A stretch of 64,000 nt of DNA, taken from assembly GCF_004210375.1 (NCBI RefSeq), contig NC_134837.1:167937310-168001309 (forward strand), in the 5' to 3' direction. Below the pieces are notes generated by a model, which ran no database searches, was not told the DNA's origin, and was given only the letters and a program-made list of their open reading frames with translations. This document shows, one piece after another, positions 1 through 64,000 of the stretch; the first letter of the stretch is position 1, and every line of letters begins with the position of its first letter. Source of the stretch: Tachypleus tridentatus (lineage: Eukaryota; Arthropoda; Merostomata; Xiphosura; Limulidae). Both the position numbers and the translations under genes were made by a program.

Positions 1-301
1 ATTGTGGTGTTGGTGTTATTTTATTACAATCAAACAACAAAGGTACTGTTTGTTTATTTTTCAAAAAAGTTTAATTGTCACCTAAATAATTATTCTACTG
101 TGGAAAAATAAATATTTACTTTACTATTAGATTTGGAACATTTCAATATGAATGTATCTACAGCATGTAACATATTTTATATTATATTTCAATATTTATG
201 TTTGTTTCAGTTATTATATATTTAGAAATGTATGCAACTTGTACAGTTAAATGTTTATTAAGAAATTCCCGCCTCTTCCCTAATTTTGTAGAAGGTCCCC
301 A

Positions 302-427
302 AATGTGTGTGTGTATGGTTTCTTATAGCAAAGTCACGTCGGGCTATCTACTGACTCTATCGAGGGGAATCAAACCTCTGATTTTAGAGTTGTACATCCG
401 TAGACTTACCGTTGTACCAGAGGGGAC
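302..427 (-). repeat. SINE-B copy
   Basis: Reverse of the SINE-B consensus: tRNA-like head with a B-box-like GGTTTGATTCC and the tail TGCTATAAG...ACACACAC. Slightly diverged. Confidence 0.85.
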
Positions 428-995
428 TTTTCAAGTATATATCAACAATGTATTATGTGTGTATATATATACAAGTATTGTTGCCTTGGCTAAAACTTTT
501 AGAAACTCTCCTCTAAAGCTTATAAAAGGTAACAAAGGCAACGTGAAGAGACAGTATATGTAGTTAGTTTCCCACAGTTGACATACTATATACATTGGAA
601 GCTTATTAATCAGAAAACTACAGATATTTGACCAGGAACATTTATAAATTTTAAACATTATAAACTGTTTATGTTTAACTTCAACATATTAACATTGGAC
701 GTTCGTCTTTTTACGAAGGCATTATATAACGTCAGTGGTCAAAAACTCACGTGTAATCAGCGAAAAGCTAGTTACCTTCCCGTTAAGTTAATTGTATCTA
801 CATCAACCCAAAATTAATTCGTTCATCGTGAATTGAATCTTATATAAGATATCAAGGAAGTTCAGGTTCGAATAGAAGACTCAATATTGTTTATAAGTGT
901 CTAGAACTTTTGTAAAAAATCATTATTTGTAATAACCTTTACAATAAGTTGTAATGTTATTTGTGTATTAATTTATATTGGTACCGTGAAAGTGT

Positions 996-1254
996 TTAGA
1001 ATTTCGCACAAAACTACTTGAGGGCTATCTGTTCTAGCCGTCCCTAATTTTGCAGTGTAAAACCAGACGGAAGGCAGCATGTCATCACCACCCATCGCCA
1101 ACTCTTGGGCTACTCTTTTACCAACGAATAGTAGGATTGACCGTCACATTATAACGCCCCCCACGGCTGAAAGGGCAAGCATGTTTGGTGCGACTGGGAT
1201 TCGAACTCGCGACCCTCCGATTAATAGTGGAGCGCCTTAAACGCCTGCCGGGTT
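996..1254 (-). repeat. SINE-A copy, near full length
   Basis: Contains the 3' block (TTTCGCACAAAACTACTTGA), the central CCACTATTCGTTGGTAAAAG-like block in reverse, and the tRNA-like head with its B box. Small changes in the head. Confidence 0.9.
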
Positions 1255-2312
1255 AGTATCTTATCAGAGAATAGAATGCTTGCATCCTGGTTATTCCAGT
1301 TGGAACGTATAATTAATCTCAACCATGTCCGGACTAATAATATTATAATAAGTAAATAAGTTTATTATTGCTTTGATTGTACGTCGTATCTCGAAAAATT
1401 TATCAATTACTTAAAATATGCCAATTTATAAGGAGTATTTGCATATGTTAAAAAAAGGTCTATATAAACTAAATCGTACATAAACTGATTTGAGCAATGA
1501 ATAACTTTTATTTTCTAATACATTTGTATAGAATATTAAGAACAAATAGTTTTTACTGTGGTGATGTTAATAAAATGTGCGCATGTCATGAATCATGAGA
1601 ATAATTATGCACTTCTTAGGCTACAACACAGCATGACAAATGAACTTCAAAAGCAAGAAATATTTGTTACTCTTAATTTTAGTTTTATTTACTCTTGAAA
1701 ACATAACACTTTCAGGGAACCTGTCAAAGCACATCCTGTGTGTAGAATCTTGAAGTTTATAAATCGACTGCCTGACTTGTGCAAACTTTGTTTCAATATC
1801 ACAATTTTTTAGACGTAAATTTGATAAACCGATGGCCATTCAGGTTATATGAATGTAGTTATTTTTGTATTTGAGGCTCTTTGTTCACACAAAAGGTTTA
1901 AAGTCTTGTTTAAGCAATAAAAAAGTTGCAACAAAGGAAAGTCGAAACTCGTTGTCACCTGCCTTTGTTAATTGGAACAACACAATTATTTCGTTTAATT
2001 AAAACAGGAAATCAATGACAATAATAATTGAAAACATGTTTCAATATAACGAGTGTTATGTCAACAAATGTCGAATTGTTATACTAAGTAATCTTTTTAT
2101 TTTCATTTTAAATACATGCTTGGTAAATAACAATATTTATGAATGTTTACGATACTGACACGATATACATATAGTGGAGTACGTTACGAACTCTCTTCTG
2201 TGTTGGAATACTTCGCTTGAGGTTAATGATGTTAACTGAAAAACAAAGGTTAGAACAGTCTATTTTGCTTCATAGTTCAAATTAAAACTTTACATATTTA
2301 GATATGTTTTTA

Positions 2313-2520
2313 TGTTTTGGAATTTCGCACAAAGCTACTCGAGGGCTATCTGTACTAGCCGTCCCTAATTTAGCAGTGTAAGACTAGAGGGAAGGCAGTT
2401 AGTCATCACCACCCACCGCCAACTCTTGGGCCACTCTTTTACCAACGAATAGTGGGATTGACCGTCACATTATACACCCCCACGGCTGGGAGTGCGAGCA
2501 TGTTTAGCGCGACGCGGGCC
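2313..2520 (-). repeat. SINE-A copy, head truncated
   Basis: Same family in reverse. It runs from the 3' block to just inside the tRNA-like head (GCGACGCGGG) and then stops, so most of the head is missing. Confidence 0.88.
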
Positions 2521-3498
2521 TGTTTTATGTTTCAAAATAATCACAAAAAGCAATGAGAAAATCCAAAGCAGATTGATATTCATATTATTAAAATGCAGTA
2601 AAATAATGAATCTTTAATATTTTACGTTAATATGACTAACGTCATTGTGTGTATTGTATTAGACATTTGAATGTCACTCTGAGCTAATGATATTTAAAAT
2701 ACAACCTAGTTGCGTGACGTATGATGGCGTTAGTTTTCTTGTTCTTTTATCATTAGAACATGCGTTTTTGTGTTAATATTCAATATAATTGAAAACAGAA
2801 AACTAAAACACGTAAACACGTTCTTACTTTCAGCACAGAACGTAATATCAGATGCACTCTGTAAGTCATTTTAAACTATACGTGGATGAAAGATCAGTTA
2901 GAACACTCCAATCTGTTTAAGAATACATGGCTTATTGTATGCGTTTTAGAAGCACTTAGGAATTTCTCAGTAAGAGTTAGTTTAATCTAAGCAAGTATTT
3001 TGATAAGGACGAAAAATTTTCGAGATAACATTCTTTAAACATAATCCGGATATCTTTTCCGAATAAACACTCGTGCAAAATATTATTGAGCTACAATCTC
3101 AGTTGACTGAAGAATTTCGAGGAAAACTCCGTGATAAGCATTTTGTGAGAAGGCTCTGTTTCATCAGAACCCTTTAATGACCAAATCTTATTCCTGAAAT
3201 AGTATTATCATGATTTTTATAAAAGACTTATTCACTTTTGTCACTTCTTAATTTTACATTTATTTATCTTGTCCGTATTTAAAGATTGGTAAATCTGAAA
3301 AGTCGGTTTATAAGCATTAGACTCTCACGTTGTATTTGAACACTATTACGTATGTTAAGTTTTTATCTGCTACACTTTTAATACTAATCAATGTATAGCG
3401 TATTATCATCGATTTATAGTTGTCTGTTGAGTAAATATGTAAAGAGTTACCACAGTGCTTGTGTTTCTTATTAGACTCTAGTTTGCACGTCATAAACC

Positions 3499-3650
3499 CG
3501 TCACACTAAACATGCTCGCCCTTTCAGTCGTTATAATGTAGTAAAAGGAGTAACCCAAGAGTTAGCGGTGAGAAATAATGTTTAGCTGCTTTCATCTAGT
3601 CGTACACTGATAAATTAAGGACGGTGAAATTCAAAACAAACAAACAATCA
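3499..3650 (+). repeat. Degraded SINE-A fragment
   Basis: Retains CACACTAAACATGCTCGCCC, the AGAGTTAGCGGTG block and an AAACAAACAAACAA tail, with internal losses. Confidence 0.75.
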
Positions 3651-4289
3651 AATTCTATCAATATTATATAACTTCTTGAGGTAGAATTATCTGAAAAGCC
3701 AATTATTTTTAAGAACATTATGAAAACTGAATAACTGAAACCTAACATTGATAAACTGATTGTTGCTTCAAATACGACGTGCTGTTAAACGGAACTTTGT
3801 CTAACACGTTGTGTGCCTTTAAAAGGCCTTACTAAACTAACAAGATTTCAAAATACTGACCAAAGCAACAGAACTTTACAACATATGTTATGTCATTGGG
3901 GGTTTTGTATGTGTTATTATGTTCATCAAGTTTTATTAAATCAACACGTGTTTGACAAATAAGATATCATTACATTTTTATACGTATATATATATATATT
4001 TCAGGTTATTAATATTCCTACTTTATTTGCAGGATTTAAATCTTTCTGTAACATCTAAAAGATTTTAATATTTACGCCATTTTTACAAATTTTTGATTTG
4101 ATTTATAGCGCTTTTCCAAGTATTTTTCAGTGTTACACAACCATACACTCTTCACTTTAAGTCTCCGAGTACATATACACAATTGAAATGTACCTGCCAC
4201 GTGCATGGATCCTTCTAATTGTGTATTCCCTTAGTTTCTTCTCTTACGTGAGGTGAAATATTGACCTATTTCATTTCCTCTTTTTGCCA

Positions 4290-4417
4290 CAGAGAGCAGC
4301 ACGGTCGATACACGCGGCGATTTTCTCTCCGCTGTAATCTTTAAAGCGAACGTTGAGGACGAATTATCTCTTTCAGTTGCAGTTTGTGATTACCTTGGAC
4401 TTTCATATCTACCAAAT
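4290..4417 (+). promoter_or_regulatory. Probable KIF12 5' UTR / promoter-proximal DNA
   Basis: About 130 bases just before the proposed start codon are more GC-rich than their surroundings and contain several CpGs (around 4300-4350). This fits a 5' leader or promoter-proximal stretch. I see no clear TATA box or initiator and cannot place a transcription start. Confidence 0.3.
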
Positions 4418-4431
4418 ATGTATAGCAACGT
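4418..4431 (+). CDS. KIF12: KIF12 exon 1 (start codon exon)
   Basis: Codes MYSN plus two bases of Val5 and is followed by a near-perfect donor (GTAAGTAT). It is chosen as start exon because the next exon needs two incoming bases, the donor is strong, and no other ATG-donor pair near intron 2 fits as well. The intron that follows is 6957 bases. Transcript evidence would be needed to confirm it. Confidence 0.6.
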
Positions 4432-7400
4432 GTAAGTATCTTTTTTTTTTACTCTCACTTTTGCTATTAGATTAGTCGTGGTCAAATTGAGTCATCTGTA
4501 TGTATTCAACAGATAGCGAGCCACTAAAATCTGTCAGACAAGGAAATATTTGTAGTATTATGCGGTTGCCTAGGAAACCGCTTTGTTAGTGGACAAGATA
4601 GCGATTAGCCAAGCAAAAACCTTTGTTTTTTAACTTATATTTTGATTGACGAGCTTTGTTTTCTTTGAGAGTAGTGTTACTTACGATATATTAAATCTAT
4701 TATTTCTACCGATTTTTATTAAAATTGGTAGCTACGTCAAAGCAAATAACATATTTTCATTGAATACAAATATAACGTAAAAATATAACTTACATGTTCA
4801 AATTGTTTTTCTCAATTAATTTGGCTCCATTTTCACAATCTTCTGTATTTTCAGCAAGTTCCAGTTGAAGGATTCATAGAATAGTTTTACTTTATAGTAG
4901 CCGTAAACAATTTCACATTACAGCATCACGTTAAGCCTACTAGAAAAATACTGACTCAAATAAAAGCTATAAATATAATAATTATTATTATTACAATAAA
5001 TATATTATATCTAGTTAATTGCACTCTATAAGAAAACTTGAATAATGACATAATGACTTGCCCCAGAAGACGCAAGTGATTTCGTATGCCGGAGGAAATG
5101 TTATAACTTGCATGTTTAATTCACTGCTGATTTCTAACTATTTAGTGCACAATGCCTTCACAGGTAGATTTTTAGCTTGGATGTAGATGTCACACTCTTT
5201 CCCAGGAAAATTATTTGTTTAATGAGGTTGCTAAATGATGTTGAGCCAAAGAACAAACCATTTCTAAAATGCAAGTTTTCAGTATTCTCCATAGAAATGA
5301 GCACCTTGCACGACAAAAAGTTTATGGTAGCAACAGGCGCTGAAATAACACTCCATAAAAATCCTTAACAGTTTTAATTATTCATAATGTGGAAACTATG
5401 GTAACGAAAAAAATCACTGAAACAAAATATCATTGCGAGGAAATTTAGTATTCCTCTCGACACCATTCACGATATAGTAATTTACGATATAGTAATTCTG
5501 GAGTTGACGTTGATGAAAGTTAACAAACATCTAGACACACCTCGAAACGAAGTGCTATCTTCATGAAAAAATGATGTTCGAAAAAACTGGAGTCACAGAA
5601 TTCCATTCGATCACGTATCTTCCAAGTTCTATCATATAATGCCAGTGAACTTTTATGTAGATGTTCCTTGGAAGGTTTCTTAGAACATGCGGTCTAAAAT
5701 TAGACTCGTTAACTTTTGTAGATTTACAACCTTTTCACTAAGGAGACATGATAATTTAAGTCAGTCCCACTATTCGTTGCTGAAAGAGTACCTAAGAGTT
5801 GGTGGTGGGTGGTGTTGATTAGCTGATGACCCTCACTTTTAAATTTGCATTAGCAAATAAAGCCCGTTTTGAAAACAAAATGAAACCTTTATAGATTCAC
5901 GTTCTCATGATAAATGAGTGGTCAGGCAATAGTGCGTGATTATGGTCATCAGTGTGGGCACGATAGACGATGTAACAAATAGTTCCAAGGGCAGCACCGT
6001 TCTAGGACCTTATTTGTGAAGTGTAGCTAAGCCTCAATACTATTTAGGTTAAATTCACTGTCCAAGAACAATGGTGTGATTGTATCGGAATTATATATTT
6101 TCGTGGCCCGGCATGGCCAGGTGGTGTGTATGTGTTTTTTTTTCTTATAGCAAAGGCATATCGGGCTATCTGCTGTCTTCACCGGGGTGGAATAGAACTC
6201 CTGATGTTTGCGTTGCAAATCCGTAGACTTACCGCTGTCTCAGCAGGGGAAGACCAGATGGTTAGGACGCTCGACTCGAAATCTTTGGGTCGCGGAGTCG
6301 CATTCCTGTTACACTAAAAGTGCTCGCCCTTTCAGCCGTGTGGGAGTGTGGGAGTTACAATATTTGGAGCTTTATCACGTATCGTTCAATTGCAATATTT
6401 GTTGGTTAAAGAGTATCCCAAGAGTCGATGTTGGGTGATAATGACTAGCTACTTCTCCGCTTACACCATTAAATTAGGGGCGGCTAGTACAGATAGCCCT
6501 CGTGCAGCTTTGCGCAAAATTTGAAGACAATAAACATATTTTCATATGTTTAAATCTTTATAAAATATTTCCAAGTTCACAATTATAATTTCTATTTAAA
6601 CTGCTACATAACATATTTAAAATGTTACCCTGAAACAACTGAATAAACTTTGTGACTTCAGTAAATGTGCTTTGAAGTTGCTTCACATGATTTTTTCAGA
6701 GAAGTTTTAGGTTCAAAACGATATCTTTATGGTATATTCTTACGGACGTCTACTCAGTTACATTGAAGAGTCCCCCGCTGGTACAGCGGTAAGTCTACGG
6801 ATTCACACTGCTAAAATTAAGGATTCGATTCCCCTCTGTGGATTGAGTAAATAGCCCGATGAGGCTTTGCTATAAGGAAAAACACACACATACATATTGA
6901 AGAAGTGAAACTCGAGCAAAACCTTTTTCCATACTTTATGACTAGGAGATATGAGAGTTTTTCTTGAAGGTCATCTTTGTGTTATTTTGTGCCATTATTA
7001 TTTCTTGTTTCGTTTTATTCGTGGAGCTCCTTCTTTTTAGAATACAACGTATGTAAATAAATATCACATAAGGGAACATAAAGAATAACAGTGACAGATA
7101 GGTCTTTGGATTATAAGACCAAATAAACGTTTTGGTGTTTTAATTATTAATAATCAAGACTTTGTTGAGGTTTGGTTTGAATTTCGCGCAAAGCTACACG
7201 AGGGCTATCTGCGCTAGCCGTCCCTAAGTTAACAGTGTAAGACTAGAGAGACTTGTTCCACTGTAGAAATATCTTGGTGAAAGCGCTCACCATGGTCATC
7301 GCTGTGACTGATTTATTATCGTATATCTATTTTAATGTCGATATAAATTGAAGGTGTAAGAAGTGGATCTATGCTGACATTTTAAACCCCATTTTAATGT

Positions 7401-10400
7401 AGTTTTCGAGCACGTAATCAGTCATCATAGCATAGTTTAATCTCTGAGGTTTCATAATTTTTTTAAGAACAAGTTTGAATAATTTCCAGGTAGAAAATTT
7501 TTCTGATTCAGTACATTTTTCAAAATCATCATCCCATCAGCGCTTCCCCAGTTTGTGACCTTTTGCTGATTTTTTATAAACCCGTCAGATATCTAAAACA
7601 ATTCCCATCTTTGTTTAGTATTTTTACACATTTCTTCATGGGTCCCAGTTTCATAAGAAATGGAAGCAGAAACATGGTTAGAAGATCCACTAAATGTTCA
7701 TACTAGATATTCTGTTATCCTGGTATGCAGTTCTCTTTCTCACAGGCCGTTATTTCTTTTTGATATTATTTTTATCATCTTGACTGTTCCGGAGACAGAA
7801 GAAGCAGCAATATGTGGTGTACTCACTCTGCAAGCCTAGCTGAAGTGCAATTAAGTTTAGATCACCACATATGTTTCACCTGTGATGATCACATTTGATG
7901 GCCTAGTGATCACATTGTGCAAAAACACATTGTTCAGACTAACTTAGATTAGTCAATACAAAGTTTTTATTCGTGAGAATGATGTTTAGTGCCTAATTCT
8001 TTCATTATTCTATGAACATTTATATATGAACACAAAGTATCTTACTTGCCATAGTAAGAAATAAGACTTTGAAGGCGTCTTTGGTAAACTAAAAGTCTTG
8101 TTTCTGGAACTAATTAATTATCTTGCTGTAAACAAGAGTAAAGAACTTTCCCATGCTTCTTTCATAGAGAAAAGTCCCGGATCAGGTCATTTAGCTAGTT
8201 CAGTGATCAGGTGAAACAGTTTATGTTGAGATATCACAGAAACAGAAATACTATATGAAACAGATGAAGATGATTCATTGTCCTTTTCGTAGGATAACTG
8301 TTTTATTTCCCAATTTGCTGATAAGTGTGGCACTAAAAGGTTATCCCTGTGAGGTATTGGTTGTATTGTAGATGCGGTATCTGCTTATTTACTAAACTGC
8401 GTAGTTTTTTCTGCATATCCAGAAACATTATTAATAACAGTTCTTTTCACGATCTTTGAGGTCAAGCCATATCATGACAAGTGCAAACGGCGTACATGCT
8501 ATATTTTTATTCAGCCTTTTTGTCAAGCCAGATATTCAAAATGTACAATGCACGTGTGAAGTTCAATATTTTTCTTGTTTACCTATTTTATACTAAATAT
8601 TTTGGTATTAACTAGCTTTACCTTGTATGTGATGTTTTGATTCGCGAATCTGTAATATATTTTCTACAGATGTAGCAAAAAATGTTTGGGTAATTTTTGC
8701 TCTTTCGGATTTTACTTGAACAAGAGGCAGCCAACAGTTTAAATGACTTTCTAAAAATTATAAAATAATTCATATTTACAAAACTAGATTTCAAAGGATT
8801 TTCAAACGAAGTTTTGCAGAATTTTGTTATTTCTTGAGTATGATACGACGAAGATTAGACTTTGTTTTAAGTGTGCGCGGAATAAGAAAAAGTGACCAAC
8901 TGAGTCAACTGAGAGAGATACTAAATTTAATTCAATCGTGGTAAGTAATTAGGTTTAAAAACACAGAGGTGATTAGGAATTAAAGTTATTTTTCTTCGTC
9001 CCTTTCTTGACTTGTTGGTAATTTTAGAGACGTGGTAGTTAAAGTTAGGGGAACGGTATGTGACTTCCATGGAAGATATGAAATGCATTTACTTTCTTGT
9101 AGTTGTAGTGAGACGATAGTGAAGCTTCGAGTCTGATATACGAGATCAGCGTGTCACGAGCAGAGACACCAGATAAAGAACGCCCACCACACAAGATCAG
9201 AGCCAGAGTTTATTGCTTGTTAATGACAATTATACAGATAATATTCAGTTATCGTAATGCAAATAAAGTAACAATAGACATTGTTTAATAAAAGACATAA
9301 GACTGACAAACTATTACAATTTAAACATCGTATGTATAACAATTCTACATTCTTATGTGACATTGTTCGGGTCGGTAACCTGAAAATAAAGAGAGAGAAA
9401 GAAGGACAAGACAAAACTCTCAATATGGTTGTTGAAGTGAGTGCTGTTTGTCACGTTTCTTGTTGTCCGTATAATTTCCATATGTTAATTATTAAAATTC
9501 TTAAAGTTTCACTTCGCTACATTTGAATGTCTCATCTTTTCCGTCGTTCAACTTTAAATATTCAACTTTAACATCATTAAAAATAAATGTTACAGACTTT
9601 GATAAATTATGAAAATAAGACAGTTAATAACAACAGATAATGATAAGATTTATCACTATTAATTGTAGATGTCAAATCAAACATAAAAGAATAGGCCCAG
9701 CGTGGCCAGGTGGTTAAGGCACTCGACTCGATTCGAAGTTCGCGGATTCGAATCCCTGTCACACCAAACATGGTCACCCGTGGGGGGCGTTATAATGTGA
9801 CAGTCAACCCCACTATTCGTTAGTACAAAGAGTAGTCCAAGAGTTGGTGGGTGGTGATGACTAGCTGCCTTCCCTCTAGTCTTACACGGCAAAATTATGA
9901 ACGGCTAGTGCGGATAGCCCTCGTGTAGCTTTGCGCGAAATTCAAAAACAAACTGTTTGAGTTTTCGTGTGTCTTCCGGTTATGGCGGTCGCATCTATGC
10001 TGCATATGAAAACCTGTGCACGCTGGCAAAGCTCAACAATGACTCTTGAAATAACAGTGGAACAGACGTGAATAATGTTGATGCCAAATTTTATTTCTCA
10101 AATGGGATATTCTACATTATACTGTTAGAAATTAACTAAACAATCTTTGATGTTTCAAAATGTGACGTAACCTAAATAAAGAATAAAAACGTAGATTTAC
10201 CATACGCTGTTGTTCAGCGGCTCTTAGCAGTACTGAAATAATTACTTTTTTACGCTGAGCAGTAGAAGTAATACAGAGCTTTGCCTCTGAGTGAAAGTAA
10301 AACCAAGAGTATAACACAATTGACTTATTTAAAGTCCATAAAGTAATTTAAACTGATAATTAGCTTCAACTTTTCCCGTCAATCTGGAAGAATACTTTTG

Positions 10401-13400
10401 CTTGTAGACTATAAAATTAGGATAATTTAATGACTATTTGGTGCGGTTTGTCTTTACGAGTCCCCCGTTGGTACAGCGGTAAATCTACAGATTTATAAAT
10501 CTAAAATTAGGGATGTAATTCCCTTCGGTGGACTCAGCAGATAGTCCGACCGATGTGGGTTTGCTAAAAGAAAAAAACACACACATACTCGTCTTTATTA
10601 TTAAATTTCCCCAGGCTTACAAGTGAACTACAAAGTATTATATTATTGAATATTTGTCTTTTATCATACAGGTGTTACAGGTGACCAATTCACAAAACAG
10701 TTAACTAGAAATGCTACTATATCATGGCAATTTTGTCGTTTAGCATAATTGTTTTACATGTTAACTGGAAACATTACTGTATCATTGTAATTGTAAGTTT
10801 TAACAAGTTGTTATACGTTATGATATTACGAAGGTACTAGACATATTGCTATGTTGTTGGTTGCTTTTTAGCATATTGTTACACGTTATATTACTACATG
10901 TTAATTAGAAATGTGACTACTGTTTAAGGTTTGTCTTTTAACGTCATGTTGTCACGTATTATTTCATTACAAGTTGACCAGAAATATTACTGTATTGTTG
11001 TAAAAGTGTCGATTAGTATCAGGTTGTTACACATTATGTTATTACAAGGTAACTAGAAATATTACTACGGTATTCTTGTCTTTTAGAATAATGTTGTTAC
11101 GCGTTACGACAATACAGGTTAATTAAAAGATTAATTTGTCTTAATAATTTCATCTTTCTGATCAAACTTTTAGAGCTAGTTAGCATGAAAAATTACCAGG
11201 TAATTGTCAGACATTAATTAAATGTACAAATTATCTTCGTTGTTCAGCAACAGTTAATTCTGCCTTTGATTTTTCTACCATAATATTATTATAAAATTTA
11301 CTACCTTTTATAATTTATTGATATTTTCTGTACTATTATAGTTGATTGCATAACTAATATATCTGTATTTTAATATATATTTGTACAGGCCAAGTACAGC
11401 AAGTTCTCAGGAGTCTCTGATGTCACTCAGCTCAGACGAAGGTCAAGGAGGTAGTGATTTGGATAATATTAATGTAGTAGTCAGGTGTGTAATCTCTTAC
11501 TACAACAAATCAGTTCTTTGTTTTATTACTTACACTGAATATATAAAATTAGATTTGAAGAATAGCAAGTTACACTTCAGTAATATAGAACGAGTGTGTG
11601 TAGCTGTGCGCGAGATAAAAGGAGGGTCTCCATTAAACATAATAACAATATATAATCTTCATATCAGAAACAAGAAAGAGCCGAAAAAAAGACAAAAAAT
11701 ACTCAAGATCATACATGACATTTCAATAACTATTGAAGGTACATGTATAGTACTTCAATAATCGACTGCAAGAAGCTACAAGGTTTATTGTACAAAAAGA
11801 AAAATAGATACAAAGATAATCAGTGATGTCGAGAAAACTCACTTGTAGAGAAATATATATGCAAAAACGGCTCGTTTGGGTTGAGAAAATATTTTACATA
11901 GAAGAGCGAACAACGTTTCGACCTTCTTCGGTCATCGTCAGGTTCACAAATAAAGAGGTAACTGACAGGAAGCTGACCACATGTTTGGAAGGGGTTGTGT
12001 AACTGAGTGTCGGAATGTAGAGGGCGGTGTTAGATGTTTGAATATATAATTTTTTTATTTTATTATATTAATATAGGTATAAAGGCGTTCCTTTATATTG
12101 GTTTATTTTGGGTTTAAAAACAGGTTAAAAACTCACATAAAAGCTACATGATTCTTAAACAATAGTTTGGTAGTTCTACAAGTTTGTTTTTTTCGAATTT
12201 CGCACAAAACTACTCGAGGGCTGTCTGTGCTAGCCGTCCCTAATTTAGCAGTGTAAGACTAGAGGGAAGGCAGCTAGTCATCACCACCCACCGTCAACTC
12301 TTGGGCTACTCTTTTACTAACGAATAGTGGGATTGACCGTAACATTATAACGCCCCCACGGCCGAAAGGGCAAGCATGTTTGGTGTGATAGGGATTTGAA
12401 CCTGCGACCCTGGGATTACGAGTCGCACGCCTTAACACGCTTGGCCATGCCGGGCGAAGTTCTACACGTAAAACTACCAAAATCAATCAACAGTTATTTT
12501 AAACACTCATACAAAAGCTTCAAAATTATCTAATTTTTTGTAATTAAAAATAAATTTAATTAATTGCAAAATACATCTTAGTTTATAGATTGATTGTAAA
12601 ATGTATTTTAGTTTACGGATTAATCTCAAAATGCCCTAATATATAGTGAGACAAAAAGGAAAAAAAACGCTTTTTATTATCATGTATTAATATTGTTAAG
12701 ATTTGGAAATATAATACTATTTAGTTACAGAAACTGGGAAACGCATTACACATTTTTATGAAACTTTAAAAAATTCAGAAATAACACAAAATAAGGTATG
12801 CTAACTGTAAAGGGCAAGGGTATTAGGTAGTAGAAAATGACGTGTAAAGAGTGAGAAATTACAAATTGTATCGATATAAAAATACATAAAAATTGTAGTT
12901 CCAACCACACTGTTTTAATATGTAACAACTCAATATTTAATATCACAAAAAGTGAAATTATTTATAATCTGATGTAAAACATCTGGTCTGAAATTGAACG
13001 AACTGATATATAAAATAGCATTTGTAATATTTGTTAAGGTGAGAACTCCTGTATTGTTATGTAATTCTAAAGTTCTGATAAAAACGACTATTAAACTTTG
13101 GACTTAGGTGAAATTAAATGTTTCAAAAATCAATTTTTTATTGCTAATATTGCTTCTTCAGTTGCAAAACAGTGTGGTAAATGTCCATTAGCGTCAGTTA
13201 TGTTAAATACTCTTGAAAAGTATCAAACTACCACTAAATAGAAATCTCATTGTACGTTACGATGTTCTTATGGATAACTGAAAATGTTAAACGTGGATAT
13301 ATATATATAACAAACCAAATGTTTCATAGTTTCATTTCAATTTTCTTCCTTATGACGAAAATGTTGTGTACTTGATAACGATTGCACAAGTGATCGAAAC

Positions 13401-16400
13401 GTTGTGCCTGTTCTAAAAATAAATTTTACATACTATAATAACTGTAACTTGTTAAAGAAATGTTCTGTAGTTGCAAATTTTGTTTAACTTGAAACATTAG
13501 ATGAGAGACGGAATATGATATCTAGCAGAGGTTAAAAACAGTATTTGTAAGCGATCTTTATTTAATTGTTATAAACGAAAAGAATTAAAAATAACCTAAA
13601 ATTGTTTCTGTAGGTAATATTTGTCGCTTGTTTTTAACTAAACAGATTAGATACTAAAAGGACTAAACTCCATAATGGATGTTAAAGTTCACACGAAAAA
13701 TCCTTAGTACTCATTTAAAGAATATATTGTAAATATAATAAAAATGTGAAGCCGGTGGGAAGTATATTAATAGTATATGATATTTAGGATGAAAAACAAT
13801 ATAACCGAAAACGAAACCATGAGATATGTCTGTAATGATGATTCAAAACTTTCTTAATATGATATAAAATACGGTGTAGCAAGTTAACGACGTAATAGAA
13901 TACAAGTGTTCAAAATACATATATGACAGGATGTTGTGTTACATAATAAACAACGAAATTGAAAGGAGACCAGTTGAACTCAGACATGGCATAAAATTTA
14001 TACGAATTTGATTTATCAACATGCTAAAATATTGGCATTTGCTTTGGTATTTTATTGTGTTAGAAGAAGGATAGAATGCTATCGGTTCAATTCAGTAAGT
14101 TAGAAAAGAGGCAGGTATATTGAAATCACACTCTAATGAAAATATCTGCATTTTCTTTATATTTTTGTAGATATTACTTTCGACTCACAAGTTAAATTTA
14201 ATCTTGCCAATTAAGATCAAAAGAATTAATACTTATGTGGCACTAATTCACTCTGCTAATGAATCAACTATTCCAGTGACACCGCTGAGTGTCTGTGGAC
14301 GTAACGCTAAAAAAATCGTGTTTCGATAAATGTAGTGTGGAGAGAACAGCTCATTGTGTAGCTTTGTGCTTAATTTCAAACAAACTAAAACAAATTAATA
14401 TAACTAATTAGTAGAAACAATAATAATGCATACACAAAAATGATAAACGTTTTAAATGAAGTTAAATACAATTTATAATAATTTTAAAACTCAAATTACC
14501 TTATGTTCATAAACTCACATTTAGCATTTGGTATTAATTGATATAAAATTAAAATTCAACTTTCAGTTTATCTTAAGACATCTAAAATCAACAACCTGTA
14601 AATATATATTCACCGGGACCGACACATTGTAGAGTCCTTATCGGGCATGAATGCAGATCTAGTCACGCATTCAATCAAACGATTGTTATTCAAAAAGTTG
14701 AAAAAGGCTTACAGTTTATATAGGAACGTATTTTTTTTAAATATAAGATTAACTTCAGTTTCACAGTCGTCAAAGTTCATCAGCCATTAATTTTTTCTCG
14801 CCATTAATTATTTCTCGCCATTAATTATTAGAAAGTTGACACTGATGTCAGAGGTAATCACGTTTTATTTAAACATGCCTTGCAAAGCTAGACGAATCTT
14901 CGTGGAATTCAGGATAGTTCCCTTTCTTTCTTTTAATATATGTTCAAATAATGGCTTTGCAAACTGATATATGCTCAAGATATTAACGAAGAGAGATTAC
15001 ATTGCTATTGATCAGAAGTGAAATAGAAATAAATTAACATTAATATTGCTGATGTTTAGTATGGAAGACACAGAATATTTAACAGACATGTTTAGTATGG
15101 AAGACATAAGAGTTCTGAGAGACATATTCAACTTGTTAAAGATACTTACTTTAGCCGTTCGTCACTATTCTTATGTTCAGCATAATAGCAGTGATTGACA
15201 TTAAAAGTGCTTTAAGATATGTATAGGTTATAGCTAATGTTTGTATTGTTGTTGCAAGTTTAATAATTATGGAATATCCTCCCTTTTATAAACTGGGGCC
15301 TTTTTTCTTGAAAACAGCTGTGAGCATAAATCTTTACTAACAACCAAAATACACGAATAGAGAGGAAAACTCGAAATTATACTTATAATTGAATAAATAA
15401 ACAAGTAAGCTCGACAACAGCGATGTATTTGATTTATAATATATATATATTATAAATGTATATATTACATTTTTGTAACCAATGGTAGAGCTACATTTTC
15501 ATTGTTATTTAACACGTGTATGAATAACGGAATAACCAGTACATTAACTAATGTGTAATAAATGCTCGAGAAGCAATTATTCCGTAAGACGTGGGCAGAA
15601 ACAATTCAGATAACAAGTAATACACGTTTAAATGAAAACAATTCTGTTTTATTCCATGCGATATTTTGGGCACGTGCATTTCGTGAGGCTCAATATACCA
15701 TATTAACATACACTGCGGAGAGAAGGTCGCGCCAAGAAAACTAAATTCTGTGTAATATTTTTGACCAGGCCTGGCATGGCCAAGCGCGTAAGGCGTGCGA
15801 CTCGTAATCCGAGGGTCGCGGGTTTGCGCCCGCGTCGCGCTAAACATGCTCGCCCTCCCAGCCGTGGGGGTGTATAATGTTACGGTCAATCCCACTATTC
15901 GTTGGTAAAAGAGTAGCCCAAGAGTTGATGGTGGGTGGTGATGACTAGCTGCCTTCCCTCTAGTCTTACACTGCTAAATTAGGGACGGCTAGCACAGATA
16001 GCCCTCGAGTAGCTTTGTGCGAAATTCCAAAACAAACAAACAAACATTTTTGACCATGGTTAAACAAAACAGACATCTTGGCTCGTCAGCATTATCACAA
16101 TCCACGGACTAGGGTATTGTGTATCTCAAGACTGCTGGTATGGGTATTAAAACGTTTATTAAGATGCAGTAGAGAACAACATGAAGATAACCTAAGAAAG
16201 TCGAAAAGTTGTTCTCTGCTTTATTTTAATAAAAGTTTTAATACCCATACTAGCCGTCTTGAGATACATTTTTACTTCAAGTGAGTTTCTAGTCATTACG
16301 AGTCACGGACTAGAGTATTAATTTCAATCGTTAGTTCTGCAAAAATTATAATGTAAATTAAATAATAAACATTACAACGTTTACAGTATGACATATTGTG

Positions 16401-19400
16401 TGTAAATTATAAAGCCTGTATATATAACATATTATTTCCTTGTGCCTTAACTAACGAACACAACAACGATTTTCTTTCAAAGTTTCATTTATTACTTGCA
16501 TTTTCAGAACTAATAATGAGTTTTTAGGATATAACATTTTTTGGGCAAACCAGTTTTGCTAGGATAACATATTAACTCAGTTTATATGTTCTAGCCGTTA
16601 AAGGTGAATTTTACAGAAAAAAAGAAAACTTTGCAGTCAAACGAACTTCTCATACTGATTAATTTTGCAGGTTAACATTTTTTATAAAAAAATATGTGCT
16701 AATAAATGAAACATAGAACTTGGTGCAGAAAGAGCCCTTTCCGAGCGGCAGTCCGAACGTTTTAGTTGTTACGTTTACCGCTAGGAAAAGTACTGTGACG
16801 TAATAGTTGCCAAACAAACCGCCAACGCCAGGGCGTTGAATGTAAATAAACATGGCCAGTGCATACGGAGAAACAGAGGTGGAGTCTGTTTTAACTTTGT
16901 GTTCTGAACAGTGTCGAGTAGCGCCATATCAATTCGAACCTACTCTGAACGAACCTAGAACAGTTACTTTTGACACAGATCTGACAAGTTCTAGTCAGAA
17001 TCAGCACCTTCATCATCACTCATATGAACATCATCAGTATCATCAGCACCTATCATTTGTGATACAGAGGACTTCTTAGCGCCAGGTGATGATTCTGCAA
17101 AAATCAGTGAAAGAATTACATGTATATGAACAATGTACTGTTTACCAGCAATAGTTTCTAGTAAATAATCAAAATAATATTAACAAGACTAATCTGACTA
17201 TTGAATGTTGTTAAATCATGAACTAAAATGTCATATTCATATTCAAACTAACTTACCAGTACCACAAGCAAAATCTATTGTTGGAAGATTTGTTGTCTGG
17301 GTAGCTACAGTCTTCAAGCCAAATGGGAATACCTGTACACCTCTGGAAACAGAATACCAGCCAGTCTGTGTCCCTCTTGGAATACTTGGGGTAGGCTAAA
17401 ACAATGGGTTTTTATTTAGGTATTGAAATAATAACATTCTTTCACGTTTAGATTCAAATTAATGTAAATAAAATTATACATCAATGAGTTCAACTTATGA
17501 ATGTTTAATCTAACAATCATGATCTACTTACAAGAGTCTGAACAGACATATTCTGAAATGAGTCAGCTCTAGAGTCTTGGCAGTCATCATCAGCGGTGGG
17601 CTGAATCACAATTTTCTCTACAGAAGTAGGCACTGTGTTATCAGCAGCACTTTCCTATAAAAGCTGAAGATATAACATTATATATTAAAACAATATGCTT
17701 TAGGAAGTTTATGAGATTTACATTTTATATGACAATGTCAAAGTACTGTGTTAAGATTAATTTTATTATGATGAGTTACGGAAATATGTTATGGAGTTTA
17801 TAAATGATTTTTTACAAGTCTACAATTTTTTAAAATACGTATCATGTACTTGATTACTTCAGCATGTTCAAGACATAGTCTTATTTCAAGTTATCTTGAA
17901 ATGTTAAATTTGAAAAATGGAATTCTTCAAACTTTTCCATATTTAAAAATGATACAAAATCATCTACAGAATGATCTACCAGCTTTTAAACTTGGAATAT
18001 ACTCTATTTGGGATAGATTTGTCCACTGTTTAGACTAGAAAATCAAGGTTTCACTGACTTTCAGGTGCCACAAATGCAAAACACGCTCGTGAATGTGAAA
18101 TGTGTATGTCTACTTACATTCTTCAAAAACTTGTACTTTTTAAATTACTATATTATACTAATTATTGTTTATCGCTTTATACTGCACACATACCTTTAAG
18201 TTTGTTCTTTTCGTGATGGTAAGGGATGGCTTCAGAGGGGTGGAACCTGTACAATGCAGGCTGAGATCAGTTCTCAGCTCTACACGAGGAAAGATGGTCT
18301 ACTGCCGATGGTTTTTTCGGTTTCAACCTGCCTGGTTTGAAACCCACGGAATCCAAAACAGTGGGATCCGACACAAAACATGAGCGTGTGAAGGTGTCCA
18401 GTTCTTCCTATTGACCATCCGCACCCACTGTAGCCACCTTGCTGGTTCCTTCTTCTTGCACGGAAACGAAAAGAAGCTTTAGCTCGATGACGAACCGTTT
18501 TTACAACCATAAGCAACGCAGTAAATCATGTTATATAAAACAAACATAAAGTAGCAATATCAAGACAAAAAATAGTCTCACAAAGTATGTAATGCGAAAA
18601 AAGCACCGATAGATTTACATAAAACACCAGCACTGAAAAAACAAAATGGTCGGCGTGCAACGAAGCGTGTTTGGCAACTATTGCGTCATAGTTGTAAAAC
18701 GTCACAGAAACAGCCGAACGACCGATAGGAACTCAAGTTCAAGGACCCGCATATTTTGTTTCATTTTTTACTCAAAAACAAAAGTGTTGAAAAATATGGC
18801 AACCACACAGGAATTATACCGAACCAAAGTACAGTTTCTAAGGCAATTATTAAATTTGTTGAAAATTCACCTTTAAAGTAAACGTATAATGTACAATATA
18901 CAATGGTCACCTTTATCAAGTATTTTAAATAAAAATATCACATTTATAAATACATTCACTGAAGATTAGATAGCTTATTTATGGATTTTTCAATCATAAT
19001 TATAAATATAATATAAAAATGATCTTACGCTATTCGGTAGTAAAAGTCACTTTTACGGGTTTAAGGAAACACTGACCTTTTAATATAGAAGTAAAAACAA
19101 AAACGTTATCGTGAATTTAGGAAATGCACATACAGTTGCGTGTACGTTTTCCTAGCGAGTATTATGCATGACTTATACCAGGAATAGTTGAAACGTGACA
19201 CGAACCTTAACAGCTCAACGTGTATATGGCTTAAAGAGTGACGAATATCGATATTGTTCTAGCTTCAATCTTATACGCACGAATGTGCATACATTAAGAA
19301 ACCAATACTGGATAGACATACAGATTATATGCAAATGACTGAATTAGTTACTACAATTCGTACGGTGAGAATAATTAAGAAAAGAAAAATTATACGTTTA

Positions 19401-22400
19401 ACTCTTACTATATTTCCGATTACACGACAAAACTATAATATAAATATAATTTTTTCAGACCAGTCTCTCACGTTTACATGAACAATTGTAAGATATATTA
19501 ATGTATGTGGGTTATTATTTTAAACAAAATTATATATATATTATTTTATAAAAGCCAAATGAGTTCGCAGATGCGAAACTTTTCAAACTATTCTGATTCT
19601 ATGATTTCATTTAAAATTCTGGTCTCTATGTAATATTTTTCTTCGAATTCTGTTGTATGAATTATAATAGTTGAAATACTATATAACGGAAAGTTCGTTG
19701 AATAGAACATTTCACTTCAGCGGTTTATATAAAGAAAAAAATATATAACTTTCCAAAAGAATCTTTAATTAACTTCATCTTTGGTGAGTGCATAATAATC
19801 TTTTAAATTATATTTTTCAATTCTTACAGAATGTTTTGTTAATACAGTTATTTCTTTTTTCCAATATTTTGTGGTATACGATGTTGTTGTTTTGAATTAA
19901 GCACAAAGCTACACAATGGGCTATCTGTGATCTGCCCACCACCGGTATCGAAATCCAGTTTTTAGCGTTGTAAGTCCGCAGACATACCGCTAAGCCACTG
20001 GGGAGCAGTTTAGGATGTGATGTTAAAAGGCTGTTTTATTGTTTAACTATCTTACAGACTTTGATGTTTCTTATTCCAAGTATCCTATACACTTTTCATT
20101 TTATTTTTGGTATCTTATAAAGTTATTTGTTTATTGTTTTCATTATTGTACAGAATTTGCAGTTTGCTATTTCAAGTAGAGTTTACTGGTAATTGATTTA
20201 TTGTTTCCAGTAGATGACAAGGTTTAACATTATATTTGTTTGTTGTGTTCCATCAGTTTTAAGAGATTTTTTAATGTACTTTTGTATATTATCTTTCAGA
20301 AATTTTTCTTTTACGTAATTGGTAATTATTTCTCGTATATCACAGGTATTTATTAAATATACACACAAAGGCTTATTTTTAAAATTACCCTTTAGCACTT
20401 AAATTATTTTAAAAATATTAATATAATGGTAATAATAGTAAGTTGATAATAATTATTATTAATTTCTAATTGCTTTAGAGTTCGTCCCCTAGCTAGTCAT
20501 GAAGTTGGAAAAAAAGACATCCAGGCTGTTCAGTTTCCAGGAGAAGGACAGATCATGGTAACTCTAAACTTGTCTTTATCTTATGTGCTGTGTTTGGTGT
20601 AATCGACATATCACCAGGTTCCTGTTGAATATTAGTCTTATAATGTTCTAGAACTAATCATTTTAATGCTGTTTTATATGATTTTAATAGTATGAATTAG
20701 TTCATCAAGAGAATACTTTTAAAGTTAATTAGGTATACATTTATATTTTTATATTAATTGTGCATGCGTTTAAGAGTATTTAATAGTGATGTCAATATAA
20801 AGAAAGACAAACAGCATATCTTGTGAAACTTGTTTGTTTGTCTATTTTGGAGCCTAGTCACACTAGGCTGTCTGTAATGTCAACTGTGGGAAATCGAAAG
20901 ATAGATTCTAGTGCTACAAGTCAGTAAACTAACAATTATGTCGTATGTGTTTAATCTAAGACTGTATATAATTTCCATAGTGTTTCCTGGTTTGATAACT
21001 ATAAAAAATAAATCTGGATACGTGAGAATAAAACACTTCGTAAATCTTTATACATTTTTTATGTGTCTCGACTATTTGCATGTGTAAAGGTAATGCCTGT
21101 CTGAAATGATATTGTCGATGTTTTTTTAATACAAAGAACCTAAATGGACTGTCTGCGTTGTCTTACAGTTCACTACCCTAGAGAGAACATGAGAACCACG
21201 GACGAATTTATTCTCTCTAAGAGTTTACCTATATGAATAGATAAAAATAATTTCGGTTGAAGTTTTTATTTGTGTTGAATATTCAAGGTGAATACTTATC
21301 TTTTGAAAATGTATTTCTTTACTCCAAGATAGAATGGATAAATGGATATATTTTATAGTGATAATTATCTGTTCTGCTTTGGTAAATAAAAAAACGTGAA
21401 AGAAATATATAATGTTGAGGTTCTAGGGAAAGTTGTAACTTACTGAAGATGGAGGTTGTCTTTGTTACGTTGTAACAAGCAATCTTTGTCTGTGTGGATG
21501 ATAAGAAGGAACATATGTTTGTTCAGAAAGGTATGAATGGTTGTTGTTGTTCCGGATTATAAATATGAATATTTGAATGAATATGTGTGTGTTTCTTCTA
21601 TTATAGTATAACAAGTATTAACTGTATATTCTGGGTTATAAGAACCAGTCATTGGCTATTGTTAAAAATAGACTTCTAGGATAAAGTTTAGTAATTAACA
21701 AATACAAATTATAAGTAACGCTGACAAGAAAAAATTTACTATTATTTTTTTTGGCGTTGCATATTTTTTTTTTATTCTATAAGCCAAAGAACTTTTAATA
21801 GTTATAACAAAAAAACATGATTATTCTATGTAATTTTTTCATGAAATTCGTTTATGACTCTCTTCTAATAGGTTGATGACCAGATTAATGGGCAGTCTCG
21901 TGTGTACACCTTTAATGTTGTATTTGAGCCAGAAGCTAGTCAAGAAGATGTATTTGAATTTTCAGGACTTAAGAGGCTGGTCGATATGGCTCTTGATGGG
22001 TAAGGTTAAACAAAATATGTATCTTTATGTGCTCTTTGTTTTCAAAGTAGTGAAATTAATCTGATCGAAGACGTTTTATTTAACTGTGTTAAGATATATT
22101 GTCATTTACTTGTTTGTATATCATTACAGTTTAAATATTTTTAATTTGAATTTTCAATCAATAATGATAAGTATTGATGTTTTTGTCTGATTTTACAGTT
22201 ACATAACTATTTATATTTTAATAATTGTTTTTAGACACTAACAACTTTTAAATGACCTTCAAATTTTTTATGTTTATGCAAAGAAAATAATTTACTCTAA
22301 TTTTAGCTTTGTTATTGAGACGATATGTTTTGTTATTAATATGTTTCCTTTTTGTACAGTCTTCCTGAGTATTACGTTTAATTCTTCCTACATTTTTGTT

Positions 22401-25400
22401 TAATGTACGTCTTATTGTATGTAGTAATTATATTGGTTACATTTTCAGATTTGCTTGTACAGTTCTGGCTTATGGACAAACAGGAGCAGGAAAAACGTAC
22501 ACTTTGACAGGACCACAGGTATTTCTTAATAAAATGTTTCAAATAAAAATATGGCTAATAGCTGTTTATTTCAGCACTGTGTGAATAGTTATTTTCAAGT
22601 TTTTATGTAAACTTAAAAAATTACATTAACATTTTACAGTTTAACATTGTTGTTCATATTTGTTTACTTTTTCCTTTATAATTTTATTAATATTTTACAG
22701 TTTAACATTGTTGTTCATATTTGTTTACTTTTTCCTTTATAATTTTATTAATATTTTACAGTTTAACATTGTTGTTCATATTTTTTACTTAATAATTATA
22801 TTAACAATTTACAGTTTAACATTGTTGTTCATATTTTTTACTTAATAATTATATTAGCAATTTACAGTTTATCATCGTTGTTCATATGTTTCAATTTTTT
22901 CTTTATAATTATATTAGCAATTTACAGTTTAACATTGTTGTTCATATATTTCAATTTTTCTTTATAATTATATTAACATTTTACAGTTTAATATTGTTCT
23001 TTACATTTTTTTAATTTAAATTGTCAGTTACTTCTCAGGAAGTCAGGTAGTAAAAATAGCAAAACCGTAATTAGAACGTTTCTAGAAAACAGTCGAGAGT
23101 TGGCTTGAAAATAAAAAAGAAATATTTGCTAATAAGAACCTATGGAATGTTTACATTCCTTTTGATATTGTGAGATAACAATAACTTGGCTTGATTCAAG
23201 TGATACAAATCTAAATTTAAATTCATAAAGTATAAGAGTTGGAAATACTCATGTAAAGCTGAACAAACTATATGAAACAACTTTACGAATATAATCTGGA
23301 ATCCTGGCTTTCACGTTGAACCGAATGGATAATTTTAAGTTAGGTTCAATGTAGTACAGCCAACCTCTCTAGCAGAATCCATATTGGCGTACAAACAGTT
23401 AATCATATATATAGGGGTGGGCAAAAATAATGATCTCCCTTGAAAATGTTGTGAATTTATTATATCTTCCATTAGATAGCAAAAAAATAAATATGTAAAA
23501 CCAAATGTTTTTAGAACGCACTCGATGAGATCTATTCAAATATTATCTCAAATCCTAATTTTAACACTGGATTTTGCAAATATGTGAGCGTTTTACAATT
23601 TTAATTACATATTCTTATAAAAAAGTGTTGTGCACGTGCTGTAGTTTAAAATATTCTTATTGCAATTAGCTTACAAAATGTTCAAACAAGTTTGTCTGCA
23701 ACTGTGGAGTCTTTAAAGGATGTCTTAGAAATAAAGGAATTGATGTTATGGAATGGCCAGGTCAATCAACTGATATAAATTCGATTGAAAATTTATGAAC
23801 TGAGTTAAATCGATTAACAAAAGATCACAAGTCAAACACGGAAGATGAACTTTTTGAAGTACTCAAAGAAGGATGGCAGCCAATCACTCAGGAATATCTG
23901 TACAAACTCACTGAAAGCATAACACGTTGATGTGAAGCAGTACAGAAATCTAAGGGTAGACTAAATACCCCCTGCTAGTACAGCGGTAAGTCTACGGATT
24001 TACGACGCAAAAATGAGGGGTTTGATAACCCTCGGTGGGCTCAGCAAATAGCCCGATGTGGTTTTGCTATAAGAAAATATACATGCTAACTAAATATTAA
24101 CTAGTGAAACTGTTTTGTGTTATTTTCAGTTTCAGTTTTACGTCCCATTATTGCAGAGAAAACTAGTTTTCAATATTTTTCTGTTATCTAATGAAAGATA
24201 TAAGAAATTCACAACATTTTCAAGGGGGGCACTTTTTGTCCATCCCCTACATACAGTCATATGAAAAAGTTAGGACACCCTATGAAAGCCTGTGTATTTT
24301 TGTAGCATTTTTGGATATATAGATATTTAATCTCAATTTTAACAATACTGAGAGATTATAAGAATATAACTAAACAATTAAAATTGAAGACAAGATTTTT
24401 CAAGATCTTCTGTAAATGTAATTCTACAAAAATGCATATTCTAACTGAGGAAAAAGTTAGGACATCCTACCTCCTAATAGCTAGTGTTAACCCTTTGGCT
24501 GAAATAACTGCAGTGAGACGCTTCTTGTAGCCATCTACCAGGCTCTGACATCGGTCTGAAGAAAGTTTGCCCCACTCATCAATGCAGAATTCTTTCAGCT
24601 GTGAGATGTTTGAGGGGTTTCTTGCATGTACAGCCCGTTTCAAGTCACCCCACAGCATCTCAATGGGAGTAGATCTGGGCTTTGACTCGGCCATCCCAGA
24701 ACTTTCCATTTCTTAGTTTTCAGTGGATTTACTGGTATGTTTTAGGTCATTGTCGTGTTGCGGGGTCCAGTTCTGCTTCAGCTTTAATTTTCGTACACAT
24801 GGTCTCACATGATCCTCAACCACCCTCTGATACACAGTAGAATTCATGTTGGATTCTATGATTGTGAGCTCTCTAGGTCCTGTTGCAGCAAAGCAGCCTC
24901 AAACCATGACACTTCCACCTCCATGCTTCACAGTTGGTATGATGTTCTTTTCCTAGAATGCTGTATTTGGTTTACGCCAAATATGTCCTCTGTTCTGGTG
25001 TCCAAATAATTTAATTTTGGACTCATCTGTTCAAAAACATTATTTTAGAAGTCCTGTTTGTCTACATTCTCTCTGGAAAACTACAGCCTGGCCTTGATGT
25101 TTTTCTTAGAGAGCAAAGGTTTCCTCCTTGTACACCTCCCATGCAAGTTAAACTTGGGCAGTCTCTTTCTGATTGTAGAGGTATGCACTTTTACATCAAC
25201 AGTAACCAGAGCCTGCTGTAGGTCCTGTGATGACATGTTAGGGTGTTTGGTGACTTCTTTTAGCATCTTGCGGTCTTTTAGGATCTTTTTAAATCCCTTA
25301 CCAGACTCATAAGCTGCTACAATTTTCTTTCTGAAGGCCTCAGACAGCTCTTTTGCTCTCTCCATGGTGCTCACTCTCACTTCAACAGTCAGGAACACAC

Positions 25401-28400
25401 CAAACTAAATGTCTGAGGTTTAAATAGGGCAAGTCTCATTCAAAATGCTGAGTAACGATCTTCTAATCAAGTGCACCTGGTGTGATACACCTGTGTGTAA
25501 GTTGAGCCATTTTAAGTGGGAATAAATTTGGGGGTGTCCTAACTTTTTCTCAGTTAGAATATACATTTTTGTCGATTACATTTTACAGATGATCTTGAAA
25601 ATTCTTTTCTTCAGTTTTAATTGTTTAGTTATATTCCTATAGTCTCTCAATATTGTTAAAATTGATATTAAATATCTATATATCCAAAAATGTTACAAAA
25701 ATACACAGGCTTTCATAGCGTGTTTTAACTTTTTCACATGACTGTATACATATATTTATATTGCTGCATTAACATTACTATAAAATAACACAACCTGATC
25801 AACTTTTGCTGGAAAACCAGTTATAATTCTTTTTAACGCATTGTGTTTTCGTCTCTATGAATGCAATTATTTAAACATTTTAGAAAGAAGATGCAGGAGC
25901 AAGCCACGAGCCTGGCGTGATTAATCTTGCATTCTCTTACCTGTACGAAGGAATCAAACAGAGGAAATCAGAAGATTTTGTTATCCATTCTTCCTACCTA
26001 GAAATTTATAACGAACACGTGGGTTTAATAGTGTTTATTTGGTTATTTATTATATTCGCAAATTAATAATACTGGTAGATGGTGAAAGTTTACGTCACAA
26101 ATATGTTCAACGTGTCATTAAAATGTTTAGACATAATGAGAATATTAAGATGTTAAACAACCCAGTAGCATTTACTCTAGTGTGTAATTCTCTTTGTTCA
26201 GATATTGTTTTTACCAAGTTAAAACAGATACATGAACATATAGAACACATGTATCTTGAAATGTGTTGCAGAAAAGTACATAAAGCTTCCTTTAGCGGAA
26301 ACATTTCTTAATTTAAAGGATGTAATTTTGAATCGTCAAACCTCGACCTTCTGATGTGGGCCTGATAGGTTCCACAAGAAAGAGACAGAAGTGTAAAAGG
26401 TACATAAATAAGATAAAATAAAGCGCTGAGAATGTTTAGAAAGTGTATTTTGCAAATTATTCATTCATTAACTCTCTAGAACTTAGATCTGTAACTTCTA
26501 TCTGACAGTCATCCAGGTTTTTGCCTACATATTTTAGGATATATTAAGATAAAATAAAAGGTATATTCAAACCTAGTGTTAAAACTGATGCTTGGACCAT
26601 TATCCGCACAAACTTATTTTGTAACATTCATTTATATAAATTGACGTTATGTTGATATATTGGTGTGTGTATTGTGTCCTGGGTAGTATGAATCTCTATT
26701 AACAGTAGAAAAAAGTGAATTAAACGGTTTTTCTCTATAGTGGCATCTTATATTACATGAATATATTTTCACCAAGGCAAGACAAACCTTATTAGAACAC
26801 GTAAAGTAACGTGTAAATTTACAAAAGACAGTTAAAGAAGAGGTTATAAATTATATAATAACTAAACATAACAAAAGTATGTTTTTGCTATTTATTGATT
26901 TCGTAAAATCTTAATTAACCAGAAATACATATTTACCTCCGTGAGACGAATTAAAGAGAAGATCCAAAAGTAAAAAGTAGTCTTCATCTGAAAATAAATT
27001 TATATTTCCTGTAAATTTAAAAGTATTAATAAAATATTTAACTTATTTCTATTTGAATTTATTTAATAATAAGTTATTTTAAATGTATTGGAATTAAATA
27101 TAACTTTTACATGTTCTGAGCAAAATTAACAAGCTCAGCAACTAAAGAAATCAAAATAATAATTTTAATTTAGTTACTTTGAATATGGTAGGTAAGGAAT
27201 TGGAGGATTGCCAGTTCTGGCAAAAAAAAAAGAAAAAGTGGTATCCAAGCATAGCATTGATTTTCTGTCTTCTTTTATTAATACAGGAATTAAAAAAATA
27301 TCGCTTGATTCGATTCAGTTTACAAAGAAACAAGAGAGTCAGGAAACTTTTTAGTTGTTTACCTTCTAGTTAATATTTTCTTTTCTACTGTATCCAAGAA
27401 GATATCACTATAGCTTTACAAATTGCGAAAAACAGGTAAATGACGCTAATGTCTTTAACTGGCCGATAAAAATGTTATATCTTTTACGACGTTACATGAG
27501 AAGGGCCAGCATTTCATAACAAGCATCGTTATTGATAAATCTGATATCTACCTTTTAGTATGCAGTATTTTATTCAAACCAGTTTTACTTGGAGTCTAAA
27601 TTGAGTCGGGTGAAAGGTAAAAAATCTCGAAAAACAAACGTTGCTGACTGATTCGCTGATCCTGAGAAAGACAACTGCACAACATCTATGCACACTGAGG
27701 CTTCGTAGCTTTAAATATATAACAAAGATTATGTCTCATTTTGAATCATGTGTCCAGTCTGTGTATTTTCTTACTAGAAAACTAAGTAGCTTAACTAGAC
27801 TAAAATTGACTTCACAGTTTTACTGACTTATCATCCCATTATAAAACAAGCATGTTTAATACTAAAGCAGAAACCAGTTTCACTTTAGAATGCCACGAAA
27901 TATCTACAGAAGTTAAATTTTGGTGCTGTAACCCGAGGACTTATTGCAGAGTTTTATGTGTTTGCTAATGACTCTTGCTTCATCTATTTGCAGTTTCAAC
28001 AAGTTTAAAGCAAGGCTGCTGGCTAAAAATTGGCATATTTCTAAAACAAAACTGCTCTACCAAGAAAAATAAGTTGCACGAGAGAGATGAGTGGTCTAAC
28101 AAAATCGTGTTCTGATGCTACAAAGGCTTCTAACATTGATAACCCTACAGCCACAGGCTCAGTTAATATCTTGTTGGCTCAGACGAGTAGATCAAACATT
28201 GGTCCAGAGAATTAATCTTGGGCAAAAGAAGCATGGACGATGAGGAGGAATGATACCTGTTGATTGCAAGAACACTTTGGGGGACCTCTACTGGTCTTCC
28301 AGGACCAGAGCTCGAAACCTGATCGAAACCAATTATAACCAGTCAAGAGGAAACGCAACTACTATTGGTGAATAACCTCTGCCTATCACAACTATTTCAC

Positions 28401-31400
28401 CAGCAGATTGGAGAGTAGACACGCATGAGTAAAACTGTGAACCATCACGATTATTGAGTGTTGGAAGGTATCTTTGAATGATGATCATGACAGTTAATAA
28501 AACCAGCTGTCATTAAGGGCTACATGACGAGTTGCTACGAGCAATTCAAACTTTGTCCCTGCTGGACCGGGAACAGACTGCTCTTCCAAGCGTCATAGTC
28601 CCTGATTGTGTTTATATCTTGTACCTGCAACATTGTGTTTCTGGTTTTAAAGATTTTATGGAACATCTATATATAATTGGCAAATGCTTCTTTATTACCA
28701 ACAAGAAACCTTGACACATTTGGTTGTTATACAGTTCTTATCCATTTCTTTAGTTTCGTAGTATAAGTTTATACTTTATATCAGTTTCTGATATTCATGT
28801 AGATATTTTTAACAATGATGAAACTGTCCACAGGTAATAATAGTTTAATCCACCGTGTCTAAGTTTTGTATAATATATTATTCTCTTTAGAAAAAAATAA
28901 AAATAATGTTAACACGAGTGAAGAACGTTCCTAATGGTATCATAGTGCAGATGACTGGCCTATGTTGAAACTTTAACACAGGGTGTACATATTTCTATTA
29001 CCAAACAACGTATTAGTGTCTTTGTAAATTTATTTCAAAAAAGTAAATTTTAACCAGATATTTCTAATTCTCAAAGTTAAATCTAACCATCTATTTGTTA
29101 CACTTGCACGCTTTCGATTTATAATATGACTTCAAAGAGAAGAATGATTTCCGTTTACCATAGCATCTAAGGATCTAATGCTATTCAGTTTTTTTTTTCA
29201 GTAAAATTAATTTGAAAAGTTGAAGAGCATCTCTGAACTTGGATGGTTGAAATAATTTTCAATCAGTCTATTTTTAGCTCTCTTATCTTAATTTACAAGT
29301 TCTGAAACTTTAATTCTGGATTAAAACAGGCATAATATTAATCAAATGATACTAAATAAAATTCCAGGTCTTAGATCTGCTAAATCCTTCTCCAAAACAT
29401 CTGCCGGTGAGATGGTCTAAAGACAAAGGTTTTTACGCAGAGAACTTGTTTGCTGTGGAATGCGAAGATGAAGGTGACCTCCAGGGAGTTTTAGAAGAAG
29501 GTAAGATATTTATCTAAGTTAGAAACACAAATGTACTTAGTATGTATATTTGATGAGACGAGAATTCGAACCCGCGACCTTCAGATTACGAGTCGAGTAC
29601 CTTATCCATCTGGCCATGCTTGGCCAGCTGGAGATTATCAGAAGAGAAATGCCGGGAAGACTCTCTTAGTCGAATACACTTGTGTTTTTGCACCGTATTA
29701 ATGCCTGTGAAAAACAAGTAAAGTATTAGTGCAGCTCTATGTTTGGGAATCATTACCAAAACAAAAATCTTTTGTTGAAATAGATTTAAGATACCATTTA
29801 ACTGTAGGAAGTGGACGACTGTTCTTTACAAGAAGAACAGGCGTGTATGTAAGAACACAATTATTTTGTAACTTAATCTTTTACCCATAGGCATCAATAT
29901 CTACTACACGTAATAGATTCTGGTGCAATGTGTAGCATATTCCCGGGAAAGGAAATTTTAAATAGGGAATGTCAGTTAAATAGGGAATGGTTTAAGTTTC
30001 TAGTGGTTTTCCGTCATATTTGACGAACTTTTCGACTAGTCTTATTTAAAATAAGCTTCACGTAATCAAGTAGCTTCTTATGTTTTTTTTCCTGTGATTT
30101 TATGACAGCTTTTGAATTACCTCTTTGAGTCATGATAAGTTCGACAGATATTTTATAGTTTATGTTATTGTGTGCTTATTAGATTACTTTTATTGCCTAT
30201 GTGTAGAAAACTGTGTAGATATGATTGGGTTACATAGTTATGAAACTGGGTGTATAAAAGAAGAATTCAGATGGTTTTAACTGCTTAAGATAACGTGTAA
30301 CAGGGAGCAAGTCGACAACACCCACTGTCCAAACGGTTCTGTACTGTTCTTTAAACCAAGCAACATGATTGACTACCACTTTTCTAATAGGTCCCCAGAC
30401 TAAAGTATGAAGCGTGTTCAATACGTTTACAGGTCGAAACTTGAACGTTTTAATACATAACCCAGCATATTAATCACTCCCAACGCTTTTATAAAAATGA
30501 AATATTGCGAAAAACAAAGAAGTCAGTGCATACACTTGCTCTAATTATTATTTATCTGATTAAAATGTTATATTTTACTTTCGATTGCATAATGGTAACC
30601 TAAAAGAAAGTTTTATTATTGAGGTAATCGATTATGTTTCGTTGTGTTAAGCTTGTCAACAAGTGTTGAATATTTCTGAAATTTGTATCAATGAGTTACA
30701 GCTGTTTTGATACATATGCGAAAGTCTTATATAACTAAACGTTTTTGCGATTACCTTTTAATTTACAGAACACTAAACGTACGCTTTTCCTATAATGAAC
30801 TCCAGTGAACTTAAATAAATTTAATAACTTTTAAAATATGAGCTTTTATTTCACATTTTATTGGAATATTAGAATTTTCACAAAAACAATTTTTTTTTTA
30901 GAAATTTTCAACCGTGTTATTTGAAACAGTTCTCGTAAAAGTAGTTTATTTTGTCAAGTATTTTAAAACTATTTGTTTAACAGATACGTAATCAGTAGAC
31001 TTCTTTCGACTCTAATCTAAACAGAGTTGTTTGAACGAATATTTTCGGACAAGCTATTAAAACTATTTGCTTTTTAAAGCTATTCTGATTGGTGTTTTCT
31101 GTCGTTATGATTTTGCTTTTAAACATCACTGTCTTAACTGTTCCTTACCCATTTTTTTCTTTTGAACGACAGCAAAACGAACATTTAATGAATTTTGTAT
31201 ATAAAACAACTAGATGCACTTACTGAACTTTATACTGAAATTATTTCAGGATCTAGTTCTTAACACCCTTAAAATCTGTTATTTTGTTTACTTTAGGAAA
31301 GAAAAACCGACAAGTGCGAAGCCATAACATGAATGAACATTCCAGTCGGAGTCACACTCTCCTAGTGCTGACACTAACAGCAGAGACTCGAGACCCTGAC

Positions 31401-34400
31401 GATCCACACACCTTCATCCGTAGACAGGGCAAGCTGTCTCTCGTAGACCTCGCAGGTTCTGAAAAAACGAAGAAAACCAACAGTAAAGGAGAAACTTTGG
31501 TGGAAGCCAACAACATTAACAAATCTCTGTTAGTTCTTGGTAAGATGTTTAGATAATATTTAGAGGACAATAAAATGTTACTAGTTTTTAGCTCATAAAA
31601 AAAGACCTAGGATAATAACAGAACAGTCAGTAAAGTGAAAAATCTTACATCTCTTGAAAATGTTTTTAAAAGTCAATTGGTTTGGTTTGTTTTGAATTTC
31701 ACGCAAAGCTACACGAGGACTATCTAGGTTAGCCGTCCCTAACTTAGCAATGTAAGGCTAGAGAGGGAAGGCAGCTAGTCATCATCACCCACCGCCAACT
31801 CATGGGCTACTCTTTTACCAACGAATAGTGGGATACCAACGTCACTTATAATGTCCCCATAGCTGAAAGGGATAGCATGTTTGGTGCAACAGAGATTCGA
31901 ACCTGCGACCCTCAGATTACAAGTCAAGTGCCTTAACCACCAGGCCATGTCGGGCCTTAAAGTCAAGATTATTCTATATGTCAGCCAATATTCTCTAACT
32001 TTACAGTGCTTATTTCTTTCAGGGAATTGTATATCGGCTTTGGCTGATCCGAGAAAAAGAAGTGGACACATACCGTACAGAGACAGCTGTTTAACCAAAC
32101 TTTTGGCTGAAAGTCTTGGCGGTGGAGGAATGGCACTTATGGTATGTTTTCTTCTTCTTTCAATCTATAAAGCATTTTACTGTCATTTTTTCTTAGACTA
32201 ATCTGATATGAATGAAACATTAATCAACCTGTTGGATTTATAATTTATTCCTTTCAGTATCAGTTTGTAACTTTAGTCTTTTACTCTTAATGCTTATTTT
32301 TGATAACAACCTAATACAGCTATTTGTGTTCTTTAGATCGCTTGTGTTTCTCCAAGTAGAACTAATGCACCGGAAACCATCAGCACTCTTCGATATGCTT
32401 CCCGAGCTAAGCGAATCAAAACTAAACCCATTGTGAGAATGGTAAAAAAACTGTTGTAGTGAGATATGTAATAGAAAAAAATAATAGAAAAGCATTGATA
32501 TGTTTTAAAATCCAGTTAATATTATGCAGTAGTTATATATAAAACATGTTAACCTTTTGTTTTTTTACAAACTCATAACTTGTATTACACTACATAAAAG
32601 TGGATACTCGGATATTCAAGTTTTCAAACAAAATATTCTGTTCTACACATATAACGAGCTTATAAAGACTTTTTGTCGCGAATTAATACTTTAAGACAAA
32701 TTTTATTTAACGTTTTGTTAAAATTAAACGGCTTATGATAGCTCTAACTTTTTACCTTGATATAAATGAATATTTTATATTAGACTGGACCAAGTTCAAA
32801 CGTTTTCTGAGTTTAAGAACAACTGATAATCAAATTACATGACTCATAATTAACACATTCTCTTATGACCAATACTTTGTCTATCAGGATCCCAGGGAGC
32901 AATTGATCATGAGTCTGAAAAGAGAAGTGAAACTTTTAAGAATGGAAAACACTTACTTAAGACAACAGGTAATTTTGTATTCAGTGAAACTGTTGCTAAT
33001 TAGTTAGTATTAAATATATGATTATAAGAGCTTGTAGCTGTAGATCAGTACAACAAATAAAGTCGATATACAACGTATCTGTAATCTTGCAATGCCACGT
33101 TTATAGGTCATCAACTGTCAGAGTACAACGTTTACTTTTAGATGCAGAACGAGAAACAATGAGACACGTTTTAATATTACATGTACATTACTTAAATGAA
33201 ACGTTTAAAGGGGAGTTTGAGCTCTTTCTTCATGATGACTTCCATGAGACTGTTCTGGGGCCCGGCATGGCCAAGCGTGTTAAGGCGTTCGACTCGTAAT
33301 CCGAGAGTCGCGGGTTCGAATCTCGGTCGCACCAAACATGCTCGCCCTTTAGCCGAAGTGGCGTTATAATGTTACGTCAATCCCACTATTAGTTGGTAAA
33401 AGAGTAGCCCAAGAGTCGACGGTGGGTGGTGATGATTAGCTGCCTTCCCTCTAGTTTTACACTGCAAAATTAGGGACGGCTAGCGCAGATACTCCTCGAG
33501 TAGCGTTGCGCGAAATTTAAAAGAAACAAACAAGATACTGTTCTGAACGGGGCGAGAATGTTTGGCGCAGATTATGCAAGCACGTTACTAACAAATGAAA
33601 TATCCCTTCAAGAACTACTCGAAGCAATAAAAAAAAAAGCACCAGGTGAAGATGAAATACAAGCTATCCTTCTAAAAAATGGCACTCCGAAATTGTTTGA
33701 CCACCTAAATTCACTTTTTAACTTATCTCTATCCTCAGGATACATCCCAGTTTCTTGGAAGCTTGCAAATATATTAATGTTCCATAAGGAAGGAAAGCCA
33801 GTAAATAAACCTAATAGCTACCGACCAATCAGCCTGACCAGCTGTGTAGGCAAGATTTTTGAAAGAATAATCAGTAATAGACTCTCCACATTCTTGGAGA
33901 TAACATCAAAATTACCAAAAGAACAAATTGGATTCAGGAAATTTAGACAAACGACAGACCACCTAATCAGATTAACCGAAATCATAATAGATAGCTTCAG
34001 TAAAAAAGAATGTACTGTCGCTTGCTTCCTTGATATCGAGAAAGCATTCGACACTGTATGGCACGATGGTCTAAGGTTCCGTATGAATGAAATAGAACTA
34101 CCGCGAGGAATTAATCGCTGGTTATCTAACTTTTTGGAAAATAGAAAGTGTAGAGTAAATGTTGAGGGTACTTTTTCTGAATACTTTACTCCTGAAGCTG
34201 GTGTCCCTCAGGGAGGGGTGGTTAGCCCTATACTCTTCATCATGTATGTAAACAATATGCCGCTGAAGAATCCTAATCATGGATTCTCTTCACAGTTCGC
34301 AGATGATGTGGCAGTCTGGAAAAGTGCCGCAACACTTACGATAGCAGCCACTAACATACAACCGCAACTAAATAGAACAAGTGAATACTGTCAAAAATAT

Positions 34401-37400
34401 AGAATAAAAATAAACACAGCAAAAACACAACTCGTAGTCTTTACGAAATTGACAAAACACAAAACAACAACAGCCAGAATTATATATGAATGGCACACTA
34501 CTTCAGACTGCCCCATCGGCAAAATATTTAGGTCTGACTTATGATTCAAAACTAACTTGGATCAATCATGTGAACGAAATTAAAAATAAAGTCTGGCGAA
34601 GAACTAACTATGCTAGAAGTCTAACTGGTAAAAACAGTGGAGCATATACAGATAACATACTAAAAATCTATAAAACATATATTAGACCTGTAATAAATTA
34701 TGCAGCTCCAGCATGGATAACTGTAAGCAATAAAATAATTAAAACCAAACTACAAACAATCCAAAACACACTCCTCACAACTGTATACAGAGTTCCAAGA
34801 ACTACATCATCTCAGTTCATTCACAAATACTCGAACATACCAACCATACCAGATAGACTACTACATAATACAATAATGTACTTTAATAAGAATTGAATGA
34901 AAAACGAATTACTATGCGAACTAGATAGGTACCTCGTACATGATGAAGCTAGTCCTAAATATCTCTCCCCAGTTAACTTATATTTTAAATATAAAAATAA
35001 ATAAAAAAAGAAAAAATATATATATAAATTTTAAATAACAATAAAATAATAATAATAATAAAAATATATATACATATATATATATGTATTAAACAATAAA
35101 AAAAATGCTACCAACAAACTTGACATTCTGCTGATAGAATAAAATAATCACTATATATGAGCCACAATACATGGACATTGCCCTGAAAAGGATCAAAATA
35201 ATATTCAGTTCTACAATTATAAATACCAATTCGTCAAGAACATAAGTACGGGGAGGAGGAAGAGGTCACAGAGAACCTGACCCTCCAGGGTATGAACGTT
35301 TCTTACCCAAACATCGAGAGAGATTCGACAGATTTCTGAACGGGGTAATGTACATTCCAATGGCAGTGCTCTATGAGGGATAATACATGTACTCATGGTA
35401 ATGTTCTAGAGGGGGACATGTACGTACTCATGGCAGAAAATACTTGAAAACTAAAACTAAGAGGGTTTGTAAAGATTAGTGATAGTAATATATATATATA
35501 TAGTAATATATTCTAAAATGCACACAGATTTAAGGCTTTTATCTTAAGCTGAAAATTTGCAGGAGTAAAATTATTTATGGTGCTAAATTTTGTTTCGTTT
35601 ATAGTAATCAAGTTATGGTCAGTATTTATAGATTAATTTGAAATATTTTTGTTAGACAAACCGAATCCCCTTAAAGGATAATGGAGAAGAAGGTTTTAGA
35701 TATGTCTATGTTCCTTTTTATTCAACTATGGACTTTAATAATTATTTACTAAAAATAATTGGAATATGTATTTTTTCGAAACGGAGTAGTAGAACTATTG
35801 TGATTAATCCCTGATATTGCAAATAACTTTGCCACAGATGATACAATACATTTTGTTATGAAAAATACAAATGTGCTAATATCCTCGTTGTTAAGTACAA
35901 TACACTCAGACAATCTTAGCAATTAGGATTAAGTATCAAATGTGAATAAATGCAAATTATAGAAACTTAATTATAAAATCTCAGACTACTTTGACTAAGT
36001 AATGCCTGCATTTAGTGTTTTTAATTACTAATGTAACGTAAATATTATAGAACAAAAACAATAAAACAGTCACCAACTAAACTTATTTAGTTGTCAGGCG
36101 TCTTTCGATATCGATTCCTATATTATGAAAAAAAATTAAATATATAAATTTAATTTATAAACTTAACCAATAAGCTTAAATAATGTTATTATTCTAAATA
36201 ATGTAACAATAATATTCAGTTTGTAAATGTTTTACAGACAAATTTGGTGAATGGGATTAATGTAATTATGAACCAAGGAGGAAGAGAAATCACTATTGAA
36301 GGTAAGTTTTGATTTCTAAGATGTTTTTCAGTGTTAAAACTTCAGTTGATTTAACTTAAAATAGATAAAACAAGAGATGTATACAAAAAAGTATTTTAGT
36401 CTTAAAATCTACGTTTCCCTAGGTTTACTTAACATCGTTAGGTGAATACAACTGTATTCAGTTGATTCAGTTTTTAAGCCAACTCATCTTGATATATTTG
36501 AAGTATATTGTTGTAAATGGTACATCAATTCGTTCTGGTTTTAAAACAGTTTTGTCAATTTGAAATCGACTCATCTGTACGTAGCCTAACTCTTTTAGAC
36601 GTAGAGCTGATTCATTAATCTGTAGTTGTGATACGTATTTTTGTTTTCAAGATAGTTATTGTGCTGTGGTTGATTTAAGATTCCTTCTTCTTTTAGTAAG
36701 GTTTACCTTTCTTGTTATGAGGCCAAATCTTGTAATTCCATTTTTTTCTAGATGTAAACTAGATTTTAATAGATAAAAAGGTAGTTTATTTTCACTTGTA
36801 ATATTAATCTTTCATAAGACGTTTCTGACAAGTTAAAGTAAAATACGCAGCATACTTTTCCGCTATTTTAAAATTTCCTTTCTGACGCAGGATACTTGAT
36901 GTTATGATAACAAGAGAACTTTTTCTTGGTTTTAGAATCAGATGGTGAGTCGGTCAAAAAGTGGCATAAGTTTCTGTGTTTTTAATTCTTTTTGTATGTT
37001 TATTTTACGAACGTTATTGTAAGTAAAAGGAAATATACAAATAAGGCACATAAATCAGTACCTTTTATATCCTAGAATGATAAAATAAATCAATAGTAGA
37101 TGCGACTTTATAATATACAATGTAAACAACACAATATAACAATATTTCTATATTATTTCCAGGTTTCAGTTTTAAGGTAGAATTTAAAATATTTCTGCAC
37201 TGCTTTTTTCTGTATTTCTTTAAAAATAAAATAATTTTTCCACGTTTTATTATTTGCTTCTCAGATGGTTCCATAGGAAATCAAAAAGAATTAGAAAAAG
37301 ATCTAACTACCATGGTTGCCAATTACATGCAAGAAAATGAAAATCTCAGGTAAATCCACGTTTTAGTTTAGCTAACTTTGATTACAATGTTTCATCAAAA

Positions 37401-40400
37401 ACGAATAGGCATATGTGAGAACGGCAATGATGTATCCTTCATTCAAAGGCTTTAGAGTTAGTAATACGAACATTCTGAATAGAACTTTAAAATAATGATA
37501 ACTTTGTTTATTTGAAATAAATTGTATTCGGAATGTGATAATACTACGTATATTTGTCTTGTTGTTAAACTTCAAATATCTAAAAAAATAACTAAACAAA
37601 TACCACTTCACTCTGGATCCTTTTTATCTTCCTCTTATGTCTCTTTCATTGACTGGCAGATTTCTCATATGATTTTTCATTGATGAGCAGATTCCTCACA
37701 GCCAGGGTACTTGATTTATGAAACAATACATTATAATAATTATATATAATGTGATAAAAACAGTATTGTTGAATTAGCTGTAGTCATTATTGGAGTGTTG
37801 TTTTTTTATAATGAGTATCGGTAGCTTATTTTGCTCAGAATTTAATGACTTTCACTGACTAGTAAATTCCTTACATGACTCCCACTGTTTGACAGTTTCA
37901 TTACATGACTCTTTCACTGACTAACAGGTTACTCATATGGCTTTTTCACTGGTTGACAGATTTAATACATAAATATTTCCTTAACTGGTAGGTTCTTCAT
38001 ACAACTATTTCACTGATTAATATATTATTTATATGGTTCTTTTACTGACCGATAGTTTTTTCATGTGACTTTCAATGCTGACAAATTTAGCACTAGCTTT
38101 TTTTCAAAATCAGTGAGTCAATAACAGTGTTATGATCTCGTTTAATTGCTGAAGATTTTGACATTTATAAACCTCATGTTCAAACAAAACTGGTATTAAA
38201 ATTAACGATCTTACATTCAAAATGTACGTACTAGGAGTTGTATGATGCACTATATAAATGTTAAAAATACGTGTAACATAGTATACACACCCGCAATACA
38301 TAAAATGTATATAATACAAATAGAAAACAATGGCATATGCTCTAAAATTAAATATATCGATATATTGTTTCATTAGCATTCAAGATTATTCCTGGTAGTT
38401 TGCTGTCGTTTTGCATACTTTATAAACTGGACTAATATAATTACTGAAAAAGTTGAATAAGCTAGTCCTTAGTTTAACATGCTTCTCCACAAATCTGGAC
38501 TTAAACAAAACTCACTTTTGAGCAACACTCAACGACTTTATCTCGCACATTATAAGATGCCAGACGCCATGACCAAAAAATATAACATTTTTTTTATGCA
38601 TGCTGACCAATTATATCTATTATTAAACCGTGTGGACAATAATGTTAACCGAAATATTTTGTTTTATTTCCGTGATCAATCATATAGAAGATATTGATAA
38701 CATAGATGGACAAGTAGATAGAAAAATTATTAGTAACATTACCTTCGCAAATATATTTCGAACATTCCATGATAGGCCTTGAATCTTCAAAAGTTACATA
38801 AGAGTGTGTGTTACTGCAAAGTTAGAAAGAAGTAGTAAAAAAATATATTCTATGAAGATATTGAAAATGAAATGCACATAAAATTTTCTATTCACTATAA
38901 AAGATAAAACTCTACTTGTATACACATTATGGCTAGTAATGGGTCACAAATATTAGCGACCAAGATATTACCCACAATTGATAGTAAAATAACTCTCTCC
39001 TACAGGGCAGAAAATGCTCAGCTTCATCAAATGCGAGAGTTGTTGATACGTGACCATGAGTTAGTTTGTAAGGAGAATGAACGTCTCATGAAGAAGATAG
39101 CTGATATGGAACAGTGAGTTTGTTAGAGTTTTACTGTCACGTTGACCAAAACAAAGAGTTAATCAACTAGATGTTTTAAAAGAGATTGCCTTTGGATATT
39201 TATTGCAAATTTTCTGTCTTAAAATCAACTGCATATTTCTTAATATATACATATATATTACATAATATATAATTATATATATATTATGTTTTACCTGGTA
39301 AAACATCACCAGGTTTACTTTAATATGTTTTAACATCAGACATTACAGATCTTAGTAGCAATCATCTATTGGATGTAATTCTTGATGACGAGAAACCCAC
39401 TAGAAATAAAAATGTATATCAGAACGGCTGGTATGGGTATTAACACTTTTAATGATAAGCAGAGAACAACGTTAGGGAGGTTGAAACGTTGTTCTCTGCT
39501 TATCAATAAAAGTGTTAACACCCATACCAGCCGTTCTGAGATACACTTTTATTGGATGATTATTGCATGGCTATGAAATAAGTTTGTTTGTGGTAACTCT
39601 TGTGTTTTTTCTTTTGGAATATAGTGATCAGTGAATTTCAGTATACATTAGTTCGTTGTACTTATTATATCATTCTTCTTTATAGAGGTTTGGTTCAATC
39701 TCCGACACACGAAGAGGACCGACAGAATTCCCGATCTGCCTCAACAGTGCCTTCTGCTACGACTTTTGGAAACTCGGGGTTGTGGAAGTCGTTAGTCAGT
39801 ATTAGCAAGGAGGTGTGTAAAGCTTTCATCTATTTACATACTTTTGTCGAACTGGGTATGTTTACCAAAAGTTACTATTTTATATATAAATATTTTTTTT
39901 GTGTGAATTGTTACCATTTCAAAGATGAATAACCTACAAAAATTACCACATCAGCGGATACTTGTTACGTTTTGTCTAATTAATGAAAATATCACGTGTG
40001 CATTAGCTTAATTTTCATGGCTACAGAAATATTCATTTTCATAGTTGTGTTTAATATATTTGTTATCGCACTTAAAAAACATTCATTCTAGAAGGTAACA
40101 TAGTTGTCATTTTTTATTTATTTTCTAATTGTGTGGATCAGTCATTTTTTGCGAAAGGCTAATCTCATGCGAGTAAAAGAAATCTGAGAATAGAAAGTAA
40201 ATAGAATCCTATGGCGAGTAATCTAGCACAAAAAATACGTAAAAACGTGAAGTTAAGCCAATTTGATTTTATCTATTAATTAAAGTAAAAAAATCATACT
40301 TGTTTGTTAGAACACATATAAAATTCCTTTCTTTCTATAGATTCAATTGTGACTCTTCCAGTAAAATTCTGTCGTTGGTTTTTCAGTATAAAAGGTTTGT

Positions 40401-43400
40401 CATTTGTACTACTCTGTATTGTTGAATATATATTGATTGATAAATATTCGAGAAAAAACACAGTAAGTTGTGAAAATGTATTTCACTGTTGTAAATTTTC
40501 GAAATCAATCGTTTTTGTTTGCTACCTTAACAGTCTTCAAACAATTCATTATGTTGTAGTGTTGATTATTTAATTGAACATATTTATCAATTTGAGAAGG
40601 AAGAAACTGAGAAACCTGGCTCTTCCAATGGCGAAAGAAAACCACCACACAGACTCCAACAAGCTGTAACTCCATCAAAATGGAACAGTGGGAAAAGGTA
40701 ACGGTTGGGAGTAGCGTTCGTACCTATAAACGTATAAGAAAAAATAAAAATGTTAAAAGTTTACACTGTTAGAGACTCAGAGGGCAAAACATCTTTTTTT
40801 GAATACTAATAACCTGTTTAAATATACAAGCATATTCCGTTATCTATAATTGTAATTATCGTATTATAACGTACATTTTTATGCATATTTAAGTTAAAAG
40901 TCTAGTATTTTAATAGCCTTATAGATCTTACTGAAAACCAGGAGGATACATATTCAGCTACACAGAGAAAAAGAAGGAACTCTTGGGGGAGTGGTATTCC
41001 TCGAAATGCAGGACAAGGGAACAGGAAAACTCCTCTATCCAGCCCAGCCAATACCAAAAGTAGAAAGAATGACGAGAATCAGCCTCCAGAACAGAAAAAA
41101 CTCCCACCATTATTTTCCAAGCTTTTTCCTAGAGGAAATAAAAAGAATGAAACGAAAACAGGGCCTACTAAAGCCACTAGGCTAGAAGGAAGTATGTATT
41201 AATAAACTGACGAATTACGGATTATTTTATTTGAATTATTTTTAATTTTAGTACCAATTTATTGGTACAGTATATTTAAGAAAACCACAATACTAGTAGA
41301 TGCTAATCAACTAGTAGTATTTTTATATTTAGAAATATGATTGTAATCCAAAAAGATAGGTATAAAGTTAATATTCTTTACAGAAAACTAAGCAAATAAA
41401 GTAGATAATACCTTCCTCATTGGGACTTCAAACTTGAACTATTAGTCAGTAAAATGACAATGTTTATTTCTTTTCCCGTAGTGGTTGAAGTTGTAAATTG
41501 GTCATGGATTAATTACTAACTAAAATACATGGTTATGTTACATCTTTCTTTGGCAAATAACAGATAACTCTTAGTGTAAGTTTGTGTTTAACTTCAAACA
41601 AATAAATTGTATTAAAATATTTAAAATATTCTAATCTAATCTGTAAATGAGTAGTATAAGAAGTGAACTTTTACAATTACATTTCAGAGAAACTTAAAGT
41701 AACGTACATAATAACTACATTATGATTCGAACTACGTGATACATTCAGTTTAAACTTATCTTTTAATAAGGTATTAGTCATGAGGGAAACTTATTAGCAT
41801 AGGCCGAAGATATTATATTGAAGATAAATGAACATTAGCGTATGAAGTAATCCAAAATAAAGATTAGGTTGACCATTATGAAACAACAATAAAAATAAGT
41901 TCGACCAAAGAGGACATTAGAATGTTGAATCTTTTTGCATTTGATGTTTTGTACCATAATAGTAGACATAAAGTTTATTTTGTATTAGATTAAACTGATG
42001 TTTTTAAATATATAATATAACAAATAATTGCTTAAGCGTGATCGTTTTATTAGTATATCAGATTGAGAGTTCAAGAGTTTTAAGTTTAAGCCATTATTCT
42101 GCTAAATGTATTTTATACTTACATCTGTAGGAGCAATATTTGAGTCACATCCATTCTTGCTATCAGTGTATGCACTTCATGCATACCCATTGTCTGCAGT
42201 TTAAAATTATGAATGAGTTTATACTCAAAATTTGTTAATTCAAGTTCGAATCTCATCACCAAATACGATCGCCTTTCAGACAGGGGGCGTTATAACGGTA
42301 CGGTTAATCCCAATATTTGATTAGAATAGCCTAAGAATTGGCGATGGATAGTGCTGACCAGCTGCCTTCCCTCTAGTCAACCACTTTTAAATTATAAATG
42401 GCTAGCTACTAGCTATGCGTGAAATTCAACAGACAAATAAGTCAAAATTGGGAAGTATTAAACATGCCCTACTGGACCTATTGATCTGTTAATTTATTCC
42501 ATTATGTGCGTAAGGTGTGGTTCAGTTGAACAAGCAAAGAAACAGTGATCAGCTAATAAATATCTTATCTATAAGCAAACACAAAGCGGTAACATTTCTA
42601 ATTATAAATTATTTTTGAGTAAAAACTTTATTTTCACTTATAAACTTCAAATTGTTCCAATGTGCCAAAAATCATAACAAATAACAGCCTTATTTCTAAA
42701 CAATGTAAATATTACGAACAACATGCAGAAGTCCTAGCGTAAGAAAGTGTGAAAAATTAACACATATGACCCATTTAAGTACTGTTCTTTATCGTTCAAC
42801 TTATATTAGATCAGAAAAAGCAATATCAAATACTTGTTATAAATATTATAACACATGACAGATTAATCTCCTCTCTTGCACTAAATCATGAATATCCCGA
42901 TAGGTGTAGATAGTATTACACGAAAACAAGAAGTGTGATGATATTTATCGTTGATCAAGGGTGAGAAAATATGTGCTAGATTGCGTATCTGAAAATTTAC
43001 GGTTCGCGTCCCACTATCGCAAAATTGCGTTCTTCGAACTATTGGATCGTTGGTGCATTACAAGTGTTGGTCAAATCTCACTATTAGATCAGAGTACTCT
43101 AAATATTGATAGTTGGTGCCGTTAACAAGCTACCTTTCCTCTAGTCTAGTAAGTGAAACTTAAAGATTTAAGTTAGCTCAGATAATCCTTTGTGTAGCTT
43201 TTCACAAATATCGAAACGAACAAACTCATTCAAATATAATAATATTTTTCAATCACCTTCGCGTATGTATACTATACTGTACAATCTCTTATAAAACTTA
43301 CTGAGTAAAGAAATAGAACTAGTATATCCCAATCCACCCCGGCATTTTTTTACTGCGCATGACACAAATTTTGAGTGTTTTATATTCAAAATTTTATTAA

Positions 43401-45863
43401 ACTACTTTTTGTTTATGTTATTCCAATTAGAATAGCATACATTCTTAGCTAATAATCCATATTTTAAGAGTATATAAGTTTTAAGATTTTAATTTTAGAA
43501 GGCAATATTTAAAAAAAAATCTTCAATTTCCCTCAGTATGACACACGTGACACATTTTCTGTTAGCATATTATCATCTCTATTTTATCCACTACCTCTTA
43601 AAAATACGAAAGTAAACCTAAGTTACTCTCTATAAAATTTTCATGGCTCAGATAAACCACATTTATTATAGTTTTCAATTGTTCATTTTGTTACAAAGCT
43701 ATCGAATAGAAAATCAGACCCCTCCTTTTACACCCATCTATCACATCCTCTCTTTCATAATTTGTTAATAGTTTACACTTATGTTTCGTTGTATATCATA
43801 TATAACCAACAGAAGCTCGAGGTTTTGTCTATCAAATAACGTGTTGTATAACTGTATGTTCTGAATCATTAAATGACAGTTTCATTCAGAGTACGAACAG
43901 TTTTCTCATAAGAAAGTTAACAGCTATCTTGGATGAATTTGTAACGACTGTTGTCACGGAGTGAGAAAGCAAGAAAACTTTCAACAGGTAAGGAAATTTT
44001 TATATTTTTGCATGTTATTAGTCTATATTGTTTTAGACACTATTTACTTAAATAAAAATTATTAATTGCAATACTATGTGTAGTATAAAAATGAAGGCTA
44101 ACTGTTCTCGACAAAGAGTGAGAAAAAAGAAAATTGTAAAAGAATGAATATTATTTATTGTTTTTCATGTTTATTGTTTATGTATAATTATAAAAAAAAA
44201 CAAATAAAATGTAGAAATAAGGATATTTCAAGTTAGTTAAGTAAAATTAATAATAATAAAATAAAAATGTTTTACGAGTCATGCACGCGAGATGCTTGTA
44301 TTTGTAATGCTAATTTGTGGGTGATGTAATTCAATAGCGTAACATGAGCTATATTTTCGCCCAGTCGTTTACAACTTATAAGCCCGAGGAAAGTAGCTAG
44401 TCACGGTTCAAAAGGCAATAAACCAATAAAATTTAATTATTAATAGATGTATACTGTTACGATCTTAGAGGTAATTAGGATAAACGAAAGTGCGTGATTT
44501 TATATCACGATATGAAGTCATTATGGAAAAAAAGGTAATTTAGGTTTATTACGATTTTTTGTGGTTAAGAGATCAATCACATTTATCATTCCTGTTTAGA
44601 AGTAATCAGAAAAAATAACATAAAATGTCAAGTTATACTGGAAAAAAACATTTGAACTGTATTTAGTAGGTCTTTGGGATTGCACAAAGAAAGTTTGAAA
44701 TTTTTAAGATGAGAAAAAGTAGTTTTAATTCTAACTTGAAATTACTTTGCACATGAACTATTCAAAACAAATACTCAATATATTTATGGTCAAATCTTAT
44801 TTTATGTTATTAAAAATACTTCACTAAAAATATAATTTTTTGCATGGTAAAGACTTATAATATTAAATGAAATACTGCTACAATTTGTGAAGATATACAA
44901 AGTATATTGAAAGTTAGAAGTATTAAACCTACAAAGACTAAACGAATGCAAAGGGGTCACGTGGTCGGTCATATAGACCAACGTCTATTAAAAGAAGTGT
45001 AGGATGTTTCTACATACTTTGAATTATATATTTAGTAGCATTTACTCAACCGATACTTTTATTTTTGCTATTTCATAATTTGGTTTTGCCTTCGGATTCA
45101 GTTATAAGGTGTTTTATTAGAACATGAGTAATATTATCTGATGTTATATGAGCACAGTAAACCTTCTTAGACTTTAAAGTTACAAAATTGTACCTGTTTG
45201 TTTTGTAGATATCTGAAAAATTTTAGCATTTATGTTGTTTCTTACAAAGAAATGCACTTAAGCAGAAAAGCACAATAGTTGTTGCATTTTTTACTAACAT
45301 ATATACCATTTTTCGAAAAAAAGAAAACCGTAAAAAATGGTGTAGTATATCAAACGTTACCAACTGTGTTTACGACTCAAGTTGTTTCCTGATGGAGCTG
45401 CGGTAAGTTTGCGGGTTTCTTGGTTCAATTCTCCATAGTGGACAGAGCATACATACCATTGTGTATCCTTGTGATTAACTGCAGATAAACAAACTCAACT
45501 ATTGAGACAATGCATTCTAATATTTATAAGCAGGAACGTAAGAAAAGTATACATAATTAGCTATAGTTATGCCACGTTGATTTTTAGCTTCGCTCAAAGC
45601 ATATAATTCACTATGATCGGAAGATACTATTATTTAACAACGAATTGTAAGTTACTCCAGCATGGTTGTTTAATCACAATCCTTCACTTTTATCGAGTTT
45701 AATCTGTATTATAAAACTGAAGGACTTTAATATTTTTCATTATTTTATTTTATTTACAGCATTAGAAAACATTGAAGATATGGGAAATACTGAAAAGAAC
45801 GTGGAAATACTACACGATAACTTACATATTCAGGCCAAACAATCTGTTCTCTCCAGACGGTGA
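4418..45863 (+). CDS. KIF12: Kinesin-like protein KIF12, whole gene (18 coding exons)
   Basis: Microtubule motor ATPase. Exons: 4418-4431, 11389-11484, 20479-20557, 21872-21999, 22449-22518, 25884-26018, 29368-29500, 31297-31539, 32023-32141, 32337-32441, 32888-32968, 36238-36301, 37265-37349, 39006-39113, 39686-39812, 40597-40697, 40917-41191, 45760-45863. Every junction is AG/GT, all phases agree, and the sum is 2067 nt (688 residues plus stop). The motor spans about residues 30-370: P-loop GQTGAGKT at 115-122, SYLEIYNEH near 167, switch I NEHSSRSH at 231-238, switch II DLAGSEK at 269-275, then CVSPS and [11 protein letters not shown]. Residues 375-487 look like coiled coil; 488-688 is a Ser/Pro/Lys-rich tail. 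KIF12 rather than another kinesin is chosen because LPVRW, KGFY and the [11 protein letters not shown] / LGGGG blocks match remembered human KIF12. Length is close to the human protein (about 650). Oddity: RDSCLT instead of RDSKLT. Exon 1 is the least certain part. Confidence 0.93.
4866..5756. other. Intron 1 stretch, nothing assigned
   Basis: An open frame of 63 codons at 5177-5368 and some less AT-rich sequence are present, but no motif I recognise. An imperfect duplicated phrase ACGATATAGTAATT occurs at about 5470-5500. Confidence 0.4.
5757..5865 (+). repeat. SINE-A body fragment
   Basis: Contains GTCCCACTATTCGTTG, AAGAGTTGGTGGTGGGTGGT and TTAGCTGATGACC; head absent and tail strongly diverged. 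Confidence 0.7.
6103..6530 (+). repeat. SINE-A copy split by a SINE-B
   Basis: The SINE-A head (GGCCCGGCATGGCCAGGTGG) stops at about 6122 and resumes near 6253 (ACCAGATGGTTAGGACGCTC), running to the CTTTGCGCAAAATTTGAA tail. The insert is a reverse SINE-B. Similar bases on both sides (CCAGGTGGT / CCAGATGGT) look like a target-site duplication. Confidence 0.88.
6126..6250 (-). repeat. SINE-B nested in SINE-A
   Basis: Reverse SINE-B with TTCTTATAGCAAAGGC, the CGGGCTATCTGCTG block and the head TCCGTAGACTTACCGCTGTC. It is inserted in the tRNA-like head of an older SINE-A, which orders the two insertions. Confidence 0.88.
6769..6893 (+). repeat. SINE-B copy
   Basis: CCCCCGCTGGTACAGCGGTA (A-box-like), GGATTCGATTCCCCTC (B box), then TAGCCCGATGAGGCTTTGCT and an A/C-rich tail. 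A near-full copy. Confidence 0.9.
7171..7250 (-). repeat. SINE-A 3' fragment
   Basis: Only the 3' quarter of SINE-A in reverse (TTTCGCGCAAAGCTACACGA to AAGACTAGAGAG). It abuts the end of the broken protein copy at 7250-8390. Confidence 0.8.
7250..8390 (-). pseudogene. Broken copy of a protein family dispersed in arthropod genomes
   Basis: Read on the - strand, short pieces match a family I remember as highly multiplied, uncharacterised proteins in arthropods and other animals: CNDVHRLMKELG-like (here [14 protein letters not shown]), [38 protein letters not shown], and [18 protein letters not shown] near the 3' end. Order and spacing agree over about 1.1 kb. The frame is interrupted by several stops and shifts, so it cannot make the protein. 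No introns are evident, consistent with a retrocopy or a transposon-borne gene; I see no poly(A) tail or terminal repeats. Function of the family is unknown to me. It lies in KIF12 intron 1 in antisense. Confidence 0.6.
8391..9692. other. Intron 1 stretch, nothing assigned
   Basis: AT-rich with a more mixed segment at about 9000-9200. Open frames at 9220-9526 overlap on both strands and show no motif. Confidence 0.4.
9693..9953 (+). repeat. SINE-A copy, near full length
   Basis: Complete head (GGCCCAGCGTGGCCAGGTGG, B box GGATTCGAATCCC), central block and AAATTCAAAAACAAAC tail. Confidence 0.92.
9954..10458. other. Intron 1 stretch, nothing assigned
   Basis: No repeat, RNA or coding signal recognised. 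Confidence 0.4.
10459..10587 (+). repeat. SINE-B copy
   Basis: CCCCCGTTGGTACAGCGGTA head, ATTCCCTTCGGTGGACTCAG block, A/C-rich tail. Moderately diverged. Confidence 0.88.
10660..11120. repeat. Diverged short tandem array in intron 1
   Basis: A phrase of the form 'TGTTAC-x-TTATGTTATTAC-x-GTTAACTAGAAATATTACT' recurs about seven times at roughly 60-70-base spacing (near 10700, 10757, 10815, 10880, 10960, 11025, 11095). Copies differ considerably; it looks like an old minisatellite. Confidence 0.5.
11389..11484 (+). CDS. KIF12: KIF12 exon 2 (N-terminal extension and beta-1 start)
   Basis: Enters after TTTGTACAG. Codes residues 6-36 and part of Arg37: a Ser-rich stretch ([17 protein letters not shown]), an acidic stretch, then INVVVR, the first beta strand of the motor. 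Leaves through a GTGTGT donor in phase 2. Confidence 0.88.
11860..12040 (-). mobile_element. Penelope-like element tail fragment with hammerhead ribozyme
   Basis: On the - strand this stretch resembles the other tail fragments at 16121, 39388 and 52075 around the phrase GAAGGTCGAAACGTTGTTC. Assignment to Penelope-like elements rests on recall that such elements carry hammerhead motifs in their terminal repeats. No reverse transcriptase is attached here. Confidence 0.5.
11905..11950 (-). ncRNA. Hammerhead ribozyme-like motif, intact core (type I)
   Basis: On the - strand: CTGACGA (revcomp of 11935-11941), stem II GACC/GGTC closed by a GAAGAA loop, then GAAAC (revcomp of 11915-11919), then GTT and GTTCGC. 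Stem I can form between GTGAAC before the core and GTTCGC after it (six pairs, one wobble). Stem III would be only AC/GT, as in minimal hammerheads thought to work as dimers. Predicted cleavage is after the T before GTTCGC. All invariant core positions (CUGANGA, GAAA) are present. Confidence 0.6.
12193..12456 (-). repeat. SINE-A copy, near full length
   Basis: Reverse SINE-A from TTTCGCACAAAACTACTCGA to the head CTTGGCCATGCCGGGC. All blocks present. Confidence 0.92.
12457..13363. other. Intron 2 stretch, nothing assigned
   Basis: AT-rich. A short duplicated phrase (TTAGTTTATAGATTGATTGT / TTAGTTTACGGATTAATC) lies at about 12577-12630. No coding or RNA signal. Confidence 0.4.
13364..13410 (+). 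ncRNA. Decayed hammerhead-like motif, second family
   Basis: TTGATAA in the place of CTGATGA, then a hairpin GATTGC-ACAA-GTGATC, then GAAAC, GTT and GTGCC. Stem I could pair GTAC-side bases with GTGC. Two core positions differ, so it should be inactive. The stem II sequence differs from the other copies, so it comes from a separate family. Confidence 0.35.
13411..15766. other. Intron 2 stretch, little assigned
   Basis: Long AT-rich stretch. Only a scrap of SINE tail (GTGTAGCTTTGTGCTTAATT at about 14355), a triple repeat of 'CATTAATTATTTCTCGC' at about 14785-14830, and a TA run near 15438-15450 stand out. Confidence 0.4.
15767..16046 (+). repeat. SINE-A copy, full length
   Basis: GGCCTGGCATGGCCAAGCGC head, GCGGGTTTGCGCCCGCGTCG B-box region, central block and CCAAAACAAACAAACAAAC tail. 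Confidence 0.93.
16121..16267 (+). mobile_element. Fold-back Penelope-like tail with decayed hammerhead at its centre
   Basis: Two arms, GTATCTCAAGACTGCTGGTA onward and the inverse ending CTTGAGATAC, pair over about 55 bases. The centre reads AACATGAAGATAACC...GTCGAAAAGTTG, a hammerhead core with three changed positions. The same arms are seen at 39410 and 52110. Confidence 0.6.
16852..17079 (+). CDS. Possible small ORF in the left end of the THAP element, P2X7-like N-terminus
   Basis: Starts in the left inverted end with [20 protein letters not shown] and has [16 protein letters not shown]-x-F-E-P motif is common at the start of P2X7-type intracellular-domain proteins in aquatic invertebrates and fish (recall, weak). 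The His-rich second half is the antisense of the acidic C-terminal exon of the THAP gene, so at most the first 45 codons are meaningful. It may be spliced or may be chance. Confidence 0.3.
   Translation: MASAYGETEVESVLTLCSEQCRVAPYQFEPTLNEPRTVTFDTDLTSSSQNQHLHHHSYEHHQYHQHLSFVIQRTS
16991..18529 (-). pseudogene. THAP-domain gene with at least four exons, broken in the THAP exon
   Basis: Exon 1 starts at 18529 with [16 protein letters not shown]: the C-x4-C of a THAP zinc finger, followed by [28 protein letters not shown], then [16 protein letters not shown]. The exon has one in-frame stop after the first 16 codons and one frame change after the VLC cysteine, so it is not functional as read. Downstream exons are clean and phase-matched: 17532-17654 (41 codons), 17257-17395 and 16991-17094, ending GADSD and a stop. 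They code repeated V/G/A-Q-T motifs (SVQTL, RGTQTGW, ATQTT) and an acidic tail. A THAP finger binds DNA. The exon between 18280 and 17654 could not be joined with certainty. Confidence 0.55.
18877..19882. other. Intron 2 stretch, nothing assigned
   Basis: Very AT-rich; no repeat family, RNA gene or open frame of note. Confidence 0.4.
19883..20008 (-). repeat. SINE-C copy
   Basis: Reverse copy of a third tRNA-headed family: tail GAATTAAGCACAAAGCTACA, body GGGCTATCTGTGATCTGCCC, head TCCGCAGACATACCGCTAAG. The tail differs from SINE-B and the body from SINE-A. Confidence 0.75.
20479..20557 (+). CDS. KIF12: KIF12 exon 3 (VRPL strand)
   Basis: Completes Arg37 and codes residues 38-63 beginning VRPLASHE, the conserved R-x-R-P-L kinesin start. 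Acceptor TTGCTTTAG, donor GTAACT, phase 0 exit. It lies about 9 kb from exon 2; that intron holds a THAP element and several SINEs. Confidence 0.93.
20837..20935 (-). repeat. Degraded SINE-C
   Basis: Retains CTAGTCACACTAGGCTGTCT and the head-like AGTGCTACAAGTCAGTAAAC in the same order as the copy at 19883. Strongly diverged. Confidence 0.45.
20936..21871. other. Intron 3 stretch, nothing assigned
   Basis: AT-rich intron; no recognisable repeat or RNA gene. Confidence 0.4.
21872..21999 (+). CDS. KIF12: KIF12 exon 4 (motor N-terminal lobe)
   Basis: Codes residues 64-105 and part of Gly106, including [18 protein letters not shown] and [11 protein letters not shown]. This is the kinesin F-D-x-V-F / Q-x-x-V-F block in its KIF12 variant. 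Acceptor TTCTAATAG, donor GTAAGG. Confidence 0.94.
22449..22518 (+). CDS. KIF12: KIF12 exon 5 (P-loop exon)
   Basis: Completes Gly106 and codes residues 107-129 with the ATP-binding P-loop [17 protein letters not shown]. Acceptor TTTTCAG, donor GTATTT, phase 0 exit. An array of tandem repeats begins about 100 bases downstream in the intron. Confidence 0.97.
22620..23010 (+). repeat. Seven-unit minisatellite in KIF12 intron 5
   Basis: Units of about 52-61 bases sharing TTTACAGTTTAACATTGTTG and TTCATAT, starting near 22634, 22694, 22755, 22810, 22862, 22919 and 22979. The first two are nearly identical, the later ones shorter and more diverged. Each contains TTTTACAG, which looks like a 3' splice site. 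Confidence 0.88.
23414..24247 (+). mobile_element. Tc1-like transposon, decayed, with a nested SINE-B
   Basis: Ends are inverted: GGGGTGGGCAAAAATAATGA on the left and the inverse of GGGGATGGACAAAAAGTGCC on the right, followed by CCTTGAAAATGTTGTGAATT in both; about 70 bases pair. It is flanked by TA on both sides, the Tc1/mariner target. Inside, the + strand codes the C-terminal transposase motif [15 protein letters not shown] with a stop at the expected Trp, then [20 protein letters not shown]. Only the last third of the transposase remains. Confidence 0.85.
23966..24085 (+). repeat. SINE-B nested in the Tc1 element
   Basis: CCCCCTGCTAGTACAGCGGT head, GGTTTGATAACCCTCGGTGG block, TTTTGCTATAAGAAAATATA tail. 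Inserted after the transposase remnant, so younger than the Tc1. Confidence 0.88.
24253..25746 (-). mobile_element. Tc1-like transposon with long IR/DR ends
   Basis: Terminal inverted repeats of about 220 bases (24253-24472 and about 25530-25746), flanked by TA. Each repeat carries the phrase GAAAAAGTTAGGACAYCC at both its outer and inner end: the IR/DR layout of the Sleeping Beauty-type group. It begins a few bases after the end of the previous Tc1. Both ends are well kept and similar, so it is relatively young. Confidence 0.9.
24467..25398 (-). pseudogene. Tc1-family transposase, broken
   Basis: N-terminal part at 25398-25081: [20 protein letters not shown] and on, a paired-like helix-turn-helix domain. 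Further down in other frames are [11 protein letters not shown] (first catalytic Asp), [20 protein letters not shown] (second Asp), and at 24709-24467 [15 protein letters not shown] (catalytic Glu in PIE) then the C-terminus. The SPDLNPIE block has become KPRSTPIE. At least two frame changes and two stops separate the parts, so no active enzyme. The full family length is about 340 residues, and nearly all of it is represented. Confidence 0.9.
25884..26018 (+). CDS. KIF12: KIF12 exon 6 (YLEIYNE block)
   Basis: Codes residues 130-174: an acidic loop, [14 protein letters not shown], and [10 protein letters not shown], the conserved kinesin S-Y-x-E-I-Y-N-E motif. Acceptor ATTTTAG, donor GTGGGT. 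The preceding intron holds two Tc1-like transposons. Confidence 0.95.
26019..28000. other. Intron 6 stretch, nothing assigned
   Basis: AT-rich. Open frames at 26039-26311 and 27179-27373 have no motifs. A poly(A) run is at 27222-27235. Confidence 0.4.
28080..28720. other. GC-richer block in intron 6, unassigned
   Basis: Between 28080 and 28640 the sequence is clearly less AT-rich than its surroundings and resembles degraded coding or repeat DNA (for instance [20 protein letters not shown] at 28533). No terminal repeats or family seen. Confidence 0.35.
29368..29500 (+). CDS. KIF12: KIF12 exon 7
   Basis: Codes residues 175-218 and part of Gly219, starting [16 protein letters not shown] and continuing [13 protein letters not shown]. 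The LPVRW/KGFY block is a KIF12 hallmark in remembered vertebrate sequences. Phase 1 exit through GTAAGA. Confidence 0.95.
29553..29623 (-). repeat. Isolated tRNA-like SINE-A head
   Basis: Reverse of the SINE-A head only: GAATTCGAACCCGCGACCTT then GATTACGAGTCGAGTACCTT, ending CTGGCCATGC. The body and tail are absent. It is not a functional tRNA as far as I can fold it, but has both pol III box motifs. Confidence 0.75.
29624..31296. other. Intron 7 stretch, nothing assigned
   Basis: AT-rich intron. An open frame of 63 codons at 30230-30421 (- strand) lies in a slightly GC-richer patch and has no motif. Confidence 0.4.
31297..31539 (+). CDS. KIF12: KIF12 exon 8 (switch I and switch II)
   Basis: The longest motor exon. 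Codes residues 220-299, with switch I NEHSSRSH and switch [11 protein letters not shown], then [13 protein letters not shown]. These coordinate nucleotide and relay to the microtubule interface. Acceptor TACTTTAG, donor GTAAGA, phases 1 and 1. Confidence 0.97.
31684..31956 (-). repeat. SINE-A copy, full length
   Basis: Reverse SINE-A, from TTTCACGCAAAGCTACACGA through the central block to the head ACCAGGCCATGTCGGGCC. It ends only 66 bases before KIF12 exon 9, close to its branch-point region. Confidence 0.93.
32023..32141 (+). CDS. KIF12: KIF12 exon 9 (loop 12 / alpha-5)
   Basis: Codes residues 301-339: [34 protein letters not shown]. The usual RDSKLT motif reads RDSCLT, with Cys322 (TGT codon) in place of Lys; the flanking residues are conserved and the frame is intact. 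Acceptor TTTCAG, donor GTATGT. Confidence 0.96.
32337..32441 (+). CDS. KIF12: KIF12 exon 10 (end of motor)
   Basis: Codes residues 340-374: [20 protein letters not shown] then [15 protein letters not shown], the end of the motor core and the start of the neck linker. Phase 0 at both ends. Confidence 0.96.
32888..32968 (+). CDS. KIF12: KIF12 exon 11 (neck coiled coil)
   Basis: Codes residues 375-401, [20 protein letters not shown] and on, with regular Leu/Met spacing as in the start of a coiled coil. Acceptor CTATCAG, donor GTAATT. A LINE and a SINE lie in the intron that follows. Confidence 0.92.
33258..33533 (+). repeat. SINE-A copy, full length with target-site duplication
   Basis: GGCCCGGCATGGCCAAGCGT head, perfect B box GGGTTCGAATCTC, whole body, AAAAGAAACAAACAA tail. 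It is flanked by GAGACTGTTCTG (33246-33257) and GATACTGTTCTG (33534-33545): a 12-base duplication with one mismatch. Confidence 0.95.
33546..35000 (+). mobile_element. LINE fragment, Jockey/CR1-like, 5' truncated
   Basis: Reverse transcriptase plus thumb and C-terminus and an AT-rich 3' end finishing in A-rich sequence near 34990-35010. The endonuclease half is missing. The SINE-A at 33258 sits at or near its 5' boundary. It lies in sense orientation in KIF12 intron 11. Confidence 0.85.
33558..34896 (+). pseudogene. Non-LTR reverse transcriptase (LINE ORF2 part)
   Basis: Copies LINE RNA into DNA at the target site. The first frame (33558-34544) has [20 protein letters not shown] near residue 87, [12 protein letters not shown] near 157 (motif A Asp), [13 protein letters not shown] near 214, and FADDVAVW near 246 (catalytic Asp pair). 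A second frame (34486-34896) continues with [20 protein letters not shown] and [17 protein letters not shown], the usual C-terminal block, ending in a stop at 34896. There is one frame change between them near 34490-34540. All RT catalytic Asps are kept, so the copy is fairly recent. Jockey or CR1 clade by the FADD and YLG motifs (family knowledge); the exact clade is uncertain. Confidence 0.88.
35010..35470. other. AT microsatellite then unassigned block after the LINE
   Basis: 35010-35100 is a compound A/T-rich simple repeat. 35240-35440 is GC-richer (GGGAGGAGGAAGAGGTCACA, GGGGTAATGTACATTCC) with GTACTCATGG-type phrases repeated at 35391 and 35427. It resembles transposon debris, family unknown. 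Confidence 0.35.
36238..36301 (+). CDS. KIF12: KIF12 exon 12
   Basis: Codes residues 402-422 ([20 protein letters not shown] and Glu) and one base of Asp423. Acceptor TTTTACAG, donor GTAAGT. It has no domain of its own; it is supported by splice sites and phase continuity. Confidence 0.85.
36936..36944 (+). CDS. KIF12: Candidate 9-nt microexon in KIF12 intron 12
   Basis: Nine bases (AATCAGATG) lie between TTGGTTTTAG and the consensus donor GTGAGT. The intron is phase 1 and the segment is 9 bases, so inclusion would keep frame and add three residues (Glu-Ser-Asp) between Glu422 and Asp423. Sequence-only candidate; could be chance. Confidence 0.25.
37265..37349 (+). CDS. KIF12: KIF12 exon 13
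   Basis: Codes residues 424-450, including [20 protein letters not shown], a heptad-like helix. Acceptor CTTCTCAG, donor GTAAAT, phase 2 exit. Confidence 0.88.
37350..39005. other. Intron 13 with weak CTGACTG/TTCATATGACT repeats
   Basis: From 37640 to 38090 a diverged phrase of the form TTCACTGACTGRCAGATTTCTCATATGACTTT recurs about eight times at 40-60-base spacing. Nothing else assigned. Confidence 0.45.
39006..39113 (+). CDS. KIF12: KIF12 exon 14 (coiled coil)
   Basis: Codes residues 452-486, [20 protein letters not shown] then [15 protein letters not shown], a clear coiled-coil helix. Acceptor CTCCTACAG, donor GTGAGT. Confidence 0.9.
39388..39555 (+). mobile_element. Fold-back Penelope-like tail, near-perfect hairpin
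   Basis: Arms from AAAATGTATATCAGAACGGC and its inverse CCGTTCTGAGATACACTTTT pair almost perfectly for about 60 bases, including a GATAAGCAGAGAACAACGTT / AACGTTGTTCTCTGCTTATC core with no mismatch. The short loop is AGGGAGGTTG. The 3' half GAAACGTTGTTCTC of a hammerhead is present, but the CTGANGA half has been replaced by the inverted arm. Confidence 0.7.
39686..39812 (+). CDS. KIF12: KIF12 exon 15 (tail start)
   Basis: Codes residues 488-529, Ser/Thr-rich ([12 protein letters not shown]) and ending SLVSISKE. The acceptor is TATAG before AGG; using the AG two bases later would bring an early stop, so the first AG is chosen. Donor GTGTGT. Confidence 0.82.
39813..40596. other. Intron 15, nothing assigned
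   Basis: An open frame of 74 codons (40349-40573) has no motif and lies in ordinary AT-rich intron. Confidence 0.4.
40597..40697 (+). CDS. KIF12: KIF12 exon 16 (tail)
   Basis: Codes residues 530-562, [20 protein letters not shown] and on, basic and probably disordered. The acceptor could be at TTTGAG (start 40597) or three bases later (start 40600); both keep frame, a possible tandem-acceptor site. Donor GTAACG. Confidence 0.78.
40917..41191 (+). CDS. KIF12: KIF12 exon 17 (basic tail)
   Basis: Codes residues 564-654, very rich in Lys/Arg/Asn/Pro ([24 protein letters not shown]). The acceptor TTTAATAG at 40916 keeps the frame open; the AG a few bases later would give a stop. The run of basic residues could bind microtubules or membrane, but no named domain is visible. 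Confidence 0.82.
41192..42239. other. Intron 17 first part, nothing assigned
   Basis: AT-rich, no recognisable repeats or RNA genes. Confidence 0.4.
42240..42440 (+). repeat. Degraded SINE-A
   Basis: AAGTTCGAATCTCATCACCA (B box), GGGGGCGTTATAACGGTACG, CAGCTGCCTTCCCTCTAGTC and GTGAAATTCAACAGACAAAT in order, with gaps. An old copy. Confidence 0.78.
42985..43230 (+). repeat. Very old SINE-A
   Basis: Keeps CAAATCTCACTATTAGATCA, ACAAGCTACCTTTCCTCTAG and TTTGTGTAGCTTTTCACAAA in the family order, at high divergence. Confidence 0.6.
43231..45379. other. Intron 17 second part, nothing assigned
   Basis: AT-rich, no family recognised. Confidence 0.4.
45380..45495 (+). repeat. Degraded SINE-B or SINE-C
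   Basis: TTTCCTGATGGAGCTGCGGT head-like, TTCTTGGTTCAATTCTCCAT (B-box-like) and a GACAGAGCATACATACC body. Very diverged. Confidence 0.5.
45760..45863 (+). CDS. KIF12: KIF12 exon 18 (stop codon exon)
   Basis: Completes Thr655 and codes residues 656-688, ending KQSVLSRR and TGA. Acceptor TTTATTTACAG. It restores the exact triplet count of the whole coding sequence, the best support for it as the terminal exon after a 4.6-kb intron. Confidence 0.82.
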
Positions 45864-47421
45864 AAAAAGTCATAGCCGCAACTAAGAATATTTCTTAACT
45901 TTATTATTTTAAGATAATTTCTAGCAAAATAATGAATTTCAAATATCCATTACCTACAAGATGTAACTTACTTTTCAATTACCCATGCTCACGCGTTATA
46001 ACTATATCTGTTTATTGTTGTTGTTTTTATCTATCTACCTTTTCTTATCGGTGAGTCATATAATTCTCCTCGCTTACTTATGCAATAATGAACATAGAAT
46101 ATCTTTAAAACATCATAGAAATATTTTGTTTATTGCAATTATTTTTAAACAATAAAAAATTCGTTAGTGTCCTATTTTCCTTTTTCATGCGATTTAAGTT
46201 TTCACACAGAGAAGTAAAGTATTGTTCTAAATGGAATATATCTTTTAATGTAAAGAAATTTATTTAAAAAACAAGTGAAAGTGCCATAATCACCACTCTT
46301 TGCTTTCTCGTAGTGTCTTTGAACTGTTGCCTTTCATTGAAAATAATAAGAAATTAGGTAACTTCTTGTTATTTTTTTCTCGTCATTTCTACATGCAAAA
46401 CTATTCTGTTGTATTTTGAATACTTTTAACCTATTTTGTAAAATGTCTTCATAATTTTACGTCCGACTTTATCATGTGTAAATAAAGTAGGCAAATAAAG
46501 TCTGCACTGGTAACTGTGTGCATTTTCTCGAAAAAGACCAAAATGGCACTATGAAACAGAATAAGTTGTAGTGTAGTTGTAAAAGCTCGATTACTTCTCG
46601 AATCTAAAAATGTCGAAAGTTTCTACTCAGTATTTTGATAGTAGTACAAAACTGCTTCAGTTTTCTTATATGTTATTTCTTACAGAATATAAGATTATAT
46701 TGCTTTTTATATGTTTGTCAAAAAATACATAAGAAACCAATATATGATTTATATATAGTAGTGATGAAGACTGGTGTGTTGGCTTTGACAAGTTCACATA
46801 GTTTGCTTGTACAGTTTCTTCTGAATGAAGCTCATAGTTGGGTAATGATTTTAAAAGCGGCACTTCAGCTTTCATGGTGCTTATTGCCTTCTTTGACTTG
46901 CAATGTTTGTTAAGGCACGAGTTTTAAACTGGTGTATTCAGTGCTACAAAACTCCATGTTGTGCTTCGAGTCATTTGCAAGTATTTTCTATATTTGATGA
47001 TCCAGAGTAGTTAATATTTAGTTAATTTGATAGGTTCTAACACGGGTGTTGTTAGTATTAGAAACAAATATATGTGCCCTGACTATCAAACAAATGTAAA
47101 AACCTAACAGGATTTGCAATTCATTTAGTGATGAAAAAATTAGCTTATCTATTGCAGGTATTACTTGTTTCATTGTTTCCAATATGTCTTAATTCGTCCA
47201 ATATTGAAAAACATTTATCAGTTGATGTCCATTTAGTCTGACCACATACGAAAAAAGGTTTCGTTTATTTCATTAATTGATGATAAAAGTTTGATTGCGT
47301 TGTGTTTTATTGATAGCCTTTTTCTTATTCCAGTCAGTAATCAAATCATGAAATTTTATATTTTTACCTAATAATAAACACTTGTTCCCTGGTTTAACAT
47401 TAGTAATGCCAGACTTGCATT
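45864..47421. other. KIF12 3' flank, nothing else assigned
   Basis: Contains the candidate poly(A) signals. Around 46760-46920 a slightly GC-richer patch is open on both strands (46635-46913 +, 46666-46875 -), possibly old transposon coding DNA, with no motif I can name. Confidence 0.4.
46481..46499 (+). promoter_or_regulatory. Candidate KIF12 polyadenylation signals
   Basis: Two AATAAA hexamers (46481-46486, 46494-46499) lie 620-640 bases after the stop and are followed by a GT-rich stretch (CTGTGTGC), a usual poly(A) arrangement. A weaker alternative AATAAA is at 46151. Confidence 0.4.
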
Positions 47422-47697
47422 TGGCCTGGCATGGACAGGTGATTAAGGCACTCGACTCGTAATCTGAGGGTTGCGGGTTCGAATCCCCGTCGCACCAAAC
47501 ATGCTCGCTCTTCAAGCCGTGGGGACGTTATAATGTGACAGTCAATCCCACTATTCGTTGGTAAAAGAGTAGCCCAAAAGATGGCGGTTGGTGGTTATGA
47601 CTAGCTGCCTTCCCTCTTGTCTTACGCTGCTAAATTAGGAACGGCTAGTGCAGATAACCCTCGTGTAGCTCTGCGCGAAATTTAAAACAAACAAACA
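47422..47697 (+). repeat. SINE-A copy, full length
   Basis: GGCCTGGCATGGACAGGTGA head, perfect B box GGGTTCGAATCCCC, body, and AAATTTAAAACAAACAAACA tail. Among the better-kept copies. Confidence 0.94.
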
Positions 47698-49177
47698 AAT
47701 ATAAATAATTAATAAAACTTTCTCTTTCATAAGAATTTTCTATTCTCTTTCTGTAGAATAAAAGAAGTGTTATATGTTGGTTTTTATTATAAATAAAATT
47801 ATTTTACATGATGAAACAAATTTCGTTATTCAGGTGTTTTTAGCATAGGTTACAAAACATGCAAGTAACACTAATACAGTTAGGATTTTAAAAACATGTA
47901 ACCAGTAAGTTCTTAGTCCTACACCTTTCCTAAACATAATAATGCTGTTCGTACAATATGAAATGTATATAAAATAATTCATTAATGTTTCAGGTGTGAT
48001 ACATTTTTAGAGAGAAACACAATAAAAAATTGTTAAAATTTTCACACTTTAAAATAACGTGTGAACATTTCTGTACGAGAACTAATTTTTCCTACATGAT
48101 GCATACAGACACACACACACAGACAGATATATATATATAAGAACCTGCACTTTTCTTCACTTTGCGAAGTATGTTTGTTTTAATCCAGACCTGCTGAGCG
48201 TCTATGCCACAAAATTAGTGTAAAATGTCAGAATTATCATGGAAAATATTGAATGTGTTACATTTCTAAACTAGGTATGGTTTCATAGAATTATTATTAT
48301 CTTGTTTGTCTGACCTCTAAATAACTACAAAGAGTAAAAATTTTCCTTTTTTTACATGAAGTTAACAAACATATGAACAAAATATTATTATATTTTTATC
48401 ATGTTAAAAACATCACCTAACTAATTACGCACGCTTTCATTAATACAAGAAGTATTCGATTCTCCTTGAAACACTTGCCAATACCATATGCTACTTTACA
48501 TGCATACAGATTAAAAATGAGGTCGTCAAATTTGTAAAAACATTTTCCTATTAACATAAATGTTAATGTTGGTGTTTTCTGGTTCTCGTTTTAGCACGTG
48601 TTTCTTATGCTTCCTCTAACATTTAATAAAACCACTTGCACATAACAAACTTCGAGATTTAAATTAAACATAACAAATTTTAGAAAGTTGCTTAGAGTAG
48701 CACTTCGAGACTTTATGGCTTCTTAGAAAGCATTCGAAGTTTGCCATCTTCCACGAAGACACATTATTGAAGCTTACTGGAATTTCCTCTGACACTAACC
48801 TTGTAACGATTTTATTTCTTACTTAGCACAGAGTAGGAAAATATCTTTAGCTGTATCCAGGAACACTTATCAAAATTTCTTTTACCAATTAAAGATCTTG
48901 TGAACAAAACTTGACAAACAAATGACTTTGTCGTTCATCAGGTGTACACCTAGAATTATCAAGTTTGAATTTTATGCCATTATGTATTGTTGTGTGCTAG
49001 GCAGCTTACACACGAATTGTGAACAGTTTAGCTAATACAATAAGCACAAGCAAAAAACCCTGAGAAATGCTATTTCGTCTTGATTATAATGAGTTGATTT
49101 GTGATGTAATAGAACAGGTAACATTCCAATGCATGGAAAGTTGTAGGTTTCTAATTATCTGCTTTCACTATTTTGTT
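47698..49177. other. Intergenic stretch, nothing assigned
   Basis: AT-rich. A short CA/TA run (ACACACACACAC...TATATATATA) is at about 48110-48140. Confidence 0.4.
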
Positions 49178-49442
49178 AGGCATGATATGGTAAGATGGTT
49201 ATGACGCTTGACTCGCAATTTGAGGATCGGGGGTTCGAATCCCCGTCACACCAAACATGCTAGCCTTTTCAGCCGTGAGGTCGTTATAATGTGACGGTAA
49301 ATCTCACTATTCGTTGGTAAAAGATTATCCCAAGAGTTGGTAGTGGGTGATACCTTTCCTCTAGTCTTACAATGCTAAATTAGGGACGGCTAATGTAGGT
49401 AGACCTCGTTTAGCTTTGCGTGAAATTCAAAAACAAACAAAC
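49178..49442 (+). repeat. SINE-A copy, near full length
   Basis: TAGGCATGATATGGTAAGAT head, GGGGGTTCGAATCCCCGTCA B-box region, body with a short internal loss after GGTAGTGGGTG, AAAAACAAACAAACAA tail. Confidence 0.92.
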
Positions 49443-52074
49443 AATAACCGTTATTATAAGTTGTATTATCATTTGTACATTAAAGTCTTTTATTTAAAAA
49501 AGAAATAGTGTGTAAAATAATGTTTTATGAAAGCATTAGCGTATCTTCAAATATTGTTGCCGACTATTCTTTTGAGAACCTCGCCCTTAAAATTTATAAA
49601 TCGACGCGCCATGAGACAATTTGATATTGCTGATCTGCTACAGATAGTATACTATATATCTCGGTAACTCTAATGGTGATTACCGCTTACCAATCAGGAA
49701 ATTACAGGAACATGATATATTTCAAATATTAAAAACCGTTTATCCTCAGTGAATTCACTTTGGACGTTAATATTTCTACGAGTACATTAGATATTTTCGT
49801 CGATAAGAAAACTCAGATGTGAAGAAACTAGCTGGCTTTGCGCTAAATGAAGCATACCCATGTATCAACGTAGAATTAATTCGTTCATCGTGAAACGTCG
49901 ATATAATATTCAGTTCCAAGCCAGATAGAAGACTCAGGATCATTTGGACGTTTCTACAACTTTTATATATAAATCATCATTTATAATGACTGTTATTATA
50001 AACTGTATTAATGTTCGTATATTAAGATATAATTACGTTAAGAAAAAAAACTGTTTATAAATCTTGTTGGCAAATATAATAAATTTGATACATATCAAGA
50101 TTCAATTAACTTCTAATTTAAAATTAAAATTTCTGGCTAGTTGAAATCTTAATACGTAATGCACGTAACATAATAAATCGAAGACTTCTCCGAGATAAAT
50201 TATAATACGTAACAAGTGCTTATGTATATAATACGGTGATGGAGAACGCATTGACGAGGGTAGAGAAATTTGGAAATTAGAAATGCCAAGGACATAAATG
50301 GGGTATAAAAGGCTGATAAAAGCCTGACCAATGCTTAAATAGGCAAAGCCAATGTTGAAAAATAGCTATATTGTCAACGTACGGTATGTATGTTTTGGTT
50401 GGAATAAACTGTTAAACACTTGATGGGGGCTGTCCACGTTCAGTTGGTCACAGGAGCAGGAAATACAAACCTCTCTTTTAGCACACTCAACAGGAGAGTT
50501 TAAAACAGTAATGGGTGCCACTATTCTAGTTAAAGAAATCTAGCAAAGTTTGGGTTAGCCTTGGCCACCAATATCAAATTATTTATTTGGATAGTTATAG
50601 CAAGCATGTTTTGTTTTCAGAGTTGTAGTGGCTAGTTTAATCAATCCTGTACTTGATGCTACTGGATAGGTGCCCATGAGGATATATGGATAAAAGATCA
50701 AGTTTCTCATGGAGAGAATGGTTAAGAATTTGCTCGACCTTGTTTTGCCTCATGTATTCTAAAAGAAGTCATTACTTCAGACCATGAAATCTAACTTCAC
50801 TTTGGCAAATTGTGATAAACTAACTGTAAGAAGAGAGGTATGTGTCATTTTTTAATGGTGCTGTCATTTGAGAAACAAAAGTTGATGCTTCTTACTTAAA
50901 ACTGGATATTAGATTCGTAGGTAATGGGCGTTTTGTAGAAAACGTTATATAGTTACTACTGGAGCAAGCGAGATGCAGTTTTGTAGTAAGATCATTGAAT
51001 ACTAACACAAAGAGTCGAGAAACAATGGGCTGAGTACATGTGGGGAAGATGGTTGTGCTATCTCTGAATATGCAAATGACGTATTACAGGTGTAGAATAG
51101 TATTATGTCACTGTTTGATATGATAGTGTAACTGGTTCAAGAAACATGCTATTTTCTGTCTAGCTATTAGGACGCAATGGGTTTTGTCAGTCATAACTTA
51201 ATGTGTAGACACAGCCCTAGTGTTTGTGTGTAATTATGGAGAGCTATCTTCTCAATTACCAGGTGATTATCAACTGAAGCAAAAGTAACAAGTATCAAAT
51301 AATCTGAACTTGATAGTTAAGGATTGTGCAAAAAATCTTACCCAGTAGCAATAATTTATTAATAATTAATCTAATTTGATGACATAGTTCCGAGTCAAAT
51401 TGCTATCTGAGTTGAGTAGCTCGAATTCATTATATTGACAAACTGTTTACAGTGTCTAGGTAATGGAAAATGTGTAGTAGTTAAAGCTGTTGTAAGAGCA
51501 AATAAAACAAAGATCCTATTGGGAAGAGTGGTAAAGGGCCAAGATATGAGATGGATGTTACTTTTCATGTAGCATGGAGAAGTATGACTATATCATTTTA
51601 GTTAAATTGGCACTGATGGACAAAATATTTTACACTTGCATGAAAAGTTATGAGAATTTCATGATATGTGTCTAATTGCTGCTAAAAGCCGTAAAAGTAT
51701 GGTACCTATCACAGATACATTTTAAGTTAGAAAATGTCAACTTCCGAAACAGCACTACCTCCTTTCACCCAAAGCTAGAATAACTGTTGAAGGTAAAACA
51801 AAACAAAACAATTAGACAACTGGAGAACAAACACCAAGTAAAAACAACAGATTTGCCGCAAGTAAAATAGAGAGCACCTGTGGGGTACAGTACTACTTCT
51901 GGAATATGCATGCTCTTTGTCCATTAAAGAAGAAAGGAAGACATATGCGGAATAAAATCAAATCAAACAGAAGTGCTTTACGTAAGCTTGTAAGTTTTAT
52001 ATTTTGTACAAAAGGTATTAAGAAATCAACAAGTGTGGTTCACCCAAACAAAAAAAATACAGGGCAAGTTTATG
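49443..52074. other. Intergenic stretch, repeat-like but unassigned
   Basis: From about 50300 to 51900 the composition becomes richer in G and less AT-rich, as seen in decayed mobile elements, but no protein motif, terminal repeat or target duplication could be recognised. Confidence 0.35.
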
Positions 52075-52266
52075 ATGACGAGAAATCCACTTGAAGTAAA
52101 AATGTATCTCAGGCCGGCTGCTATGCGTATTAACATTATTATTAATAAAGCAGAGAACAACGTTTTGACCTTCTTAGGTCAGCTTCAGGTTAACAAAGAG
52201 AGAGTTTGCAAACTGCCTTATCAGTAAAAGTGTTAATACCCATACCAGTCTTTCTGAGATACATAT
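52075..52266 (-). mobile_element. Penelope-like tail fragment with decayed hammerhead
   Basis: Left part GATGACGAGAAATCCACTTG and AAAATGTATCTCAGGCCGGC matches the 39388 copy; the right part ends ACCCATACCAGTCTTTCTGA, giving an imperfect fold-back. The centre keeps the long hammerhead-bearing segment between the arms, so this copy shows the layout before arm collapse. Confidence 0.62.
52155..52195 (-). ncRNA. Hammerhead ribozyme-like motif, two core changes
   Basis: On the - strand: CTGAAGC (expected CTGANGA), stem II TGACC/GGTC with TAAGAA loop, AAAAC (expected GAAAC), then GTTGTTCTCTGC. One change in each half of the core; likely inactive. Confidence 0.5.
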
Positions 52267-52539
52267 GTCAAGGGCATTTTATCAGTACTGAGTGTAACAG
52301 TTGCAGTTCCACAAGGCAATTATCCAGTGACGCCACCTTGCATTAATAGTGTATGTTATCAACTAGTGCAGTCAACCTGGGCAAAACAACCAGGATAAGC
52401 ATCTTGGATTCATAATATAATATGAAGCATAACACTAATAAGCCTGTTTTCACTAAGAGAGTGCACATGGCATTGGTTGTTCTATCTTGCGCATCTCATT
52501 CATAAGGCAACCTTACAATATTAACCAAGTATGGGGTGA

Positions 52540-53411
52540 AGGAACCACCCTCAAACGTCAGTACTGCTTTGGTTCCGAAAGGTTTAAAGTGGAGATGTGA
52601 GACTTGAAGATAAGGAGGGCAGAAAGTGTCCTTCTGCTGTTGAAATCGACCAACTGAAAACATTAGTGGAAAGAAACCAGCGCCAAACTGTTCGGGAAAC
52701 AATAATAATTTCGGATCATCTCAAGCAAGTTGGAATAGTGAAAAACTTCAACAAATGGGTTCAACACAAACTCAATGAAAATCAGAAAAATCGCCGTTTT
52801 AAACTGCGCTCTATACTGATTTTGTGCAACAAAAATGACCGACTCATTTCTTGATCGAACTAACACCTGTGATGAAAAGTGGATACTTTACAACCAATTA
52901 TAATGAGGTTCCAAAACATTTCCAAAGTAAAAGTAGCACCAACAGAAGATTATGGTCACTGTATTTTGGTTTATGGCCGGTATTATCCATTACAGCATAT
53001 TTAACCAGAGCCAGAATGTCATTGTGGTGGTTGACTGTCAAGGATTTGAAGAAATGCATAGAATGTTGCATGAAAAAATGCCAGCATTAGTTAATCAAAG
53101 AACACCAATCTTGCTGCATGATAATGCTCGGCCCCAGGTTGCTCAAATGATGATCCAAAAGCTCATCGAATTGGGCTATAAAACATTGTCTCATCTTCCT
53201 TACTCCCCAGACCTGTCGCCCACCGAATACCACTTTTTCAAGCATTTGGACAACTTTGTACAGGACAAATTATTCAACAACAGAGCAGCGGCAGAGAATG
53301 GCTTTAAATATATTTTCTTTAGTTCCAGGACTGTCATAGTTTTATTGTCATATTTCAGAATCCCACTGGTTGGTCAAGCATCTTCTCTGTATATCAACGA
53401 AATGAGATTTT
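52540..53411 (+). mobile_element. Mariner transposon relic (SETMAR/Hsmar1-like transposase)
   Basis: Order of pieces on the + strand: KEGRKCPSAVEIDQLKTLVE, RQTVRE, SDHLKQVG, FNKWVQHKLNENQKNRRFKL, FLDRTNTCDEKWILY (first Asp), MVTVFWFMAGIIHYSIFNQS, HEKMPALVNQRTPILLHDNA (second Asp) and LSHLPYSPDLSPTEYHFFKH (third Asp). This matches mariner transposases of the type captured in primate SETMAR. At least three frame changes or stops occur, and the N-terminal helix-turn-helix is poorly kept. I could not place terminal inverted repeats. The DD34D residues survive individually. Confidence 0.85.
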
Positions 53412-54235
53412 AAAAAGTGACGAATAACCCCAGTCAAAGAAAATCATGCGAGTAAAACAGTGAGAACAGGAACTCGTCATCCGCCTGAGAAAGATACAAA
53501 TGGATGTGCAGATAAAGAGTGACAAATTTATTGAAGGTGTCCACATACCATTCTCAGTTATTTTCTCCAGAAAACAGAGGTGAGAAGTGAAAGACTAAGA
53601 TGACATTTGAAGAAATAATAAGTACGTCGGCAGCCTGTGATGGTTATATTAAAATATGCCAGTCATATCAGTTGATAAACCCAGTTTATGACTGTAATAG
53701 GTGAAAGGTCATGGGAAACTGAGGAATGCTTTGCAACAATTAAACAGGAAAGAGGAAGCAGTACAAGCCAAAAAATATAGAAGTAGAAATTGAGAGAGAC
53801 AAACCTTGATCAGACAACCAGATGAACTGGAGCAGGAAAAAAAAACAGAAGTACAGGTGAGTCAGAAACCATTTTAAATAGACCAAATATACAAGGAAGA
53901 CTTGTGCCTCTGGTACAGACGTAAAGAAGAGGAGCGAATGGAACAAGGAGTGAAAGACCTGACACAAAGGGTGAGTCTCTGAGTTGAGGCACAGGACCTA
54001 ATCAAGTTACACAGAAAGATGAAGTGTAGTGACATCGGGATTAAAAGTGTGAGAACAGGAGAAAGAAATGGGCAAGTTCTATAGCTCCAGTGAGTGCCAG
54101 GGCTGTCTAAGCTGACCAATCTGGCGCAACTAACAGAATATGAAGAACGATTTTGATCAGAGGAATGATGCAGAAGATTAATCAGATTTGAGTGTAGGTA
54201 TATAAATGAAGACCCATTCAATCTTGACTGGTATT
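53412..54235. other. Unassigned, purine-rich stretch
   Basis: Rich in GAA/CAG-type codons on the + strand (for example GAACTGGAGCAGGAAAAAAA near 53829), which would code charged helices, with frequent stops. It could be debris of a mobile element protein; no family identified. Confidence 0.3.
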
Positions 54236-54276
54236 GTTTGTTTTTTTGGATTTCGTGCAAAGCTACACGAGGGCTA
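54236..54276 (-). repeat. SINE-A 3' end fragment
   Basis: TTTGTTTTTTTGGATTTCGT and GCAAAGCTACACGAGGGCTA: 40 bases of the SINE-A 3' end in reverse, then an abrupt stop. Confidence 0.75.
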
Positions 54277-54849
54277 GAATCTCTCTCTAAATCTGAGGGA
54301 TCAAGAACTAGCGACTAATATGAAAGAAAATTTAGTGTAATAATGAATGGGAAAGACGTACATATATGCGTTATTTTCTTTTAAGAACACACCCACTGAA
54401 AGTAGCGAGGAGTAATAGACCACGCTACAGAGAACCTGGTCTAGATGTGATAACAGACTGGCTACAAGATTTACAAATCAGAGAACCTGACATGCCAAAA
54501 TAGTCATATCATGGTCATAGACCTAGTAGATAAAATTCAGAGCCTGAACAGATAAGAGATCAGCAATGTTTCTGCTCATGGTAACAAACATGATTACAAT
54601 GGAACTGTTTGAATGAACCTTAACTATTCTCCCCTGCAGAAATGGAGGAAAGGATACAGAACAATCAAAGGTTCCAGGATATGGATATAGAGAGTAGCCT
54701 TCTTTCTCTGGTAGAGAAGTATCTAATTAAGGGAGCACAGTCGTGCACAAAGCAAAGGAATTAACACTTCCAAGGAAGCCAATATCTTCACGAGAGAATG
54801 GTTGTTTGCCGTTTTTGGCTTAAAGAAAATACCTGTGCAAAACAACCAG
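54277..54849. other. Unassigned stretch
   Basis: Contains phrases like CACGCTACAGAGAACCTGGT, similar in wording to the unassigned block after the LINE at 35240-35300 (GTCACAGAGAACCTGACCCT). Possibly the same unknown repeat. Confidence 0.3.
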
Positions 54850-54954
54850 TAAAAAAATAAAAAGTAAAATTATTAACATTCGTAGAAAGGACGCATGTTA
54901 AAACTCTAATTTTTGAATTAAAATCTTAAATAGCATTAAAAAGGCCAAAAGTCC

Positions 54955-55416
54955 TTAAACAACTAAAAACATTGCTAAGGTGGACAGTGTTACCATCGCC
55001 AATAACACTGGCCAGCAGCAGGGATTAACATTGGGACAAAACATGCCTAAAATGGTGCCACTGTTGAGAGTTGTAACGAGGCATGACAGCAAAATGTGAA
55101 CTATTGTGACCTGAGTGTCATACAGAGCACATATTGGTGCATCAGTTCCAGATAAAAGAAAATGATTTAAAAAACTACACAGTCTAGTTTGGACAACTTC
55201 TTCTTTCCAATCCTTACAGAAACAAGACGGCCAAAGTCCAAAAGAGGGTTTTATCTGGAAAAGCTTGTTTTTATGTTGTTCACTCAAAGTCAACTGGCAA
55301 AGGGCTTGGAGCTGAGCCTTGAATACAAAGCCATAGTCCATGTATGATTTAGAAATGATGGTGATAGCACCAGAGGAGACAGACTTAGCTGTAGTGTCAA
55401 CGAGCTCATTCTGCAA
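54955..55416 (-). pseudogene. LINE C-terminal region after RNase H
   Basis: An open 153-codon frame. It begins with an RNase H tail (ELVDTTAKSV, the A-x-x-A-K block), continues through TRLCSFLNHFLLSGTDAPIC and HILLSCL (a degenerate zinc-knuckle-like motif typical of LINE C-termini), and ends hydrophobic. The usual H-x-T and second Cys of the knuckle are partly lost. Confidence 0.75.
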
Positions 55417-55583
55417 ATACTAACGTGGCCTGATATCCAGAAGAACTGAATAGAAGTAGATGTTAAAGAGAAATGAGCCAGTCGGTTTTGAATATTGGCG
55501 AGAATAAACATGAAGCTATTCCAGGGTCAGTAGAGAACTAAGCGAGTCAGTATAAATAGTATAACTCGATTATTGCTTAGCTT

Positions 55584-55861
55584 CTATGTGATCCAGGGCA
55601 AGATAAATGGCGTACAGTTCAGTAATGAAGACAAAAACTGTAGAAAGGTTTCTGTGCAAACCACCGAACCATAGCAAATTATGATATTTTTTTCAGATTT
55701 TTTTTGGTCGCCTGATTTCGAACCATCTGTATAAGTGGAAACAGAGGGATTATTCGAAAGATGTTCAGTAAATAAAAGATGGTACCTACTTCCCATCGAG
55801 AGTATCTGCTTTTTTCAGATGACTTAAAGAAAAGCCACATTTGGGGATGGTAATAAGCCAT
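55584..55861 (-). pseudogene. LINE RNase H N-terminal part
   Basis: Contains VSTYTDGSKSGDQKKSE, with the first catalytic Asp of RNase H in TDGSK. Two overlapping frames share this stretch, showing a frame change just upstream. Confidence 0.75.
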
Positions 55862-55898
55862 GGTGGGATGGGCTGACCAATGGATACAGCAGTGTCAT

Positions 55899-56226
55899 TC
55901 AAGAACAGACCCAATTCGTCCAACTGCACCTGGACACAAAGGCCAAAAGAAACAATGGCAGATCATCTGTCCTGAAAAGGCATGGCTCATTGATGAAGGA
56001 AAATGCAACCCCAGGTGGGATGCTGTGGTAAGGATCGAAGTTTTGAAGCATACAGTAGAGACAGTTGCAAACGATGGAGATGTAGAGAAGATTCATGAGA
56101 CTCAGTGTACAAACTCTGGACTGGGGAAGTGTGGAAAGCTCTGGTACAGAGCTGAAGTCCCTGATGATGGACGGGATTCAGCATCTTCAAGGTCGAGGTC
56201 CTAGCAGTCGTAGACCATAGATCCAT
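55899..56226 (-). pseudogene. LINE linker between RT and RNase H
   Basis: LNPVHHQGLQLCTRAFHTSP, VQSLYTES, LQLSLLYASKLRSLPQHPTW: the connection block found after the reverse transcriptase in Jockey/I-type LINEs. The antisense frame at 55860-56204 on the + strand is its shadow. Confidence 0.8.
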
Positions 56227-56352
56227 AGTCCAGTTTCAATAGAAGAAGAGCACAATATATCTTTAGCATAGAACATCGATCTGCTCCCCCAGTGGTGGAA
56301 GAGAGGGCATGGAAAATGTTCAGTGCTTTTGCACATTTGACTCGTAGCTGCT

Positions 56353-56940
56353 TCATGTATGGTATAAAGGCCAACTTTTACTCAAAGATAAGCCCCAATA
56401 ACTTTGCCTTAGGGACCACAGGCAACATAACTTCACCGATACAGAGTTCAGGATCAGGGTGAATACCCCGTTGGCAGCAAAAGTGCATGCAAACTGTTTT
56501 AGAGAGAGAGAAGTTAAAGGCTTTTGCTGTGGTCCACATTTGAAAACATTTGAGGGTGTCTGTAGATGCTGCTCAATATACCTCATGTTCAACGACTGAC
56601 ATGAGATGTGAAAGTCATCAACATAGAACCCGTTTGCAATAGTAAGAGGTTGCCGTTTAGTGATGGCAATAATCTTTATGCTGAAAAGTGTGACACTCAA
56701 AACACAGCCCTGAGGGACTCCAAGTTCCTGTTGAAAAATGTCGAACCCACACAAACTTGGAATCTCCTGTCCATTAAAAAATTTATAAAAATGGGCAAAT
56801 GGCTATGTAACTCATATTTCTGGAGGTCTCGCAAAATGCCATACCTCCATGTTGTATCATAAGCTTTCTCAATGTCAAAGAATATTGATACAAGATGTTG
56901 GCATTTGAGAAAGGCTTCTCTGATTGATGTTTCACTGAAT
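56353..56940 (-). pseudogene. LINE reverse transcriptase, palm part
   Basis: FDIEKAYDTTWRYGIL near 56870, QELGVPQGCVLS near 56725, FYVDDFHIS near 56630, then LSLSKSWPLYHT at the end (a decayed L-G-x-x-x-D block). All three catalytic Asps remain although the frame changes between motifs A and B. Confidence 0.85.
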
Positions 56941-57237
56941 CATCACAATTAACACATCCAACTGATTGAAAGTCTGGGTAGCTACGAGCTCAACAACTAG
57001 AAAGATATGGTGATCCTTGATTTCTCAGTTACCTAGCAAATCCATGTGGTATTTGTGTGGCACAAGCTACCAGAAACTCACTACAGGTTGGACAGTTGAA
57101 ATTGATATACTTTGTACTTAAATATAAATAAGCTAACATAATTATTGATGCTTACTAGAGGTTTTAATAAACCAAAATTCTGAATATTCTGAATAGGTGT
57201 TGCTATTCTTGCTTTTGAGGTTTTAAGGTGGAATATT

Positions 57238-57677
57238 GATTATAATTTTCCTAAGTCTACATGTGCATGTTTGTGTGTTTGTATGACAGCCCTGCAAATT
57301 TGTTCCAGATTTACAATGAGTAGTAAGTTAACCTTTAACAGGTACATGATATAAAAGCAAATAGTAATAAATAACAGTAGTGAAAGTATTAGTTTATTAG
57401 ATTTTTTGGAAAATAACAATTTTTGAACAAATCTAACCTGAAATTAAATAATTCATATGCTTGATTAAAATTTTCCTAAGTCTACATGTGTGTGTTTGTA
57501 TGGCAGCCCTGCAAATTTGTTCCAGATTTACAATGAGTAGTAAGTTAACCTTTAAGAGCACATGATATAAAAGCAGATAGTAATAAATAACAGTAGTGAA
57601 AGTATTAGTTTATTAGATTTTTTAAAATAACAATTTTTGAACAAATCTAACCTGAAATTAAATAATTCATATGCTTG
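57238..57677. repeat. Two-copy tandem duplication, period about 225 bases
   Basis: 57238-57462 and 57463-57677 are over 90% identical by eye, both starting GATTAWAATTTTCCTAAGTC and ending AATTCATATGCTTG. They differ by a few small indels, including a TGTGCATGTT loss. The duplication lies about 1 kb beyond the ALDH7A1 stop. Confidence 0.92.
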
Positions 57678-58616
57678 TTCAAGCAAGTTTTTATGAAAAT
57701 ATTTACTAAATGCATTAGTTTTTGTTAACTGTATTCACAGGTGGAAACTTATCTGTGTTTTGATTTTACATGGTGTCAACTAAGCCAGCCACGTAAATGT
57801 AAAAACTCTTGGCTTACAAAAATTCCATCCAAGGTAAAAACTGGGATGGGGAAATCTTTACTGAAATGAAAGAACTTGAGTTCCAATATATTTTTTTCTT
57901 TTTTTAGTGTTTGTTTAATAAACAGTTTCATTTTAACCAAAACAGTATTTTCGTTTCATTAAAGCAGATATTATGCTTTTCAGATTTTTAATTAGATACT
58001 AATCAATATCTGTGGATCAATGAGTCAAGTGTTTTATATTGATAATGATGTATTAATATGTATCATTGAAAATGACTAGTATTTTCATATATTTTGCTGC
58101 TCTTATGAATAAAATGAGATTCAAAATAGCAAACAAAAATGCAATACATATGAATAATTTCACGGTTTTAAAACAAAAAAGGCTCCATTGTTTCATTTTC
58201 ATACTTATTGGATGTTTCATATAATGAAACCAAAAAACATTTTGTGCACCTTGGTACCAACATTTTTTTTTACTATTTTCTCCATATTATCTCAAAACCA
58301 CAAGTCAGAAGTATAAATGTAACTTCTATAACAACTAAAACTAATATCGTAGTATCCAACAGTATACAAATGTTAACATTCAAAGTTATTAGCATTGCAG
58401 TAGAACAAAATAGGCACTTTAGAACTTTGATATTTATGAAGTGTTGCATTTTTAACAGCATGGCTAAAACCCATGACAACAATTACATCAGTGTTATGAT
58501 GCTTTTGGCACATAAAGCAGTAACCATGATGATTCACAGTTGAGATATTCTTAAGATTCCTTTAGTGAAAGATTAAAAGCTATTTTTAACAAATATTGTA
58601 TATAAAAACTAGGTCC
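57678..58616. other. Between duplication and ALDH7A1 stop; likely contains its 3' UTR
   Basis: AT-rich, with overlapping open frames on both strands (58208-58543) that show no motif. The ALDH7A1 3' UTR must begin at 58616 on the - strand; no clear poly(A) hexamer was settled on. Confidence 0.4.
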
Positions 58617-58769
<153 letters not shown>

Positions 58770-59034
58770 TTATTCTGTTATTTTTCTATATATTTGCAAA
58801 TATTAAATTCAAATTATAGCCTAGAATTTACCACAGAGATCAGATTTTCACAAATTACTTAAGTATATCTTCTAATCTAATTGTACAAACAAATTTGCAT
58901 AATCTTGTAAATATATCTCTGTAAACAAACATAAATCTTTTAAAACTTTACATTTTCTAGGCTAAGTTGTATCAAAAATTTGGTTGCTGTAATGTTGTAT
59001 ATAAAAAAATGAAAAAAATAGTAGTCCTAAAATA

Positions 59035-59939
59035 CGAGGTCTGTTCAAAAAATACGCAGACTGTTTGAATTGCGTGGCTCCAGTTGGTTCCAGGAGAATC
59101 CGCTTGGTGTCGCTAGGTTCGCACAGATCAGCTGATTACGACGACATTTCCCGATTGCAGATATCTTCATTTGTGTATTAGCTACGCAGTTTTAAGTGAA
59201 GTGCGATTTTTCCGTTTGGTGGATTTCAGAATGAATGACCTGAAGGAGCAACGACTTGCTGTGAAATTTTGTGTTAAACTTGGAAAATCTGCGACTGAAA
59301 CTTTTGCTATGCTTAACATGGCTTATGGTGATGTTGCTGTGAAGCGTACGGCATGTTTCAAGTGGCATGAACGTTTCAAGGATGGTCGACAGTCCATTGA
59401 AGATGATGAGTGTCCTGGATTCCTTCCACGTCAACTGACGACCCACACGTCGACAAAATCAACACCTTGGTGCTGGCAAATCGACGTCTGACTGTCAGGG
59501 AGCTTGCTGAAGAGTGTGGGATATCAGTTGGATCTTGTTACGAGATTTTGACCGAAAAATTGAAGATGCACCGCGTTGATTCAAAATTTGTGCCTCAGAA
59601 CTCATGAGTTTTTGGCCAAACACTCGATCACTGTTCTTTCCCACCCCCCCTACTCACCTGACCTTGCTCCTTGCAATGTTTTCTTGTTCCCCAAACTCAA
59701 AAGATCCTTGAAAGGAAGAAGATTTGAGAAGATTCCCAAGATTAAGGCAAATGCGACGAAGGAGTTGGAATACATTACAAAAGAAGCGTACCAGGACTGT
59801 TTCAACAAGTGGAAACAACGTTGAGATAAGTGTGTGCGTTGGGGAGGAGAGTACTTTGAAGGGGTCCCAGACCTGTAACTTCTAAATAAAGTACATTTTC
59901 TTTATGACGTCAGTCCACGTATTTTTTGAACAGCCCTTG
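59035..59939 (+). mobile_element. Mariner transposon, internally deleted, TA-flanked
   Basis: Inverted ends ...GAGGTCTGTTCAAAAAATAC and the inverse of AGGGCTGTTCAAAAAATACG, with TA on each side (59033-59034, 59940-59941). About 905 bases instead of the usual 1.3 kb. It lies in the long intron of ALDH7A1 before its last exon, in antisense to that gene. Confidence 0.9.
59231..59824 (+). pseudogene. Mariner transposase with central deletion
   Basis: MNDLKEQRLAVKFCVKLGKS starts an N-terminal helix-turn-helix domain (WHERFKDGRQSIEDDECPG). A frame change then leads to DPHVDKINTLVLANRRLTVR and ELAEECGISVGSCYEILTEK. After LKMHRV the protein jumps to THEFLAKHSITVLSHPPYSP and DLAP, the third catalytic Asp, then ANATKELEYITKEAYQDCF to the end. 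The region with the first two catalytic Asps is missing (about 150 residues), so it cannot be active but could be moved by a full-length relative. Confidence 0.9.
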
Positions 59940-59941
59940 TA

Positions 59942-61859
59942 GGACCAAAAAGATAGGAAACATCTGATAGAATGCGCACTCTTTCACCAGTAATGAAACT
60001 CATTGTTTCGTACCTGATGAAAACTGAACACTTGTTTCAAAGTTGAAGAAATAATTTAACTCTGACGTTACACAAGAAGCTAAGAACAAATATATCCCTT
60101 GACTATTTTTTACAATTGAATTACAGTAACAATATCATGCCATTCAAGCTATCAAGTGGGATTATACAGAATCTTTTTTACAACATTTAACAAATATGGC
60201 AGCTGCTCTTTGCAATACAAGTCTTATCCCTTCCTGGACCACAGGGATATCAAAAGTATTACAAGATATTTTTCTTTTGCAGTTTGGAAATATTAAACAT
60301 GTTCCACAAGTTAGTGTAAGCTCACTAAAGCATATCTACTTTAAGCTTAAATATATTCATATAATGTAATTTAGTATGCCTATATTTTTTTAGGATGCGA
60401 TTTCCAGTTTTGTTGAGACATCATTTTGAGAAACCATTAAAAAGGACTTATTTTGTCACATAATTTAAATTATTTGTGGATTAGAAAATTTAATTTCATT
60501 AATCCATTTAGTTTCAACTTCATTAATTATGTTTGTTAAGAATAAAGTAAGACAATAAGATATTTGTGCTTGTCCACCACAAACCTGATTAATATTTGTT
60601 AATATACTTCTGTTCATTCTTTATTTTGTTGATCGCAGTACTTGTACACATCATTTCCAGTTATAAATTATAAACAAACTAGATGATAACTGACAAAGAT
60701 CTAGTGATGATCAAGGACATCAAATTTTAGAATGTCATCAATGTTACCTTTATCAGGTGAGGTACTGTGATTTTTGCAAACAATTTTCATTGCAAAAATC
60801 AACTTATGTGTAACAAATATATTTTACTTTCCTGCTAAGTCTTTTAATTTGTGTGTTGTTTAAATAAAATAAATAATATTTAACAATTATGGATTTGAGT
60901 TATCAGGATATACTGGTAAAACCTGATATTTTATTATAGAACGTTTATGTTCCTTTTAAAAATATATAATTTAACATAAAAACATTTGTAAAAAGGAAAA
61001 TAATATTTAAAGAAACTATAAAGACTCTGAGATGTGTAGTTTGTTTCTGAATATCATAAATTTTCCCTCAGATTGTTTTGTTGGCTTCTACAAGAGCTTC
61101 ATGCAGTAATTATTTCAAACCAAGAATTTCTGCTGAACTTTGTTTTACTAACACTACATTTACATAAATAATTTATAGTATTTTCTATCCAATCATAAAC
61201 TAAATATTTGTTATAGCCATTTTCAGAGATGAGTTTATTTAATGATGTATTAAACTACATGCTTTGATATAAATGTAATGATAAAACCACTATAGCAGGG
61301 CTAGAAAATAAACTGAAAAACAACACAAATAATTATATTCTTAAGGGCTGACAGTTTCTTAACAAATACAAACTTATACTTCAGAATAGTCAAAAAAATT
61401 CTAAAATTGCAACTGCACAAAAACAAAGGCTAGAAAAATGATAAATACAATACAAAATATGAAATAAAAACTTTTTGAATTCATAACTGTGGATTCAGAG
61501 CTAGAATGATTTTTTGTCAGACTTTTAAAATTTGATATACAGGTATGTACAGTTGTAATAAGGCTAAACATTTTCAACTATATTACATTTTAATCCTACC
61601 CCAGCAAAACTACTTTTCTGAAATTCAATAAAAATAATATAAGCACAATAACTTTCCTGTTTATTCAAGAGTTTAAAGATTTAAAAATATGCATAATCTG
61701 GTAACTACATTGCCATGCAGTTTTCTACACACTGTAACTACATAGCAATACATTTGTCTGTACAATGTTAGCTTTGATAACTTTACAACTAAATGTAACA
61801 GACATAAATGGTTTTTTGTTTAAAATTAGACATAATCCTACTCAAAAAGAAAAGCTGTA
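59942..61859. other. ALDH7A1 intron, nothing assigned
   Basis: AT-rich with no exon of ALDH7A1 recognised on the - strand and no known repeat. Confidence 0.45.
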
Positions 61860-64000
61860 ATTTTCCTACACTGAAAATGTATTTTCTGATAGGTACTTCT
61901 CTCTCTTCACAAGATATAGCTGTTCCTATTTTGTGCTGCCCTCTATAAGAAAACCTTTCTAATCTATCCTAAAAGCCTTCTTCTCCTCATTATTGGAATG
62001 CAAAATTACAACATGTCTCTAATGCAAATCATCATGCCCAATCTCTCCACCCATAACAAAGAATTACTATCATCTATTGAACCATCATGTGAAGCATGTG
62101 ACTCTTATGCATCACTACCACATTGTCACTTCACAGTTTGACAGAATACATAAGCACTGGAAGATTGTGTAGAGGAAGATGGGAATTGCAAATGCAGGGA
62201 AGTACCTATTTGAAATATGTTTTCAGTGTACGAAAATAAAACCTTTGATATGGTACATCCATCCTCTCACAAGATTAACTAGAGGGACCAACATGAGGAA
62301 AGAAAAGACATACCCCATAAAAGCTTCTGAAGGATGTTTTTGTATGAAGAGAGGCACCACATTACTTCTGATTCCCACATCTCCTTGCCATAACCAGCTA
62401 GGAACAAACATGGTAGAAGGAAAGGAGCACATCCATGTTAGAAAAGATAAGTCAAGAAATTAATCCCAACTGGAGAAGTATGAAAATTCAATCCCACAGA
62501 ATTAAAGAGTGGATAATGGATGGTGTAGAATAGATATGGCATGGCAGATCATAGTTGGTAAGGCAACATCATCCAAAAACGCCTCAATGCTTACAGAATG
62601 CCATCCACGAGAGGGTAAAATGAGGATCATACCAGCTTCATATTAAGCCATAAAATCAGGAATTTGGGTAAAACACTGATTCTAGGGCATGATACAGGAT
62701 GAGCATTGAGCCAAAGATCCAGCAATGCGACATCCAGTATCTGAGTAAAGTTTGTTTCATGTAATCAACTCTCATGACTGGGAGACTGATCTGAAACATC
62801 CAAACATTTATAACATCCTTGTTGCAAGAAAACAATGGAATGCTTAGAAAATAAATGGAAACATCCCACATATACCATCTGTGATCCACTACACAGAAAG
62901 AAGAATGGAAGAAGGAAGATACACAACTTCACATCTGTGAAAAGACTTAAGTTGACTGGTTCACTCATTTTGAGACTAGCTCAACAGGCACCAACATCCA
63001 TATCAGGGTAAAATTAGTGCACCCAATCAAAGGGGCAAATTGTATTGAAAAGTTTCACTCCATGGTATATGTCACTCAATTCAAAGGATGGTATGCCTCC
63101 TACACTGGCAAAACTACTTACTCTCAACTGAATAGTTAGAGCCATCTTTGTGGAACCCATCCAGCAGGTTGCCTTCAAGGTCAACCACCATCCCAGCAGC
63201 TTAGGACTTGTAACCTGTAAGGACTCCTATATTCCACTGGAATAAGATGGGGGGGGGGATAGAGTAATGGAGAGTCCTGGAACTGCTACACCCTGGACAG
63301 TAAAATGGGTATTATGAAACTGTACTCTGAACAGCAAACCATACAAATTTATTCGATCTAGGCATGACATTGGTAAGCAGCTATCCCGTTCTGGTTTACC
63401 TATGGTGTCCATGGGTGGTACAACCTATTTATGAAGCAAATATCACTAGGTTAATGAGACACGGATTGAGTGCATGAATCAACTTGTACATGAATCAACA
63501 TGTACAGTACAGACCTGCTTGTCAATGCAAAGAATACCAGGTCAAGTACTACTTGCTAGAGAGAGAGATCTAAGAGATGAAATTTGAAGTAACAACCCCT
63601 TAGAGAAAATAAAATAAAAAGAAAAAGTTACCTAGGATCATAGCTAAACAAAAGTTGAAGTATATGCACACATGGTATGCAATTCCCTGAGGAGCAGAAA
63701 CTGTAACATGATGCAAGTAAAGGGAGGTGAACATTAACAGAATGGTCAACAAAAAAGAGAAGCAAGGGAAAAGTGAGATGTAAGATTTGATGAATTGTAA
63801 CATGGAACACAGCATATTGGGATGGGGACAAAGGAAAACAAGCCAACTGAATTAAATGATGAACCCAACTGGAAAAGGTAAATATAGATAGATCCCAAGA
63901 AGGTTGCCACAAGATAACAAGACATAAATGAAAATCCCCAAAGGAAGCTGTGTAGACCATATAACAACAAAGAGCACACACAAGGCTCAGAAGTCAAACC
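61860..64000. other. Repeat-like stretch of changed composition, unassigned
   Basis: From about 61860 to the window end the sequence is less AT-rich, low in CpG and rich in CATCC, GGAAGA and CCAAC words, with many short open frames on the - strand (for example 63628-63981) that have no motif. It resembles one long decayed element or non-coding repeat that continues past the window. No ALDH7A1 exon seen. Confidence 0.4.

What the first reader, a model, noticed from the sequence alone, without database searches (positions are those of the whole stretch)
11905..11950. Intact-core hammerhead ribozyme motif antisense in KIF12 intron 2
On the - strand the sequence has CTGACGA, a four-pair stem II (GACC/GGTC), GAAAC, and six complementary bases flanking for stem I, with a minimal AC/GT stem III. 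All hammerhead core positions are kept. Penelope-like elements are known to carry such motifs with very short stem III; I have not seen this one described in a horseshoe crab intron.
Basis: partly seen in the sequence, partly recalled or inferred. Interest (0 to 1): 0.7.

Follow-up and report, generated by a model that had tools for sequence, protein, structure and literature searches.

The report
Retrotransposon tail with minimal hammerhead motif
The ribozyme-like motif in this gene's intron is one of many thousands of copies of a repeat left behind by a Penelope-like retrotransposon, a kind of element already known to carry such small motifs, so the find is real but ordinary.

Summary
Two points were overstated. 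An extra T (11934) separates CTGACGA from stem II, so core spacing is not canonical. The AC/GT "stem III" has no loop and cannot close in one molecule. Rfam finds no hammerhead there, even at E up to 10.

The motif sits in a repeat of about 306 nt (11812-12117, minus). It holds the last 15 codons and stop of a reverse-transcriptase ORF plus the 3' tail of a Penelope-like element (PLE). It is 87-97% identical to the 3' ends of four longer elements from this genome. The core pattern occurs 13,224 times genome-wide; the reversed control occurs 0 times. Two further copies in this window have broken cores. In 50 aligned copies the motif decays like its flanks, without covariation. The fragment is antisense in a kinesin-gene intron.

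Minimal type I hammerheads lacking helix III are already published for PLEs. This copy is best read as an inert 5'-truncated insertion, not a host ribozyme. New member of a known kind; low interest.

The parts
11812..12117 (-). 5'-truncated 3' end of a Penelope-like retrotransposon (whole insertion, ends approximate; no clear target-site duplication seen by eye)
   Evidence: 40 places scored of 1533 candidates; the 39 other than the window itself cover about this stretch at 94-97% identity. Alignment to the 3' ends of longer elements L047, L048, L049, L052.
12068..12115 (-). last 15 codons and stop of the element's ORF ([15 protein letters not shown])
   Evidence: translation; same or nearly the same C-terminus in frames of L047, L037, L015 and others
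11906..11947 (-). minimal hammerhead-like motif (whole)
   Evidence: sequence; folding
11942..11947 (-). stem I, 5' strand GTGAAC
   Evidence: in subfamily 2 the inner AAC/GTT pairs hold in most copies, pairs 2 and 3 from outside are broken in 21 of 21, the outermost holds in 15 of 21
11935..11941 (-). core CTGACGA (C3 to A9; N7 = C)
   Evidence: N7 is C in 29 of 29 of subfamily 1 and A in 20 of 21 of subfamily 2
11934..11934 (-). extra T between A9 and stem II; departs from canonical hammerhead spacing
   Evidence: T in 29 of 29 and 21 of 21 aligned copies; one of the 100 places listed has C
11930..11933 (-). stem II, 5' strand GACC
11924..11929 (-). loop II GAAGAA
   Evidence: majority letters differ between subfamilies at two of six positions
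11920..11923 (-). stem II, 3' strand GGTC
11913..11919 (-). GAAAC-GT: core GAAA (G12, A13, A14, A15.1) and the loop-less AC/GT 'stem III' (ACGT palindrome)
   Evidence: cannot pair in cis (no loop)
11912..11912 (-). H17 (T); predicted cleavage would follow it (between 11912 and 11911)
   Evidence: inference from the hammerhead numbering (recalled); no cleavage data
11906..11911 (-). stem I, 3' strand GTTCGC
52159..52188 (-). second, decayed copy of the motif in this window (G8 and G12 changed)
16181..16210 (+). third, more decayed copy (4 mismatches to the strict pattern, first core letter changed)

Best explanation
The motif belongs to the 3' tail (pseudo-LTR region) of a Penelope-like retrotransposon family that has filled this genome. 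Shown: the window holds a 5'-truncated 3' end of such an element, about 306 nt, on the minus strand inside an intron of a plus-strand kinesin gene, and the motif has many thousands of copies. Inferred: it arrived by reverse transcription of element RNA that stopped soon after entering the end of the ORF. Inferred from published work on related elements: in full-length element RNA the motif may cleave weakly, as a dimer through the ACGU palindrome or with help from the element's protein. Inferred: the isolated copy in the window is inert, because it is antisense to the gene, has no direct partner with an intact core in the window, cannot make stem III alone, and its family shows no copy-level selection on the core.
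For: Genome search: 40 places scored of 1533 candidates, the 39 other than the window itself at 94-97% identity over about 11812-12117. The strict motif occurs 13,224 times, control 0. The window piece is 97% identical to L047 5050-5312, the end of an ORF (3750-5099) with a Pfam RVT_1 match (E 3.7e-12), with the motif at 5227-5256; L048 97%, L049 92%, L052 87%. The last 15 codons and stop are still readable in the window. A C-terminal YKIQC...YIGET-like stretch is found in 27 of 85 loci scanned, some of them overlapping; three of these read YIR. Close motif pairs lie head to head, an arrangement described for PLEs in PMC3846280 (passages): my count by eye from the first 100 places listed is 15 of 16 divergent and 1 of 16 direct under 5 kb; 12 of 12 divergent in the 35-nt listing (overlapping places). 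Two decayed copies in the same window. Core intact in 23 of 29 and 11 of 21 copies, within the range for random flank columns. The motif-like fold is 4 kcal/mol weaker than a competing fold (-11.2 against -15.2).
Against: The GIY-YIG domain is seen only as a motif by eye: no Pfam GIY-YIG match in the proteins scanned, and the genome-wide PF01541 search (150 of 1532 candidates scored) gave four places, none inside a locus that I hold. No RT tree was built, so PLE membership rests on motifs, architecture and the tail motif. Transcription from the minus strand was not tested, so activity of this copy is not excluded.
Confidence: 0.92

Rival explanations
1. A functional host ribozyme: the intronic copy has been kept to cleave an antisense or intronic RNA of the kinesin gene.
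For: The core letters are intact in this copy while two other copies in the window are broken.
Against: At this age an intact core is expected anyway: 23 of 29 sister copies have it, and random flank column sets give a mean of 20.8 of 29. The motif is antisense to the gene, cannot make stem III alone, and folds better into a non-hammerhead hairpin.
Confidence: 0.03
2. A conserved PLE sequence that is not used as a ribozyme at all, for example an RNA hairpin recognised by the element's protein or a DNA signal. This agrees with the PLE origin and disputes only the catalytic role.
For: Extra T, no stem III, non-compensatory changes in stem I, no Rfam hammerhead hit. In PMC11167929 mutations that kill the hammerhead do not affect insertion in vitro, and no RNA-seq ends were found at the cut site. 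Passages of PMC3088659 report that an insertion in the core near C3 of a natural variant impaired cleavage under standard conditions.
Against: Between the two subfamilies the only majority changes inside the 30-mer are at N7 and in loop II, where the hammerhead model tolerates change (3 of 30, against 101 of 276 flank columns). But 22 of the 30 positions were fixed by the search that led to subfamily 2, and the 8 free ones differ at the flank rate (3 of 8). In PMC11167929 a similar motif cleaves when protein is present and loses this with C3 or G8 mutations.
Confidence: 0.25
3. Chance resemblance to a hammerhead.
For: No covariance-model support.
Against: 13,224 copies against 0 for the reversed control; 0 hits in 200 shuffles of the window; same class of motif published in PLEs.
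Confidence: 0.02

Closest known systems
Minimal type I hammerhead motifs of Penelope-like elements (Cervera and de la Pena 2014; Lunse, Weinberg and Breaker 2017; titles seen in reference lists, papers not held, contents recalled; summarised in PMC7761336 and PMC6155905, passages read)
   Same: Type I core letters, helix III absent, thousands of dispersed copies, location in the tail/pseudo-LTR of a PLE. The ACGU palindrome as a shared feature is recalled.
   Different: One T between A9 and stem II (whether published PLE motifs share it I could not check). Close copies in the listed places are mostly head to head rather than in direct tandem, so a dimer in one transcript is not available for those pairs.
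Poseidon PAc of Anolis carolinensis (PMC11167929, section 3 read in full)
   [quoted passage not shown] a start codon at the start of stem II; RT with a GIY-YIG C-terminus (in PAc; in this family the latter is by eye only).
   Different: In PAc the ORF begins at the motif. Here the ATG at that place opens a 13-codon frame only, and the motif follows the stop codon of the RT ORF by about 127 nt.
Penelope elements of Adineta vaga (PMC3846280, passages read)
   Same: Inverted, mostly head-to-head, 5'-truncated arrangement; pseudo-LTRs.
   Different: The passages read do not mention a hammerhead, and they describe families with single or few copies.
Metazoan retrozymes with canonical type I hammerheads (PMC7229834 and PMC7761336, passages read)
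   Same: Short hammerhead-bearing repeats in animal genomes.
   Different: Retrozymes are tandem non-coding repeats, in invertebrates mostly with a usable helix III. Only one marginal canonical hit was found here (34.1 bits, cut-off 34; 73 of 227,747 candidates scored).

Membership tests
Hammerhead ribozyme, type I | Conserved core letters CUGANGA, GAAA, UH | tested here: met
   present in the window copy; intact in 23 of 29 and 11 of 21 other copies
Hammerhead ribozyme, type I | Stem II directly follows A9 (10.1-11.1 pair next to the core) | tested here: not met
   T11934 intervenes; T in 50 of 50 aligned copies. Canonical spacing is recalled.
Hammerhead ribozyme, type I | Stem III able to form | tested here: not met
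   AC/GT contiguous, no loop; possible only between two motifs
Hammerhead ribozyme, type I | Match to an Rfam hammerhead covariance model | tested here: not met
   no hit in the window at gathering score, none at E up to 10 in 11850-12000; no hammerhead among the 6 hits at E up to 10 in 10 loci. No positive control was run.
Hammerhead ribozyme, type I | Covariation in stems I and II | tested here: not met
   no compensatory two-sided change in 50 copies; stem I pairs 2 and 3 (from outside) broken in 21 of 21 subfamily-2 copies
Hammerhead ribozyme, type I | Self-cleavage at H17 | not testable with these tools
   needs RNA
PLE-type minimal hammerhead | Core present, stem III diminished or absent, inside or next to a PLE | tested here: met
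   definition from passages of PMC6155905 and PMC7761336
PLE-type minimal hammerhead | Tandem copies allowing a dimer in one RNA | tested here: inconclusive
   1 of 16 close pairs in the listed places is direct, 15 of 16 head to head (my count); in the window the only same-strand copy is 40 kb away and broken. The tandem requirement is from passages of PMC6466107.
Penelope-like element | Reverse transcriptase | tested here: met
   PF00078 in L047, L048, L037, L001
Penelope-like element | GIY-YIG endonuclease | tested here: inconclusive
   YKIQC...YIGET...R..EH by eye in many of 27 loci matched; no Pfam GIY-YIG match
Penelope-like element | RT groups with PLEs in a tree | not tested
   no PLE reference proteins were held
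Penelope-like element | Inverted or partial-tandem, 5'-truncated arrangement | tested here: met
   described in PMC3846280

The most novel reading that the evidence does not exclude
In this genome a PLE family has spread a hammerhead variant with an inserted U, no stem III and, in one subfamily, a three-pair stem I to more than ten thousand places, with close copies mostly head to head. If it still cleaves, it must do so between two RNA molecules or with the element's protein, and it would show that the hammerhead tolerates an insertion at the A9/stem II border. The window copy could then be cut in trans if its strand is transcribed.
Probability: 0.15. Interest if true: 0.4.

Novelty: new member of a known kind. 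Interest (0 to 1): 0.12.

Why it matters
It shows how a hand-read ribozyme motif in an intron can be a common repeat, and gives a copy-level test (core decays like flank) that separates a relic from a kept ribozyme. The one open point of general interest is whether the inserted U and lack of stem III leave any activity in this very large PLE family.

Tried and rejected
Host ribozyme: rejected, since the core is no better kept than flanks. Chance: rejected. Canonical retrozyme: rejected for this locus; one marginal canonical hit genome-wide among the candidates scored. Covariation as support: none found. The variant listing (first 100 of 545 places, judged by eye) shows mostly one-sided changes in stem II, with one clearly different, fully paired stem II (GGCA/TGCC) that I did not follow and that could be chance (control 1). 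A viral-contig scan for the motif gave 0 stretches. A test free of search bias, reaching other PLE subfamilies through their ORF end, could not be run. Target-site duplication: flanks looked at by eye, none clear. Cervera and de la Pena 2014, Lunse et al. 2017 and Arkhipova et al. 2017 are not held. Passages of PMC10085705 and PMC11014351 gave nothing on PLE motifs beyond citations. Searches for this motif in horseshoe crabs: two of horseshoe crab, Penelope, hammerhead; 44 papers, 20 listed, none of the 20 with horseshoe crab and Penelope together; horseshoe crab, transposable elements, Penelope, genome assembly; 5 papers, none opened; Limulus, Penelope-like, ribozyme; 0 papers; two of Tachypleus, Carcinoscorpius, Penelope; 105 papers, 10 listed, none of the 10 with Penelope. 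Nothing specific was seen in those listings; this does not show that it is unpublished.

Full report
What is there. On the minus strand at 11947-11906 the window reads GTGAAC CTGACGA T GACC GAAGAA GGTC GAAAC GT T GTTCGC. Two things were missed: the extra T at 11934 between A9 and stem II, and the fact that the AC/GT "stem III" is one uninterrupted word that cannot fold on itself. RNA folding of a 44-nt stretch gives -16.4 kcal/mol, z = -3.57 against shuffles, but the best structure pairs core letters with CGUU. Forcing the hammerhead-like arrangement costs 4 kcal/mol (-11.2 against -15.2 for the 42-nt stretch). Rfam reports no family in the window at gathering score or in 11850-12000 at E up to 10, and no hammerhead among the 6 hits at E up to 10 in ten loci with further copies. 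I ran no positive control for Rfam; a model that expects stem III may miss such a motif.

It is a repeat. The 460 nt around the motif gave 1533 first-look candidates, of which 40 were scored; apart from the window itself they are 94-97% identical and cover about window 11812-12117. The strict pattern CTGANGANGACCN6GGTCGAAACGTT occurs 6660 times forward and 6564 reverse, with 0 for the reversed pattern. A looser one occurs 24,789 times against 524. With GTTCG added there are 8522, control 0.

It is the tail of a Penelope-like element. Window 12117-11856 is 97% identical to L047 5050-5312; L048 gives 97%, L049 92% and L052 87%. In L047 an ORF at 3750-5099 has a reverse transcriptase domain (PF00078, E 3.7e-12) and the motif follows at 5227-5256. 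Window 12115-12068 still encodes [15 protein letters not shown] and a stop, the same or nearly the same C-terminus as in the element ORFs. A C-terminal YKIQC...YIGET-like stretch is matched in 27 of 85 loci (some overlapping; three read YIR), a GIY-YIG-like motif by eye, though Pfam does not report it. The genome-wide PF01541 search gave four places with 150 of 1532 candidates scored, none inside a locus that I hold. Among the first 100 places listed I count by eye 16 neighbouring pairs under 5 kb: 15 head to head, 1 direct, 0 tail to tail. Three of the 15 (spacing 279) are near-identical duplicates of one another. The listing gives 12 of 12 head to head, largely the same places. PMC3846280 calls head-to-head the most frequently observed inverted arrangement in its Penelope elements (passages).

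Does selection keep it? I aligned 29 copies of the window's subfamily (the fetched loci without the window) and 21 of a second subfamily: L050 plus 20 of the 40 places, ranks 4 to 23, the other two near-identical top places and the 17 lower ones left out. All were picked by similarity to a copy with an intact motif. Within each subfamily the 30-mer varies about like its flank (1.8% against 2.5%; 5.1% against 6.1%). The 12 core letters are intact in 23 of 29 and 11 of 21 copies; random sets of 12 flank columns give means of 20.8 and 9.4, with 5-95% ranges 12-27 and 4-15. So copies decay much as expected without selection after insertion. Between subfamilies the 30-mer differs at 3 of 30 places (N7 and two loop II letters) and the flank at 101 of 276. 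This looks like constraint on the active element, but subfamily 2 was found through a pattern that fixed 22 of the 30 letters, the 8 free ones differ at the flank rate (3 of 8), and 32 of 276 overlapping 30-column windows, those around the motif itself included, differ at 3 or fewer places. Stem I has non-compensatory changes: pairs 2 and 3 from outside are broken in 21 of 21 subfamily-2 copies. Stem II never shows a two-sided change. Hence there is no covariation evidence.

The window itself carries two more copies, 52159-52188 (minus; G8 and G12 changed) and 16181-16210 (plus; four mismatches).

Gene context. Exon ends read by eye at 11389-11484 and 20479-20557 join in frame to ...NINVVVRVRPL..., and a kinesin motor match lies further on. 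The fragment is in the intron between them, antisense. KIF12, the intron number and the organism were not tested. The assembly has 2.17 Gb, and the contigs C1 to C13 seen in the calls are 59 to 276 Mb.

Comparison. Passages of PMC7761336, PMC6155905 and PMC7229834 state that many animal genomes hold minimal type I hammerheads lacking helix III, thousands in some, part of them mapped to PLE pseudo-LTRs, with unknown role and possibly acting as dimers. Passages of PMC6466107 say that the dimer needs a palindrome at stem III and, in eukaryotes, a tandem arrangement. PMC11167929 (section 3 read in full) shows a PLE motif of this type in a lizard that cleaves only with protein present and is not needed for insertion in vitro. 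The family in this genome fits that kind, with an extra T (not checked in the published motifs) and mostly head-to-head close pairs. The window copy is best read as a relic of it.

Noticed in passing
window 1000-1247, 2305-2519, 6261-6536, 9693-9954, 12182-12458, 15768-16044, 31677-31957, 33259-33533, 47423-47702, 49176-49444: A dispersed repeat of about 275 nt in both orientations, SINE-like in length, about 67-96% identical between copies (listing capped); one copy lies about 65 nt from the PLE fragment. No tRNA gene was found in the window.
   Followed up: partly
L060 1492-1608 and L055 515-609: Inverted neighbouring copies of the motif match the Rfam microRNA families mir-2513 (58.2 bits, cut-off 89) and mir-1791 (49.9 bits, cut-off 75) below their gathering scores. 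Some published microRNA hairpins might be inverted PLE tails; mir-2513 is named in a tick paper (listing only).
   Followed up: no
L047 261-1449, L051 563-891 and 2345-2827, L054 1-471: Head-to-head PLE pairs next to minisatellite-like arrays (periods roughly 70 to 125 nt), in L051 alike on both sides, as if inserted into an array (listing capped).
   Followed up: no
window 11894-11935 (-): The ATG at the A9 / stem II border opens a 13-codon frame ([13 protein letters not shown]), at the place where the lizard element PAc starts its ORF.
   Followed up: no
window 22611-23011, 24251-25747, 57236-57677: Direct repeats of about 79-82% identity (22611-23011), an inverted pair of 91% (24251-24467 and 25532-25747) and a tandem pair of 93% (57236-57677).
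   Followed up: no
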